From: Phytoseiulus persimilis
Lineage: Eukaryota > Arthropoda > Arachnida > Mesostigmata > Phytoseiidae
Assembly (NCBI GenBank): GCA_037576195.1
Contig: CM075103.1
Span: forward strand, 24,366,001 to 24,430,000
DNA: 64,000 bases
Direction of reading: 5' to 3'
The notes beneath the pieces were generated by a model that did no database searches, was not told the origin of the DNA, and saw only the letters and a program-made list of their open reading frames with translations. This document shows, piece by piece, positions 1 through 64,000 of the stretch (its first letter is position 1; each line of letters starts with the position of its first letter). The position numbers and the translations under genes are program-made.

Positions 1-53
1 GCATTCATGCCTGTGACAAATGCACTGTAATCGCCACAGCCCTGGCGGCAGAA

Positions 54-1392
54 GTGGGACAGTGTTGCGTCATTGGCAACCTGAATGTTAAGCTTGAGGC
101 CTGGGAAGACAAATACCTGGCGGCCTTCACGACGGCCAATGAAGAGGCAGTGGATAATGTCCAACTCAGAACGGACCTAGACGAAGCACAGTCAAGGGTC
201 GCGGATCTTGAGTTGAAACTCCAGGCTCATGAGGAACAGGCTGCCAACCTCAAAGCACAATTCGAACTCGACAAAAAGAAAATTGCCGAGCTTTCTGTCA
301 AAACCGCAGCGCAGGGAATGACAGATGCGATTTCTGAGATCGCACGAGATGAAGTGCTTGAGGCACGTGGACACAGACTATCCAAAGTATGCGCGCTAGT
401 ATTCACGGATCGAGCTTGCAGAAAGCTACGGTATTCTGCAGCCTCGCAGCCAGAGCTTGACCTGTACAGAAACCCTGCGGGGGACTATGTAGCCGGCGAG
501 TTCGAAGTAAAGCAGGAAATGCTCGTCGCTGACGTGGTCAGCAGTGCGAGACAGTTCTGTATCGACTTCCCCGACCACAAATCTCATGTATTTGTGCATA
601 TAGGAGCCGGTGATATTGAAAAGCACCTCAATAATGCGACTCCCGACGTGGCGAATACAATCGTTGAACCACTAGCCGAGCTGAAAGCCCAGGAGGCTAA
701 CATACTCTCGGGGACGTGGTGCACCACGATCGAACTAGCCGATAGGCACCACTTCAGGCAGATCAACAGGTTGATCACTGAACCTGCGGAAGTCAAATCG
801 CTGAGACAGCTAGAAGTTCTTAAGAATGATTTTGGCGAATAAGAATTGTGTCCAGGGTGACGTTAATATCGCCGCCTACTCCGAAGCTGGACTCAAAATC
901 CTCTTCGACTGGCTCAAGAGCTCCATCATGACGAAGCTCGGAATGAACTCCGAAACGCTTCCTCAGTTGGAAACTTACAGGGCGCTGTTCGAAAAGGAGA
1001 GCAAGCAGCAGGAAGAGAAAAGGTGTGTCAGGCGGAGAGAGCTCCTGAAAAGGAAGCGCATCCTTGAACAGGCGATACGCCAGGCACAGAACACGAATCT
1101 GGCCTGCGTAGATTCGAACAAGGAGGATGAAATGGCCGGGCCTAGTGATACCGGTGATACTCGGAACCCGACGGGACAAGACAGAGCCGACAAACGAAGC
1201 TCACAAGTTGATCCGCAACGAAATCCGCAGGGTGCGGCTAGTGGGTGGAAAGGCACCAAAACATCGGAGCCATTCAGGAAACCCCACGGTAATCGGGGCC
1301 AACAGAGGTCCCCCGCACAAGCCGAGCCAAACACGTCCAGGGATCATACCAACACAGGGACCCCGCGGGCATCTGGAACCGAGCGCGGCTGA
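54..1392 (+). pseudogene. LINE-1 ORF1: coiled coil plus degenerate SGNH-like domain
   Basis: Two overlapping frames (54-842 and 826-1392) form one broken ORF1. A Cys-containing N-terminal segment starts upstream of position 54 and is cut by the window edge. A strongly helical, charged coiled coil covers about residues 15-80. A segment around VHIGAGDIEKHL resembles block III of SGNH/GDSL esterases, and GDVNIAAYSEAGLKILFDWL resembles block V, with the catalytic Asp-x-x-His not clearly kept. The tail is basic and Pro/Gly-rich, as in nucleic-acid-binding ORF1 tails. A frameshift lies near 826-842. Esterase-type ORF1 proteins are known in CR1-like LINEs; assigning this one to that class is inference. 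Confidence 0.6.
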
Positions 1393-1595
1393 GAAGCGCC
1401 CCCGATCTCGGGTGATCGACACACCGACAAAACCGAGTGATGGCGGGCCCTCGACTTCGACTACGCCGAGTGAAGGCTCCAACCAAGCAAAGCGGAGGCT
1501 TCAACGTGAGTTGCCCGGGCCATTCATCAAGACGACAGCGGTTCCGTGGAAACCGACGTACATGTGGAACAAGAACTGTCAATAAATTCTGTACT

Positions 1596-2279
1596 GTAAA
1601 CAAGAACTGTATATCATCCCTTAATATCAATGGTACTAAATCTAGTATAGCCGAATGAGCTTCAATAGATAGTGATATTCTTCATGAACGTGATGTGAAC
1701 GTCTCGCTGCTCAGCGAGACAAGACTCATGAATGAGGAGGGAGTTCCTAACATTGACGGCTACTGTGCAGTAAACTGCAACCGCCGAGGATCCTCTCGAA
1801 GTAAATTAAATGGTGGAGTAGCAATACTGTTCAGGAATACCTTCGACTCCGAATCGATGTCGAAGGGTGATGACTACGTGACGCAAAAAATATGGCTCGG
1901 GGGAAAAAGATGGGTATTCATATCCTTCTACATGAAGCATGGGACCGTCAGAGAGAACACATCAATCTTAAGGTCGCTCACCATGTTTAATAAAACTGAG
2001 TGCTGTGCAACAGACTGCATCGTACTAGGAGGGGACGCCAATGCACATCTGGCTGAACTTGATGGAACGAGCGACAGGAGAGGACTGCTCTTGGAAACAT
2101 TCTGTCGCGATAACGCGCTCACGATACTGAATCTCTCGGACCTATGCGAAGGAAAATGCACTAGAGGTCGGTCATGTATAGATTACTTTATTGTGAATAG
2201 CGCTGCACTTGGAATGGTTGAGAGCATGACCATTGATGAAGATAGGGAAATCGCCCTGCGCGATCATAACCTTCGTTGA
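1596..2279 (+). pseudogene. LINE-1 ORF2 endonuclease fragment
   Basis: This is the APE-type endonuclease that opens LINE ORF2 and nicks target DNA for target-primed reverse transcription. Visible blocks are SLNINGTKS (metal/phosphate-contacting Asn), LLSETRL (catalytic Glu), GGDANAHLAELD (the GDxN block) and ALRDHN (the terminal D-H block). An in-frame TGA at 1657-1659 breaks the frame between the first two blocks. No reverse transcriptase follows; the frame ends at 2279 and unrelated GC-rich repeat sequence begins. Confidence 0.75.
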
Positions 2280-2754
2280 CTTGACGAGCGCCAAAACGCC
2301 GTACCGGTTACTTAGCAGGTGGGAGAGGAGGGCGGGTGAGGAGGATGCAAGGAAGCGATGGCGGCAAGCAGAGCCTCGAACGAACCTCACCTCACCCAAT
2401 CCCCCCCACTGCTTCGGACACACTTGCTGTCGATCTACTCGCATCGCTTCGCTCGCTCGCCAGGGCCCTAACCTAACCTTACCCAATCCCCCGCATTGCC
2501 GTCAGGCCACTTGCTGTCAGTCTGCTCGCTCGCCAGGGCCCCAACCCAAACTTTCCCGCACACTACTTCAGGTCCTCTTGCTGTCGACCAGCTCGCTCGC
2601 CCGTTCGAATCCTCGCGGCCTTTCTCCTCTCTCCTCAGCTCGCCTTCCGCCATGCTGACGGAGTGTTTCGCTTAGCGCTGACTCCTAATGGAAAAGAACC
2701 GATTCGCCTGGCGAATCAAAACATCAACAGAGAGCGTGGTAGGCTGAGCACCCG
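2280..2754. repeat. GC-rich region with three degenerate direct repeats
   Basis: Between about 2389 and 2604 three diverged units of 60-85 bp follow each other. Each has an A/C-rich start (CCCAATCCCCC or similar), then CTTGCTGTC, then GCTCGCTCGCC. No coding frame with protein-like composition is visible. The short CCTAACCTAACC inside it is only two copies of a telomere-like unit. Confidence 0.45.
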
Positions 2755-3690
2755 ATTTCCGAGACCGACCGCTGAATGTACAACCAAGAATTCGGTGCTC
2801 AGTCATTCAACGGATGAACCATGTCGGTTTTGTTTCCCCAAGGTGAGAGGTCTTCGATTGGAATATCTAAGCGCATGCCCCATCTTCCGGCTTGTTAGCG
2901 ATAGCATCGACTTGGGAAATCCACGAAGATGAGAATGTGATGATTTTCGGATCATCACAATCATGTAGGACACTCCTACACGGGCTTACTTCCGGCTGTG
3001 CCTTTTGAACCGAGATTCTCCTCTGTGGACAATCGCTTGGGAAGTTTCCGAGGAAGGCGGAGACAGCCTATTTCTGCTCAACCCTGGCTCTCAGAGCGTC
3101 GTTTCCGACGAGTTGGAACTCACTGCAACCCCACCCTGTTCTCATCTTCGTGGATTTCCCAAGTCGATGCTATCGCTAATAAGCCGGAAGATGGGGTGTT
3201 AGAGAGGAAATTCGTCTTCAGTGGCACACTAGCTAGAGGGCTCCGTGCACAGGCAGATTCACCTCGCGGACACTGATACGGTAGCAAGGAGAGGACAGTA
3301 CGGCGTATAGATGAACAGTAGTTTATTCGGGTGTTGAGTATGGTTATATGGGATGTGATTGGGAGAGTGAGAGTTGTTGAGTTGAGTCTTCGGGGAGTAC
3401 TTCGAGGGTGTTAGTAATTACGGCACTAAGCCGGGGTTCTAAGGTTTTCTGATGAAAGGATTGATAACTTTGGCGCCTTAAGTGGCGTGGGTTCTAGTAC
3501 GAACCGAGTCTGCTGAATCTAGATTCGGATGCATCCGCTTTCGCGTGTTGCATCTCAACATGGGGCATGCGCGTAGATATTCCGATCGAAGACCTCTAAC
3601 CTTGGGGAAACAAAACCGACATGGTTCATCCGTTGAATGGCTGAGCACCAAATTCTCGGTTGTACATTCAGCGATCGGTCTCAGAAAAGA
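2755..3690. repeat. Inverted repeat (fold-back), right arm split by a solo LTR
   Basis: The segment 2755-2935 is repeated in inverse orientation at 3142-3196 plus 3561-3690. Matching blocks include TGTTTCCCCAAGG against CCTTGGGGAAACA, and TCGACTTGGGAAATCCACGA near 2908 against its complement near 3150. The arms look roughly 95% identical by eye. The right arm is interrupted exactly at 3197-3560 by a solo LTR. The spacer 2936-3141 shows no gene. Confidence 0.7.
3197..3560 (-). mobile_element. Solo LTR, 364 bp, TSD TGGGG
   Basis: The insert begins TGTTAGAGA and ends TCTCAACA, so it has the TG...CA ends of an LTR. It is flanked by a perfect 5-bp duplication TGGGG (3192-3196 and 3561-3565). Removing it restores the continuous inverted-repeat arm. 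Read on the minus strand it contains an AATAAA and an upstream TATA-like ATATAA, which suggests minus orientation. There is no internal region, so this is a recombination product of a full element. Confidence 0.8.
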
Positions 3691-4722
3691 GACTCTGATT
3701 CGGGCTGAAATCGGTCATATGAAACCAGCACCTAGGACATAACGTATGCGACGATCCTACTCCAACCGGGTCTACGACATTCTACATCACAGCATCGCTG
3801 GCGGCCATGTTTTTTGGAGGGAGAGGGCGGGAGTGTCGGAAGGCCGATTGCGGAGAGCAGCCGCGCCAATTCGAATCTTACAGGGTGCTACGTGGAGAAC
3901 AAGAACTTCCCTGTCCTAACGATTTCGCTTTCGAGAATCAGCCCTTGGGATGGCAGGAATTCGAATCCGGGGCTTTTATCCCACTGACTCCGATTGCTTA
4001 GCGGAATCACGTTCTTCGGCACTGGCCGAGGCGATAGCAATAAGAACATCTGAGGGTCGCCTCCTCACCTCGACAGGCTCTCTTGCATAAACGACAAGAC
4101 TCGATATGTGGAGATTGAGCACTTCTTGGAGGCTCTGAGGAATCAGTCGCGAGTTTGAGCAGGAAGCCAGCCTTGCCGAATATCTCGCAGGAATGAAATC
4201 GATTCCCACCAAATTTCTCGATCGAATATTCCCTCCGCGCGCCTCCAAATTCGAATCATCTCTCCCTCGAAAGAACATAAACACATCGATCGGCAGATCC
4301 AGTCAGTTCAGAAAAGAAGGACCTCTTCCTCGTCGAGGATGCAGGGCCTTCACTGAAAACTCCAGCCAACCCGTTGTTTTCCCTTTGTTGAAACGATCAC
4401 TCACGGAAGCCTGCCAATCAAGCACCCTCGGGTCTCCGGACCGACGCGGCTCGTCTCTGCCATTGGCCCGCCAACACTCTCGCCCTCTCCCTCTAAAATA
4501 CATGGCCGGCGGCAATGTTGTGATGTAGAATGACGCAGACCGCTCCAACCGGTCTTCTTGGACCGGCCGATATCCCCAATGAGCCCTCGGTTATTTGAAT
4601 CGGGCGCGGTCCCTCTTCGACTGCCGTGGGTGTCGGCTCCTCCTCTCCCTCGAAAATATAGACGTTCTGCTACACTGTTTGCGACCCATTGGCCGTTTAC
4701 CACACTTTGGCCTACAGCCAAG
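3691..4722. repeat. Degenerate dispersed repeat cluster
   Basis: A motif centred on TTTCGAGGGAGAGG, or its complement, recurs near 3812, 4260, 4487 and 4650. Similar flanks (CATTCTACATCACA, GCCGGCCATGT) are shared by copies in opposite orientation, for example 3780-3845 against 4465-4540. The spacing is irregular (about 165-225 bp) and the copies are strongly diverged. No gene is supported here. Confidence 0.4.
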
Positions 4723-4733
4723 CCGAAGGGTAT

Positions 4734-5605
4734 GGGTATAGGAACTTTGCCCGCAGTGTTTACTATATGAACGCATTTTCAGAGAGAGCGGCCTCCGCCA
4801 GCTTGGCGTTCTGCTACGGGAACGCTGAGAGCTGTTGCTGGGAGACCGCGACGACAGCGGGGAGCCTAGCGGAGCTACCGAGCATTTCAAGCAAGATCCA
4901 GGCGCGGAACAGCGAGGAGAGCTGGGATGGTTCGCCGGGGAATGATGAAATTTCCAAAGATTCCATGGTTTACACATGATCCATCGTCAACAATGTCAGC
5001 TCAGATGGCGAGGAGTCGATACGCAAGGTGAACGGCAGAACATTGAGCCAGGCTCAATACAAGGAGATGAAGTCCACAGCGAGAGGCATTGAGTGATTCT
5101 CATCTCGGACAGGACACAGTGGGATGAGACTCCACGGAACCTCTGGTCTTCGGCGGCTGAAGACCGAAGAACTCCGTGGCCGTGAGGCCTCCTCGGCACT
5201 GAAGCGGATGCGCCATGTGCAGAGTAGTGACTCAGTCGGTTTTTCGCGTCTCCCTCGGAAACGTTCGCTTCCTGGACGGAAAGTGTCTTGGATGAACTCT
5301 CCCGGAATTCGAAAATGCGTGTCATACACTGCCTACCGACCCCTAATCATCTTCTTCCTCTGAAATCTAGAGCCGAACCTTCTCATTACCAACCCTCATC
5401 CCTTGTGAAAGTACACGAATTCTCAATTGTGTTTCGCGCCTGGATCGTGCTTGAAATGCTCGGTAGCTCCGCTAGGCTCCCCGCTGTTGTCGCGGTCTCC
5501 CAGCAACAGCTCTCACCGTGCCAGTAGCAGACCGCCAAGCTGGCGGAGGCCGCTCTCTCTGAAAATGCGTTTATATAGTAAACACTGCGGGCAAAGTTCC
5601 TATAT
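4734..5605. mobile_element. Non-autonomous TIR element, MULE-like, 872 bp
   Basis: Long terminal inverted repeats of about 175 bp lie at 4734-4910 and about 5435-5605, starting with TATAGGAACTTTGCCCGC. Both ends are flanked by the direct repeat CCGAAGGGTAT (4723-4733 and 5606-5616), consistent with a 9-11 bp target duplication. Long TIRs and a duplication near 9 bp are the signature of Mutator-like elements. The interior shows no transposase. A second single-TIR copy lies at 55903-56079. Broken MULE transposases near 58.4-59.2 kb and 63-63.9 kb are possible, unproven relatives. Confidence 0.7.
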
Positions 5606-5616
5606 CCGAAGGGTAT

Positions 5617-6243
5617 AGGCCGGTTAGCGTCAATTGTTAGGATTCAAGAAGGCGCTAGGAAGACGAATCTGAGGGAGAGGGGAATACGGCGCCTCTACTC
5701 GTAAACATAGACATCGTGTCTCGTACGCAACCCTGTATTTGAACTGGAGTTCCAGGGTACTGAGAAGGCACACACTCGTCTCTTGGAGGGGGCGATGCTG
5801 GACTCGATCGCTTTGTTTTTGCGACAGGGAGCCCTGAAGAGAGGTATTGATCAGGAAGCAGATCAGCAGCGTAATCTGGGTGCCTAATCGGGAGAGCTCT
5901 TCGAGAGTTCCGTCAAACAGAATGATTTGAACCCGCTCCGACCCCAGATCATCCGCCGCACCGGGGAGACCCTCAGCAAATCAGCTGTCACGCTCCGGGG
6001 AATTCGACACCTTTCGATGTCAGACAGAGATCCACGCTTTCTTCCGGATGACCTGTACAGGACCTCATCATCTATTTCAAAACATCGTTTACCGTACTGT
6101 TGCCCTGCTCATCATGAGGATCATTGATGAAACGACGGCATGTGGGTTCAAGTGATGTCCTGGTCCCCATCCGTGATACTGAATCCCTCCATCGTAGCAC
6201 CCTCTAACATCCGGGTTCGCGGGCCTTCTCTCACCGCCTCCTC
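5617..6243. other. No gene or repeat recognised
   Basis: Only short stop-rich frames and no recognisable motif are seen between the MULE-like element and the ATPase relic. Confidence 0.4.
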
Positions 6244-7062
6244 ATGCTCATCTCCCTCGTGAATCAGTCTGCTCATCCTACCACAACACCACCAGTTGAC
6301 CAGAAGAAGCAGGCGGCAATCATAGAGGTGGAAGCCACGGACATTCGATCTACGGTTTCAAGGCGGAGGGCTCGGAATCCCTCTTCGACGCTGGAAGACT
6401 TTGACACCCCGCTGGCAAGTCGGTTGCGCGACGCCTGGCAGCGCGCCTGCGAGAATAACGTCCCGCTGTGGATCTATGGCGAACCAGGTACCGGGAAAAC
6501 GGCCTAGGTGGAGGCCACTGTTGGAAAGAAAGCGTTCAAGGTCGGTAACGTGAAGGCGATCGACCGGTTCGACCCGTGTCGGTTCAGTTACCTTTGGGGT
6601 GACGACGTCAACTGGTCAGAATGGAGCGTCGAGGATATGAAGTGTCTCACGGACAGCGTGGACAAGGCGAAGTCGTTGCCGACCAGGTACCAGAATGTTG
6701 AGATCAACGAGGGCGCCCTCCTTGGCATCATCTTCCCGGCGGATCATGAGCCCGAGCGTTATTTCCCGCAGTGCTCCGAAATCGACATTCGAGCGCTGAC
6801 TCGTCGCTTGGATCGGTTCTACGTCGGTGCAGACCTCTCGTCGCGCATTCAAACGCACCGCGAACGGCGGGAGCAGGAGCAGCGTCACCGCGACTTCGAT
6901 TTCATGACGGCTGAGGCCGCAGATCACGAGGAGTACGAATCACGCGTTCGGCGTGACACGACAAGACGCGCGCGGGCCATGGTGGGTGTGTGTGCAGACG
7001 ACGCGGCGCCCGGAGAGGCGGCCCCGACGACCAGTCCTACGCCGGCAGAGGCGCGAGCGTAG
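6244..7062 (+). pseudogene. P-loop ATPase relic, SF3/Rep-helicase-like
   Basis: One frame of about 272 codons is interrupted by an in-frame TAG at 6505-6507, straight after the Walker A motif GEPGTGKTA. A Walker B-like segment YLWGDDVNW follows. Then come a conserved-looking stretch with RYQNVEI, an IIFPADHEP block where a sensor-1 strand would sit, and RRLDRFYV, which resembles the RR..F/Y arginine block of Rep helicases. The tail after about residue 210 is charged and Ala/Pro-rich. The order resembles the helicase domain of Rep proteins of small circular or linear DNA viruses, but the N-terminal nuclease motifs are absent. It could be an endogenous viral relic or a transposon helicase; the exact family is not identified. 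Confidence 0.45.
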
Positions 7063-8938
7063 CGGCCGGGACCAGCGTGGCTCCCTGCGTAGCACCCTGC
7101 GAGTTAGTTTCAGAGTAGTCGACGTCATGACGTGGATTTCCAGTAGCTCCTTTGGTCACAGGCTTGTTCCTGTTCTCCTTGTACCGCTGTCGTTGCTGCC
7201 ACCAATGGAGGTCCCCCTCTTGGAGACCTTGCCTCATATCGGAAGCGGCCATCCCTGAGGTGAAGGGAGCGGACGTATAGTGACATGGACTTGGACGGTA
7301 TCGCGGCGTATCTTCATGTACTCATTGCTGCTCCACACATCCTGGGGTTGAAAGACAACCATAGTCGCAACGCTGTGATTTTAGGGCAGGCCGTCGCTTG
7401 GTGCGCCACGGGAGCCCTTGAGAGAATATCGAGCAATACCTTTCGAGCAAAGTCTGAAGAACCACCGCTGCCATTGTTTGCGTGCCTGAACCGGTGAAAA
7501 CTGCCGGTGGCCATTGGTAGCTAGCCCGGGTAGCGCCGGAGGCGGTCGGGGTTGGCGCAAGCCGCATCTTGGAAGGTTTACGCGCACTCGGCGATTGCTT
7601 AAGCTGTCAGCGAATTTCTCGAGTAGCTGCTTCTGGGGAAAACAAACCTTTGTCAGAACAGTTCGGATATCCGGCGCCCAGCGAGCGATGGCGGTCCCCT
7701 GCTAGGAGGCGTAGCAATATTGTGTCATTCACACGTTAAAATACAGTTGGTTTCACGCACCGTTGCTGTGTGATAACGACCTCCATATCCACCGTCGTTT
7801 ACGTATTGAGTTGTTGGGGCTGCGATTGTTGAGAGTTGTGATGTTTTGAGCGTAACGTTGCGCGGTAGCCCGTCCAGTGGAGTGATCTGTTGTTCTGAAG
7901 CTCTGTCTGAAGCCTGATACATATTCTACAGGTGCTCCGTTTGCTGCTCGAGCTGCTGTATTCTGTCGCAGTGTGTCTCCTGCTGTGTGCTGTTGGTCTG
8001 CGTGCTACGGTGCCGCGTGTTCAGTGCGATGCCGAGTGATGAGCGAGGGCTAGTGTGGGCTGTCACAATCGCTGCATCTTTGCCGCAAGCGCGCGAAGAG
8101 TCGGCGCTCCAGCGGCGCCTCAGGGCGGTGCACACGCTCGTGTGAAGGTCTGTTACGCGTTCCATCGCGGGCCACGCGAGTCTGTTCGTTTCCGGCCGTG
8201 CATTTTCAGGTCGTGGGGTCCCATCATCACCTGGTCGTCTGGTTTCATGTTCACCTAGACGGTCGAGCAGTGTTCGGCGAGATTTTTCAAGACGCTCTGA
8301 TTACGGTTGCCCGAGCAGAGAGTTGCCGTATGCTTGACGTGTACTTTGAGAGCCCAGCTTGAGGAGAAATTTGTTGTGCTATATAAAGAGCTTTCATATG
8401 ATACCCCTGCTTGTGCTGTTTGTCTTTCCTTCGAGGTGCAACGCGGATACGGCGGAATTGTGACGCCCGGACTTGGGTTGGGTGGGGAACCCGGATGTCG
8501 GGTGTTGCCGAATTGATTTGCCTCGAGTCCACCGGATGATTGAGTCGAAATATGGATACTGGTGGGCGCTCTTTCATTGACAGGGGTCAAACAGTTGTCC
8601 GCGCGGAGATGTGCTTGTGTCGGCGAGTTGCCAAATGAGTTTCAGACCACAGCGGATTGCTTCTGTGCCTGTCCAGGTTTGTACTGTTGCTGATTGACCC
8701 TCTCTTGTCGCAGGTGACGCGTTTGTTGGTCGTCCCGGTGTTGTTTCTGACGGGCCACCCGACGCGACTCCATCGTCGCAACTCACGAGTCTTGGTGAGC
8801 TGTTTCTGAGCTCTCGGCGTGTTCGTGTCTACGATTGTTACTTGGGTCTCCAGCATGACCATCGCCGTCGGTCATCGCTTGTTCTACTTGCTGGTGCGCT
8901 CCGGCTTCTCCTTGGACCTGGTTCAGGATTACCCTAAA
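7063..8938. other. Low-information region with opposed short ORFs
   Basis: No plus-strand gene is convincing. On the minus strand several adjoining frames (for example 8590-8255, 8165-7926 and 7922-7725) have Ser/Thr/Gln-rich composition and could be a decayed protein running opposite to the ATPase. The region is contiguous with 13502-15404 once the CR1-like insertion is removed. No motif allows a name. Confidence 0.3.
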
Positions 8939-8951
8939 GTCTGAGAGATAA
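8939..8951. repeat. Target site duplication of the CR1-like LINE, left copy
   Basis: GTCTGAGAGATAA occurs here and again at 13489-13501, exactly flanking the LINE. The last base or two are ambiguous because they merge with the element's TTGA tail. Confidence 0.85.
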
Positions 8952-8985
8952 TCAATCAATCAAGTTTATTCACACTTATGTGTCG
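8952..8985 (-). other. CR1-like 3' end: AATAAA and TTGA microsatellite
   Basis: On the minus strand AATAAA is followed by three TTGA-type units and then the target duplication. Short tandem repeats instead of poly(A) at the 3' end are usual for CR1-like LINEs and define the orientation. Confidence 0.75.
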
Positions 8986-9025
8986 GTTGTTTAAAAAATA
9001 GATAATAACAAATAATAAAAGGAGA

Positions 9026-11800
9026 TCACAGCTCAAGGTCCAGGCTGGAGAGACTCGGTCGGTTAACGCACTCAGTTGCGTGGTAGAGATCACAGTGCGC
9101 GCCGCAGAATTTACATTTACAGTTAAAATACATTTCATGATAAGTTTCGTTCAGACATAAGCGGTGATGGAATCCGTGGACTTTGAGTCGTGTGATGGTG
9201 TTCCTGTTTTTGCAGTTTCCTCTTTTCCATTTGTCTGAGGTCATCGCGGGTGAGGTCGCGAAGCCGGGGTGGATCTCCTCTCGCTTCCTCTGTGATTCCG
9301 CTTCGACGTGTCGGGCCGCCTCTGTGAGTGTGAGTTGGAACGAGGCTTGTAGGTCTGAAGTAAATAGAGGTGAGCCGCTCATCAAGTACACGAGTCTGTT
9401 TCGCGTGCACCTGTGTACACCTAGGACTCTCTTAAGATATGCGGCCTTCAGGGAGTTTAGTTTGTTCAAGTTTTGAGTGCTGAGGTGGTTCCATGTGAGT
9501 TGTATTCCGTAGCTCGCGATCGGTGCTAATTTCATGTGGAAAAGCTCGATGGCAGTGTCGATGGATAGTTTCTGGGGCGATGGTATGGATGCGAATGCCA
9601 CCAGGGCCTTGCGGACTCTGTCATCGATATGTTTGCTGAAGCAGAAGCCTGTCGACGTCAGCGTGATCCCAAGATAGGTGAAACAGTTCACGTACTTTAT
9701 CTCGTGACGGTGGAGGGAGAGGCGGTCGGCGTTAGCGAGGCGTCCTCCTCTACGGAATTTTATGGCTTCTGTTTTGCTCACGTTGATTGATAGTCCGAGT
9801 TCCTTCGCGTAACGGGACAGAGTGAGCACCGCGTTCTGCAGATGGTAGTTGCTTATCGCGTACATAACAATATCATCCGCGTATATTATCAAATCCACCA
9901 GTGGATGTTTTGCAGCTATAATGCTTGGAAGTTTCCCGGTGAGGACGGAGAAGAGGGTTGGACTCGTGTTTTCGCCTTGTGCGAAACCATTTGTTTGTTT
10001 GAGTCCCTTCGTAACCGTAACCCCGTCGTCGATGTCGATATTGTTCCTCTGGAGAATGGCCTGTATGAGGCGTAGCAGTTTTGTGGGGACGCCGCCTTCG
10101 GCCAACATTTCCAGCGCTATGGTCCGCGATCCCGAGTCGAAGGCTGAACTGAAGTCGATGAAAATGGCGTGCAGTTGGTGGGGTGGGTGGTTCAGAGCCC
10201 TTTGAATGTCACGCAGCAGAGTTTCGCATGCCGATATTGTTGAACGTCCCTCTCGAAAACCGTGTTGCTGATCAGGGATCAAGGTTTGCATTTCGAGGAG
10301 AGGGACTAGTCGTCTCAAGATGAGTTTGGATAGCAATTTGAAAATATTGCTCTCTTTCGTGATGCCTCGCCACGATTTCGGATCTGTGGGACTGCCTCTG
10401 GCTTTGGGAATGATTATCATAAGTCCATTGTTCCACGTTGCTGGGATGGTTCCGATTTCTGGGCACTTGTTGAACAATTTCTCCCGCAGGGGAATCAATC
10501 CGATGGACATTTTGATGTGTTCATTGTAAATTTCATCGGCGCCGCATGCCTTGTTAGCCGGAAGTGACGTCACTGTATCGTAGATTTCCGTAATTGTGAA
10601 CGGTTTTCCCATGTCTTCCCTGCATCTCGGTATCGTTTCAGACCAGGCAGTGGGGAAGAGAGTTATTGTTGACGGCACCGAGTCTTTTGATGCCAGGATC
10701 TCCTCGAAATGCCTGCGTAGCTTCGCAGGGTCTATCGGACAGGAGTGCCAGATTGGTTTCGAGACTTTCAGCCAGGTGTATGGGAACTTGGAAGCTTGCA
10801 CGATCATTCGGGTTTCGAAGTCCTCCCAGTGCTTTCGTTTCGCTTCATTGAGTGTCCTTCTGTATGCGGCCTTTGTTCTGGCCAGTAGAGGTCTCATGTA
10901 GTCGTGTTGGCCTTGGAGGGTCCTAGCTTGCAACATGATCTTTTTCAGTTCCGTGCATTCGAAGGTCCACCATGGCGCAATATTTCAGCAGGTTTGTTGA
11001 TAACGTTGCCAGTGTGTCGACGTCGGCATCTTCCATCCATTGTGATCGGTTTTTCAAAGCATCCAGGCAGTCCGCGAGTTTGTTCTGATCGATCTGGCGG
11101 GAAGGTGGTGTTTGCTTTGGAGCTTCTCTAGTTTCCTTAGGCTTTAGGAATTGTAAGGAGATTGGGGAGTGTGTCGACATGAGGTCGGCCTCTCGCAAGT
11201 GTGAACTGGTTCCGCAGAATTCAATCAATTCGGGCGGGAGGTTGGTTGCGAAGACGTCGATTGTTGAGGACCCCATGTGGCCGTTGAAAGTGGGGATCTC
11301 TGGGTCATTCACGACGTAGAGGCCGAAATCCCATAACGTCTCTAGGAAGGCTGAGGTTCTCTCTTCTTCGGGTTTGTTCAGCTTCGAGTTGAAATCGCCC
11401 ATGAGTATAGTTTTCCGATCTTTGTATACTTCTCTCAGGCAACGCTCGAGTTTCTCGACCATGTCTGTTGTATTCTCGGCTGGGTGTGGGCGTATGTACA
11501 TTGCTACTATATCGATGATCTCGCCCCGGATCACAACATAGTTGTCTTCTACCAGTATTGAGTCCATTCGTTTCAGTTTTTCATTGTAGTAAACCGATAC
11601 ACCACCACTGGCTCCGCCGAATCGGCTTGTTCGGTTAGCGGGGCAGTGGGATACGTAGAAGCCTTCGATCGGGTCGGGAACTGAGGTCCAGGTTTCCGTG
11701 AGGACAAGTACATCGACATCATTGAAGGCTGAGGGAGGCAAGATTGATAATGACGATCTAGCACCCTCGCAGTTCCATAAGACTATCTCCAGTTTCTCCC
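9026..11800 (-). pseudogene. CR1-like ORF2: endonuclease and reverse transcriptase
   Basis: The endonuclease part (about 11800-10923) shows LWNCEG, LTETW, MGDFNSKL and the STHSPIS His block. The reverse transcriptase part (10936-9026, 636 codons) has the fingers block IIIPKARGS, the QHGFREGRST block, FIDFSSAFD (catalytic Asp), YADDIVM (YADD at 9883-9872) and a C-terminal CKCKFCGAHC...H...C knuckle. A single frameshift at about 10923-10936 separates the two. The ORF2 frame has no ATG before the endonuclease and overlaps the end of ORF1, so it may have depended on reinitiation or frameshifting. The rest of the RT frame is open, so the copy is not very old. Confidence 0.9.
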
Positions 11801-13469
11801 ATTCGGGCGGATGGGGTGATTCGGGGGAGTTCCGTGGAAGATATTCTCGAAGGGACCGTTCGTGTTGAGGCGGGGAGCCTCTCGTCCGTATCGATTGCGT
11901 GCGTTTGTTTGGGGTGGCGGGGCGGATCGACGGTTGCGGCCTCGTTGCTGGAAGTTTCTCGATGGCGATTGTGTCCGATCGGCGGACCGAGATGCAGTCA
12001 GTGCGTCGATGAGCGATTGGAGCTGGTAGTGCGTGATGTTCGGTTGTTCCGGACTCGTTTGTGCGCGGTTCCTCTGCGATGGCGTCCGTTTGGGTGGTTT
12101 CGTCGGAGTTTGAGGCTCCGTTTTCCGGGTCTTCGGGGGTGGAGGGTCCTTTTGCTTTATCTGATTGACCTTGACGCCTAAAAAAATCGCTGTTCTGCGA
12201 GCTATTGATTTTGCGCAGCTGTACGCCATCTCATCTGACGAGGAGTAAGAGTACTGTCCTTTTATCACCATGCTGCGATGTAATTTGGTGAGATCGATCA
12301 CGTCGAGCGGTATCGGGTCCTCTCTCGTGATCAGAGCGTCATTCACATCCTTGCAAGCCTTCGTGAATTCAGGCACCGTGACCGTCAGTAGAGAGCAATC
12401 TGGTCTAGTTGCCTTGAGCGATTGGGAGAACGCTCTGATTTTGGCAACCAGTTGCTCACCCCTAAAGTTCATTGCGTCGTCGAAGCCGCCGTGGAGAATG
12501 ATCTGTAGAGGTTGGGTAGACTCTTTGATCGCCTTTTCGGGCTGGGTTATTATGGAGTCCATGTCTGGTTTGGAACTGCTTCGGAATAGGACGGAGCCCT
12601 TCCCGGGCAGTTGTTCGATGATCTTGTGTCGTAGTCTTCTCGTGGAGCTGTCACCGACTATTAGGACTGATTTTTACGGCATCGGCTGACTCCTGGCTTC
12701 TTCGGAGTGCTGTGTTGATGTTTTTGCATGATGCCCGGTCTCGTCTGGGTTTGGAATGGCGGCTTGTTTTTGGGACAGACGGTGTATTTGGTCTTCCAGT
12801 TTCCTCACTTTAGAGAGTAGGAAGGTTAGGCACGACACTATCGGAGGGTTCAGTGCGATGTTCTGTTGTCGGCGATGAGCATATGCGGCATTTCCACGGG
12901 AAGTTGGCATTGTCACTTGGTTCGGCCTCGTCTGGCAGGCGGCATTTACCGTGAAACATTCTCCTGCAAGTGGAACATCGTATCATGAGTCCGTTGATTC
13001 CCTCATTACATCGAAGACAGAGTAGGTCCACGTTCATTTTGCTTGAGCGTTGCAATTTTGGAACGTTTTCTGCCTGATTCGGAGATCCGGCGGATAGTCG
13101 CCTCTTCTGTGAGTTAAGCTTTGGGTTTTGCGGTCTTTGTACTGGAGTGTTTCTGTCGCTTTCGGTGGGATTTCCGTCCTCGTCGGCCTGCGTTGTGCTT
13201 TGGGAGAGCTCCTCAAGTTCTTTGGAGGAGTCCTGAAGGCTCATTCGCTTTCCGGTGGGGTTTCCTAGCGGTGGGTCGAAGTTTCTCACCAGGTCAAGGG
13301 GCTGCTGGGGTCGAAATAGTTTCACGGTCACACATTGGCGTGATTTTCGTTGTTCGGTTTCACTGGGTTGGGATGTAACCACACAGAGTCTGGTCGCCAC
13401 TGGCCAGCAGTTTTTTAACAGTCCATGCTGGGAAATCGTCGAAATTCCTCGGAGCGATTTGAAAGACAC
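11783..13469 (-). pseudogene. CR1-like ORF1: PHD finger, coiled coil, SGNH esterase
   Basis: This is the ORF1 protein of the LINE, expected to bind the RNA. A C4HC3 PHD finger occupies residues 151-198 (C151, C154, C165, C168, H173, C176, C194, C197, with W192). A frameshift near 12810-12900 moves the frame into a short coiled coil (LLSKVRKLEDQIHRLS). An in-frame TAA at 12676-12674 interrupts just before the esterase domain. Block I is IVGDSSTRRL (GDS at 12655-12647), block III is LHGGFDDAMN, and the C-terminal block YSYSSSDEMAYS lies where the Asp-x-x-His pair is expected. The tail is Pro/Arg/Gln-rich. PHD and esterase domains in CR1-like ORF1 are established; the breaks are seen directly. 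Confidence 0.82.
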
Positions 13470-13501
13470 CAGTCACCTGTCTGCTAGCGTCTGAGAGATA
13501 A

Positions 13502-14503
13502 GGGACTACTTTTTCAACCTTAAATTCACCCAGAATTCACAGTTATCGATGGAATTTTCAAGATCTGGCACTCTTCCGTGATTGACGGAACGTCGCTACA
13601 TCGTGCAAAATCATCGGGATTCATCGAGCCAGTCGAGGGCAACGGCCACCGTTTCACCCGTGCCTCGTATCGGTACTTCGATGCCCTCTGGATACGCTGG
13701 CGGGAGCAAGTAAGCGAGGCGGATCCGTCGAAGGACGACGCTGAGTTGACCGATTCCTCTGAAGATATCCGCTCTGTTTCGGTCTGCAGCGGCAGCAGTG
13801 GTTCTTTCCGTTCCGCCGACGCGTGCATCCCGTAGCGACCTGATGGACGCCTCCTGATACTGGCGTGGCCTTGTGCATTAGGGAGGGCTGATTCGCTTGT
13901 GAGGCTCATGTTGTCAGCGCCCGGTCGGCAAACTCACCGAGTCTGTCACGATTCACGATTGTGAGTCGACAGTTTTGCTGTGTTTGCTGGTTTTCTTGTT
14001 GTCGCTGACTGTGTTCTCCGTTGATGTGAGTTGCTTGAACGCCGATAAATATTGTCGCATAGTACGGTTGGCAGTGATTTTCAGCGATGTTTGCGCGATG
14101 CATCAGCTTGTACTATGCTCCCATCGTTGACCTTGTGACTACTAGGAGTTTCAGGCGGACCGCCACCTCAGTGATATTGGTTTCCAGTATTGAACATATG
14201 GCGATGGAAAAAAAACGTGGCCAAGGTGCGAAGTTGAATCAGAGCTCCGTGGACTCAGCGTTATAACAATCTCAATTCCGACCAGCGTGCTGGTTACATG
14301 GTGCGGACAGGGGGTGATTCCTCGCGGTCGAATCCTTGCGGCTGGTTCCTGGATCTAACAAATTGAGGTCGCGCGCCTCTAACTGTGATGCTGGGGTGTC
14401 TTTCAGAGAGTGCGTGCCGGCTGGATTCACAGATGTCCAGAATGGGTCGTTTCATCATTGTCCTTGTCTTTCAGCTCCTGGTCGTCCCGATGGCTGACAG
14501 CAA
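13502..14503. other. Continuation of the interrupted island; possible minus-strand protein relic
   Basis: The minus frame 13909-13526 (127 codons) contains WPLPSTGSMNPDDF and ECQILKIPSITVNSG, which look like ordered protein. The plus frame 13578-13835 is also open and acidic/Ser-rich, so the coding strand is uncertain. With 7063-8938 this forms one region that the CR1-like element split. No family is recognised. Confidence 0.3.
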
Positions 14504-15330
14504 GTGTACACCGCGCCCCACCACGAAGCCTGTGTATGGCCTCGTCTGCCAGTCACCGTGGATGCCGATGTCGATGATGCCGAGCGCCATCGCGACATTC
14601 GTCGGAGACTCTCTCGGCCACGCTCGGTCATCCACCACGTAGTGATTACTTTCGAGGCTGCGAGGCCTCGACGACCACTGCGCGTGCCGTGCAAGTATCT
14701 TCCCGCGCACTTCCCTCTGCTAGCCTGGGCGAGAGAGACCATCGTGGGCGTTGAAGTGTTTACTCGTCTTCTGGGTGCAACCGTCACGGCCATTAATGTT
14801 CGCAACCTCCCTCGTTGGAACGACTGCCTGAACACTCTCGGAGTGGATTGTGCGCGTTATTTGGTTCACAGGCGGCGGCTCTCCCAGCCGGTAGCGGACA
14901 CCACACAGAGATCTTTTAGCCGGAGTCGCTTGTCGTCTGGCCACGGTTCGAGTTCGACCGTATCGTCTGGAGCTGCCAGTGTGACGGAGCTCGGGCCTCT
15001 CGTTGAGGCGTTTCGCGTGAGCGAAACGGCGGCTGCCGCCATCTCCTACCTTGAGCGGCAGGATCTCCCTTCAGTGGCGTTGAACTACGCGTCGTTGGCG
15101 CCCTACCTGGAGCGTTTGTACGCTGCAGGCCGAGAATATGTCTTGGCGGTCGTCGCCTCGGAACCCGACGACACTGCGTCGCGAAGTTCAAGGCCATCCT
15201 CGTGTCATCCGTCTTCGAGTTGTGGCTGCAGTACCGGCCGGCAGTCGTCCGAGCGCTATGGCAGTCCTTCCCGTCGGTGTCTTGCTTCAAGCTCCAAGGT
15301 TCAAGGCGCCCTGTCGACTGACGTCCTTCG
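14504..15330 (+). pseudogene. Unidentified protein, C-terminal frameshift
   Basis: A plus-strand frame of roughly 210 residues is followed, near 15175, by a change of frame into a further plausible segment that ends at a stop near 15321. The protein is predicted mostly helical, with LGPLVEAFRVSETAAAAI and ELWLQYRPAVVRALW as well-formed amphipathic stretches and a Ser/Arg-rich linker. No catalytic motif or zinc site is seen. It lies on the same strand as the ATPase relic and may belong to the same integrated unit, but that is inference. Confidence 0.35.
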
Positions 15331-15409
15331 GCAGCAGCGGTCAACTGACAACTGTAAACTTGTAGAAGACAGTTTCGATCTTTCTTGTGAAGAACGCAAT
15401 TAAAACTGA

Positions 15410-16976
15410 GAGCTTCCATGGCTCGATTTCCCCCGTACCGTATCGACGCATTCATAGTACCTTTCAAGTACCTGAAAATTCGTTTCACAACGAGCCAATC
15501 ACCTAGGGTCGGACTTTCCAGAGAACGAGCAGCTTTGCTGACCGCAAAAGAAATTCCAGGACGAGTTGCATTTGTGAGATGCATGAGACTTCCAACTGCC
15601 GAACGATAAGGAACTTTGGGTGGAAGATTCCCAGTTTCCTCTTTGTCATCTTTAGTGGCTGGCGTAGATACAGGGTTGGATTCTGCCACGCCAAACTGCT
15701 CTAAAATTCGTTTGGTATAGGCTTCTTGACTTATACTCATCGTACCATCCATGCCCACCGCGATTTTCATGCCGAGATAGCTTTCCAGAGTACCAATAGT
15801 GATTTTGAATGTGGCTTTTAACTGATCAAGGAAGCCCTTGATTTCTTCGTCATCACTCCCCACAACAAGCCCATCATCGACATAAATCACCACATACAGA
15901 GATTTGCCTCCCCTTTCCCGACAAAACAAGCATGGGTCAGCAGAGCTTTTCTTCAGCGCCTTCTTTTCGAGAAATTCTACCAGTCTTTGGTTCCAACATC
16001 GGGGAGCTCGTTTCAACCCGTAGAGACTTCGTTTCAAACGGTACACTTTATCAGTGACATCTTGAAACCCTTCAGGCTGCTCGAGGTAAACTTCCTCTTC
16101 GAGATTCCCGTACAGGAACGCTGACTTGACATCGAATTGAGCAAGCTTGAGTCGACAAGAAGAGGCCACAGTCAACAGACAGCGAACTGTGCTGTATCGG
16201 GCTATTGGACTGAAGGTCTCATCATAATCGATTCCGAATTTCTGAGCATATCCTTTTGCGACGAGACGTGCTTTGAACTTCTGTTTGCCTTCCCCGATGT
16301 CCTTCATGCACAGAACCCACCAGCTTTTCACAATGCTCGCATGATGAGGTCGATCCACCAAAATCCAAACCTGATTTTCCTCAATTGAGGCAAGTTCTCC
16401 CTTCATGGCATTGAGCCATTGTTCTCTTTGAACTAATGTAACTGCCTCATGATACGAACTTGGATTCTTTATGCATATCGACGGAGTTCCTCCCGCCTGA
16501 AATACAGCACATGACATCCTCCTTGCGGCTTTACCACCAACTTGAAGAGTCTCCCCTGAACTGCCAGTTGAGCTTTCAGAGCTGCTCGAATGTACTTCCG
16601 ATCCCGGAGTATCTTTTCCTAACTCCTCCTCAACGAACGACATTCCGAAAGTTGTCTGTTTAGAGGTTTCCAAACTTGTGTCCTCCAGACGCGACGGAAA
16701 TCGTCTTTCAGCAGTCACTTGACAGGTCCTCTCGGTTTTGACTCTCACATCGTGGCTACAAATTAGTTTTTCTCTGGACGGTACCCAGACACGATATCCG
16801 TCTCTTTAATTGACATATCCGACAATGTGACCACACAAAGCTTTAGAGTTGAACTTCTTACGGTACTTCTTCGGGATGTAAACGTAGCATTCGGTTCCGA
16901 ATATTCTCAAATTCTTTAGACTGCCAACCGACCTTCCAAACCAGAGTTCGAAGGGAACTTTTCCTTCTATAGATGA
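15410..16976 (-). pseudogene. CopD integrase C-terminus and reverse transcriptase
   Basis: Just inside the Helitron boundary is the end of the Copia integrase (PFELWFGR, FGTECYVYIPKKY, GHIVGYV), with an in-frame stop after GYVN. The open frame 16748-15410 then shows the Copia RT: WLNAMKGELASIEENQVW, FKARLVAKGYAQ, QFDVKSAFLYGNLEEE, YGLKRAPRCWN and YVVIYVDDGLVVGSDD (YVDD at 15884-15873). The domain ends at FRYLKGTM, and the RNase H block (DADWAG-like) is absent. RT copies the element RNA into cDNA in a virus-like particle. Confidence 0.88.
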
Positions 16977-19900
16977 CCAGCCGGCCTTTGGCCGACTGGA
17001 GTCGGCCGCGCTGCGCGCGGTTATACGGCGCTCCCTGCCATCGAGGCACTTTTCTCTCCCTTCACTAGGTCAGCATTCTGATTTTGAAAAATATGGTCAG
17101 ATTGACCCCGGAATCACCCCTTCGGAGTTGGGAAGTAATGCTCAGATCGGTCTCGGAATCACCCCTACAGAGTTGGAAAGTGGTGCTCAGATTGATCACG
17201 GAATCACCTCTCCAAAGTTGGAAATTAATGCTCAGATTGAGCCCGGAATCACCCCTCCGGAGTTGGGAAGTAATGCTCAGATTGGTCTCGGAATCAACCC
17301 TTCAGAGTTGGGAAGTAATGCTCAGATTGGTCTCGGAATCAACCCTTCAGAGTTGGGGAGTAATGCTCAGATTGGTCTCGGAATCACCCCTCCAGAGTTG
17401 GGAAGTAATGCTCAGATTGGTCTCGGAATCAACCCTCCAGAGTTGGAAAGTAATGCTCAGATTGGCCCCGGAATCAGCCCTTCAGAGTTGGAAAGTAATG
17501 CTCAGATCGGTATCGGAATCACCCCTCCAGAGTTGGAAAGTAGTGCTCAGATTGGTCACGGAATCACCTCTCCAAAGTTGGAAATTAATGCTCAGATTGA
17601 GCCAGGAATCACCCCTCCGGAGTTGGGAAGTAATGCTCAGATTGGTCTCGGAATCAACCCTTCAGAGTTGGGAAGTAATGCTCAGATTGGTCTCGGAATC
17701 AACCCTCCAGAGTTGGAAAGTAATGCTCAGATTGGCCCCGGAATCACCCCTTCAGAGTTGGAAAGTAATGCTCAGATCGGTCTCGGAATCACCCCTCCAG
17801 AGTTGGAAAGTAGTGCTCAGATTGGTCACGGAATCACCTCTCCAAAGTTGGAAATTAATGCTCAGATTGAGCCCGGAATCACCCCTCCGGAGTTGGGAAG
17901 TAATGCTCAGATTGGTCTCGGAATCACCCCTCCAGAGTTGGGAAGTAATGCTCAGATTGGTCTCGGAATCAACCCTTCAGAGTTGGGGAGTAATGCTCAG
18001 ATTGGTCTCGGAATCACCCCTCCAGAGTTGGGAAGTAATGCTCAGATTGGTCTCGGAATCAACCCTCCAGAGTTGGAAAGTAATGCTCAGATTGGCCCCG
18101 GAATCACCCCTTCAGAGTTGGAAAGTAATGCTCAGATCGGTATCGGAATCACCCCTCCAGAGTTGGAAAGTAGTGCTCAGATTGATCACGGAATCACCTC
18201 TCCAAAGTTGGAAATTAATGCTCAGATTGAGCCCGGAATCACCCCTCCGGAGTTGGGAAGTAATGCTCAGATTGGTCTCGGAATCAACCCTTCAGAGTTG
18301 GGAAGTAATGCTCAGATTGGTCTCGGAATCACCCCTCCAGAGTTGGGAAGTAATGCTCAGATTGGTCTCGGAATCAACCCTTCAGAGTTGGGAAGTAATG
18401 CTCAGATTGGTCTCGGAATCACCCCTCCAGAGTTGGGAAGTAATGCTCAGATTGGTCTCGGAATCAACCCTTCAGAGTTGGGAAGTAATGCTCAGATTGG
18501 TCTCGGAATCACCCCTCCAGAGTTGGAAAGTAATGCTCAGATTGGCCCCGGAATCACCCCTCCAGAGTTGGGAAGTAATGCTCAGATTGGTCTCGCAATC
18601 AACCCTTCAGAGTTGGGAAGTAATGCTCAAGATTGGTCTCGGAATCACCCCTCCAGAGTTGGGAAGTAATGCTCAGATTGGTCTCGGAATCACCCCTCCA
18701 GAGTTTGGAAGTAATGCTCAGATTGGTCACGGAATCACCTCTCCAAAGTTGGAAATTAATGCTCAGATTGAGCCCGGAATCACCCCTCCGGAGTTGGGAA
18801 GTAATGCTCAGATTGGTCTCGGAATCACCCCTCCAGAATTGGGAAGTAATGCTCAGATTGGTCTCGGAATCACCCCTCCAGAGTTGGGAAGTAATGCTCA
18901 GATTGGTCTCGGAATCAACCCTCCAGAGTTGGGAAGTAATGCTCAGATTGGTCTCGGAATCACCCCTCCGGAGTTGGGAAGTAATGCTCAGATTGGTCTC
19001 GGAATCAACCCTCCAGAGTTGGAAAGTAATGCTCAGATTGGCCCCGGAATCACCCCTTCAGAGTTGGAAAGTAATGCTCAGATCGGTATCGGAATCACCC
19101 CTCCAGAGTTGGGAAGTTATGCTCAGATTGGTCTCGCAATCAACCCTTCAGAGTTGGAAAGTAATGCTCAGATTGGTCTCGGAATCACCCCTCCAGAGTT
19201 GGGAAGTAATGCTCAGATTGGTCTCGGAATCAACCCTTCAGAGTTGGGAAGTAATGCTCAGATTGGTCTCGGAATCAACCCTCCAGAGTTGGAAAGTAAT
19301 GCTCAGATTGGCCCCGGAATCACCCCTTCAGAGTTGGAAAGTAATGCTCAGATCGGTATCGGAATCACCCCTCCAGAGTTGGAAAGTAGTGCTCAGATTG
19401 ATCACGGAATCACCTCTCCAAAGTTGGAAATTAATGCTCAGATTGAGCCCGGAATCACCCCTCCGGAGTTGGGAAGTAATGCTCAGATTGGTCTCGGAAT
19501 CAATCCTTCAGAGTTGGGAAGTAATGCTCAGATTGGTCTCGGAATCACCCCTCCAGAGTTGGGAAGTAATGCTCAGATTGGTCTCGGAATCAACCCTCCA
19601 GAGTTGGAAAGTAATGCTCAGATTGGCCCCGGAATCACCCCTTCAGAGTTGGAAAGTAATGCTCAGATCGGTATCGGAATCACCCCTCCAGAGTTGGGAA
19701 GTAATGCTCAGATTGGTCTCGCTATCAACCCTTCAGAGTTGGAAAGTAATGCTCAGATTGGTCTCGGAATCACCCCTCCAGAGTTGGGAAGTAATGCTCA
19801 GATTGGTCTCGGAATCAACCCTCCAGAGTTGGGAAGTAATGCTCAGATTGGTCTCGGAATCACCCCTCCAGAGTTGGGAAGTAATGCTCGGATTGGTCTC

Positions 19901-22900
19901 GGAATCAACCCTTCAGAGTTGGGGAGTAATGCTCAGATTGGTCTCGGAATCACCCCTCCAGAGTTGGGAAGTAATGCTCAGATTAGTCTCGCAATCAACC
20001 CTTCAGAGTTGGGAAGTAATGCTCAGATTGGTCTCGCAATCAACCCTTCAGAGTTGGGAAGTAATGCTCAGATTGGTCTCGGAATCACCCCTCCAGAGTT
20101 GGGAAGTAATGCTCAGATTGGTCTCGGAATCACCCCTCCAGAGTTGGGAAGTAATGCTCAGATTGGTCTCGCAATCAACCCTTCAGAGTTGGGAAGTAAT
20201 GCTCAGATTGGTCTCGGAATCACCCCTCCAGAGTTGGGAAGTAATGCTCAGATTGGTCTCGGAATCAACCCTTCAGAGTTGGGGAGTAATGCTCAGATTG
20301 GTCTCGCAATCAACCCTTAAGAGTTGGGAAGTAATGCTCAGATTGGTCTCGGAATCACCCCTCCAGAGTTGGGAAGTAATGCTCAGATTGGTCTCGCAAT
20401 CAACCCTTCAGAGTTGGGAAGTAATGCTCAGATTGGTCTCGGAATCACCCCTCCAGAGTTGGGAAGTAATGCTCAGATTGGTCTCGGAATCACCCCTCCA
20501 GAGTTGGGAAGTGATGCTCAGATTGGTCACGGAATCACCTCTCCAAAGTTGGAAATTAATGCTCAGATTGAGCCCGGAATCACCCCTCCGGAGTTGGGAA
20601 GTAATGCTCAGATTGGTCTCGGAATCAACCCTCCAGAGTTGGGAAGTAATGCTCAGATTGAGCCCGGAATCACCCCTCCGGAGTTGGGAAGTAATGCTCA
20701 GATCGGTATCGGAATCGCCCCTCCAGAGTTGGGAAGTAATGCTCAGATTGGTCTCGCAATCAACCCTTCAGAGTTGGAAAGTAATGCTCAGATTGGTCTC
20801 GGAATCAACCCTCCAGAGTTGGAAAGTAATGCTCAGATCGGTATCGGAATCACCCCTCCAGAGTTGGGAAGTAATGCTCAGATTGGTCTCGCAATCAACC
20901 CTTCAGAGTTGGAAAGTAATGCTCAGATTGGTCTCGGAATCACCCCTCCAGAGTTGGGAAGTAATGCTCAGATTGGTCTCGGAATCAACCCTCCAGAGTT
21001 GGGAAGTAATGCTCAGATTGGTCTCGGAATCACCCCTCCAGAGTTGGGAAGTAATGCTCAGATTGGTCTCGCAATCAACCCTTCAGAGTTGGGAAGTAAT
21101 GCTCAGATTGAGCCCGGAATCAACCCTTCAGAGTTGGGAAGTAATGCTCAGATTGGTCTCGGAATCACCCCTCCAGAGTTGGGAAGTAATGCTCAGATTG
21201 GTCTCGGAATCAACCCTTCAGAGTTGGGGAGTAATGCTCAGATTGGTCTCGCAATCAACCCTTCAGAGTTGGGAAGTAGAGCTCAGATCGGTATCGGAAT
21301 CACCCCTCCAGAGTTGGGAAGTAATGCTCAGATTGGTCTCGGAATCACCCCTTCAGAGTTGGGAAGTAGAGCTCAGATCGGTATCGGAATCACCCCTCCA
21401 GAGTTGGGAAGTAATGCTCAGATTGGTCTCGGAATCACCCCTCCAGAGTTGGGAAGTAATGCTCAGATTGGTCTCGCAATCAACCCTTCAGAGTTGGGAA
21501 GTAATGCTCAGATTGGTCTCGGAATCACCCCTCCAGAGTTGGGGAGTAATGCTCAGATTGGTCTCGGAATCAACCCTCCAGAGTTGGGAAGTAATGCTCA
21601 GATTGGTCTCGCAATCAACCCTTCAGAGTTGGGAAGTAATGCTCAGATTGGTCTCGGAATCACCCCTCCAGAGTTGGGGAGTAATGCTCAGATTGGTCTC
21701 GGAATCAACCCTCCAGAGTTGGGAAGTAATGCTCAGATTGGTCTCGGAATCACCCCTCCAGAGTTGGGAAGTAATGCTCAGATTGGTCTCGCAATCAACC
21801 CTTCAGAGTTGGGAAGTAATGCTCAGATTGGTCTCGGAATCACCCCTCCAGAGTTGGGAAGTAATGCTCAGATTGGTCTCGGAATCAACCCTTCAGAGTT
21901 GGGGAGTAATGCTCAGATTGGTCTCGCAATCAACCCTTCAGAGTTGGGAAGTAGAGCTCAGATCGGTATCGGAATCACCCCTCCAGAGTTGGGAAGTAAT
22001 GCTCAGATTGGTCTCGGAATCACCCCTCCAGAGTTGGGAAGTAATGCTCAGATTGGTCTCGGAATCAACCCTTCAGAGTTGGGGAGTAATGCTCAGATTG
22101 GTCTCGGAATCACCCCTCCAGAGTTGGGAAGTAATGCTCAGATTGGTCACGGAATCACCTCTCCAAAGTTGGAAATTAATGCTCAGATTGAGCCCGGAAT
22201 CACCCCTTCGGAGTTGGGAAGTAATGCTCAGATTGGTCTCGGAATCAACCCTTCAGAGTTGGGAAGTAATGCTCAGATTGAGCCCGGAATCACCCCTCCG
22301 GAGTTGGGAAGTAATGCTCAGATTGGTCTCGGAATCACCCCTCCAGAGTTGGGAAGTAATGCTCAGATTGGTCTCGGAATCACCCCTCCAGAGTTGGGAA
22401 GTAATGCTCAGATTGGTCTCGGAATCAACCCTCCAGAGTTGGGAAGTAATGCTCAGATTGGTCTCGGAATCACCCCTCCAGAGTTGGGAAGTAATGCTCA
22501 GATTGGTCTCGGAATCAACCCTCCAGAGTTGGGAAGTAATGCTCAGATTGGTCTCGGAATCACCCCTCCAGAGTTGGGAAGTAATGCTCAGATTGGTCTC
22601 GGAATCAACCCTCCAGAGTTGGGAAGTAATGCTCAGATTGGTCTCGGAATCAACCCTTCAGAGTTGGAAAGTAATGCTCAGATTGGCCCCGGAATCACCC
22701 CTCCAGAGTTGGAAAGTAATGCTCAGATTGGTCTCGGAATCACCCCTCCAAGTTTTGGAAAGTATGGTCAGATTGGTTCTAGAATCACCCCTCCAGCTTT
22801 TGAAGAGTATAGTCAGACTCGTACCTCTCCACCTCATCCAATCACCTCTCCAGACTCGGGACAGTCAAGGTCGGATTGGCCCCGGAATCACTCCCATGTG

Positions 22901-22971
22901 TTCCAGAAAAAGTGCGGACGAACAGACAAACTGACAAACTTACAGACGAAGCCTATTATATATAGTAAGGA
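16977..22971 (-). mobile_element. Non-autonomous Helitron, 5,995 bp, filled by a 45-bp array
   Basis: Read on the minus strand the element starts with TCCTTACTATATATAATAGG and ends with CTGG (the CTRR rule). It lies between an A and a T with no target duplication, as Helitrons do. A stem-loop of 8-bp arms (GGCCGACT/AGTCGGCC) at 17007-16990 ends 9 bases before the terminal CTGG. Removing 16977-22971 leaves the CopD integrase reading frame continuous at that point, which independently confirms both boundaries. No Rep/helicase gene is present, so it would have moved with help from another Helitron. Confidence 0.85.
17081..22827. repeat. 45-bp tandem repeat array, about 127 copies
   Basis: The consensus unit contains GGAATCACCCCTCCAGAG, TTGGGAAGTAATGCTCAG and ATTGGTCTC. 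It is repeated almost without length change from about 17081 to 22827, and the last units are more diverged. Variants recur in blocks, for example units with AAGTTGGAAATTAATGC near 17210, 17570, 17840, 18200, 18740, 19420, 20540 and 22160, separated by multiples of 45. Because 45 is divisible by 3 and the unit lacks stops in two plus frames, long artificial reading frames (to 1,433 codons) appear. They are not taken as genes. Confidence 0.95.
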
Positions 22972-23930
22972 TATACCAGTGCGATTCAGAGTGTAAGCTG
23001 CTGTGTTACATGCTTCCGCCCATAATGCTCTTGGCAGCTTACTTGAGCACAGCATTGACCTGGCAGCCTCAACGATTGTTCTGTTTTCTCGCTCCCCGAG
23101 CCACAGAGCTCCGGCGAATACGATGGGGAAACACAATGTTCGATACCATGTTTACCCAGTAACTTGGATACTTTATGATTCACAAACTCGCCTCCGCCAT
23201 CAGTCCTGAGTCGTCGCACAGTATGTCCATTCGCTCTTGCTTCATTCAAGAATCGTTCGAAGGAGTCACATAACTCAGTTTTCCGTTTGAGAAAGAACAA
23301 GCGACGATCCCGGCTGACATCATCTTTGTAACAAACGTAGGAACGATTGCCACCGAGAGATTGAGGGCTCATGGGTGCATTTACGTATGCATGAATCAGC
23401 TCTCCGATCTCAGAAGCAGCACGTTCCGTCTTTTTCCTATACGGTAATCGATGCATCTTTCCCTCAGCGCAGCCATCACAGAAATTTTCTCCATCTTCCT
23501 CGATGTTGATTCCCATATTTTTTATAACACTCTTCACGTGCCTTCTATCCTGATGAGCGAGTGGTTCATGATAAAGTTGCAAGGACCCGGATTTATTGAC
23601 CAGATTCACTTGAACTCCATTCCTTGGTTTAACAACCGAGATGTTCATCACGAACTGGCCATCTTGTTGATACCCTTTGACTATAACTTTGCCAAAACTA
23701 TCCCGTATTCTGACACCTTTCTCGTTTATGATCGTAGTGTAGCCTTTCTTAGATGCCAATCGCACAGACATAAAAGACACACTAGCATCTGGCACAGAGA
23801 GAACGTCTTGCAGGATCAATTCTCTCTTGATTCCGCTAATTTCAGTAGTCACCCGGGTATTTCCTTCTCCATACGCAAACATCTTCACACCCTTCTTCCC
23901 CAGCAAAATCGATTCCGGTGTTTTGAACAA
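22972..23930 (-). pseudogene. CopD protease end and integrase core
   Basis: The frame includes the post-protease block LQDVLSVPDASVSFMSVRLA, the HHCC zinc region (LYHEPLAHQDRRHV...CDGCAEGK) and an integrase core with LRTDGGGEF as the second catalytic Asp. The first catalytic Asp appears replaced by Tyr (LIHAYVN where HADVN is usual). A frameshift follows the second Asp block. The remaining segment ENRTIVEAARSML...TLNRTG lies in another frame and runs up to the Helitron end. Confidence 0.85.
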
Positions 23931-24159
23931 TTTGAAGGTTTCAAAGGCACCACGATCATTGCTTATATGCCGGGAGGCGCCGCTGTCACAATACCATTTA
24001 CTCGGGTCTTGATGTCCATCGGAAGCTTCAAGGACGATGACAGCGAAGGCCGCATCAGTTTTCGTCTCACTTATACCTGTGAAGTGCGCCGCTTTTTCAG
24101 ATTTCTTGGGGCACTCTGCTGCCCAATGCCCGAGTTTCTGACCTTTTCTGCATGGTAAC

Positions 24160-24720
24160 TTTTGTTTCGCTTCTGATCATTTAACGGAATGGTGTCCCAG
24201 AGATCTTTAAAGTTGTCGAATTGCTTCCCCAGGGTGGATAGAATCCTTCCAATTAGAATTCGTTCAGAGAGCGTGTTCTCTTAGTGCTTTATCAATTCAT
24301 GATTGAGATCTGTGAATAGCTTCTGAAGTCTTGCCACGTGCATACCGATGTCCTCTGACTCTTTCTTCTCCGCTTGGAAAAACGTTTCGATGAGCACGTT
24401 CAATCTTTGCGCATTACTTCGTTCGAACCTTGCGCACAGTTTGTTCCAAACTTCACGAGCAGAAGAACAGGTCAACACCAGCTCACCAATAAACTTGCTC
24501 AGCGCGGCTCCTATTAGGCTTGCCGCTCGAGCGTCATCCCTGAACCACTGTTGTTGAGCCTTCTTTTCAACTTCAGTCGATATTTCCGATATATCTGGAG
24601 CGGCACTATTCTTCGAAATCACACCTTCTAGTCCATATGCGCGGAACTTCATCAACCTGGATTTTGAAGTCGGACGAGGACATTCTTTTCGAACCCTTCC
24701 GTGTGATCTTTCCGTGAAGA
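24160..24720 (-). pseudogene. CopD gag fragment
   Basis: The best frame (24655-24281) encodes a Copia-type Gag core with AREVWNKLCARFERSN, RLNVLIETFFQAEKKE and MHVARLQKLFTDLNHEL. The protein probably begins at an upstream ATG near 24685 in another frame. A stop after ELIKH at 24281 precedes continuing gag-like sequence. The zinc knuckle is not intact. Gag would form the particle shell. Confidence 0.75.
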
Positions 24721-24856
24721 AGTTTTAGGGGCAGAGATACTCGAAACAACGACGCAGAGATAGGATTCCAAGTGGTTATCGTTGTTCATTGGACATTGCT
24801 ATTTATAGGGGTTGGAAGCTATTCCTCCAATCGATAGACCTGCTGAGTCGATTATA

Positions 24857-25104
24857 CAGGGTGGCTTTTTTTAGTCGGGAATTTTCGAGCCCGATCTTGT
24901 TTTGGCCATAACTTCGTCAATTTTTGAGATTTTTTCAGAAATCAAAGAGTGATCGATAGAGGATACCTTTTTTCGAGGTTTTCCTAAAAGTTATCGTGAA
25001 AACGTCAATATTTATCTGATCGGACTCGTGGTCATTCGCCGGAAAACCGAGCGAAGTTATCTCATTTCCCCGAAAAATGGCAAGCGATCGTATCAACCCC
25101 TTTT
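24857..25104. other. AT-rich unassigned sequence
   Basis: No coding frame is seen. It begins with ACAGGGTGGC near 24856 and lies directly before LINE-2, so it may be the 5' untranslated region of LINE-2 or another repeat. Confidence 0.3.
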
Positions 25105-25194
25105 TTGGAGCTTTTTCCGTCGGCCGATCTCGGTTTTCTCGCATGCTCTCTCGTAACTCGCATGATGCGGGCTTTGGAGTCTGATCCAAAGATC

Positions 25195-26413
25195 CACTGC
25201 ATCCCATGCGCGCTTACGACAAACTGTAAGCGATGTGGCAGCCGTGGAAGCGTTGTGAAAGACCTCAACGCCCAGAAGCAAGCCAACGAGGAGCTCTCAG
25301 CGGAATTGCGAGCAGCAAAAGACAAGATCATTGCCATGCAAGATCAACTTATCGAGCTGAATAGCTCGCTTAATGAAACGAACAAGAGATACAGAGAGTA
25401 TCTAGAAAGAGACAGAACGACAGGGACACGAATGTGCTCTGAACGGATGGAGACTGAAGGCTCCGTCGATGAACCAGAAGATGCAAATCTGGTATTTATA
25501 GCAGGCGATGGGCCGCTATCAGATGTCATGGATACGCCCCATGGCTTGACAGCAATCTATGAAGAAAGGCGTAACGATTAAACAGGGCAATTCGCCCAAG
25601 ACAATAGATGAACACCTTGAGAAAACCAAGGAATTTCTGGGCAAAAGACCAGAAACAGAGGTAAAATACATCCTCTGGTTTGTAGGCCTAGGCGACCTTT
25701 TGAGCGCCAAATCTAGGCCTACTGAAATAGATGAAAAGATCAACACACTTCAGAGCGCGCTGAACGAAGTGGCAGCGCAGCCCGGGGTTGACCCTGTCAC
25801 CTGGGCAACTCTGGTCACCCCACCGGTCGACTCACTCAGGCAAGTTGCCGAGGAGATTAACGACAAGATCTGTGAGTGGGTGAAAGAGACCATCAAAGAG
25901 TGTGGCGGATGCAAGATCCCCATTTCGAACCTTTGGCACATAGTGGTCAACCAATGGACTCAGTGCGGCGCGGCACAGGCTAGTCTCAAAAGGCAGCCAA
26001 TCCTTACACATGTGGGTAAGGAGAAAGTAGCAGAGTCCATCGTGGAATGGTTCAGCGAAACGGCGAAAGCCTCAGACGAGGAGGTAGCCAAGATAAGGGC
26101 GGAGTTCAAAAGACTGACTCTAGCCCAGAGAAAAGAGACGGGGACCGAGAGACTGGCCCGTGATACGAACCTGGGGCCGAGTGTCCCCCAGCAACAAGCG
26201 GGGAGCTCAGGCAACCCGCATAAGTGGTACAGAGGGGCAGCTACCCCACAACAGAACAGCGATAGAAGTGCCCAAAGAAGTACACACAGGGGCAGAGGTG
26301 CAAGATTGAGCGGAAACGTTCCATACTCAACGTTCTCTGCCCCGTATCCGACCAGGGGTAGGGGGAACCCATACCAAAAACCTGGCCGGGGAAAAAATCC
26401 GTGGGAGAAATAG
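25195..26413 (+). pseudogene. LINE-2 ORF1: Cys motif, coiled coil, SGNH-like domain
   Basis: The N-terminus has a cysteine pattern (CIPC...CKRC) and then a coiled coil of about 70 residues (KDLNAQKQANEELSAELRAA and onward). After a frameshift near 25560-25580, the second half (25559-26413) has ILWFVGLGDLL, resembling esterase block III, and THVGKEKVAESIVEWFSE, resembling the last SGNH block. The tail is a basic Gly/Arg/Pro-rich stretch ending at 26413. The catalytic residues of an esterase are not clearly conserved. Confidence 0.6.
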
Positions 26414-26469
26414 GATTAGGTGTCCTGCCCAAAGAAGCGAGAGACTGCTTCAGAGGTTGAAAAAGAAGG

Positions 26470-28223
26470 GTGAGAGGCAGAGGCATGAAAAATAAAAATG
26501 CGTTTGTTAATCTAGACGCCCTAAACATATGTGTTTTCAATCTAGCTGGGGGCAGGACAAAAGAGAAATGGAAGAAACTGACGATGAATGCTTTTGGAGC
26601 CATGAGAGGAGGCATAATCATGTTAAGCGAAACAAAACTCATGAATGACGAGAATACCACCAAAAATAAAAGGCTACAGATTCGTAGGCTCAAACAGGGA
26701 TGGACGGTCTGGGAAACACGCCAGCGGTGGAACCGGCATCCTGATCCCCGACAGCCTCAAAGAGGAGGAATGGGTGGAAAGAGAGAAGGACTTTGTGGCA
26801 GTGGGCATAACACTGCAAAAACAAGACTTGATAATCATCAGTGTGTACGTAGCACACGAAAGCGTCCGCAATAATGTTGAGACATACAAGAAACTAGAAG
26901 AAGTTCTCGAGAGAAGGAGAAAGAACAACTCCTTGATACTAGTAGGAGGCGACATGAACGCACACCTAGCACAATTTGCAGAAGTGCAGAATGTTCGTGG
27001 GGATCTGCTCGTGGATTTTTCACGGAAGAATCGACTTGAGATCCTCAACCTCGACGAGATATGCAAGGGAAGGCTAACCAGAGGGGGAGCAGTACTGGAC
27101 TATGTGCTGTGCAACGACAAGCTCAGAAAACAGGTGAAGAGCATGGAAATAGATCAGGAGGGCGACAGAAGCAGAGAACTGTCTGACCACAACATGATAA
27201 ACCTTGAGATTTTAGTCCTGGGAGGCAAGACCCCGGAGAATAAAGGGAAAAGTGTGGTAGCCAAACTTGACAGGAGAATGATAGGAGAGCTCAGACGGGA
27301 GCTGAATGTGCTCCAAGCCGAAGGCAAAACAGTGGAGTATAAGAAATTGATAGAAGTAATAAAAAAGCATGCCAGAACTGCGACAGTAGAGGTAAAAATT
27401 AACCGAAAGTACCCCAAGTGGTCGAAGAATATCCGAGCCCTGGACAAAGCCCGCAAAGAGATCGGAAGACGACTCAGAGAGGCGAGTAGGAAAAAAGATG
27501 GGGTAAAAGATGAGGAGATCAGCAGAGAATACCAAAAAGCAGTCAGGGATGTTAGCAAACAAATAGCATATGAAATTGCCGAAAAGATAAGAGAATGTAC
27601 GACTATATAATCAGATGCCCAAGAAGCCAGAGGGCCAAAAGGTTCTGGGCGTACGTCGACAAGACACCCGAGAGGCCCAAAAGCGCAATGGTGATCAGAG
27701 ACGAGAGAGGAGTGCCGATAGCAGACGACATGATCAGAAAACATCTTACCGAAACGCTGAAAGAGCTTCTGGGCGGCGGGGAAGTCGACGACAAGGAAAA
27801 ATCAAACATCGTGAGTAGAGTCACAGAACCTATCACGGAGTTCGAAATTAACGCTACGGACGTAAACATTGCATTACAGAACGTAGCCAATGAGACAGCC
27901 GCAGGCCCGGATATGATAGCAGGAGAAACTATCAGAAGTCTAGGAAAGAAGGACACAGGGTCCTCGCGGAAATTTTCACAAGAATGCTCGTGGGGAAAGA
28001 AGAGATCCCCAGGAGCTGGTGCGAAGGCCGAGTGGTAACCCTTGAGGAAAGAGACTCAGTAAGGGGGGACCTAACCACATACAGGCCAATAACAATCACA
28101 GATCTTCTATACCGTATTTTCGCCCGAGTCATCAACAAGAAAATACATGACTGGATAGAAGAGCACGGAATCCTGGGTGAGATGCACAATGGATATAGAC
28201 GAGGAAGGAGGGCAGAGGGCTGA
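26470..28223 (+). pseudogene. LINE-2 ORF2: endonuclease and partial reverse transcriptase
   Basis: Endonuclease blocks are CVFNLAGGRTKEKW, IIMLSETKL, ILVGGDMNAHLAQF and LSDHNMI. The reverse transcriptase starts near 27595 with NETAAGPDMIAGE and continues to YRPITITDLLYRIFARVINK and GEMHNGYRRGRR, where it ends at 28223. Frameshifts lie near 26660, 27600 and 27980. The catalytic Asp blocks of RT are missing from this segment. Confidence 0.82.
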
Positions 28224-28254
28224 AAGCCACATTTCTCGACTGCTCGAAAGGCGC

Positions 28255-28405
28255 ATCCTTGTCTTAGGCCCTGCTTCAGTCTCACTTTGTTCGATGCTTG
28301 TTCCCCTACCTTGAGGACAGCCTGGTTATCACTGTTGAGTAGCTTGAGTAAGGCTATGAGGCTTCTGGGGATCCCGCATTCGCTTAGGATGTGCCAGAGC
28401 GACTG
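28255..28405 (-). pseudogene. Inverted LINE RT fragment
   Basis: On the minus strand a 50-residue piece reads LWHILSECGIPRSLIALLKL, then a turn, then VRLKQGLRQG. This is the LINE RT segment between the first catalytic Asp and the GxRQG block. It lies directly after the truncated plus-strand RT, so the copy was rearranged by inversion. The order does not fit simple twin priming, which would invert the 5' part. Confidence 0.7.
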
Positions 28406-28435
28406 TAGGAGCGTTGCAGGACTGAAGAAGAAGAA

Positions 28436-29047
28436 AGTAAGTCTGAGAGCGGTACACGACATGTTCGCTCACATCAACGTCAGACCCTCAGGAAAATGCT
28501 GAACCGCGAAGGATCCGAGATAATCAATGACTTCGTGAAATGTGACGTATGTCCCCCAAGGCAAGATGCATCGTTCGAGCAACAGGCCGAAACCCGGGAA
28601 AGTGGTAACTCCAAGACCAGGGTACATACACGCGGACACCTGCGCTATGCGTAAGAGATCTCTTGGAGGAGCGAATCTGTTTTTCACGCTGAATGACGAC
28701 ATGACTCGGTTTCGAAAAGTGTACTTCTTGAAATCAAAGGATCAAGTGCCTGACCACATCGCGGAGTTGTTCAAATGGTTCCAGAATCAAAGCGGTTTCA
28801 CTGTGTATCATCTCCACTCTGATGAAGGAACTGAGTTCAAGAACCAGAGAGTGAAGGAGATCATGAGTGCCATCGGAGCTGATGTAAGTTACTCCTCTCC
28901 TTTTACCCCGCAACTTGATGGTATAAGTGAGCGCTTGAATAGGTCGTTGCTTGACCTGGCAAGGACCATGCTCATCGACAGTGGCCTTCCAAAGTACCTT
29001 TGCGCGGAAGCCGTGAGCTCCTCCGCTCACACGACGAATAGCGTAAA
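28436..29047 (+). pseudogene. CopB integrase core
   Basis: The zinc region (VHDMFAHIN ... VKCDVC) is spread over two frames by frameshifts near 28490-28545. The catalytic core is then open: IHADTCAMR (first Asp), HLHSDEGTEFKNQ (second Asp) and DGISERLNRSLLDLAR (Glu), so the DDE triad is intact. Coding sequence is interrupted at 29047 by the fold-back element and resumes at 30092 with TPYEMIMRRKPY. Integrase joins element cDNA to the chromosome. Confidence 0.85.
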
Positions 29048-30091
29048 GGGTCTCGGCCATTAGTGGCCCCGCGGATTTTGCACTACTCCAGACAAAACTT
29101 GGTCAACTTAAAAGGCTCATATCTCGGCTCCCAGATGGGTTACCGATCGCGCCGATCGAGTTATTTTTGGAAAGGTGAAGAAGAGAGCTATCGGATAGCA
29201 TACATGCCGTTTGGATCGAAGAGGGACGAATACCTTTAAAATCGATGAATTCGAGACCGATGCGAAAATAGAGAGCGTCGAGTGCGCACTCTGGAGTTGA
29301 GCTGAATCGAAAGGTCACTGAGAGTCGGAGGTTTTGCAAAAAAAAATCTAAAAAAGAAAGAGGCGCTTTTTTTTTCGCCGAAAATATTTTTTCTTTCGGT
29401 CGACCCTCCGATTTTTTTGGACCCCCTACCTCCCTGAGCTCTCTAGTGATGAAGTCGGAGCTCAAAACATGCATACATGTCAGGCTCGAGCACCTGCGCA
29501 TAGCTCATCGCCCGGGAGCAACGGCTGGAAGCAAATGCATCCATCGGCGCAGGGAGTTCGACATTGTTTCTGAGAATCTTGCCATCACTTCTGCGCCCAG
29601 CGGAAGCCTTGACCGATCTCTTCATACCCTCAGAGGGAGAGACAGGCTCAGAAGAGAGTGATGCCGACGAATAAAGATCACTTACTTTGCCGGAACCACT
29701 TTTTTTCCGGGAGGGGGGGGAAGGATAGTCCAAGGTGAAAAATATTTTCGGCGAAAAAAAAAGTGCCTCTTTTTTTTTGGATTTTTTTTTTGCAAAACCT
29801 TCGACTCTCAGTGACCTTTCGATTCAGCTCAACTCCAGAGTGCGCACTCGACGCTATTTATTTTCGCGTCGGTCTCGAATTCATCGATTTTAAAGGTATT
29901 CGTCCATCTTCGATCCAAACGGCATGTATGCTATCCGATAGCTCTCTTCTTCAGCTTTCCAAAACTAACTCGATCGGCGCTGTAACCCATCTGGGAGCCG
30001 CGATATGAGCCTTTTAAGTTGACCAAGTTTTGTCTGGAGTAGTGCAAAATCCGCGGGGCCGATGGCCAAGCCTTAATGGCCGAGACCCTTT
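29048..30091. mobile_element. Fold-back element with about 340-bp inverted repeats
   Basis: The arms 29048-29400 and about 29735-30091 are inverted copies beginning AAAGGGTCTCGGCCATTA and containing CCGCGGATTTTGCACTACTC. The centre (29405-29735) is unique and has no gene. The element sits inside the CopB integrase frame; removing it with a 2-base duplication (GT) would restore the frame, so the target duplication is 2 bp or absent. Its right half was copied again by the CopB tandem duplication (31744-32381). Confidence 0.75.
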
Positions 30092-33000
30092 GTCGAATCA
30101 ACCGGGAAGACGCCATACGAGATGATCATGAGGAGAAAACCATACATCAGTCTCATCAGAGCATTCGGGATCGACGAAGATGAACTCAGCTATCGTGTGT
30201 GGTATCCCGAGACCAGACAGATCGTCAGGACAAAAGACGTGAAAATGAGCACCCCCAGGTCACTGGATGGAGGAGTCGCCTCGGAGAATGCCGCCGAAGC
30301 AGAAGCGCCTGAAGGCGATGGCGAAGAGCAGATCGAACAAGCCAATCCGTCAACGGATACCAGAGAGAACACATCAGCAAGAGGGGAAGCAGCATCCGCG
30401 GGCCGCGTGCCGGAAAGAGAATCCTCGAATGAAGGACATGGCGCTGCAGGAGCGGCTGCCCCAAGTGAAAAACGCAACGAACGGCGCGGGAGATACGAGC
30501 TACGAGATCGATCCAAGTTGCGTCCTCCGGAGAGGTACCGGGCCGGCACCGCACACGTTGCGATGTGTGTCAGCGAAACAGTAAGCACCGGTGTAAATAA
30601 TTTGGTTGACGAACCAACATGTATAGAAGATGTCCATAAGTCCGATTACAGCCAACAGTGGCTTAGTGCAATGGCGGAGAAGATCGCGTCACTCGATTTC
30701 CACAAGGTTTGGGAGCTCACCGAACTTCCAAAAGGCAGACGCACGGCTGGGAATCGATGGATCTTCAAAGCAAAGAAAGACGCCCTAGGTAACATCGAGA
30801 GGTTCCCTGCAAGATGGGTCATTCAAGGATTCAGCCAACGTCCAGGTACAGATTTCACAGAGCTCTACTCGCCTGTAGCTTGGTTCGATACCATCAAAAC
30901 GATTCTATCAATAGCTGCCAGGGAGAAACTGAAGCTATACCAATTCGACGTTAAGACAGCATTTCTTCACTCGGGACTATCGGAGGAAATCAACACGAAC
31001 CAACCTAAAGGGTTCGAAGATGGAACAAATCGAGTCTGCAAACTCTTGAAGGCAGTCTACGGCCTTCGTCAGGCATCAAGGGCTTGGAACCTGAAGATCA
31101 ACCAGGTTCTGACAGGACTTGGACTCACACAGAGCCAAGCTGATCCTTGCGTGTACTTCACGAATGACCCAAAACGAATTTTGCTTGCCTTGTACGTTGA
31201 CGATGGATTGACAGCGGGATCAGACCAAAAGGTCGTGCAGGAGTTTCTCGAGAACCTCGGTAAGGAGTTCGAAATCACTTCCGAGAAGTCAGAGTTCTTT
31301 CTCGGTCTACATGTCGAATCATCAGATGACAACTCCGTCATTCGTGTCCACCAATCAAAGTACATCCAAGAACTGCTAGAGAGATTCCAGATGTCAAAAT
31401 GCAAGGAAACAGCAGTCCCAATGGACAACAGCTACAAGTCGAATCCCAGTGACGAAATCGAACCAGAACTGCCGTATCGTACAATTGTTGGCGGTTTGAT
31501 GTACCTCACGATTGCGACGCGCTTTGACCTCGGTTACGTGGTGGGATACCTGTCAAGTTTCCTGGATCGTCCCACTAGACGTCTTTGGGATCACGCGTTA
31601 AGAGTGCTGCGCTACCTCGAAGGTACCAAGACTTTCGGTCTCCGGTACACGGGGAACGGTCCCGAGCTGCTCGAGTGCTTCAGCGATGCAGATTCCGCTG
31701 GCGACGAGCAAACGAGACGGAGCACCACCGGATCACTGATCACTGTCAGGCTCGAGCACCTGCGCATAGCTCATCGCCCGGGAGCAACGGCTGGAAGCAA
31801 ATGCATCCATCGGCGCAGGGAGTCGAATCCCGAGAACAGAAGCCACAAACATTGTTTCTGAGAATCTTGCCATCACTTCTGCGCCCAGCGGAAGCCTTGA
31901 CCGATCTCTTCATACCCTCAGAGGGAGAGACAGGCTCAGAAGAGAGTGATGCCGACGAATAAAGATCACTTACTTTGCCGGAACCACTTTTTTTCCGGGA
32001 GGGGGGGGAAGGATAGTCCAAGGTGAAAAATATTTTCGGCGAAAAAAAAAGTGCCTCTTTTTTTTTGGATTTTTTTTTTGCAAAACCTTCGACTTTCAGT
32101 GACCTTTCGATTCAGCTCAACTCCAGAGTGCGCACTCGACGCTATTTATTTTCGCGTCGGTCTCGAATTCATCGATTTTGAAGGTATTCGTCCATCTTCG
32201 ATCCAAACGGCATGTATGCTATCCGATAGCTCTCTTCTTCAGCTTTCCAAAACTAACTCGATCGGCGCTGTAACCCATCTGGGAGCCGAGATATGAGCCT
32301 TTTAAGTTGACCAAGTTTTGTCTGGAGTAGTGCAAAATCCGCGGGGCCGATGGCCAAGCCTTAATGGCCGAGACCCTTTGTCGAATCAACCGGGAAGACG
32401 CCATACGAGATGATCATGAGGAGAAAACCATACATCAGTCTCATCAGAGCATTCGGCACAGAGTGCAAATTTTATAACCACACCCCGCAGAAGGACAAGT
32501 CGGATACCAGAGGATTCCAAGGCTACATTGTCGGGATCGACGAAGATGAACTCAGCTATCGTGTGTGGTATCCCGAGACCAGACAGATCGTCAGGACAAA
32601 AGACGTGAAAATGAGCACCCCCAGGTCACTGGATGGAGGAGTCGCCTCGGAGAATGCCGCCGAAGCAGAAGCGCCTGGAGGCGATGGCGAAGAGCAGATC
32701 GAACAAGCCAATCCGTCAACGGATACCAGAGAGAACACATCAGCAAGAGGGGAAGCAGCATCCGCGGGCCGCGTGCCGGAAAGAGAATCCTCGAATGAAG
32801 GACATGGCGCTGCAGGAGCGGCTGCCCCAAGTGAAAAACGCAACGAACGGCGCGGGAGATACGAGCTACGAGATCGATCCAAGTTGCGTCCTCCGGAGAG
32901 GTACCGGGCCGGCACCGCACACGTTGCGATGTGTGTCAGCGAAACAGTAAGCACCGGTGTAAATAATTTGGTTGACGAACCAACATGTATAGAAGATGTT

Positions 33001-34106
33001 CATAAGTCCGATTACAGCCAACAGTGGCTTAGTGCAATGGCGGAGAAGATCGCGTCACTCGATTTCCACAAGGTTTGGGAGCTCACCGAACTTCCAAAAG
33101 GCAGACGCACGGTTGGGAATCGATGGATCTTCAAAGCAAAGAAAGACGCCCTAGGTAACATCGAGAGGTTCCCTGCAAGATGGGTCATTCAAGGATTCAG
33201 CCAACGTCCAGGTACAGATTTCACAGAGCTCTACTCGCCTGTAGCTTGGTTCGATACCATCAAAACGATTCTATCAATAGCTGCCAGGGAGAAACTGAAG
33301 CTATACCAATTCGACGTTAAGACAGCATTTCTTCACTCGGGACTATCGGAGGAAATCAACACGAACCAACCTAAAGGGTTCGAAGATGGAACAAATCGAG
33401 TCTGCAAACTCTCGAAGGCAGTCTACGGCCTTCGTCAGGCATCAAGGGCTTGGAACCTGAAGATCAACCAGGTTCTGACAGGACTTGGACTCACACAGAG
33501 CCAAGCTGATCCTTGCGTGTACTTCACGAATGACCCAAAACGAATTTTGGTTGCCTTGTACGTTGACGATGGATTGACAGCGGGATCAGACCAAAAGGTC
33601 GTGCAGGAGTTTCTCGAGAACCTCGGTAAGGAGTTCGAAATCACTTCCGAGAAGTCAGAGTTCTTTCTCGGTCTACATGTCGAATCATCAGATGACAACT
33701 CCGTCATTCGTGTCCACCAATCAAAGTACATCCAAGAACTGCTAGAGATATTCCACATGTCAAAATGCAAGGAAACAGCAGTCCCAATGGACAACAGCTA
33801 CAAGTCGAATCCCAGTGACGAAATCGAACCAGAACTGCCGTATCGTACAATTGTTGGCGGTTTGATGTACCTCACGATTGCGACGCGCTTTGACCTCGGT
33901 TACGTGGTGGGATACCTGTCAAGTTTCCTGGATCGTCCCACTAGACGTCTTTGGGATCACGCGTTGAGAGTGCTGCGCTACCTCGAAGGTACCAAGACTT
34001 TCGGTCTCCGGTACACGGGGAACGGTCCCGAGCTGCTCGAGTGCTTCAGCGATGCAGATTCCGCTGGCGACGAGCAAACGAGACGGAGCACCACCGGATC
34101 ACTGAT
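29478..34106 (+). repeat. Tandem segmental duplication inside CopB
   Basis: Unit A (29478-31743) and unit B (31744-34106) are nearly identical and both start at TGTCAGGCTCGAGC. Unit A lacks 78 bp found in B at about 32457-32535, with CGG microhomology at the deletion, and differs by about 20 bp near 29553. The junction fuses the RT end of unit A (GGATCACTGAT) to the fold-back centre, so unit A is a dead partial copy. Confidence 0.88.
30092..31743 (+). pseudogene. CopB pol, duplicate A (truncated)
   Basis: This holds the integrase C-terminus and reverse transcriptase. The internal 78-bp deletion removes part of the integrase C-terminal fold (between IRAFG and IDEDELSYRVW) but keeps the frame. 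RT blocks WLSAMAEKIASL, YQFDVKTAFLHSGL and YVDDGLTAGSD are intact. The RNase H begins (CFSDADSAGD) and is cut at 31743 by the duplication junction; a short read-through ends at 31861. Confidence 0.85.
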
Positions 34107-34590
34107 TCGGTTCGGAGGCGGAGTCATTACTTGGGCAAGCAACCGCCAAGCGTCCGTGACGCTCTCTTCAATGGAGGCGGAGCTTGTGGCCCTCTCTAAA
34201 ACGCTCAAGACCGCGATTTGGACAGCGCGCTTATTCGCAGAGATCCAGTCGTATCCAGACGTTGGACATCCAGTCGTACCAAAATTGCTCGTTGACAACC
34301 AGTCGACGATCGCTCTTGCTGAGAATTCATCCTTCCACAAGCACTCAAAGCACATCGAGGTGAGACATTTCTACTCTTGAGAGAAACTACAGCGCGGAGA
34401 AATCACAATCCATTATTGCCCGACAGCACAGAACGTTGCTGACATTCTGACGAAGTGCCTGTCTAGAGAAACGTCCCAAAGACTTGGATCACTTGGAGAT
34501 GGAAACCGTCAAGATGATGATCACGTTCGCCATAGTTTGCGTGATGGCCAGAAGCGCGTCGGGGTACTTCACATACTCCGACTGCGATAC
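32410..34590 (+). pseudogene. CopB pol, duplicate B: integrase end, RT, RNase H
   Basis: This is the better copy. It holds the integrase C-terminus (MRRKPYISLIRAFGTECKFY), an acidic linker, RT (YVDD at 33559-33570), and RNase H (CFSDADSAGDEQTRRS, SSMEAELVALS, VDNQSTIALAEN, KHIEVRHFYS). An in-frame TGA at 34378-34380 stops it just before the final conserved block (VADILTKCLS), which continues in the same frame to about 34590. Except for this stop and the upstream insertion it is well preserved. The end overlaps the start of the next gene. Confidence 0.88.
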
Positions 34591-34975
34591 TGATTGCCAG
34601 AAGATGAACTGGCCATGCACGATTTCCCAAACAAACGAGAATAACTTTCCATGCGAGTGCGTGGAGCTCGAAGCGAGCTGCCTCAGATTGGCGTCAAGAG
34701 AAGTTGTATGCCTGATCAAGAACAGGACTGCCGTAGGAGGAGAAGACGTTTGGATTCCATACTTCAACCATGCGCACCCGTCGACGCCTTCGCCCCCGGT
34801 TCCCGATCCTGATCGGACGATTGGATATTGGTTCGAATTTCTGTCGATATACGTTGTAGTTACAAACGTGTTCTCGGTGCTCGCCGGGTTGGTCATCCTC
34901 ACGAGATGGGTCAGACGAATTCGAGCGCGTTCATACGCTCACTTGCCTGATCCGCCTCTTGAACAGGAGGATTGA
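34499..34975 (+). CDS. CopB env-like small Cys-rich membrane protein
   Basis: The frame runs from the first ATG at 34499 (158 codons). A hydrophobic signal peptide covers residues 5-22. A cysteine-rich ectodomain follows with YFTYSDCDTDC, a Pro-Cys pair and further cysteines up to VVCLIKNRT (one N-glycosylation site). Then come a Pro-rich stalk, one transmembrane helix (about 110-133, ending LVILTRWVRRIRARS) and a short cytoplasmic tail with YAHLP. It overlaps the end of pol in another frame. The cysteine spacing matches the genes at 41195 (CopA) and 51182 (CopC). The position after pol is that of an envelope gene; membrane fusion or binding function is not shown. The frame is intact although pol is broken. 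Confidence 0.75.
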   Translation: METVKMMITFAIVCVMARSASGYFTYSDCDTDCQKMNWPCTISQTNENNFPCECVELEASCLRLASREVVCLIKNRTAVGGEDVWIPYFNHAHPSTPSPPVPDPDRTIGYWFEFLSIYVVVTNVFSVLAGLVILTRWVRRIRARSYAHLPDPPLEQED

Positions 34976-35080
34976 CCATACCGACCGACAACCGAAGAGA
35001 TTTGGGATATAACTCTTTCTTGTGAAACTCGCTTTTCCCAAATAATAAAACGCACGTCACCATTTACAAATTCAGAGATT

Positions 35081-35195
35081 TGAACCTTTATTCGTCGATC
35101 AAGCGGAGAAGATCGAAAACTTAGAACAGAGCCTCGGATAAATCTTGTCCAAAAGCAGCGAAACTACTTGGATACTGACGAACTACAGGCAGGCT
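35081..35195 (-). pseudogene. CopB antisense-gene stub with poly(A) signal
   Basis: On the minus strand about 27 codons end in a stop just before AATAAA (35092-35087). The C-terminal residues (LDKIYPRLCSKFS) resemble the end of the CopA antisense gene at 43717 (FEKLYGTIPRCRNFS). The piece is cut at about 35195 by an adjoining LINE 3' end. It may be the remnant of the same antisense cassette, but the match is short. Confidence 0.35.
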
Positions 35196-35204
35196 ATGTG
35201 AACA

Positions 35205-35540
35205 CTAACTTCTTTATTATGGTTGTGGTTTTGTTTGGATCTGTGTGTATACATAACATAATATATATGCACAGCAGCCTTTCACTTCAGGCGCGAGCAA
35301 GCTCAGCGGATCCTATATTCTCACGCTCCCATTTCTCGAGGAGTCGTTTTGTTGCTTTCACGGCGAATCGATTCATCTCACTGTTCAGTCCCAAGTTGGT
35401 TAGGAGGTTCTCCGTCGTGTGGTGTACATCGTTACATTGGAATATCACATGTCCCAGTGTTCCGCTGATGCCACATCTGCTGCAAGTCGGTTCCGGGTTG
35501 GCGGAGAAACGGGACAGATACTCCTTCGTAGGGAGACCAC
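35205..35540 (-). pseudogene. LINE ORF2 C-terminal fragment
   Basis: A minus-strand stretch encodes the end of a LINE ORF2, with a CCHC knuckle CSRCGISGTLGHVIFQC and a helical tail ending SAELARA. An AATAAAG lies downstream near 35214. It joins the Gypsy RT directly at about 35540 and is a 5'-truncated copy. Its family differs from LINE-1/2 as far as can be seen. Confidence 0.65.
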
Positions 35541-36465
35541 ACGAACTTCGCTTCTTTCTTCAATAGTTCCGTCAGTGGGTTTGCCATGGTTGAATAGTTC
35601 CATACGAATCTTCGGAAAAACGACGTTAGTCCTAAGAACTTCCTCACTCCGTTGACGTCTGTCGGTGCTGCGAATCGCTCAATTGTCTCCAACTTAACAC
35701 CTCCCGGTTGTACTCCCCTCTTTGAAAGTTTGAATCCCAAGAATTGGACCACTCCTCTGAAGAATTTGCATTTTCCCAACCGAATCGTCAATCCTGCATT
35801 TCTCAGTGCCTTCAATATATTCTCGATCTGTTCCGGATGCTCCAAGTAATCGTCCGACGCTGTGATTGAGTCGTCCAGGAATGGAAACGCTTGTTGCTTT
35901 CCGACCATGTCTCTGACTTGTACCATCAGTTCTCGAAATTTTGAGGGCGCGGTACACAGTCCCATCATGAGGACCTTCGGCTCATAGTGTCCCTCCTTCG
36001 TGACGAATGCGGCTTTCTCTGAAGCCCTCGTGGTCATCGGTATTCGGAAATATCCCCACGCCAAGTCGAATGTTGAGTACAGTCGTTTGCCTCCAACCCA
36101 GTCCAATATGTCGTCGATGATCGGTAGTGGGTAACTGAGTTTCACTGTTTGCGCGTTCAGTTTCCTGTAGTCCATGACCATCCTCCGGCCGCTAGCCGCC
36201 ATCCGCTTTCCTCACCAGCAACACTGGACTCGCACACTCTGACTTCGACCTCTCTATAACAACCGCGTCTTTCAGTTGCGCTATTATTTCGCTCAAGGCT
36301 TTTTTTCTCAGCTTCTGACAATCTATACGGCTTACACCTGACCGGTTTGCTATTTTTCACTCCGTCTATGTCGAATTCTGTGAGGTCCGTTCTCCCTAGT
36401 TCCCTCATTGAAGTTGCGATGGCTTCTCGATTCTAATTCAGTATTCCAAGCAACTGAGTCCTGTG
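35541..36465 (-). pseudogene. Ty3/Gypsy reverse transcriptase fragment
   Basis: On the minus strand, starting at the CopA insertion point, is the RT entry segment (MRELGRTDLTEFDIDG, PVRCKPYRLSEAEKK). After a frameshift near 36210-36250 follow MVMDYRKLNAQTVK, YPLPIIDDILDWVGG, FDLAWGYFRIPM, FPFLDDSITAS (the catalytic DD) and FLGFKLSKRGVQPG. The frame ends near 35541, where LINE sequence begins, so RNase H and integrase are missing. An in-frame TAG sits near 36436. Confidence 0.88.
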
Positions 36466-36796
36466 TGTTGTAATATTTCGCTCAGACGGCCAAGCATACA
36501 GCGGCATCGGCTGACGAGCCGATGGCCATGGTACGGCGTCCCTGACGGAAGCGCTCGTCTATAGTTACCCTCTCATGTAACCCTGATCCATAGGATATAT
36601 AAGCAGCATACTTTACTTTAATAAATATCGTATTCTATCTATCGCTGTAGTCGTCGTAATCGTCGCGTACGCTACGCCGACGCTGTATCAGTTCTCAGTC
36701 CGCTTTCTGAAGAACGGTGCTTACGACTCTTCGAGCATTCGGAACCAGAGGCTCTCAACATTCAGATTAAGTTTAAAGTGCACGGAATCTTCGACA
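36466..36796 (+). repeat. CopA 5' LTR, 331 bp
   Basis: It begins TGTTGTAATATTTCG and ends TTCGACA, with TG...CA ends. It contains a TATA box TATATAAG at 36596-36603 and an AATAAA at 36620-36625, so it should drive and process the sense transcript. The target duplication CTGTG precedes it. It differs from the 3' LTR only by T at 36619. Confidence 0.97.
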
Positions 36797-36816
36797 CGTT
36801 ATCAGCACGATACTCC
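36797..36816 (+). promoter_or_regulatory. CopA putative primer binding site
   Basis: CGTTATCAGCAC directly follows the 5' LTR. It is complementary to the anticodon-arm sequence expected of a tRNA-Ile (GTGCTGATAACG) rather than to a tRNA 3' end. Internal tRNA priming is known for Drosophila copia, which uses initiator Met tRNA. The isoleucine assignment comes from general tRNA knowledge and is unverified. Confidence 0.45.
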
Positions 36817-36825
36817 AGAGTACCT

Positions 36826-36836
36826 GAGAGTAAGTA
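36826..36836 (+). promoter_or_regulatory. CopA candidate splice donor in the leader
   Basis: GAGA|GTAAGTAT, with the GT at 36830-36831, is a near-consensus 5' splice site between the LTR and the gag-pol ATG at 36894. A possible acceptor lies upstream of the env-like gene at about 41171 (TATTCCTCAATCAG). Splicing could yield a subgenomic RNA for that gene, as for retroviral env; this is not demonstrated. Confidence 0.4.
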
Positions 36837-36893
36837 TAAGTGCAATTACTTCCTTTTGACATCGGTCCCACTTGGAGTGACCTACCTAGGGCC

Positions 36894-39800
36894 ATGGCAG
36901 ACGACGACTACCAATACGATCTAGCTGCGCAGGAAGATGAACCTGCCGCGCTAAAGAAGGACGATTCAGAGCCCCGTCCATCCGACTCGAACTATACCAG
37001 GCTTGCCCCATGCCCAGTGACCCTAGGTCTGTTTGGACAAAACTATTTGAGTTGGAAATCCTTAATGCCCATCTTCCTACAACAAACCGTAGATGTTTGG
37101 GAAGTCGTGAAAGGAGACCTAGTTGAACCAATCCCAACCGAACCAGCTACCGAGCTTAATGATGATCAAAAGAAAGTCAAGGTTCGGTATGATAGAGCAA
37201 ATCGAAAAGCAAGACTCCAATTGTTCTCTTCGATCAACGACAAACTGATTGTCCAAATGTTTTACGGACAAACTCAGGATGTCAGAGCAGCGGATATCTG
37301 GTCCCAGATCGCAAGCAAGTTTGGAGTCCGAGCCGCTCTGCGGCAAGGTTCGGCCATCGCGAAATTGATGCAGTTCAAGTTCAATAAGAGCAAGACTGCT
37401 GACCAGAACCTGGATAGGTTCCGCGATCTTCAAGCCGAACTCACGGATTCTGGAATTGAGATCGATCAGAAGGTTCAGGTTGAACAACTGCTCAATGCTC
37501 TGCCACATAGCTGGGAACCCCTTCGTATGGCTTTTTCAGCCCGACCAGAAGGCGATAGGGATGTCTCCAGTCTGATGGAAATTATCAAGAATGAAGCAAT
37601 TCGCCAAAGACCATCCAAGGAATTGGATCAGGCGACTGCTATGCTTTCTCAGATGAGAGTTGGTCGCAGGTTTGCACCAAAACGTAGATCCCAAAATCGT
37701 TCTCATCGAAGAAATGCCCCCAGCCATCATTCACAAGGATCCAGCAGCAGTGGCTATGGTCAACAGAACCGTTCACGCCACCAGAGCAATAGACCAAACA
37801 GAAGACAAGTAAAGTGTTACAACTGCGGTGCAACAGGACATTTCAAGTCCCAGTGTACCCGCCCTCGGCGAGATCAAGGTTATCAAGGAGGAAGCGGACA
37901 GCACAGATCGCATGCTCGAGCAAGCACTGCCGTCGCACTCCTAGCTCACGTCAAGTATGACACAAGCAAAACCGATGAGTTCCTCGTAGATTCCGGCGCA
38001 TCGCACCATTGCAGTAGTTCAAGAAAGTGGTTCACTAGCTTTGACCAACAAACCGACATGCGCGCCGTCACCTTAGCAAGCAACCAGAAACTGCGTGTCA
38101 CCGCTTCTGGCACAGCCGAGCTGACTGTCGGAGAGTCTAAGCAGCGAATGGCTTTAGAGCTTAAAAATGTTTTACTTGTCCCCTCAGTTCGAAAGAATCT
38201 CCTCTCTGTGAGTCAATTGACAGATGATGATTTCGAAGTGACGTTCAAAAGGAATCACCTCATAATTTCGAGAAACGATATGAGGATCCGAGTACCCAAG
38301 ATAGAAGGCCTCTACAGATTAAGAATGGACTCGGAGATCGGATTACAACAAGATCAGGCAAGCGATCAAGAATCCGTAGACCAAGACGCAGACAGCGATC
38401 TTGACGACATGAATCATGATATTCCGTCTGAAAGCCAAGTGATGAGCGCCATTGGCTCAGAAAAGACGATGAGTGCACAGACGCAGAGCCTTAGAAGCCT
38501 GCATGAAAAGTTCGCCCATGTTAATAGGCAGTACGTGATTAAATATTTGAACCAGCAGGGTATCAAGTACATTGATGATCTAGACCAATGTGACGCCTGT
38601 CTGAAGGGGAAGCTCACCCGAATCACGTACAGGAGCCGCCCTGATCAGGCGAAAGCTCAGAAGCCGGGCATCATAACGGCAGACCTTTGTTCGCCTAATG
38701 TAGAGTCAATAGAAAAAGCAAAGCATTTCCTTCTATTCACTGACGAAGCAACCAGCTATCGAAAGGTCGAATTTCTCCAGAAAAAGGGCGACACTTATCG
38801 ATACGTTGCCTCCTACGTAAAATGGTTCAGAAACGTAGTTGGCGAAAACATTCAGAGGTTGCACAGTGACAACGGAACGGAGTTCAGAAACCAAAAGGTT
38901 AAGAAGATCCTGGAAAGGATCGGAGCAGAACAAACGTTCGCCCCTCCAGGACAACCCCGTTTGACAGGAAAAGCAGAGAGAGGAAACAGAACTCTCGTGA
39001 ATCTAGCTCGATCAGTGTCGATCGGAGCAGGCCTCGAAAATAAGAAGTTCCTTTGGGACCAGGCGATCCTTTTCTGTGTTCAAGTTTTGAACCAAGTACT
39101 GATAAATGAAAAGACTCTACAGTCGCCTTTCGAGATGATATACAGGCGAAAGCCATTCACCAGCAGAATGTACGCATTTGGCACACCGTGCTACGTACAC
39201 AACAAGAACCCAAATGGGAAGCTGGATGACCGCGGAATCGCGGGGATATTCGTTGGGTATCTAGACTACGATCTTGGATTTCGTGTCTACATCCCAGAGA
39301 AACGAATTATCATGCGATCGAAGGACGTAACATTCGCGAAGATCGCTTCCACTAAAAGGCAAGGTTCTGGCAGAACCAAGGCAAGTGAAAAAACAAGTGC
39401 TTCGGAAAAGACTGCGGAAGCAGCGCACATTGCGAAAGAAGCCAATCACGATACGGAGGTCACAGGTTCAAGAATAAAATCACCAAAGCCAGCAGCACCC
39501 ATGTACGAAAGCGCCTCAAGTGATTACGAAAGCGACGAAGAAGGTTTCGTACGCATTAATCCCAAGGCGAACAAGAAACGTACGGAAAGACTGCAGATTG
39601 CGGCTGACCTCAACCATCTTAGTGGGATATCGAAAAAGGAAGGGGCAGCAACCGACACCGTTCAGCCGAAAAGCCAAACGCCAATGACTTATCAAGAAGC
39701 AATGGCAAGCCCCGATCGTGTCCACTGGACGAAGGCCGTTGAAGAAGAACTTCAGGCAATGGCTGACATGAAGGTGTGGACTCCCGCAACACTACCACCT

Positions 39801-41207
39801 GGACGTAAGGCCATTGGCTCCAAATGGGTATTCAAGTACAAAGCTAACCCAGATGGCACAGGACGTTACAAGGCTCGAGTAGTTGCGAAGGGATATTCGC
39901 AGAAGAAAGAAATAGACTTCTTTGCAGACAAGATATACAGCCCCGTATCCCGAGCTGAAGGAATCAGAACGATCCTCAGTCTAGCAGCGCAGGAAAAACT
40001 TTTCCTAAATCAGTTTGATGTACGCGCAGCTTTTCTTCAAGCAGAACTCGAGGAAGACCTCTATCTTGAGGTGCCTGAGGGCGTAAGAGGAGTACAGGCC
40101 AACAAGGTATTGAAACTACTGAGAAGCATATATGGCCTCAAGCAGTCAAGCCGAAATTTCTTTGATAAGCTAACGAAGATCCTTCTGTCCAGAGGACTTC
40201 AACAGAGCAAAACTGACAGCTGTATCTTCTTCAAGAATGGAGAAAATCGCATGCTCTTGTGCATATGGGTCGATGATGCCATACTTGCAACGAAGACTGA
40301 AAGACAGGCGGAGGAATTCATAACTTCCCTCAGGAAAGAATTCGAGATCACTACTTCTGGTCTTAGATACTTTCTAGGTCTTCAGATCGAAAGAGGCAGC
40401 GACTTCTCGGTCCACATTCATCAAAAGAAATTCGTGGACGAGTTAGTACAGAGATTCGGTATGTCAGATTCGAAAGGAGCAGTCACCCCATGTGACAATT
40501 CGATATACTCTATCGAGACCAACGGTCCGTGCTCTAATACCGAATATCGTTCTCTGATAGGAGCTCTCCTATATTTGGCTTGCGGCACGAGAGTTGACAT
40601 TTCTTTTGTCACTTCCTACCTATCAAGATATATGGACAAATCAACTCCTCAGCATTTCCAGGCTGGCTTGAGAGTTCTGAGATACTTGAAGACAACCTCA
40701 GATCTGGGCATCACGTACAGAAGTGATGACACCCAAGGTACGCTGTACTTCAGCGATTCAGACTTCGCTGGATCCATTGAGGATCGCAAGTCTACTTCAG
40801 GATGTCTGATACTCAGACAGGGGGGCCCAATTATTTGGAGCTCCACAAAACAAGCGAACATTTCGCTTTCCTCCATGGAATCAGAATTCGTGGCATCTAC
40901 AGAATGCATCAAGTCAGCGCTCTGGCTTCGCAACCTTCTGGGAGAATTGGGTATCCCAGAAAAGCCGATCATCCAGATAGATTCGATGTCAGCCATTCAA
41001 TTGCTCAAGAATGCCAGACACTATCGTAGAGCTAAGCATATGGAACTCAGATTTCATTACATTCGAAAGCTCTACTCGAATCAAGAAATTGGGATCGAGC
41101 ACGTTGGAAGCGCCAATCAAAGAGCGGACTACTTAACCAAGCCCTGTGTAAAGTCAGTATTCCTCAATCAGAGAGAACTGTCAGGACTTGAGAGATGGCG
41201 TCAGTAA
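36894..41207 (+). CDS. CopA gag-pol polyprotein
   Basis: A single frame of 1,437 codons starts at ATG 36894 in strong context (GCCATGG); the frame is open slightly upstream, but only with GTG. Domains: Copia Gag core (about 40-280), zinc knuckle CYNCGATGHFKSQC from residue 308, aspartic protease LVDSGASHH (Asp366), integrase zinc region (SLHEKFAHVN ... CDACLKGK), catalytic Asp597, Asp659 and Glu695, reverse transcriptase with QFDVRAAFLQAE and WVDD (Asp1127-1128), and RNase H with YFSDSDFAGS, SMESEF and IDSMSAI. All catalytic residues are present and there is no stop. Proteins are expected to be cut apart by the protease in a cytoplasmic particle. Its last 13 bases overlap the env-like gene. 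Confidence 0.95.
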   Translation: MADDDYQYDLAAQEDEPAALKKDDSEPRPSDSNYTRLAPCPVTLGLFGQNYLSWKSLMPIFLQQTVDVWEVVKGDLVEPIPTEPATELNDDQKKVKVRYDRANRKARLQLFSSINDKLIVQMFYGQTQDVRAADIWSQIASKFGVRAALRQGSAIAKLMQFKFNKSKTADQNLDRFRDLQAELTDSGIEIDQKVQVEQLLNALPHSWEPLRMAFSARPEGDRDVSSLMEIIKNEAIRQRPSKELDQATAMLSQMRVGRRFAPKRRSQNRSHRRNAPSHHSQGSSSSGYGQQNRSRHQSNRPNRRQVKCYNCGATGHFKSQCTRPRRDQGYQGGSGQHRSHARASTAVALLAHVKYDTSKTDEFLVDSGASHHCSSSRKWFTSFDQQTDMRAVTLASNQKLRVTASGTAELTVGESKQRMALELKNVLLVPSVRKNLLSVSQLTDDDFEVTFKRNHLIISRNDMRIRVPKIEGLYRLRMDSEIGLQQDQASDQESVDQDADSDLDDMNHDIPSESQVMSAIGSEKTMSAQTQSLRSLHEKFAHVNRQYVIKYLNQQGIKYIDDLDQCDACLKGKLTRITYRSRPDQAKAQKPGIITADLCSPNVESIEKAKHFLLFTDEATSYRKVEFLQKKGDTYRYVASYVKWFRNVVGENIQRLHSDNGTEFRNQKVKKILERIGAEQTFAPPGQPRLTGKAERGNRTLVNLARSVSIGAGLENKKFLWDQAILFCVQVLNQVLINEKTLQSPFEMIYRRKPFTSRMYAFGTPCYVHNKNPNGKLDDRGIAGIFVGYLDYDLGFRVYIPEKRIIMRSKDVTFAKIASTKRQGSGRTKASEKTSASEKTAEAAHIAKEANHDTEVTGSRIKSPKPAAPMYESASSDYESDEEGFVRINPKANKKRTERLQIAADLNHLSGISKKEGAATDTVQPKSQTPMTYQEAMASPDRVHWTKAVEEELQAMADMKVWTPATLPPGRKAIGSKWVFKYKANPDGTGRYKARVVAKGYSQKKEIDFFADKIYSPVSRAEGIRTILSLAAQEKLFLNQFDVRAAFLQAELEEDLYLEVPEGVRGVQANKVLKLLRSIYGLKQSSRNFFDKLTKILLSRGLQQSKTDSCIFFKNGENRMLLCIWVDDAILATKTERQAEEFITSLRKEFEITTSGLRYFLGLQIERGSDFSVHIHQKKFVDELVQRFGMSDSKGAVTPCDNSIYSIETNGPCSNTEYRSLIGALLYLACGTRVDISFVTSYLSRYMDKSTPQHFQAGLRVLRYLKTTSDLGITYRSDDTQGTLYFSDSDFAGSIEDRKSTSGCLILRQGGPIIWSSTKQANISLSSMESEFVASTECIKSALWLRNLLGELGIPEKPIIQIDSMSAIQLLKNARHYRRAKHMELRFHYIRKLYSNQEIGIEHVGSANQRADYLTKPCVKSVFLNQRELSGLERWRQ

Positions 41208-41746
41208 TGCAGCAGGTATTCGTAGCAGTAACAATATTCATAATCCCCTCTAATCAATACTTTAGCTACTCAGACTGCGACGCCAAATGCATAACACGAA
41301 ACTCTCCATGTATGTTAGTTAAACTGGATTCTGGTAGATTCTCATCATTTTGTACACCACTAGCATTGTGTGAACTACACACCACCGAATACGCTCCCTG
41401 TATCAAAGAGTCTTCTCCAACCTCTGGAGGACTCAGACTGTGGCCCGAGTATCGCAATCGAACTCTGCCACCAAAGCCGACTGTTAAGCCATGTCCACCA
41501 ATTCCACAAACACCGAACTGCAATTTCTGGAAGTACCTATCCGCCATTCAAGGGGTAGTGTCACTCAGTACGCTTTCGGTAATTATGATGCTCAAACTAC
41601 TAAAGTTTAGAGCTCGTTTGTCTTACGAGCCAGTGGACACTTCTCTAGTAGACGATCCGACCATGCCGTACAGAACAACCGTCCAAAGCATAGACGAAGC
41701 CTCCGGCAGCGGGGTCGAGCGACAGCAGTCTTCCCCTTCAGAATAA
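41195..41746 (+). CDS. CopA env-like Cys-rich membrane protein
   Basis: 183 codons from an ATG inside the end of pol, in a different frame. A signal peptide covers residues 1-21 (VFVAVTIFIIPSNQ). The ectodomain starts YFSYSDCDAKC and holds about nine cysteines, an N-glycosylation site (NRT) and a Pro-rich stalk (PPKPTVKPCPP). One transmembrane helix follows (about 126-148, GVVSLSTLSVIMMLKLLKF). The cytoplasmic tail has YEP and is acidic and Ser-rich. It shares the opening motif Y-F-[ST]-Y-S-D-C-D-x2-C, a Pro-Cys and the GG-x-x-[LV]-W block with the CopB gene, and the cysteine pattern with CopC. Type I topology after pol is envelope-like. No fusion peptide or furin site is obvious, so it may instead be a receptor-like or trafficking protein. 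Confidence 0.85.
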   Translation: MASVMQQVFVAVTIFIIPSNQYFSYSDCDAKCITRNSPCMLVKLDSGRFSSFCTPLALCELHTTEYAPCIKESSPTSGGLRLWPEYRNRTLPPKPTVKPCPPIPQTPNCNFWKYLSAIQGVVSLSTLSVIMMLKLLKFRARLSYEPVDTSLVDDPTMPYRTTVQSIDEASGSGVERQQSSPSE

Positions 41747-41890
41747 GTTTTGAAGGCGAGAAAAGACTGACTAGTCAGCAAAGTAAATAGTCAGGCTCAC
41801 GTAGAAAAAAGGAGAAACATGAGATGAGAAAGTAACATACCTGCCAGACTAACTCAGAGAAGAATCACATGAGATACACATAACGGTTTA
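41747..41890. other. Convergent 3' region between env-like gene and antisense gene A
   Basis: This 144-bp gap separates the stop codons of two convergent genes. It holds no other frame. Confidence 0.6.
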
Positions 41891-41892
41891 TT
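41887..41892 (-). terminator. Poly(A) signal of antisense gene A
   Basis: AATAAA on the minus strand overlaps the stop codon (TAATAAA). Confidence 0.6.
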
Positions 41893-42493
41893 AACAAGGA
41901 GGAATGATAAAATCACAGCCGGAATTGAACCAGCTCGTGAAGGCATTGTCCGTGAGGCCTCTCGGCCAGAGATCCGGATGGGCGTAGAGGTAGGTGCGAA
42001 TCTTCTTCACCTCCTCCACGATGACGCGATTCGCCGCCAGATCTTCCAGGCGACCCCGGTATTCTGGGGTCCTCGCCTCCCACTCGGCGACGATCAACGA
42101 GGCTGGGATTCGGCGCTCGTGGTCGCCGAAGGTGTCACGGATCAGACTGTTGAACTCGTCGAATCCGCGCCTTGACGGAGCTGGAAAGCGATCCAGATGG
42201 AGATGGACCTTGGCGCTTTCCACGGCCGAGCGAACGCTGCTCGGCATCTGCATACTATCGAGGAACCGCAGTCCCTCGAAATCTCGGCCCAGGTGGTTAA
42301 ACCTGAGCAACGAGTGCTGGTGTTCACACCAGCAATCTGCAACCGAACAGTAGCAGATTCGTGGCAGCGATTTCCACGAGGCCATGTCACAGCTGGGATC
42401 GTCGACATCATCCCAGGTGACCGTTTGTCTGGTCACTGGGGACGGGCCTTTGTACCCGCAACACGGGCATGCATCGGGCCGGATCGCGGACAT
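41891..42493 (-). CDS. CopA antisense gene A: Cys-cluster protein, unknown
   Basis: 200 codons from ATG at 42493, complete. The N-terminus has a zinc-site-like cluster CPCCGYKG and then CYCSVADCWCEH, seven more Cys/His within the first 60 residues. The rest is soluble and helical, with paired acidic and basic residues and a final YAHPDLWPRGL stretch. There is no signal peptide or membrane helix, so a cytoplasmic or nuclear protein is expected. The stop codon overlaps an AATAAA (41892-41887), and a TATA-like CTTAAAAG lies about 80 bases upstream of the ATG (42584-42571). It is convergent with the sense gene. No family is recognised. Confidence 0.7.
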   Translation of the reverse strand: MSAIRPDACPCCGYKGPSPVTRQTVTWDDVDDPSCDMASWKSLPRICYCSVADCWCEHQHSLLRFNHLGRDFEGLRFLDSMQMPSSVRSAVESAKVHLHLDRFPAPSRRGFDEFNSLIRDTFGDHERRIPASLIVAEWEARTPEYRGRLEDLAANRVIVEEVKKIRTYLYAHPDLWPRGLTDNAFTSWFNSGCDFIIPPC

Positions 42494-42836
42494 GTTTGCA
42501 GATGAGCTTGAGAGTCACTGAGATGGTACACACAAAAAAAAAAACGTTGTGAACTCCGAAACGTCGGAAACATCTTTTAAGGCGATGACCCGAACCATAG
42601 AGCGAGGGGAAGCATCCGAGAGAGGGAAAGCTACGAAACAGGGATAGCTTGACCCCAGATGCTCACTAAAGAATGTTTAGCCGAAGAAATCAATCACTAA
42701 CAAGCAACTCGAGAACCACTTAGGAATCCGAATGGCTGTACCGCTTCAAAGCTCCAAAATAACTGCAGCATCATCCGAGCATCGGATGGCATCTAGAGCT
42801 TGAGTACACAAACGAGAAAATCGACGACACGTTCTC

Positions 42837-43403
42837 TCAGGATTGACTTATGAGTTTTCGTTTATTTTCACACACATCAGTTACCAGGACTGTGTGGGCG
42901 AACACGTCCATGTCAATGGTGAATTGATAAGCACTGATGATTTTGAGAGTAGATTTTGAATTTGGTCGCACCACACATACATTCTGATAACCATCCACAC
43001 AAATTTTGAATTTTGAATATGAGCGACAGATGAGATATGAGGTGTGAATATCAATAGAGCGTCCTTCGGTTGTAATGAGATGAAAAATGTCGATGAGTGA
43101 TGATGTCCCCACACCCGTCGTCACCACCGGACCCTTGATGGTGTGCAGGGCCGGTGGGAGAGGACGGGTGACTTTAATATGTACAGGATCCGCAAACGGG
43201 TCGGCGCGCTGCGCGACCTCAAATGCGACGCCCGGGATCGTCACATACAACAACGTACAGAGAGCTGCGATGGCAGCGAACCGAAGGCGACCGAGGCTTC
43301 TCAACCTCCGAGTGCCACCGCAATTTTGCAGCGTTCGGTACGTGGGGTCGTCGGCAATCGACGACAGCGAACTCTCGAGGACGTTATGATCTCCGGAATG
43401 CAT
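42837..43403 (-). CDS. CopA antisense gene B: type II membrane protein
   Basis: 188 codons from ATG at 43403; an upstream in-frame extension to 43475 has only a TTG. An N-terminal cytoplasmic part of 40 residues ends in Arg-rich sequence (TRRLRSLGRLR). One membrane helix covers 42-60 (FAAIAALCTLLYVTIPGVAF). The ectodomain of about 125 residues has four cysteines; C126-x8-C135-x7-C143 followed by VVRP is also found in gene C. A TATA box CTATAAAATG is at 43590-43581, and AATAAA (42866-42861) lies just before the stop. The positive-inside rule predicts type II orientation. Function unknown; a surface or attachment role is only a guess. Confidence 0.75.
   Translation of the reverse strand: MHSGDHNVLESSLSSIADDPTYRTLQNCGGTRRLRSLGRLRFAAIAALCTLLYVTIPGVAFEVAQRADPFADPVHIKVTRPLPPALHTIKGPVVTTGVGTSSLIDIFHLITTEGRSIDIHTSYLICRSYSKFKICVDGYQNVCVVRPNSKSTLKIISAYQFTIDMDVFAHTVLVTDVCENKRKLISQS
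42861..42866 (-). terminator. Poly(A) signal of antisense gene B
   Basis: AATAAA on the minus strand lies 22 bases before the gene B stop codon, so cleavage is expected just after the stop. Confidence 0.55.
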
Positions 43404-43580
43404 CTGTGTGTGTAAAGGGACCAATTCAGAACCGAGAACTTGCCCATATGACAAAGAGAAAAACAGGTCGGACAAAACCTACATTCAACTTTCGGATGAG
43501 AGTTTCCTTTTCTCTTCGCTTGACGAACTTCTTTATTTGGCTGAGAGACGACTCGGCACACCAATGGAGAAGAGTCAGGC

Positions 43581-43590
43581 CATTTTATAG
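43581..43590 (-). promoter_or_regulatory. TATA box of antisense gene B
   Basis: CTATAAAATG reads on the minus strand about 180 bases upstream of the ATG at 43403. It lies between the 3' end of gene C and the start of gene B, where an own promoter would be expected. Confidence 0.5.
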
Positions 43591-43701
43591 GGACAAGAAA
43601 TCACAATTTCTTAAAGCATACGGAGCATAAAATTTATGCAGAAACACAGGACGATATACCACGATAGAAGAGAGGATGCATGATAAGTACAATTGAAGTG
43701 A

Positions 43702-43707
43702 TTTATT
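43702..43707 (-). terminator. Poly(A) signal of antisense gene C
   Basis: AATAAA on the minus strand lies about ten bases after the gene C stop codon. Confidence 0.6.
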
Positions 43708-43716
43708 CAGAATCAA

Positions 43717-45035
43717 TCAGAGAAATATTCCAATGTACCAAGAAAAATTTCTGCATCTCGGTATCGTCCCGTACAGCTTCTCAAAAGACGCTCGATCTGA
43801 CTCAGATAGCTTTGCTACTTTCAGCGACTCAGAGACCCTAAGAGGATTGGGTCGACCGCTGGAGTCATATCGAGTAGGCTGTATCAGGCAGATAAAGTCT
43901 GCAGTAGAAACACATACGGAGAGATTATGAGATCTATGCCAGCACACAAATTTGTTTGGTCTATAGTAGTATTTGTGCGGACGATTCTTCAGATCTTTCA
44001 TCAGCTCTTTGATCTTGAGCATAGTCGAAACAATCATGGGTCTCTCCGATTGTGCAGCAGTAACTTCTTGTGTTGAAGAACGATGCGGGTGGATGACGTC
44101 GGCGATTATTGTTGAAATCTCCGACTCCGGTCGGATTGTAGTCGAGCGAGTGTTGTCAATTAGCGAATCCTCAAGACGACGCTCAACAGAATTGCCTGCC
44201 TGATTCACGACGATTGGAACCTCGATCGATCTATTAGAAGCAGGCACTGCGATGGGAACAACACGATCACTAGCCGAATTCAAAGCTGGATCGGCCGACT
44301 GCGGAACCGTTACAGACTGCTCTACAACACGTGTTCCGCCACCGACGGGGAGAGAGTGATCTGAAGCAGACGTCCACGCGCCATCATCATTCAACAAAAC
44401 CGGCGAAGGAGAGGAAGTCGTTTCCGTAACATCAACAGAAGCGTTCGTTTGTGCGGGGATGTATTCTGGAGTGGTTTCCCCAGAAGCATCCAGTTCAATT
44501 GCCCCGGACGCCGACAATCCAATCGAGACATTCCTCGAAATGGGGGGCCGTGTGATGTTCTCTACAGCCCTGCCATTATAAACATCAACGCTCGCCGCCA
44601 ACGAACACAAACAAGATCCATCCGGAAAAAGCAAAACGGACAGATTCGTTGGAGCAGACCCGAGTTCCTTCAACAGATGAGCTGACGAAACGCCATCACC
44701 ATGAGGATAAGTAGGATCTGCAAATATGGTCGATATATCGAACATCAGAAAGGCATGAAATTATATGCATCAAAATATCGACGATACTAACGCTCAGTGA
44801 TCCAGGCCAACATTGCCACATTCCCAACCAATGACAATAGGCAAAGGACGAGCAACAGAAGGAACGGACGTGTACAACAGGAAACAGGATCGGAACCAAT
44901 CACGTCCGGAACATAACGAGGCTCCAGATCACCGTCAAGATTAACCTCACTCATTTCGTATTGCTCAGCTTGAGCAACACCGTAGGAACCACGAAACCGT
45001 CGAAATTGAGTGAGACGCGCAATCAACGAAGACAT
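43717..45035 (-). CDS. CopA antisense gene C: spliced type II mucin-like membrane protein
   Basis: Two exons, 45035-44792 and 44717-43717, give 414 codons in frame. Exon 1 encodes a cytoplasmic segment rich in charged residues and a membrane helix (FLLLLVLCLLSLVGNVAML). Exon 2 encodes a long Ser/Thr/Pro-rich ectodomain with several N-glycosylation sites (NLS, NIT, NVS, NAS), and a C-terminal Cys domain with C-x9-C-x7-C followed by LIQP and RYD. The intron has GTTAGT and TTTGCAG borders and exactly joins the two frames. AATAAA (43707-43702) follows the stop by about ten bases. Unspliced, exon 1 ends at a stop right after the helix. Mucin-like stalks with a distal Cys head are common in attachment glycoproteins, but that is analogy only. 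Confidence 0.72.
44718..44791 (-). other. 74-nt GT-AG intron of antisense gene C
   Basis: The donor GAGC|GTTAGT and acceptor TTTGCAG|ATCC on the minus strand bound 74 bases. The intron contains a stop in the upstream frame and a +1/-1 offset, and its removal makes one frame through both exons. The length is typical of short arthropod introns. Splicing would act only on the antisense RNA, so the sense genomic RNA keeps the intron when the element transposes. Confidence 0.7.
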
Positions 45036-45311
45036 CGTCAGAGCTCGAGATTTCAAGACAATATGAAACTCGACAGACTCAACATCGAACCAAGGGAGTC
45101 TGGTGACATAAGCGAGGAGATCGATCAACAGGAACCAACATTCAAGGAATCTCCCGAATCAGCCTCACGCTCTGGAATGTGAACATATGATACGTATGAC
45201 TAGAATCATAGTATAGAATTCTAGGCGACATATTTTTGGATAAGGTTCATTTTGATTATTACGAATTACGCCTATATGCATTCTTGCCCGCCTGCTTGAA
45301 ATGGGGGGCTT

Positions 45312-45642
45312 TGTTGTAATATTTCGCTCAGACGGCCAAGCATACAGCGGCATCGGCTGACGAGCCGATGGCCATGGTACGGCGTCCCTGACGGAAGCGC
45401 TCGTCTATAGTTACCCTCTCATGTAACCCTGATCCATAGGATATATAAGCAGCATACTTTACTTCAATAAATATCGTATTCTATCTATCGCTGTAGTCGT
45501 CGTAATCGTCGCGTACGCTACGCCGACGCTGTATCAGTTCTCAGTCCGCTTTCTGAAGAACGGTGCTTACGACTCTTCGAGCATTCGGAACCAGAGGCTC
45601 TCAACATTCAGATTAAGTTTAAAGTGCACGGAATCTTCGACA
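45312..45642 (+). repeat. CopA 3' LTR, 331 bp
   Basis: It is preceded by a purine-rich tract (AAATGGGGGGCTT, ending 45311) that fits a polypurine primer for plus-strand synthesis. It ends in CA at 45642 and is followed by CTGTG. It has C at 45465 where the 5' LTR has T. Confidence 0.97.
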
Positions 45643-45647
45643 CTGTG

Positions 45648-45914
45648 GGTTTGCGGTACACTGGGTTCCACGTCGATCTCTTATTCCCGTATGCTATCTC
45701 CTTCACTAGCCTCGACTCTCTTCACTTGTGCCACCTTGCTGTCCTCTTTGGTCCTCTTCAGTTCGAAAAAATTTTCTTCCCCGATGATTTTTCCTCGCGC
45801 GACCACTGTGCCCTCGTTCAGGATGATCTTTGTATCCCCCACATTTGCAAGTGGAACTACTAATTCACCATCTCTCACTTCGCATAATGCTCCCCATCCA
45901 GGTTCCTGATCGAT
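45648..45914 (-). pseudogene. Ty3/Gypsy protease-RT linker fragment
   Basis: This minus-strand segment (EPGWGALCEVRDGELVVPLA, then ILNEGTVVARGKIIGEE) is the region that precedes RT in Gypsy pol. It continues across the CopA insertion into the RT fragment at 36465-35541, with the target duplication CTGTG at both edges. It has a stop near the CopA edge. Its upstream side ends at the 3' LTR of CopC. Confidence 0.7.
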
Positions 45915-46228
45915 TGTTGGATATTCGTTCCCTGAAGTCAGTCGGTAGACACCGACCTGGAAGTTCTCTGGAAGCTGGAAGGTCACGGCACGAAATAAAC
46001 AGACAGAGTTCCGGTTAGGGAATGCGTAGCTCCTCAAGAGCGAAGCTTCTTTATTGCAGTATTTATACTTGGCGGGAAAGCCTGAGCTGACCGCGGCCGA
46101 AGCTAGGTGTCTAAGCCCGGTGCTGCAATCCCGTGGTGTAATCACTCACGGCTTGTCCTTGTGCCCAATATGGTTATGAGTGGTTGGGACATGTTTCAGA
46201 TACTTAAGTGAAACGATATTTCTCAACA
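45915..46228 (-). repeat. CopC 3' LTR, 314 bp
   Basis: Read on the minus strand it begins TGTTGAGAAATATCG right after the purine tract AAGGGAGGG and ends CCAACA. Inside are TATAAATAC and, 9 bases on, AATAAA, as in a retrotransposon promoter and poly(A) region. The start resembles the CopA LTR (TGTTGTAATATTTCG). The 5-base flanks differ (GAGGG and ATCGA), so it is not a solo LTR. The downstream flank is Gypsy coding sequence. Confidence 0.8.
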
Positions 46229-47335
46229 CCCTCCCTTAGATGAAACAGTCCCTTTTTACAACCAGATGATCATGTTTGCAATCAGTGATAATAATTCACA
46301 GACTTCGGTCAAATCTGGACTTAACTTTCCCATGCAGTAAGTGGAGTTATTAGTACACAATGTTCTGTGGAACTCCCAGGTGTACCAGGGTTCTTTCTCA
46401 CCGTTTGGTACAGGTCGGGGTTGCCCGACTGCTACATAAACACTTCGTAATAGTTCTCGTTAAACTGTTTGAACTTATTTGACCTGAGATGCGACAGCAG
46501 GGATCCTGAAACGACTGTCGCCATCCTGTGCTTGTCGTCTCTCAAGGTCCTTCCTTATTATTGGTTCAGCACCTTGCCGTGTATGGGAAAACCTCGAGTG
46601 CTCTGGTTTAGTTCACTTTTACATTGTTTTAGCTTTGCTGAGGTTCCATTCTTACGTTGTTCACGTGAAACTTGTTAGTACTTTTTCTGGGGTCTGAACA
46701 ACACTATGAACCGTTGATGGTTTCTGTTGTTCTGAGATGGCAAGTGGATACCAAGCGTGGCGAGGGAGTTGATCCGACCCGTGTGACCATCCAGTCGAGG
46801 GAAGGCGCTATCCATAGCTTTTCAAGTTTTCTCCTCCGGGGCGATTCCTCTTCCTATTGACAACCAGGAAGATCTCCATCCAGCTCCCACGCATCCGAGC
46901 GCTCTTCAGCTTCTTGGCGTGCATAGGATTCCAATCAGGGATCAGACACGAACTCGGCTCTGGGGTATCCATTCAGTCTTTGTATCCAACTTCGACTGTG
47001 ATTCCCATCGATATGTTGTTCGCGTGTCATAAGTCCTTTTTTTCGCCTTGAAGAGGTCTCTCCTAAAGAAGGACCTTTGGAACTCTCTCGCGATCTAGCT
47101 TTCTGAGTTGCATTGCTTCGAAAGCGCATTTGATCGTCACACTTGAGTTTGTTCAAGAACTTGCTTTCTTCCACAGTGAATTTGATCTTTCCTGTTTAGC
47201 TTGAATTGCTTTCCTTTTCTTTTCTAACTCCTGTGGGGGTCAAGGAACTTATCATCTTAGATGTTCTAGCTCATTCCTGTTGTTGTCCTCCGAGGACACA
47301 GTCCCCATCCAGACTTTGTCATACCACCGAAGGTA
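46229..47335. other. CopC antisense region, first part, no clear gene
   Basis: Short plus-strand frames (46469-46678, 46672-46860) are Leu/Ser/Phe-rich with hydrophobic stretches but no start-to-stop protein can be defended. By position this corresponds to the upstream end of the antisense block of CopA. Confidence 0.3.
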
Positions 47336-48275
47336 TTGTATCTTTCATCTTTCGCAACAGCAGAGAAGAGGAAAGAACTGGTTCATCGAACCAGCGCTGA
47401 GGTAGCTCCTACCAACAGCGGTCGAGCTTCTGATGGGAGTCTGGCCGTGGTCAATGTTCAGGAATCCCAGCTTGCCGCAAACTACGGGAAGCTGATCATG
47501 GATCTAATTTTGAGTGATGTGCACAGTGATGTGTCTGGCTTTGTGTCGAGGAGTCTCACTCAGTCGTACCGCAGGATTCCAACTTGTTTGAGAATTATTC
47601 GACACCGTTCAGCAGTTGGGCGTTCAGCAGGGGAATTTGCTGACAACGATGCTAAGCTCTTAGCACAGCTCAATCTGTTCGCGAAGTTTGTGGTCCATAC
47701 CTCAGTGGTAACGGAAGTCATTGTAGCATTTGATCAGATGAGAGGGACTGTAGATGAGCCGAAAAACTTACTCCGCTTGGCCAAGGAAGAGCAGCAGGGG
47801 CTCGATCTACGTCGGGATTACCTTGCTGGTGATATGGTATCAATTTGGTCAGGCTCGTCATCTCCAGAGCCTCCGTTTCGAGGTGAACACACTCCAATAG
47901 AAAATCAACCAACTTCCGACCGAAGTGTCCGCTACAGCTGTGTCATCCAACAGCACCGTTACCAACCTCCAGGGGAACATGGATAACGTCAAGGATCCTG
48001 AAGCCTCGTGCAAATCGCTCGAATCCAAGATCAAGATACTTACTGATCTATTGGATCTGGAATTCCAACATCAAGATGCAATTTGCCAGGGAATGAGAGC
48101 ATACTTCTCACACAACATCACATGCATTGGCAATCTCTCTCATGAGATTGATATCATCAAAACCTACCAGGTTTTTTTTGACAACGGCTGTCGGAAGGGT
48201 GAGCTCTTCTTCGGATCAGCCTGCCAAGACGAGAGTCCACTCGTCTTTAGAGGATGCCAGGGCTCGGGATTTTGA
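47336..48275 (+). pseudogene. CopC opposite-strand ectodomain-like relic
   Basis: Two overlapping plus frames (47336-47986 and 47925-48275) give about 300 residues. The first is soluble with helical segments (LLAQLNLFAKFVVHTSVVTE) and a Ser/Pro-rich end. The second has SCKSLESKIKILTDLLDLEF, a helical segment, then Cys and an N-glycosylation site (HNITC). It lies upstream of a membrane-helix exon at 48337, with an acceptor-like TCTCTTTAATTCAG in between (ending 48311), so it may be an upstream exon of the same gene. No family is recognised. Confidence 0.4.
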
Positions 48276-48336
48276 TCATCCCGTTTAGTCCAACGTTTTC
48301 TCTTTAATTCAGGCCTTTGTTGGCCAAGTGGCGGCC

Positions 48337-48762
48337 ATGCTTCCCAAGCGAAAATGGGTGCTGCTCGCCATCTTTGCCGTGCTTTTTATCGGTGAGTCGA
48401 TTTCTTACCGCTTTTGCCTGTCTTGGTTATCAAGCTCTCTTTTTTTCCTTCCTGTGTGATGGTGAGTCTCAAAGTTGTCTTGATTGTTTTCAGGAGGAGT
48501 CTTATGGTTCATCATTCCAAGTGAGACTGGGGGGTACCGTCGCTGGTCGCAGTTCCACTGCAGTCCATTGGCCGTCATTCGGTTCTCAAGATCTACCGAA
48601 CCACTGCTGAGTGGTCTTCTGAGGATGAAGAAAGCTCGACTCCTATATCGACAACGACTCTCACCATCGGTCCGACTCTTCCAAGCCCACTTATCTCAGC
48701 CAGGGCATGTTTGTACTCTCGCGTTGAAATTGGCTGGAAATGCCGCCACCACTTGGGATTAG
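48337..48762 (+). pseudogene. CopC opposite-strand membrane-anchor gene with intron
   Basis: Exon 1 (48337-48391) starts at an ATG in good context (GGCCATGC) and encodes Lys/Arg followed by a helix (WVLLAIFAVLFIG). The intron 48392-48493 (102 nt) has GTGAGT and TGTTTTCAG borders. Exon 2 (48494-48762) continues the helix in frame (GVLWFIIPS) and then a basic ectodomain-like segment. This short N-terminus plus membrane helix plus intron near the helix is the arrangement of CopA gene C. It is not clear that the product is still functional. Confidence 0.5.
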
Positions 48763-49137
48763 AATGCCTGCTCATCGATGGACCCTCTGGGGTTCCATCA
48801 TACGTTGTATGTTCGTCTAAGGCAGCATCCCATCCAAGTGGTCCAGACGGATATACCCGTCACTGTAGACGTACTTGATCTTGTCCGTCGCCGTCCGCCT
48901 CTAGCGGGCATGGGCAGCTTTGCCAATTTGTTCTCACTCCAAATGTATTTGTTTCCTGGGCAGTTGTTCTCATTCGAGTGTTACTACATGATCTGGCTTA
49001 TTTGATCATGGTGCTTTTCTTTACGGGTCAGAGTGTCATCAGCAATCAGCACTCTCCCTTTTGAATATGAGGATCCCTGGAATGCTTCTATCATTACTTC
49101 GGATCAGCATTCTTTGGTTACGGTCCTGACTCTCATC

Positions 49138-49920
49138 ATGGCTACCAAGTCTCTATGGTGCACTGGAGGCTTTCTTAGTGCCATTATCATCTTAGGAGTC
49201 TCGGGATTCTCTGTCCGAATGCTTCCAAGCAATTCTGGACCTGGATGTCTTAAGCAAGATTGGCTCCATCCACCTGCATCGGCAGCTGTGCTTCTGATGC
49301 TCAAAGTGTCCAATCTTCGATCATCCGGTGGAAGGGCATAGCCAGGTTTTCATCCTCCCCGCCATTCATGCATTTCAGGATCAGAACACGAATCATTTTA
49401 TCTCATCGAGTCGACTGCAGTGTTCGTTCCGAGGGAGGTTATTTTTTAACCAATTCCCAAATCTTCTTCTGTTTCCCAGAGTGTGGTTCCACCACCACTC
49501 ACCCCGCTGTTAAGTGCACCGGCCGAAAAGGACTTATTAACAACCCCTGTTCATATCAATCCAACTCGTACTTCATGTTTTGTGGCCGCGCTCTCGAGCG
49601 ATCACTCACGAGCGTTCACTTTCCACGTGAGCCCGATTTTCTCCAGATTCATGTCTGAATGGGATAAGATACACTCCAGTTCGGAAAGACCGGTTTCTCA
49701 AGAGTCATTCACTCGAACTCCAAGCCTTTCAAGAACGACGGGATATCTGCCCGAGAGTATCACGAGGATGTCTCAGTCGATGATCAAACCGATTGTTCTT
49801 CTGACATCTACCCTCCCTGACTCAGTACCTTCGTCCCTTTCCTCGGTGTCATTGTCAGGTGTCCATTCGGTTGGAGAGCCGGTGAGATCGCTTAACGGAT
49901 TCTCACTATGTCTGGTCTGA
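49138..49920 (+). pseudogene. CopC opposite-strand type II/mucin-like relic
   Basis: An ATG at 49138 opens a segment with a membrane helix (GGFLSAIIILGVSGFSVRML), ending at a stop near 49341. After a consensus acceptor (TTCTTCTGTTTCCCAG, ending 49479) a Ser/Thr/Pro-rich frame (49480-49920) follows, with runs such as TLPDSVPSSLSSVSLSG. A matching donor is not certain. The order helix, then Ser/Thr-rich stalk, parallels CopA gene C. Confidence 0.45.
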
Positions 49921-50446
49921 ATCTTTGATTTCCTACTCATTTTGTTCCAACCTTTTCCCACTGCTACTACATTATTTGAGACTGCTGTACTTCAGCAGGT
50001 CTTAACATCTCATTTGTTTTCCAACTTGTACCAGTCGTGACCGTTAGCCCGATTCGTGGCTTCAGCATTCAACAACAACAGTCATGACTGGGTCGTGCGA
50101 GTTCTTGCTGTTGGGACTGAGCCGGACCTGGACGTCGATGAGTCGAAGCCAGCGTCAGTCGGTTAGAGTACCACTTCAGGCCCTCCGTCCAGCACTTTCT
50201 CTCTGTCTCCAAGCACAACTGAAGCTTCTGATTCAGTCCTGCCGAGCAGTTCTGAGAGCCTACTGAGGCTTCAGCAACACCACTCCGGCATCGGATGACG
50301 GCACCACAGAACTCAGCGTCACAGACACAGCCACCAGCGCTTCGACTGATGACACCAACACCACCGAGGCACGGTCTATGAGCCTTCCCATTTCTACCAG
50401 AAGATACCAATGTATCACTTTTGAGTACAATCGGACCTACTAGTCA

Positions 50447-50776
50447 GTGCTGGACAGGAAATGTGTGTTTGCCCACCGATCTACTGCTTTGAAGCTTGAG
50501 CTCCATGTGTTCCGGTATGATGAGACCGAAAAGTTCGCATCACCCTCGGAGCATGCCAAATTTCAGAGATCAAGTACTGACCTGGTGAAGTTCTTATGCT
50601 TAGGATCAAATCCGATCATCATAGATTCGATTATTTATTTTGTGAATGGGAAGTCTCAATGTCAGCCTCTCATTCATCCTCTACAGTGGATTGGTGAGGT
50701 GACTCGGGTCCCGTCGGGTGTTAACCTACAGAAGGCAGAATTTCACTCATCGCTGGTACTGTCTACGCCGCCCTGA
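50447..50776 (+). pseudogene. CopC opposite-strand C-terminal Cys/RYD domain
   Basis: This open frame of 109 codons begins SVLDRKCVFAHRS and contains HVFRYDETEKFASPSEH and LVKFLCLGSNP. The block RYD plus Ser/Glu-rich helix resembles the C-terminal domain of CopA gene C (TRYDSSGRPN ... SFEKLYGTIP). Its stop (50776) is convergent with the stop of the env-like gene (50763). An in-frame stop lies just upstream, so the piece is detached from its stalk. Confidence 0.4.
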
Positions 50777-51182
50777 TCGAATCGAGCAGGTTATGGCTTT
50801 TGAGCAGACTTACATCAAAACAAGTGTAGTGATTTTGCAGCACAGTTGCGTGGACCTGGAGGAATTTTCTTCCACTTGATGAAACAGGTGTAGGTGCTGG
50901 TGGTTTCTCATGTGCATAGTTATAGGATTCGATAAAGATATCGACTCCTCCAAATGTTGTTCCATTTGGTAACGGGAGAGCCGCAACAGGAGATGCCCTC
51001 TCAATGCAGATTTGATCGCTCATCAAGCCATCGCATGGGAAATAATCGATGTTCAGTACGGATATCATACAGGGTTGTCTCTGTCGGTTGCACTGCGGGA
51101 GGCAATCATCCTCGCACTGGGAGGACGCAGCCGCTTTTGCCGCTGCCAGGAGGAGAGCGAACTGCATTATCTGTAATGCCAT
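50763..51182 (-). pseudogene. CopC env-like Cys-rich protein
   Basis: 140 codons start at ATG 51182, overlapping the pol end as in CopA and CopB. A signal peptide covers 1-20 (IMQFALLLAAAKAAASS). It is followed by CEDDC, a Pro-Cys pair (RQPCMISV), YFPC, ICIERA, an N-glycosylation site (NGT) and GGVDIFI...YNYAHEKP. The spacing matches CopB (VGGEDVWIPYFNHAHPS) closely. After the Pro-rich stalk the expected transmembrane helix is absent, so the 3' part is probably frame-shifted or lost. Confidence 0.65.
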
Positions 51183-51189
51183 CTTCTCT

Positions 51190-53515
51190 CCGTTCCTTGA
51201 GCCAGAAGTATCGTATGGCTGTATTGTAACGTATTGTAACGTTCAGATTCCTGGGCTTCTGTCAACAGTTGGATGCAACTTGTGTTGTCCACGTTGAGAG
51301 TCGGAGTGATTTGATGTCCGACTTCCTGCAACAGCCTTCTCAGCCCCAAACAGGTCTTACTCATTTCACTTTATTTCACGATATTGCTTTCAAAGGGGAT
51401 AGAAGCGTTATACAGCTTTGGCTTCTTGAAGACCAACATACTTGCGCTCCACCAAATATTTGAGCTGCTCCACTGGTACTGCACCGAGTGTCTCTGCAAC
51501 CACATTACAGCAGGCATCAATCTGGGCGTGAGTACCGCCAGTATACGTGGGACCGTGGTTCCGGGTTTCTGATGGAAACCTCAACGTTTTTGGACCGACG
51601 CTCCATAGGTGGCGTGTTGGTTTGTCTACGTATTTTGACATTAGTCCAACGGCGTAGGAACTATATCCTCTAGTTCCCACCGCCACGAACCTCAAAGCCC
51701 CTTCGAGCTCTCTATACATCAGAGTAAGATCAATTCCTCCCTCAAATGCAGATCTCGACGTTGAGTCGATTGGTACAGAAGACACGTTACAATCTGACAT
51801 CTGGAAACGATCTAGTAGCTCGGTAACATACTGGGCTTGATCCTAATGGATCCTACCTCCGTCGGGAGAGATCGCAATCCTCAATCCCAATAAAAACTCG
51901 AGCGGCGCCGTGGTAAGTCTAAAGGTTTTCTCTAGTTCCTTTATTATTCTTTGATTCATTTGTTCATCGTTTGAGCCTATCAGGCCATCATCAACGTATA
52001 TCAGAACAAAAACTCGAGTCGGAGGATTTGGAAAGTACAAGCAAGAGTCCAACTTGCTTCTGGTCAACTCGACCATATTGAGACTCAACAATGTGTTGCT
52101 CAATTTCTGGTTAAACCAATACCACGCCTTCAATAGTTCACAGACTCTGTTGGTACCGTTGTCCAAACCAGCTAGCTGTTCCATAAAGAGTCTTTCGTCT
52201 GATGGCGCAGACGAGAAGGACGTGCACATATCCGTGTGGTTCAAACGGAGACGCTCCTGTGCAGCGATTGACAGTACTGCCATAATCGTGTCACTTCACA
52301 GGGCTAAACAGACTATCATAGTCAATTCCAGCTCTTTGTTTATATCCTCTTACCACGGGCCTGGCCTTCCTCTTGATTATGCTATTGTCCTTATCAGTTA
52401 TCAACGGGAAGAACCATCTATTCTTCAGGACATTTTGTCCGCGTTCCGGGTCCACGAGTTTGCAAACCTGATTAGTTCTGAAGGACTCTAGTTCCAATGC
52501 CCTTGCCGCAAACCATTCATTTTTATACTCCGAGCGATACACGTCCACTAGGTTAAGAGGCACGTCTGCCTGTGAGTTGAACAGGGGGTCGCTAGTTTCA
52601 TTGGTTGTAGTACTACTTGTCACATTGTAGGCTATCCCTGCCTCAAAATGGTTCGGCTTCTTAGAGGTACCTTTGTCTCTTAAATTGTACTTGCTTCCCT
52701 CGATTTTTCCCTCCATCCTTGCCGAGCTCTGGTTTCTGGTGCGTCCGCGCGGTTCTCTGGCAGGAGAGGCTTCATCGCCGGGTCCCGAACCCGATGCGAT
52801 GGCTCGCTCGTCGTCTACGTTCCTTTCTCCTTCCAAGTTGTCGTCATCACCGGTGCTGTCTGGCTCACTGGTGTCGTTGGGTGAGGGATCCGCTTCCTGT
52901 TCTTTTTCTTCATCCATAGAAGGCTCGTTGATATTCGCTTGAACCTCTTGGGGAATTCCCGTACCCGATCGAAGACTTCTAACTTATTCTGGAGGGAGTA
53001 GGTTTCTCAAAATCGGCTATGGTTATCGGTCAATGTCTTGAAAACGTTATGTCCGCCGCAGGAAGGCGTACTGACGAAACAGACATCGCTCTTGATCCAT
53101 CCGTTACGAGGGGCAAGTGAGCTGCTGAGTTCCGGCCGATAGCTAGCTCTGGGCATTTTTCCTTTGACGCAGCTATCAAAGCTGAGGAAATCTTTGATTA
53201 CGTCATATCCTTGACGTTGTAGCAATGACTTGAGCCGTCCGGCGTGGAAATGAGCGAAATTCCGGTGCATTTAAGTGAGGCTGTCCTTTTTCTTCGGTTT
53301 GATGTCTCGGCGTTGTATTCTTCGGCGGAGTCCACGGCATACAGGGGGTAAAGGCCATACTTCCTTGTTGCTCGAATGGACGTCTTCCCTCGAGTCATGA
53401 TGATAGAATTCCGGGAGATCCTGATCTCAAACTTGTCATCTGCGAGCTTTGAGACCGATATGAGATTTCGGCGGAGTTTCGGAACGTACAGCACCTTATT
53501 CAGCTGGATTGTCAC
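51190..53515 (-). pseudogene. CopC pol
   Basis: Blocks in order: post-protease LNKVLYVPKLRRNLISVSKL, integrase zinc region (NFAHFHAGRL ... FDSCVKGKM) and first catalytic Asp (KSDVCFVS), a gap where the integrase core is lost, the acidic linker and RT start (YRSEYKNEWFAARALELESF), RT with LIYVDDGLIGSND (YVDD at 51998-51987), and RNase H remnants (NVDNTSCIQLL). Frameshifts lie near 53200, 52285, 51840 and 51400, and the second and third integrase catalytic residues are missing. Confidence 0.82.
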
Positions 53516-53534
53516 TGGCTTTCGTTGACTTTCG

Positions 53535-54263
53535 GATTGCTATCTGAAGATAGGCTTTCGTTATTTCGGCAGAGACCGCCACGGAGCTGTTCCGGAAGTT
53601 GAGGAGTACCGAAACAAGGTCCGGGTTCAGGTTCGGTCCTGGGAGAAGATGATCGTTCAGCGACGTGGCTCCCCTGTCCCCCGATGAACAATCGAAGACA
53701 AGGCGCCATTTCTCCGATGTTTCCGTTTTCGTCACCACCTCGTGGTGGGGCATGAAGTAAGTTCCGTCGATGGCGCTGGATTCCTCAGGGTTCATCACCC
53801 CAACCTCGGAGGCATGCCCTTCAAGCACAAACCTCATTATTTCGTCATGATAACGCTGGTACTTTGCGGGATCCCTCGACAGTCCTCGGAGTTTTTGCTC
53901 GAGTCTCCGGAGTGCAACGGATTTGTTGTTTGGGAGCTGCTCGATCGTCGAGCGCTTGGGGAACGTGACTACATTGGCTGAGAAGTCGTCAAAAGCAACA
54001 CCCGCCGCGATCCCGGTGATGACACGAAGCAGTCTTCCGAACGTGAATCGTGAGCCATCGTACGCGAGGCCTGCCCTGAACTGTTTGACAGCCTCCTCCT
54101 CGTCCGCTGACAATTGCGCCGAGGAAGATGGCTCGACTATGCCAACGGTCTCCAGGGTCCAAAGTTTCTCGAGAACCTCTGCTGGCGAGGTGGCCGAAAG
54201 AGGTTCGACCCCAACTGTAGCGGCACAGCAGAATGTGTGCACGGTTTTCACTGCGCCCTTCAC
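53535..54263 (-). pseudogene. BEL reverse transcriptase fragment
   Basis: Characteristic BEL RT blocks appear in order: LWTLETVGI, LPNNKSVALRRLEQKL, GTYFMPHHEVV, WRLVFDCSSG, SLNDHLLPGPNLNPDLVSVL and AEITKAYLQIAI, where Glu stands in place of the usual catalytic Asp. The rest of RT, RNase H and integrase is missing at the CopC junction. Confidence 0.88.
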
Positions 54264-54274
54264 GTTATGGTACT

Positions 54275-54907
54275 AGTCTGTTTGGCTACCGCAAAAATAA
54301 ATCGCCAAAACGGCGCTTTTCAAGCCCGCTCCATCGAATGCGGGAGCCAAACAGACTAGGGTCAAGAGCATAGGTAGCGAGCCAGCGCAGGCGGAGAGGA
54401 GGTGAAGAGAGGAAAGGCTCAGAATAAACAGAGGCACGTGCCGAGTTCAATATGACAAATCGGGGAAGCTCTTTAGCTCTTGAGGGCGCGCGAAAACTTC
54501 CACACCGCAGGCCCACATGTTGACGACAGCCCTGCTTGAAGCAACGGTACCGACTTCCTACACGTTGCATTCGATGCTTCTCGTCACAGAGTCTAACAGT
54601 AGGAATCAGGTTACGGGAATGCAGGAAATAGAATGCCTCGGTTTCAGTCTTCAGAGCTTGAATGATCTCTTTGAGCAACATCTTGAAAAGTTGAAAGAGA
54701 ACCGGACCACGGAAAACAAGTACGACACAGTTTCAGAGAATTTCTTCTCTATTCCGACGTCCGCCACCGTGGAAGCTTTGAATCCACGAGCGGTTCGCGG
54801 CCGCGACGTTTCCCTCAGTCCGCCGCAGGATCGAAATCGCTCCCCGTGTCGGCGCGCTTTGGTCGCCTCAAGTCGCCCAAGTTGGATTTGCGGTAGCCAA
54901 ACAGACT
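54275..54907 (-). mobile_element. Merlin-like TIR element, 633 bp
   Basis: Perfect 21-bp terminal inverted repeats AGTCTGTTTGGCTACCGCAAA (54275-54295 and 54887-54907) bound the element; a third partial copy lies near 54338. The minus frame 54681-54286 resembles the N-terminal part of Merlin/IS1016-type transposases (YRCFKQGCRQHVGLRCGSF), but the catalytic domain is missing. No convincing target duplication is seen. It interrupts the BEL pol between protease and RT. Confidence 0.65.
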
Positions 54908-55366
54908 ACAACCCAAGTTATTTCCGAATGACGTCGGGCCACCCACGACCCAACCGAATCGGCTCGGATGTGCCACGATGTTGTCAACCACGGTCTCGGG
55001 CCGTTGAGACCGTACCAAGTTGTTGTACATTTGATCCATTCCGATAAGGATCGATGGAGGAGATTCGTTCCATCCGTCGAGGTACGATCGGTCGGCGACC
55101 TGATGCTCCTTCTGGAATCGTCTAAGGGCATCCGAGACATAGGTCGGTCGACTGTTCGGTGGGTGGACACCGAAATCGTGCTCCATAGCGAGGATCTCCA
55201 CTACCTCGGTGTTGTCGAATGAACTTGCGAGCCGGATGTTGAACACGGGGGCACCTCGGATCACATGAGTGCTTGCAAGCGCCTGGAGATTCAAGTCGCG
55301 GGCTCCGACCGGGGACTCACTCAACATCTTGCGCAAGCTGGGGGATCGGGGTCCTGAGCCCCCCAT
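54908..55366 (-). pseudogene. BEL protease region
   Basis: The segment contains the BEL post-protease block SILIGMDQMYNNLV and the FGWVVGGPT motif. The frame is open from 55366 and runs into the Merlin-like insertion at 54907. Confidence 0.75.
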
Positions 55367-55902
55367 TCACAACGTAGGCGGAAGATGTCCAGAGCAGCGC
55401 ATCATCGACGGTTTCAGCAACCACACAACATCCTGCACAACCGCGCTGGCTGTCGCAGGGCCATCCTGGTGCATGGACGTGTAGTGAAGGGGTGATTTAC
55501 ACTTTGAACACGGGGAACGGGGACCACGGCACTCATTTGGGCTGGTGTGGGCACTCCGAAAACACTTTTCACAACGTCGTTGCGCCGCGAGGATGTCACG
55601 TCGTCTTCCGAAGGGAATGTCGGCCGAGCACCTGGAAGAGGAGTGCTCAGGAAGCTCGCAGAAAAGGCATGGTCGCGGTCTGAACCCTGTTCTCTGGGAC
55701 TTTGTGGTTTTCGTCTTCAAAGCTGCAGCAACGATGGTACCCCTCGGGCGCTGACCGCTAGGTTTGCCCTGAATTTGGCGTTCACTACTCTCTTTGTCGC
55801 TTGCCGGTCGATTAGCTTCGTCAAAATGCTTGTTGTCTTTCCAATCGCAGATTCTCACGCGCAGGAAATCGATCATTTTTCTGACTTCGACCACGGCTTG
55901 GT
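55367..55902 (-). pseudogene. BEL gag, zinc-knuckle region
   Basis: The triple Cys/His array typical of BEL Gag is clear: CLFCELPEHSSSRC, then RCEKCFRSAHTSPNEC, then CSKCKSPLHYTSMH. Upstream is a conserved LRVRICDWKDN block. The N-terminus is removed by the 55903 repeat. The product would bind element RNA. Confidence 0.85.
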
Positions 55903-56079
55903 CGGGTATAGGAACTTTGCCCGCAGTGTTTACTATATGAACGCATTTTCAGAGAGAGCGGCCTCCGCCAGCTTGGCGATCTGCTACGGGAACGCTGAGA
56001 GCTGTTGCTGGGAGACCGCGACGACAGCGGGGAGCCTAGCGGAGCTACCGAGCATTTCAAGCAAGATCCAGGCGCGGAA
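55903..56079. repeat. Single TIR copy of the MULE-like element
   Basis: This stretch is almost identical to the left terminal repeat of the element at 4734-5605, from GGTATAGGAACTTTGCCCGC to CCAGGCGCGGAA, and then diverges. It truncates the BEL gag. The other end is not found nearby. Confidence 0.8.
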
Positions 56080-56340
56080 GTGTCTAGGACACAGGGACGC
56101 AAACACGAGGGAAGCGCGCAGACGGAATCGAGGGAGAGGAGGGTCGTTGGGTTCGTTGGGAGCATCCGCTCTGGTACCCTCGGTCCGATGACGGATGATA
56201 TGATTCAATGACATAATTGGTAACAACTTGAGTGGCATAGCGAGCGAATTCCTCATTTGTGCCAAAATCGAACGGTCGGCGTGTTGAGGTGTCACCAGCC
56301 CTATTCTGAATACGATACAATGAAGGAGATTCGAGGGTTC

Positions 56341-56580
56341 TTGTGCGTTTGGCCCCCTCTTCTAAAATCACAGCCGGCTAACCCGCCAGCCGACAGCCAA
56401 CGATGGCTGACGCGGCGGCTGGAACGCCGCTTCCAAAGGCGCGATATTCGAACTGCCTGAGGAAACTCCGACCCGTTTCTTAACTTCGTTGACTTCTTCT
56501 GTACCGCCGGCTGACGGGCTGAGAACTCGCCATTTAGGCTGTTTTTCGCGCCGCTTCCGAAGAGGAGGCCAAACGCACAA
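56341..56580. mobile_element. MITE, 240 bp, with about 24-bp TIRs
   Basis: The ends TTGTGCGTTTGGCC and GGCCAAACGCACAA are inverted copies, extending inward over CCTCTTC. The interior is GC-rich with nested short inverted repeats (AGCCGGCTAAC ... GCCGGCTGAC). No coding frame and no clear target duplication are seen. Confidence 0.6.
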
Positions 56581-58412
56581 GTACCGATTTGAGATCATCG
56601 AAGAGTTCTACCTGAGTGGTACCCATAGTTTCCTGAAGCTCTCATCGAGATCAGAGTCGATGAGACCACTTTTCCGAATCCGTGGGAATATGAACCGTGT
56701 TGGGGATAATCTGACTTTATGTGATGGTGCTCGCTCTGGTGAGCTCGTGTGGTGTGATGGTCGTGGCGAGTATGAGGTTAACGATGTGAGAGGCTTTTCC
56801 GTGTACTCTTTCAACCGCGAACGACAATTTTCCGACAGACGATGGATGAATAAATATTGCTGCACAGACGGAATATTCCACGAATTGGTCTCACACTGAC
56901 CAGCCTAATTCGACTGCGTGTTGTCGAATTTTCTGGAATATATATTTCCTGGAGACCATACAACACTGGGTGCGGCAGCTTGACCGGAGCCAACAACGAA
57001 CCCTCCATCATTCGGAACGCGACGAGTCTCATGGAAGCTGGCGCAGCCAATCTTTCACTCTTTCCCTCGGAAGTGCTCGAGGTCCGCCGTCTTGTTTGCG
57101 TCCCTATGACCGGCTACCAAAATTCCGGTGATAGGGCCCCAGTGTTTACAGTCCGTTCAGGCGGATGGATGCATTCGTTCACGCTCTCCGTGAGAGGGCG
57201 ATGCTGGATGCCGGCGAGATATGGGGGAGAAGCCCGCTGCCTTAGCGGAGATTTCTATGAGCCAAGAGCCGGTGCTGCGCGACAGTGAGATTAAATCCAG
57301 GGGCGGCGCAAGGATTTTTTCTTTGGGAAGCTGATTTTGGCGGGAAGATTCTCGTGAATTCCTTTGGGAGATTTCCACATGCACTGTGTGAGGGAGTTGA
57401 GGGATTCCAGATGTTCCCAAGATTGGCTAGTGCTTGATCCCATTCTTATATGACTTACGAAGAAAGAAGGAGTATTCCACATGGAACTCAGGACCAGGAC
57501 CGCTCAAACTCACAGCTAACACAACAGCTTGCGGATATCCGAAAAATTGTTCCTAAATCGTCATAAGGTCGGACCCGGCGAAATAATTTTAGGAAAGCTC
57601 AGCTTCCCGACCCTCAGATTCGGGATGCTTAAGCTTGCTTAGCTTCCCGCTGGCGCCGCACACGTAGAATGAAATCATCCGAGGAATGCGTTTTCCCCAC
57701 AGGAGTCGAAGGAGCTCGACGGACGGCAGCCGCAAGGGGAGTCGCGAACTTTTTCTTCCGAGCCCAGGTATTGCGAATCTTGCCGCTCGAGTGATGTCGA
57801 CTAGTCAGTGTTTTCAACCTGGACGTGGACCGACGAAGGCAATGCTTTTTTCCTGCGTGCGAGAACAACGAGTCCCACGGAAAACTTCGCGAATCGGAAT
57901 TTAAAAGCGAATCGGAATTATGCTCGACATTCAGTCGGGACGGTCTCATTCCGTTCACGAGTGTTTATGATATCATCAGAGTTTACGCGTTTATATTATG
58001 TGATAGCAGTCTACGAGAATTTATGGTTTGAATTATGATATGAACCATGGCCTAATGAAGCTCTGCCCGATTTCAGGACCAATCGAACAAATCGGTCAGT
58101 CTAGCACAAAGCCTTCCTGTTGTCAGCTCCTACGAGTCCGCGCTTTCTTCGGGAAGCCAGAGCCAGGTTTCCGAGTCGGAGTCATCGTCCAGGAGTCTCC
58201 TGAAGAACCCTGGACTCCTGACGGATTCCGACTCTCTCGAGTCCGAGGTGTGCTAGGGTACTAGGATAATGAATTGGAAGTCGTCGATTTCTCCGTCGTC
58301 CCGGAGATTCCAAGACGCTGGGATTCTGCCATCGTTGGCTCTCGTGGCTTTGCTCGGTCAGGAGAGAATGTGTGGATCCCCGCGCTGGTGTATCGCATGA
58401 TTGATCTCGCGT
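56581..58412. other. No gene recognised
   Basis: Several frames of 60-145 codons overlap on both strands (for example 56489-56899 and 56857-57288 plus, 57958-57629 minus) without motif, signal or conserved composition. Nothing is claimed. Confidence 0.35.
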
Positions 58413-59180
58413 TCACGAGGACCGAGCCGAGGTCCCAGCAAGGGTCATAGACACCAGCTTCGCGCAGAGGATTCGCATCGTTGGATTAGAGGGAACGGAT
58501 TGTAGGCAATTAGAGGAAACGTAATTGAGGAATGGAGTGAAGCCGACGTTCAATTCCTGAGATTGATTCGCGAAGTAGTGGAACGCACCTTGAATCAAGG
58601 GTGCTGGCAGCAGAGGGAGTGCAGTGAAGGCAAAGAAGGCAGAGGGAATTCCCCCTCGACGGCGGCTATCGTTCGCCAAGCCCGCTTCAGGGCTCCTGGT
58701 TTTTCGCACCAGACTTCGAGAATAATGGAACAAACATCCATCGAGTTCCGCTTCACGGAATCCGCGGCGGACAGCCTTGCGCATTGCGTCGTGCCAATCT
58801 CCCATGTAGGCCGGAATGTTGAATGGCCCTGGCGAGTTCTGCTTCAAGCACTGGAAGATGAGTTGATGAGTTCCAAAGTTCGCCTTATTCATGGAAGCGC
58901 AGGCGATTATGCCCACATACTGGTTCCAGTTCCCATGAATGGTGAACAGTTGCTTACAGATCTTCCGGGGCACGGTTTCATAGGTGGCATCTGCGTGAAT
59001 CACAGCTGCTTCGTTGGAAAGCCGGAGTAGGGTCGCGGTTGTTAGAACAACAGTTTCGAATTCGGGGCTACAGAAGCTCAGGATACGCTGGTGGTCACTA
59101 GTCGAAGTGAAACCAGGGATGTCATCCGAAGAATTTTCCAGGTGCAACCCGCGCAGAGACTTCACCCTGCTTGGCCGCAT
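58413..59180 (-). pseudogene. Mutator-like (MULE) transposase fragment
   Basis: The core of a MULE DDE transposase is visible: AAVIHADATYETVP (first Asp), LFTIHGNWNQYVGIIACASM, YMGDWHDAMRKAV (second acidic block) and GCLFHYSRSLVRK (the C-x2-H block). A C-terminal helix region (FTALPLLPAPLIQGAFHYFA) follows. The N-terminal DNA-binding part and the last catalytic Glu region are not clear. A paralogous fragment lies at 63884-62993. Confidence 0.75.
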
Positions 59181-59874
59181 CTTGCTCGCATGAAAACGGA
59201 GGGTTCAAGCCTGCTTCACGGGTCCAATTTGTGAAGGAGGATCGATTGGGAGTTTTCGGCGATGTTTCGCGATAAATTACAGTTAGACCTTGCACAACGC
59301 TGATTCGCTATGACGCGGTTTTCCCGGTCGACCTTCCCTTGCGAAATGTGCCCGATAAGTTCCCTCAGAGGTTGTGAACTGACATATATTCCACACACTT
59401 CAGAGACACCGCCGTTGTGGAACGTTCGGGTGCGTGTCCACACGCCGCTCCGTTCTCGGGAATTCCCTTCAGACTGTTCCGCTCATCATCAATCGAAGCT
59501 CGATGCGCGTCGCAGGCGGCTTCTCCTATAGCTGCGGATCGGCTCTCGATCAAATTGTGCCCTCAGTGCATGAGGGATCGTCCGCGAACAGGGAAAAAGT
59601 GCGAATGGACAAAATTTGGGTCAATCGTTGATTGAAGAGTTTCCCGAAACCAGCTGACATCCCCGAATTTGCCTCAAAAGTAACCAAACACCATTATTAG
59701 AGAACTCCACGGCAAATATCCACAGCCAGGTCAGACCGAAGTCCAAAGATCGGTGTCTGGCTTCGACCGCTCCTCCTCTTCCTTCCCTGGTTGACCTGCG
59801 ATTCCCGCTGGGCATAGCGCTATGGAACACCCTATCTCTAGATCGTCACTGCTGGATGTATACCTACATCGTCA
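59181..59874. other. No gene recognised
   Basis: The region may hold the eroded N-terminus of the MULE transposase on the minus strand (59443-59216), but no zinc motif is clear. Confidence 0.3.
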
Positions 59875-59882
59875 CTGCTGGG

Positions 59883-60711
59883 CAGAGTTGGGCAGATTCG
59901 AATCATTTTGATTCGAATCATTTCGATTCGAATCTCTTCTGATTCGAATCATTGGATTCGAATCAGATCGGATCAGATGTGATTCGAATCGTTCTGATTC
60001 GAATCAAAATGATTCGAATCATTTTTGATTCGAATCACGTGATTCGATAGCTTCTGAGTCGAATCATTCTGATTCGAATCATTTCTGATTCGAATCAAGT
60101 GATTCGATGATACTGATTCGAATCATTTTTGATTCGAACCAGAGGATTCGAATCATTTCTGATTCGAATCAAGTGATTCGATGATACTGATTCGAATCAT
60201 TTTTGATTCGAACCAGAGGATTCGAATCATTTTCTGATTCGAATCCCTACCATATATGATCGGCTTAGTTTGTCAGTTTGTCCGCACATTGCTTTCCAAC
60301 TCTGGAGGGGTGATTCCGAGACCAATCTGGCCATTACTTCCCAACTCTGGAGGGGTGATTCCGTGACCAATCTGAGCATTACTTCCCAACTCTGGGAACA
60401 ACTGGGAAGTAATGCTCAGATTGGTCTCGGAATCACCCCTCCAGCTTTTGAAAAGTATGGTCAGACTGGTCCCGGACTAAGCCGAGTATATGTAGTAAGG
60501 ATTCGAATCGTGTGATTCGAATCAGATGATCGATCCTGATTCTAATCAAAATGATTCGAATCACTTTTGATTCGAATCAGCCTGATTCGACGGTTTTTGA
60601 TTCGAATCACTTTTGATTCGATGTTTCTTGATTCGAATCAGGTGATTCGAATCAACTTGATTCGAATCAAAAGTGATTCAAATCAAAAAGATTCGAATCT
60701 GCCCAACTCTG
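59883..60711. mobile_element. hAT-like MITE with GATTCGAATC repeats, TSD CTGCTGGG
   Basis: The 829-bp element starts CAGAGTTGGGCAGATTCG and ends with its inverse, CGAATCTGCCCAACTCTG. It is flanked by a perfect 8-bp duplication CTGCTGGG (59875-59882 and 60712-60719). The CAGAGTTGGGC ends and 8-bp duplication fit hAT elements. Most of it is irregular repeats of the palindrome GATTCGAATC (59898-60243 and 60502-60700). The middle carries a small Helitron-derived insert. No transposase is present. Confidence 0.85.
60244..60501. mobile_element. Palindromic Helitron-derived insert with two 5' ends
   Basis: Both ends match the 5' terminus of the 6-kb Helitron: TCCCTACCATATATGATCGG on the plus strand at 60244 and TCCTTACTACATATACTCGG on the minus strand at 60501. 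Between them lie four or five copies of the 45-bp unit, the first ones inverted relative to the last, meeting at AACTCTGGGAACAACTGGGA near 60395. The insert lies between A and T on both sides and has no CTRR end. Confidence 0.7.
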
Positions 60712-60719
60712 CTGCTGGG

Positions 60720-61802
60720 TGTATACAGCCCCAATTATTGGGACTCGAATAATCCGTCAAACTGATCTTCCCTCTCCTGACCTGACGGGAATCATACATT
60801 TCCGGGTTTATCATGTCTCCAAGCATTGATCTAGCCGTTCCGAATGCCGTAGCAGAAGGTGTTCTCTAGATGACTCAATTCAATGCTCGTTTCAATTCCA
60901 TGATCATTGGCTCATTCCACGATCAGCTCGCAGCCGATCGAACGCTCCGCTGAGACGGCGGGCTGCTCCCACTGATTTCGCAGGCATCTAGCACCGCCCG
61001 CTCACGGAGAGCTTAAGCTAATGCATCCATTCGACTGGACAGACTCTAAAGATTGGGGCCTTGTTGCCGCCACCCCATCGCTTCCGCCAAGTAGGATAAA
61101 GCCCAATTGATTTGGTATGGTCCAGAAGTCAGAAGCAGTGGGTGGTCTCCCGTCAGCTTCGGGAAGTCAGTGTTTGGAGGAAATTGTCTCGAGAGCCGAC
61201 GGTCTGCGATTCCACCCTGCCCGAAGGACTTCCTATCCTCCTAAGGTGGGGCTTGCTATCCGCGACTTCTGAATACGAAGCATTCTTAGTCGAGATTCAA
61301 TTCAATGTGAAGAAAGAAATGGGGGCCATGAAGCTCATGCACAAGACCATGGAACTCGCCTTCTGCTCAGCCTATTGGATTGCGATTCCTTCCGAGTTGT
61401 TCAAGGTCCTCACTGGGAAACTTAAATGAAGTTAGTCTAATCCACGTGATGAGAGCGAAGTAATCATAGTCTTAGTGATAGATTCCTGTGAGTTAGATAA
61501 TGGCCACAGTTTTCCCGTAAGAACGAATATAGTGCGAAACTCTCGTCGCCCCGTGACTCGGCGCCGCGCGGTAGAGACAGAGAAAGGATTATCTGAATGA
61601 ACTCCTGAAGAAACTTGGTGACTGCTGAGGTGTGGATCTCTTAGGACTTGGTGGCCCTGAAAAGGGCCATTTTCGTTTCCTTGAGCGAACAAACTTGAGC
61701 GGTAACTTTCCCATCCTCGCGAGATGAAGGACAGGCTTGTCATCAGCTGCTACTTCACAGGAACGCCGGACAGGAGCTCATTCGACTCGGTGCCGCAGAA
61801 TC
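60720..61802. other. No gene recognised
   Basis: A plus frame of 105 codons (61112-61429) has no motif. Nothing else is seen. Confidence 0.3.
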
Positions 61803-62360
61803 TCACCCATTATACGACGTCGGAAATGGTATATCCTTTTGGCAAAAGTTGATTTCTGGCTCTCGAGCACCATAGTCTGCGTACTTGAGAGCGGAGATTC
61901 CGCAACAAGATCCGTTTTGCTGCTGTGGGAGGTCCTGGACGTTCCTTAGATGCCATCCTCGGATATTCAATTGACTTTCTGTCTTGTCCGCCATTTCTTG
62001 GTGCAGGAAGTCGCGCAGCGTTCTGAGGCAATCGTCGTTTTGGTCGCCCAACGAATCCATATACTTGATCTCCCTGGACCGCAGGTCGATCATGGTCATG
62101 CACTAGTGGCTGTTTTTTACATGCACAGGAGAAAAGAGGATATCGTTCGCTTCCAGCGACGAACAGCGTCAGGATCCGATTTTATGATCGCGGGGAAGTA
62201 CATTTCAAAAGCGTAGACCTTCGGCCATTGTGGATTCTTTTGACTGCGTTTCACGATCAGAGCCCAGTAGGCATGATCTCATCGAGCCAATTGTCACCAC
62301 TCAGAGTTTCCAGATCACGGTGCCTCACTTCGAATCTCGAGATGTTTACGAGAACAGAAC
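61803..62360 (-). pseudogene. Ulp1/SENP-like cysteine protease (C48) relic
   Basis: The minus strand shows, in three frames, the parts of a SUMO-protease fold: DLETLSGDNWLDEI (substrate-binding start), RRWKRTISSFLL, MIDLRSREIKYMDSLG (with the catalytic Asp) and LPQQQNGSCCGISALKYADY (Gln and Cys; the usual GSDCG is GSCCG). The catalytic His-Trp step falls in a frameshift and is lost. The last block EINFCQKDIP matches the FsQ-D end of Ulp1. It lies 3' of a MULE transposase fragment on the same strand, as in MULEs that carry Ulp1 genes. Confidence 0.75.
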
Positions 62361-62992
62361 CTGCCGGCTTACTCACAGCCTCTTGGACTACCGTTGTCAT
62401 TTCATCTTAAGACACGAGGACTTCGTCGATTCGAGGGGCTTGCAAGCCGCGAAGAGGGGCGAGCGAGGCGCGCTCGATGAAAACGGAAATTTCGCCGTCG
62501 TGAAGGGGTCGACTGAAGGCGTGGTCTCCGAGATTCGGCAGATTAGGCAGGCAATCATGGTCTGCCTCGATCCAATGACTCCACTCTACGATTCGAGTCG
62601 GAGGCGTGCTTCGATCGTTGTGGAACAGTTCGTGATGCACCCCAGCTTGAATATTGGAAAACCGGTCAGTCAGAGTCAAAAGGATAGCGGAAGTTGCATA
62701 CATTCATCAAAGATTGGTATCCGACGACACATCTCCACCTGCTCGGTACTTCACCCGTTCCACGAACATCTTGGGTGAGATGAGTCCCGCGTCAAGGCGA
62801 TCCCACGAGAGTTCTTTCATGCGGCGGTTTTCCAGGGTCGTTTCACTTGGAATCGATCGGATGGGCAGATTTCCATGCTCATCTCGTGCCTCTTGGTCAA
62901 TCACTACGTCTTGCGCGATCTCGCAGAATAAGGCGGGAACGAATGCTCCTGTTTCATTCTGGTGTTCTCGAATGAGCGATACTGAGAGAATT
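62361..62992 (-). other. Minus-strand frames between MULE and Ulp1, unidentified
   Basis: Frames 63003-62707 and 62703-62407 are open and on the strand of the flanking transposase and protease relics. They show helical, acidic composition (for example ENRRMKELSWDRLDAG) but no family motif. They may be the N-terminal part of the Ulp1-like gene. Confidence 0.35.
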
Positions 62993-63884
62993 TCAATGTT
63001 CATCCTGCGTATATGGGGTCAGGACGAGGGAAAGGTAGAGCGGAAGGTTCGAGGAGTCAACTTTGTTGAAGCTTTCGTTACGAAAGTATTCCAGTAACGG
63101 CGTGAATCGGAACGAATTGGCGTCGATGAATGTTTGGAATCTGATTCTGGAGGTCAGGCCGAGGAGTTCGTTCAACGAGTCGAGGTTCATTCGCGGATCA
63201 GAAGACATCAGGGAGGAACTGACTTCAGAATTGGCAGCCATGGCTTCCTGTGCACTCTCTAGGAACGTTGGGGCTATATCCTCGACAGGGAGCAGTGGAG
63301 GTGCCGTAAAAGCGAGCGAGGGGAGGTAGAGCGAAAGGTTCGAGGGGTCAACTTTGTTGAAGCATTCGTTACGAAAGTATTCCAGGAACGGCGTGAATCG
63401 GAACGAATTGACGTCGATGAATGTTTGGAATCTGATTCTGGAGGTCAGGCCGAGTAGTTCGTCCAACGAGTCGAGTTTCATTCGCGAATCAGAAGACATC
63501 AGGAAGGAACTGACTTTAGAACTGGCAACCATGGCTTCCTGTGCACACTCTAGGAACATTGGGGCCATATCCTCGACAGGGAGCAGTGGAGGTGCCGTAA
63601 AAGCGAGAAACCACTCCAGGATTGGTCCAGGGCACCGGATTTCACCAGCGAGGCCGACTGCGGGATCCCTAGCGTGCTTCACCGTGGATTCGCACGCCAG
63701 GTAATTCGGACCGCACCGCTGCTCGCATGGCTCCATCCCAGTCACCCATGTAAGCTTCCGGACGGAAATCAGGGGCTTCGCGCTTCAACAGTTGGAAAAT
63801 CTCAGCATACGCCGCTGAATCACTCCACTTCATGGATACGCAGGCGATCATGATCACCTGAGCGAGGATAACAGAATCAATCAT
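62993..63884 (-). pseudogene. MULE transposase fragment with in-frame tandem duplication
   Basis: Frame 63884-63669 holds the acidic catalytic block (AYMGDWDGAMRAAVRSELPG). After a frameshift, frame 63745-62993 carries the C-terminal helical region (AFTAPPLLPVEDMAPMFLEC). That region occurs twice because 63025-63316 and 63317-63608 are tandem copies of about 291 bp, in frame (97 codons). It is homologous to the C-terminus of the fragment at 59180-58413. Confidence 0.7.
63025..63608. repeat. Tandem duplication, 2 x about 291 bp
   Basis: Two adjacent copies start at CGAGGGAAAGGTAGAG and CGAGGGGAGGTAGAG and end at GTAAAAGCGAG. They differ by scattered substitutions and keep the reading frame. 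Confidence 0.88.
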
Positions 63885-64000
63885 TCAGCGAGGCTAGATG
63901 ATACAATACGGGGGATTTCACTAGTTCGAACATGGCTCAATATTTATTCCACCAACGGTTGAATTCTGCTCACGTCGTTTCCGACGCGCTCATCGAAGAT

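What the first reader, a model, noticed from the sequence alone, without database searches (positions are those of the whole stretch)
36466..45642. Intact Copia element carrying an env-like gene and an antisense gene cassette
Seen in the sequence: 331-bp LTRs with one mismatch, a 5-bp target duplication, an intact 1,437-codon gag-pol, a 183-codon membrane protein overlapping pol, and three open genes on the opposite strand filling about 3.2 kb before the 3' LTR. Known: Copia elements usually have one frame and are about 5 kb; extra sense ORFs are best known from plant Sireviruses, and antisense ORFs from some plant elements. Inference: this is an animal Copia lineage that has acquired a two-strand accessory gene set, probably membrane/surface functions. 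The young age and open frames suggest it is or recently was active.
Basis: partly seen in the sequence, partly recalled or inferred. Interest (0 to 1): 0.95.

Follow-up and report, generated by a model that had tools for sequence, protein, structure and literature searches.

The report
Copia retrotransposon with two-strand membrane genes
A young, multi-copy Copia retrotransposon carries a small sense-strand membrane protein gene and a set of antisense genes, two of them for predicted membrane proteins, kept by selection and shared with distant Copia families of the same genome, which suggests an unusual envelope-like system for passing between cells.

Summary
The element (36466-45642) has 331-bp LTRs with one mismatch, a CTGTG target duplication, a 1,437-codon Copia gag-pol, a sense membrane ORF (ORF2) and antisense genes before the 3' LTR. 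It is no one-off: 14 of 52 genomic matches (its own included) carry the antisense block nearly whole, and the three other elements whose LTR pairs I held have identical pairs. Among unbroken copies dN/dS is 0.16 (pol), 0.22 (ORF2), 0.33 (g1 exon 2), 0.27 (g2), 0.23 (g3). The four antisense ORFs are better read as three genes: g1 appears spliced (74-nt intron, sites identical in 11 of 11 other copies). g1 and g2 are predicted type II membrane proteins sharing a four-cysteine domain; ORF2 has six conserved cysteines and a YxxPhi tail. The pair recurs at 80 of 129 ORF2 loci, in families down to 35% pol identity; one ORF2 class seems to lack it. g2 is a divergent, recombined block. g3 is broken in 13 of 20 places, so probably not needed in cis. 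Best reading: a two-strand, envelope-like transmission set. No expression or function was shown, no known fold matched, and the host was not identified.

The parts
36466..36796 (+). 5' LTR, 331 bp, TGT..ACA; TATATAAG and AATAAA inside (read by eye)
36461..36465 (.). target-site duplication CTGTG (left)
36894..41207 (+). gag-pol, 1,437 codons: Retrotran_gag_2, zf-CCHC, rve (just under cutoff), SH3_retrovirus, RVT_2
   Evidence: dN/dS of the 3' part 0.16-0.19
41195..41746 (+). ORF2, 183 aa: hydrophobic signal-like N-terminus, six-Cys ectodomain, Pro-rich stem, TM, basic patch, YxxPhi and PYxxT tail; start overlaps the pol stop
   Evidence: dN/dS 0.22
44792..45035 (-). g1 exon 1: cytoplasmic N-terminus and signal-anchor TM (inferred)
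   Evidence: coding status on its own inconclusive
44718..44791 (-). g1 intron, 74 nt, GTTAGT..TTTGCAG
   Evidence: splice sites identical in 11 of 11 other copies; inferred, no RNA
43717..44717 (-). g1 exon 2: stalk with N-glycosylation sequons and C-terminal four-Cys domain
   Evidence: dN/dS 0.33
42837..43403 (-). g2, 188 aa, one TM, domain related to that of g1; hypervariable block
   Evidence: dN/dS 0.27
41891..42493 (-). g3, 200 aa, no TM, Cys-rich N-terminus
   Evidence: dN/dS 0.23 among unbroken copies; broken in 13 of 20 places
43702..43707 (-). AATAAA 9 nt after the g1 stop
42861..42866 (-). AATAAA within the last codons of g2
41887..41892 (-). AATAAA overlapping the g3 stop
43582..43589 (-). 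TATAAAAT upstream of g2, possible antisense promoter (read by eye)
45299..45309 (+). purine-rich tract before the 3' LTR (AAATGGGGGGC)
45312..45642 (+). 3' LTR, one mismatch to the 5' LTR
45643..45647 (.). target-site duplication CTGTG (right)

Best explanation
It is a young Copia retrotransposon of a lineage that encodes a surface-protein set on both strands. Sense mRNA from the LTR makes Gag-Pol and, from a start overlapping the pol stop, ORF2, a small type I membrane protein whose tail carries a trafficking-type YxxPhi motif. Separate antisense mRNAs, each with its own poly(A) signal and one spliced, make g1 and g2, type II single-pass proteins with a common four-cysteine ectodomain (in g1 on a stalk rich in glycosylation sequons), and g3, a soluble helper usable in trans. 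Most likely g1/g2 bind the target cell and ORF2 brings membranes together or directs particles to the surface, letting the particles pass between cells (for instance soma to germline). Shown: anatomy, selection, recurrence, youth, g1/g2 relatedness, g2 allele divergence. Inferred: transcription, splicing, topology, surface display and transmission. The stated confidence is for the transmission function; for the anatomy and selection it is about 0.95.
For: 14 of 52 matches to the antisense block, the window's own included, are nearly full length. LTR pairs of the four elements for which I held both differ by 1, 0, 0, 0 of 331 bases, each with a 5-bp TSD. dN/dS among unbroken copies: polC 0.16, ORF2 0.22, g3 0.23, g2 0.27, g1 exon 2 0.33; pairs with ratio below 1: 5 of 6, 44 of 45, 6 of 6, 76 of 78, 32 of 36; six-frame control. 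ORF2 aligned over 9 loci has 6 invariant Cys, and YxxPhi after the TM in 9 of 9. A profile of g1-type domains finds g2-type ORFs on the antisense strand (E 7e-7, 1.2e-4, 4.7e-4, 5e-3 in L065, L064, window, L044) among 2,057 six-frame ORFs; best reversed decoy 0.61. 80 of 129 ORF2 rows have the antisense domain on the opposite strand within 6 kb downstream, 1 on the same strand, 6 have one upstream. AATAAA/ATTAAA at 6 of 10 antisense stops (3 of 3 in the window, 3 of 7 elsewhere) against 4.8% background. Precedent for a small TM protein of LTR elements that moves capsids between cells: PMC11952523 (abstract and sections 7, 8, 10 read).
Against: No RNA or protein evidence. No match to any env, fusogen or attachment family by Pfam, PDB sequence or fold. 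One ORF2 class (187 aa, 2 of 2 loci sampled, L067 and L070) shows no antisense domain downstream; 48 of 129 ORF2 rows had no partner, and 55 of 137 antisense rows no ORF2 row in the expected place. g3 is broken in 13 of 20 places, 3 of 3 recently moved elements among them. g1 exon 1 shows no clear selection by itself. Codon-position bias in g1 exon 2 is weak (chi2 5.2). The charge rule backs type II topology for g2 (+5 before, -2 after the TM) but not for g1 (-1, -2); g2 has no N-glycosylation sequon. The profile also hit an ORF of L068 at 7e-4 and a second in L064 at 1.1e-3 that I cannot class, so the g1/g2 threshold is soft.
Confidence: 0.5

Rival explanations
1. The antisense genes are regulators or host-interaction factors inside the producing cell (for example controlling transcription, silencing or superinfection), as proposed for antisense ORFs of plant Retand elements, not transmission proteins.
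For: Antisense ORFs of LTR elements are read as regulatory in the two papers seen (PMC11963269 abstract and passages; PMC8220671 passages). g3 has no TM and is Cys-rich. Swapped g2 alleles would also fit evasion of host or rival elements.
Against: g1 and g2 each have one strong TM segment, and g1 has seven N-glycosylation sequons, all after the TM; no DNA-binding family matched.
Confidence: 0.3
2. The sense ORF2 alone does the membrane work (a FAST/sORF2-like cell-to-cell fusogen), and the antisense genes do something unrelated.
For: ORF2 occurs in a class where no antisense domain was found; one TM with a basic patch after it, as in MDG1 sORF2.
Against: The sORF2/FAST-like proteins of that paper are 63-107 aa with ectodomains near 30 aa and were picked by an N-myristoylation motif; ORF2 has 114 aa before the TM, six conserved Cys and a hydrophobic N-terminus. 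At 80 of 129 ORF2 rows the two genes go together.
Confidence: 0.15
3. The antisense block is captured DNA carried as a passenger, or chance ORFs.
For: g3 is broken in 13 of 20 places.
Against: Purifying selection in each main frame, conserved splice sites, recurrence in families with 35-56% pol identity.
Confidence: 0.03

Closest known systems
sORF2 of MDG1-group (412, Stalker2) LTR retrotransposons of Drosophila (PMC11952523)
   Same: Small sense-strand TM protein with a basic patch after the TM, accessory to gag-pol, in recently active LTR elements
   Different: Metaviridae; upstream of gag (downstream of pol in 7 of 22 lepidopteran ones), ~70 aa, ~30-aa ectodomain, often a myristoylation motif; all candidates there were forward-strand. 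Ours is Copia, downstream of pol, 183 aa, Cys-rich, with antisense partners
Plant Retand elements with antisense ORFs between pol and the 3' LTR (PMC11963269); Grande (seen only as a reference title)
   Same: Long pol-to-3'LTR region holding antisense genes as a lineage trait
   Different: Plant Gypsy elements; TRP28 and other DNA-related domains, no TM in the sense ORFs there; ours encode predicted membrane proteins
Env-bearing LTR elements: errantiviruses and plant Sireviruses (recalled), bdelloid rotifer elements with a paramyxovirus-type fusion protein (PMC5408684, abstract read)
   Same: Extra ORF after pol with membrane features
   Different: One sense-strand env; here the set is split over two strands and no env homology was found
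GalEa-like Copia elements of crustaceans (PMC3587641, passages read)
   Same: Metazoan Copia with gag and pol in Copia order
   Different: CoRex1 is described with two ORFs, gag and pol; 'antisense' does not occur in that paper's text

Membership tests
Ty1/Copia LTR retrotransposon (Pseudoviridae) | LTRs, short TSD, integrase before RT, RVT_2-type RT | tested here: met
sORF2/FAST-like fusogen | single TM followed by juxtamembrane basic patch | tested here: met
   ORF2: TM window at 115-133, then KLLKFRAR
sORF2/FAST-like fusogen | ectodomain about 30 aa, total 63-107 aa, N-myristoylation motif (as in PMC11952523) | tested here: not met
   183 aa, 114 aa before the TM, N-terminus MASVMQQ
Retroviral/errantiviral Env | homology to a known env or fusion glycoprotein | tested here: inconclusive
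   no match in Pfam, PDB sequence or PDB fold for ORF2 and the g1 domain, nor in BFVD for the g1 domain
Retroviral/errantiviral Env | drives membrane fusion or particle entry | not testable with these tools
   no bench data
Retand-type antisense-ORF element | antisense ORFs between pol and 3' LTR | tested here: met
Retand-type antisense-ORF element | TRP28 domain and Gypsy RT | tested here: not met
   no Pfam family up to E = 1 in the four antisense ORFs; RT is RVT_2
Sirevirus (plant Copia with env-like ORF) | plant host, Sirevirus RT clade | not tested
   no reference RT set used; host not identified

The most novel reading that the evidence does not exclude
A whole Copia lineage of one eukaryote has evolved a two-strand envelope: a small type I protein from the sense strand and paralogous type II glycoproteins from antisense genes, one of them spliced, another (g2) existing as deeply divergent, recombining allele classes like serotypes, so these 'retrotransposons' may spread between cells, and perhaps hosts, like viruses.
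Probability: 0.3. Interest if true: 0.92.

Novelty: new variant of a known kind. Interest (0 to 1): 0.75.

Why it matters
Copia elements are usually described as strictly intracellular gag-pol elements (general knowledge). A conserved, two-strand set of membrane proteins in several distant Copia families would show that this superfamily too has explored virus-like transmission, by an unusual route (antisense membrane-protein genes), and gives concrete genes and splice sites with which to test cell-to-cell movement of retrotransposons. The hypervariable g2 block would make an arms race inside one genome measurable.

Tried and rejected

Limits of the counts: dN/dS is pairwise NG86, pairs not independent, and copies are the best matches the search returned. 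One search used 129 of the 140 ORF2 rows (11 second fragments dropped) and 137 distinct of the 167 antisense rows (29 fragments or pieces without the domain dropped, 1 duplicate); a score or so of its ORF2 rows are copies of the window's own family. Counts of genome matches are lower bounds by the tool's own note.

Full report
OBSERVATION. The element lies at 36466-45642. Its LTRs are 331 bp with one mismatch, TSD CTGTG. gag-pol (36894-41207) has Copia gag, zinc knuckle, integrase (just under its cutoff) and RVT_2. ORF2 (41195-41746) starts 13 nt before the end of pol; in L063 and L066 a pol-frame stop also overlaps an ORF2 ATG, while in L064 and L065 an ATG follows a few bases after the stop, so coupled re-initiation or a frameshift is possible (inference). 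Four antisense ORFs follow.

THREE ANTISENSE GENES, NOT FOUR. The ORF nearest the 3' LTR ends at a GTTAGT donor; the next ORF follows a TTTGCAG acceptor in frame. Spliced, they read as a 414-aa protein. Both sites are identical in 11 of 11 other copies. AATAAA lies at the end of g1, g2 and g3; over ten antisense stops in seven loci, window included, 6 have a signal (3 of 3 in the window, 3 of 7 elsewhere) against 4.8% of random 130-nt stretches. This points to separate antisense transcripts; no RNA was seen.

COPIES AND AGE. The block 41750-45300 gave 52 matches, 14 of them (the window's own included) covering at least 3,170 of 3,551 bases at 91-100% identity. The four elements whose LTR pairs I held have 1, 0, 0 and 0 differences and 5-bp TSDs: recent movement.

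SELECTION. Pooled NG86 dN/dS over unbroken, distinct copies: polC 0.16 (4 copies), ORF2 0.22 (10), g3 0.23 (4), g2 0.27 (13), g1 exon 2 0.33 (9); a first run with broken copies included gave 0.19, 0.22, 0.26, 0.28, 0.34, and 0.70 for g1 exon 1. In the six-frame control the annotated frame has the lowest ratio for ORF2, g3, g2 and g1 exon 2. In polC the mirrored-phase frame r1 is slightly lower (0.16 against 0.20), and r1 is low in the other genes too because it shares the third-position signal; for g1 exon 1 another frame is lower (0.45 against 0.70). Frames without frameshift or stop, over the distinct places covered: ORF2 15 of 19, g2 14 of 18, g1 exon 2 9 of 12, g3 7 of 20. Three recently moved elements have a broken g3, so it is not needed in cis, or broke after insertion.

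PROTEINS. ORF2: hydrophobic N-terminus, confidently modelled small alpha/beta ectodomain (residues about 21-90), Pro-rich stem, TM 115-133, basic patch, then YxxPhi in 9 of 9 family members and a PYxxT motif. g1: TM at 58-76, seven N-glycosylation sequons after it, C-terminal domain with four Cys invariant in six sequences. g2: TM at 43-61 with positive charge before it, the same kind of domain, no sequon. A profile made from g1-type domains alone finds the g2-type ORFs of L065, L064, window and L044 (7e-7 to 5e-3; L063 only 0.044), with reversed decoys no better than 0.61; it also hits two ORFs that I cannot class (L068 7e-4, L064 1.1e-3). g3: no TM, Cys-rich, related to an antisense ORF in L063. 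No family or fold match for ORF2 or the g1 domain; g3 was compared with Pfam and PDB sequences only, g2 with Pfam only.

A LINEAGE TRAIT. ORF2 gave 140 matches down to 25% identity. Families with pol 35, 52 and 56% identical to this element have it. The antisense Cys domain occurs in L064, L065, L066, L068 and L069 and, by single-protein searches, in 7, 39 and 62 places. The family with 35% identical pol, present in this window, is cut short here, but other copies of it (for instance near C3:21151700 and C1:43169700) carry the domain. 80 of 129 ORF2 rows have it on the opposite strand within 6 kb downstream (median 245 nt), 1 on the same strand, 48 none. Exception: in the 187-aa class, two of two loci (L067, L070) stop resembling each other 253 bp after ORF2 and show no such domain, though an N in L067 lies near that point. 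So ORF2 looks like the wider trait, and the antisense set belongs to many but not all families seen.

A HYPERVARIABLE BLOCK. In 150-base pieces across the 3' half, seven of eight copies fall to 74-94% identity to the window within 42800-43399 (lowest, 74-78%, at 43250), and are back at 96-99% by 43550; L010 stays at 96-97%. The g3 side is less sharp: several copies are at 85-97% over 42200-42650, and other pieces range from about 92 to 100%. The excess is large at synonymous sites: against the window, g2 dS is 0.34-0.56 in 8 of 9 copies (L010 0.08), while pol dS is 0.015-0.051 and g1 exon 2 dS 0.024-0.062; L011 is near the window in g3 (dS 0.06) but far in g2 (0.35). That fits exchange of old g2 (and partly g3) alleles by recombination rather than fast recent evolution. 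dN/dS in g2 is well below 1, so positive selection over the gene as a whole is not shown.

MECHANISM. Topology (a type I protein plus type II proteins), trafficking motif, linkage to a particle-forming element and g2 diversity best fit a surface set for cell-to-cell transmission; the sORF2 work (PMC11952523; abstract and sections 7, 8, 10 read) shows that LTR elements can do this without a classical Env. A regulatory role as proposed for plant antisense ORFs (PMC11963269; abstract and passages) remains the main rival.

NOVELTY. Extra ORFs and antisense ORFs are known in LTR elements; a conserved two-strand set with membrane proteins in Copia was not in any listing I recognised. I file it as a new variant of a known kind.

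Noticed in passing
window 32410-35005, +: A second Copia family (pol 35% identical) also carries an ORF2 homologue (34514-35002, one internal TGA); other copies of its class have the antisense Cys domain; most copies listed match this one only up to about 35173.
   Followed up: partly
window 50342-52917: A third, decayed Copia on the minus strand with a Cys-patterned ORF2-like protein at 50763-51182 (-) and a match to the antisense Cys domain of L069 at 50342-50563 (+), E 1.2e-6, one internal TAG; the profile gives only 0.025 there.
   Followed up: partly
window 44534-44553 and 45295-45314: The purine-rich tract before the 3' LTR has an 85% identical 20-nt copy inside g1; a possible central polypurine tract.
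   Followed up: no
window 17084-22996: Satellite-like tandem repeat giving long open frames in several frames; similar repeats in L063 (45-nt spacing there) and L067.
   Followed up: no
C2:5594900-5600200 and C2:5663900-5677900: Two places on C2 hold g3/g2 units repeated about 1.39 kb apart, with g2 about 60% identical to the window.
   Followed up: no
L069 2638-3546, -: A 302-aa ORF with a C-terminal TM segment lies on the same strand as the antisense Cys gene; it may belong to another element.
   Followed up: no
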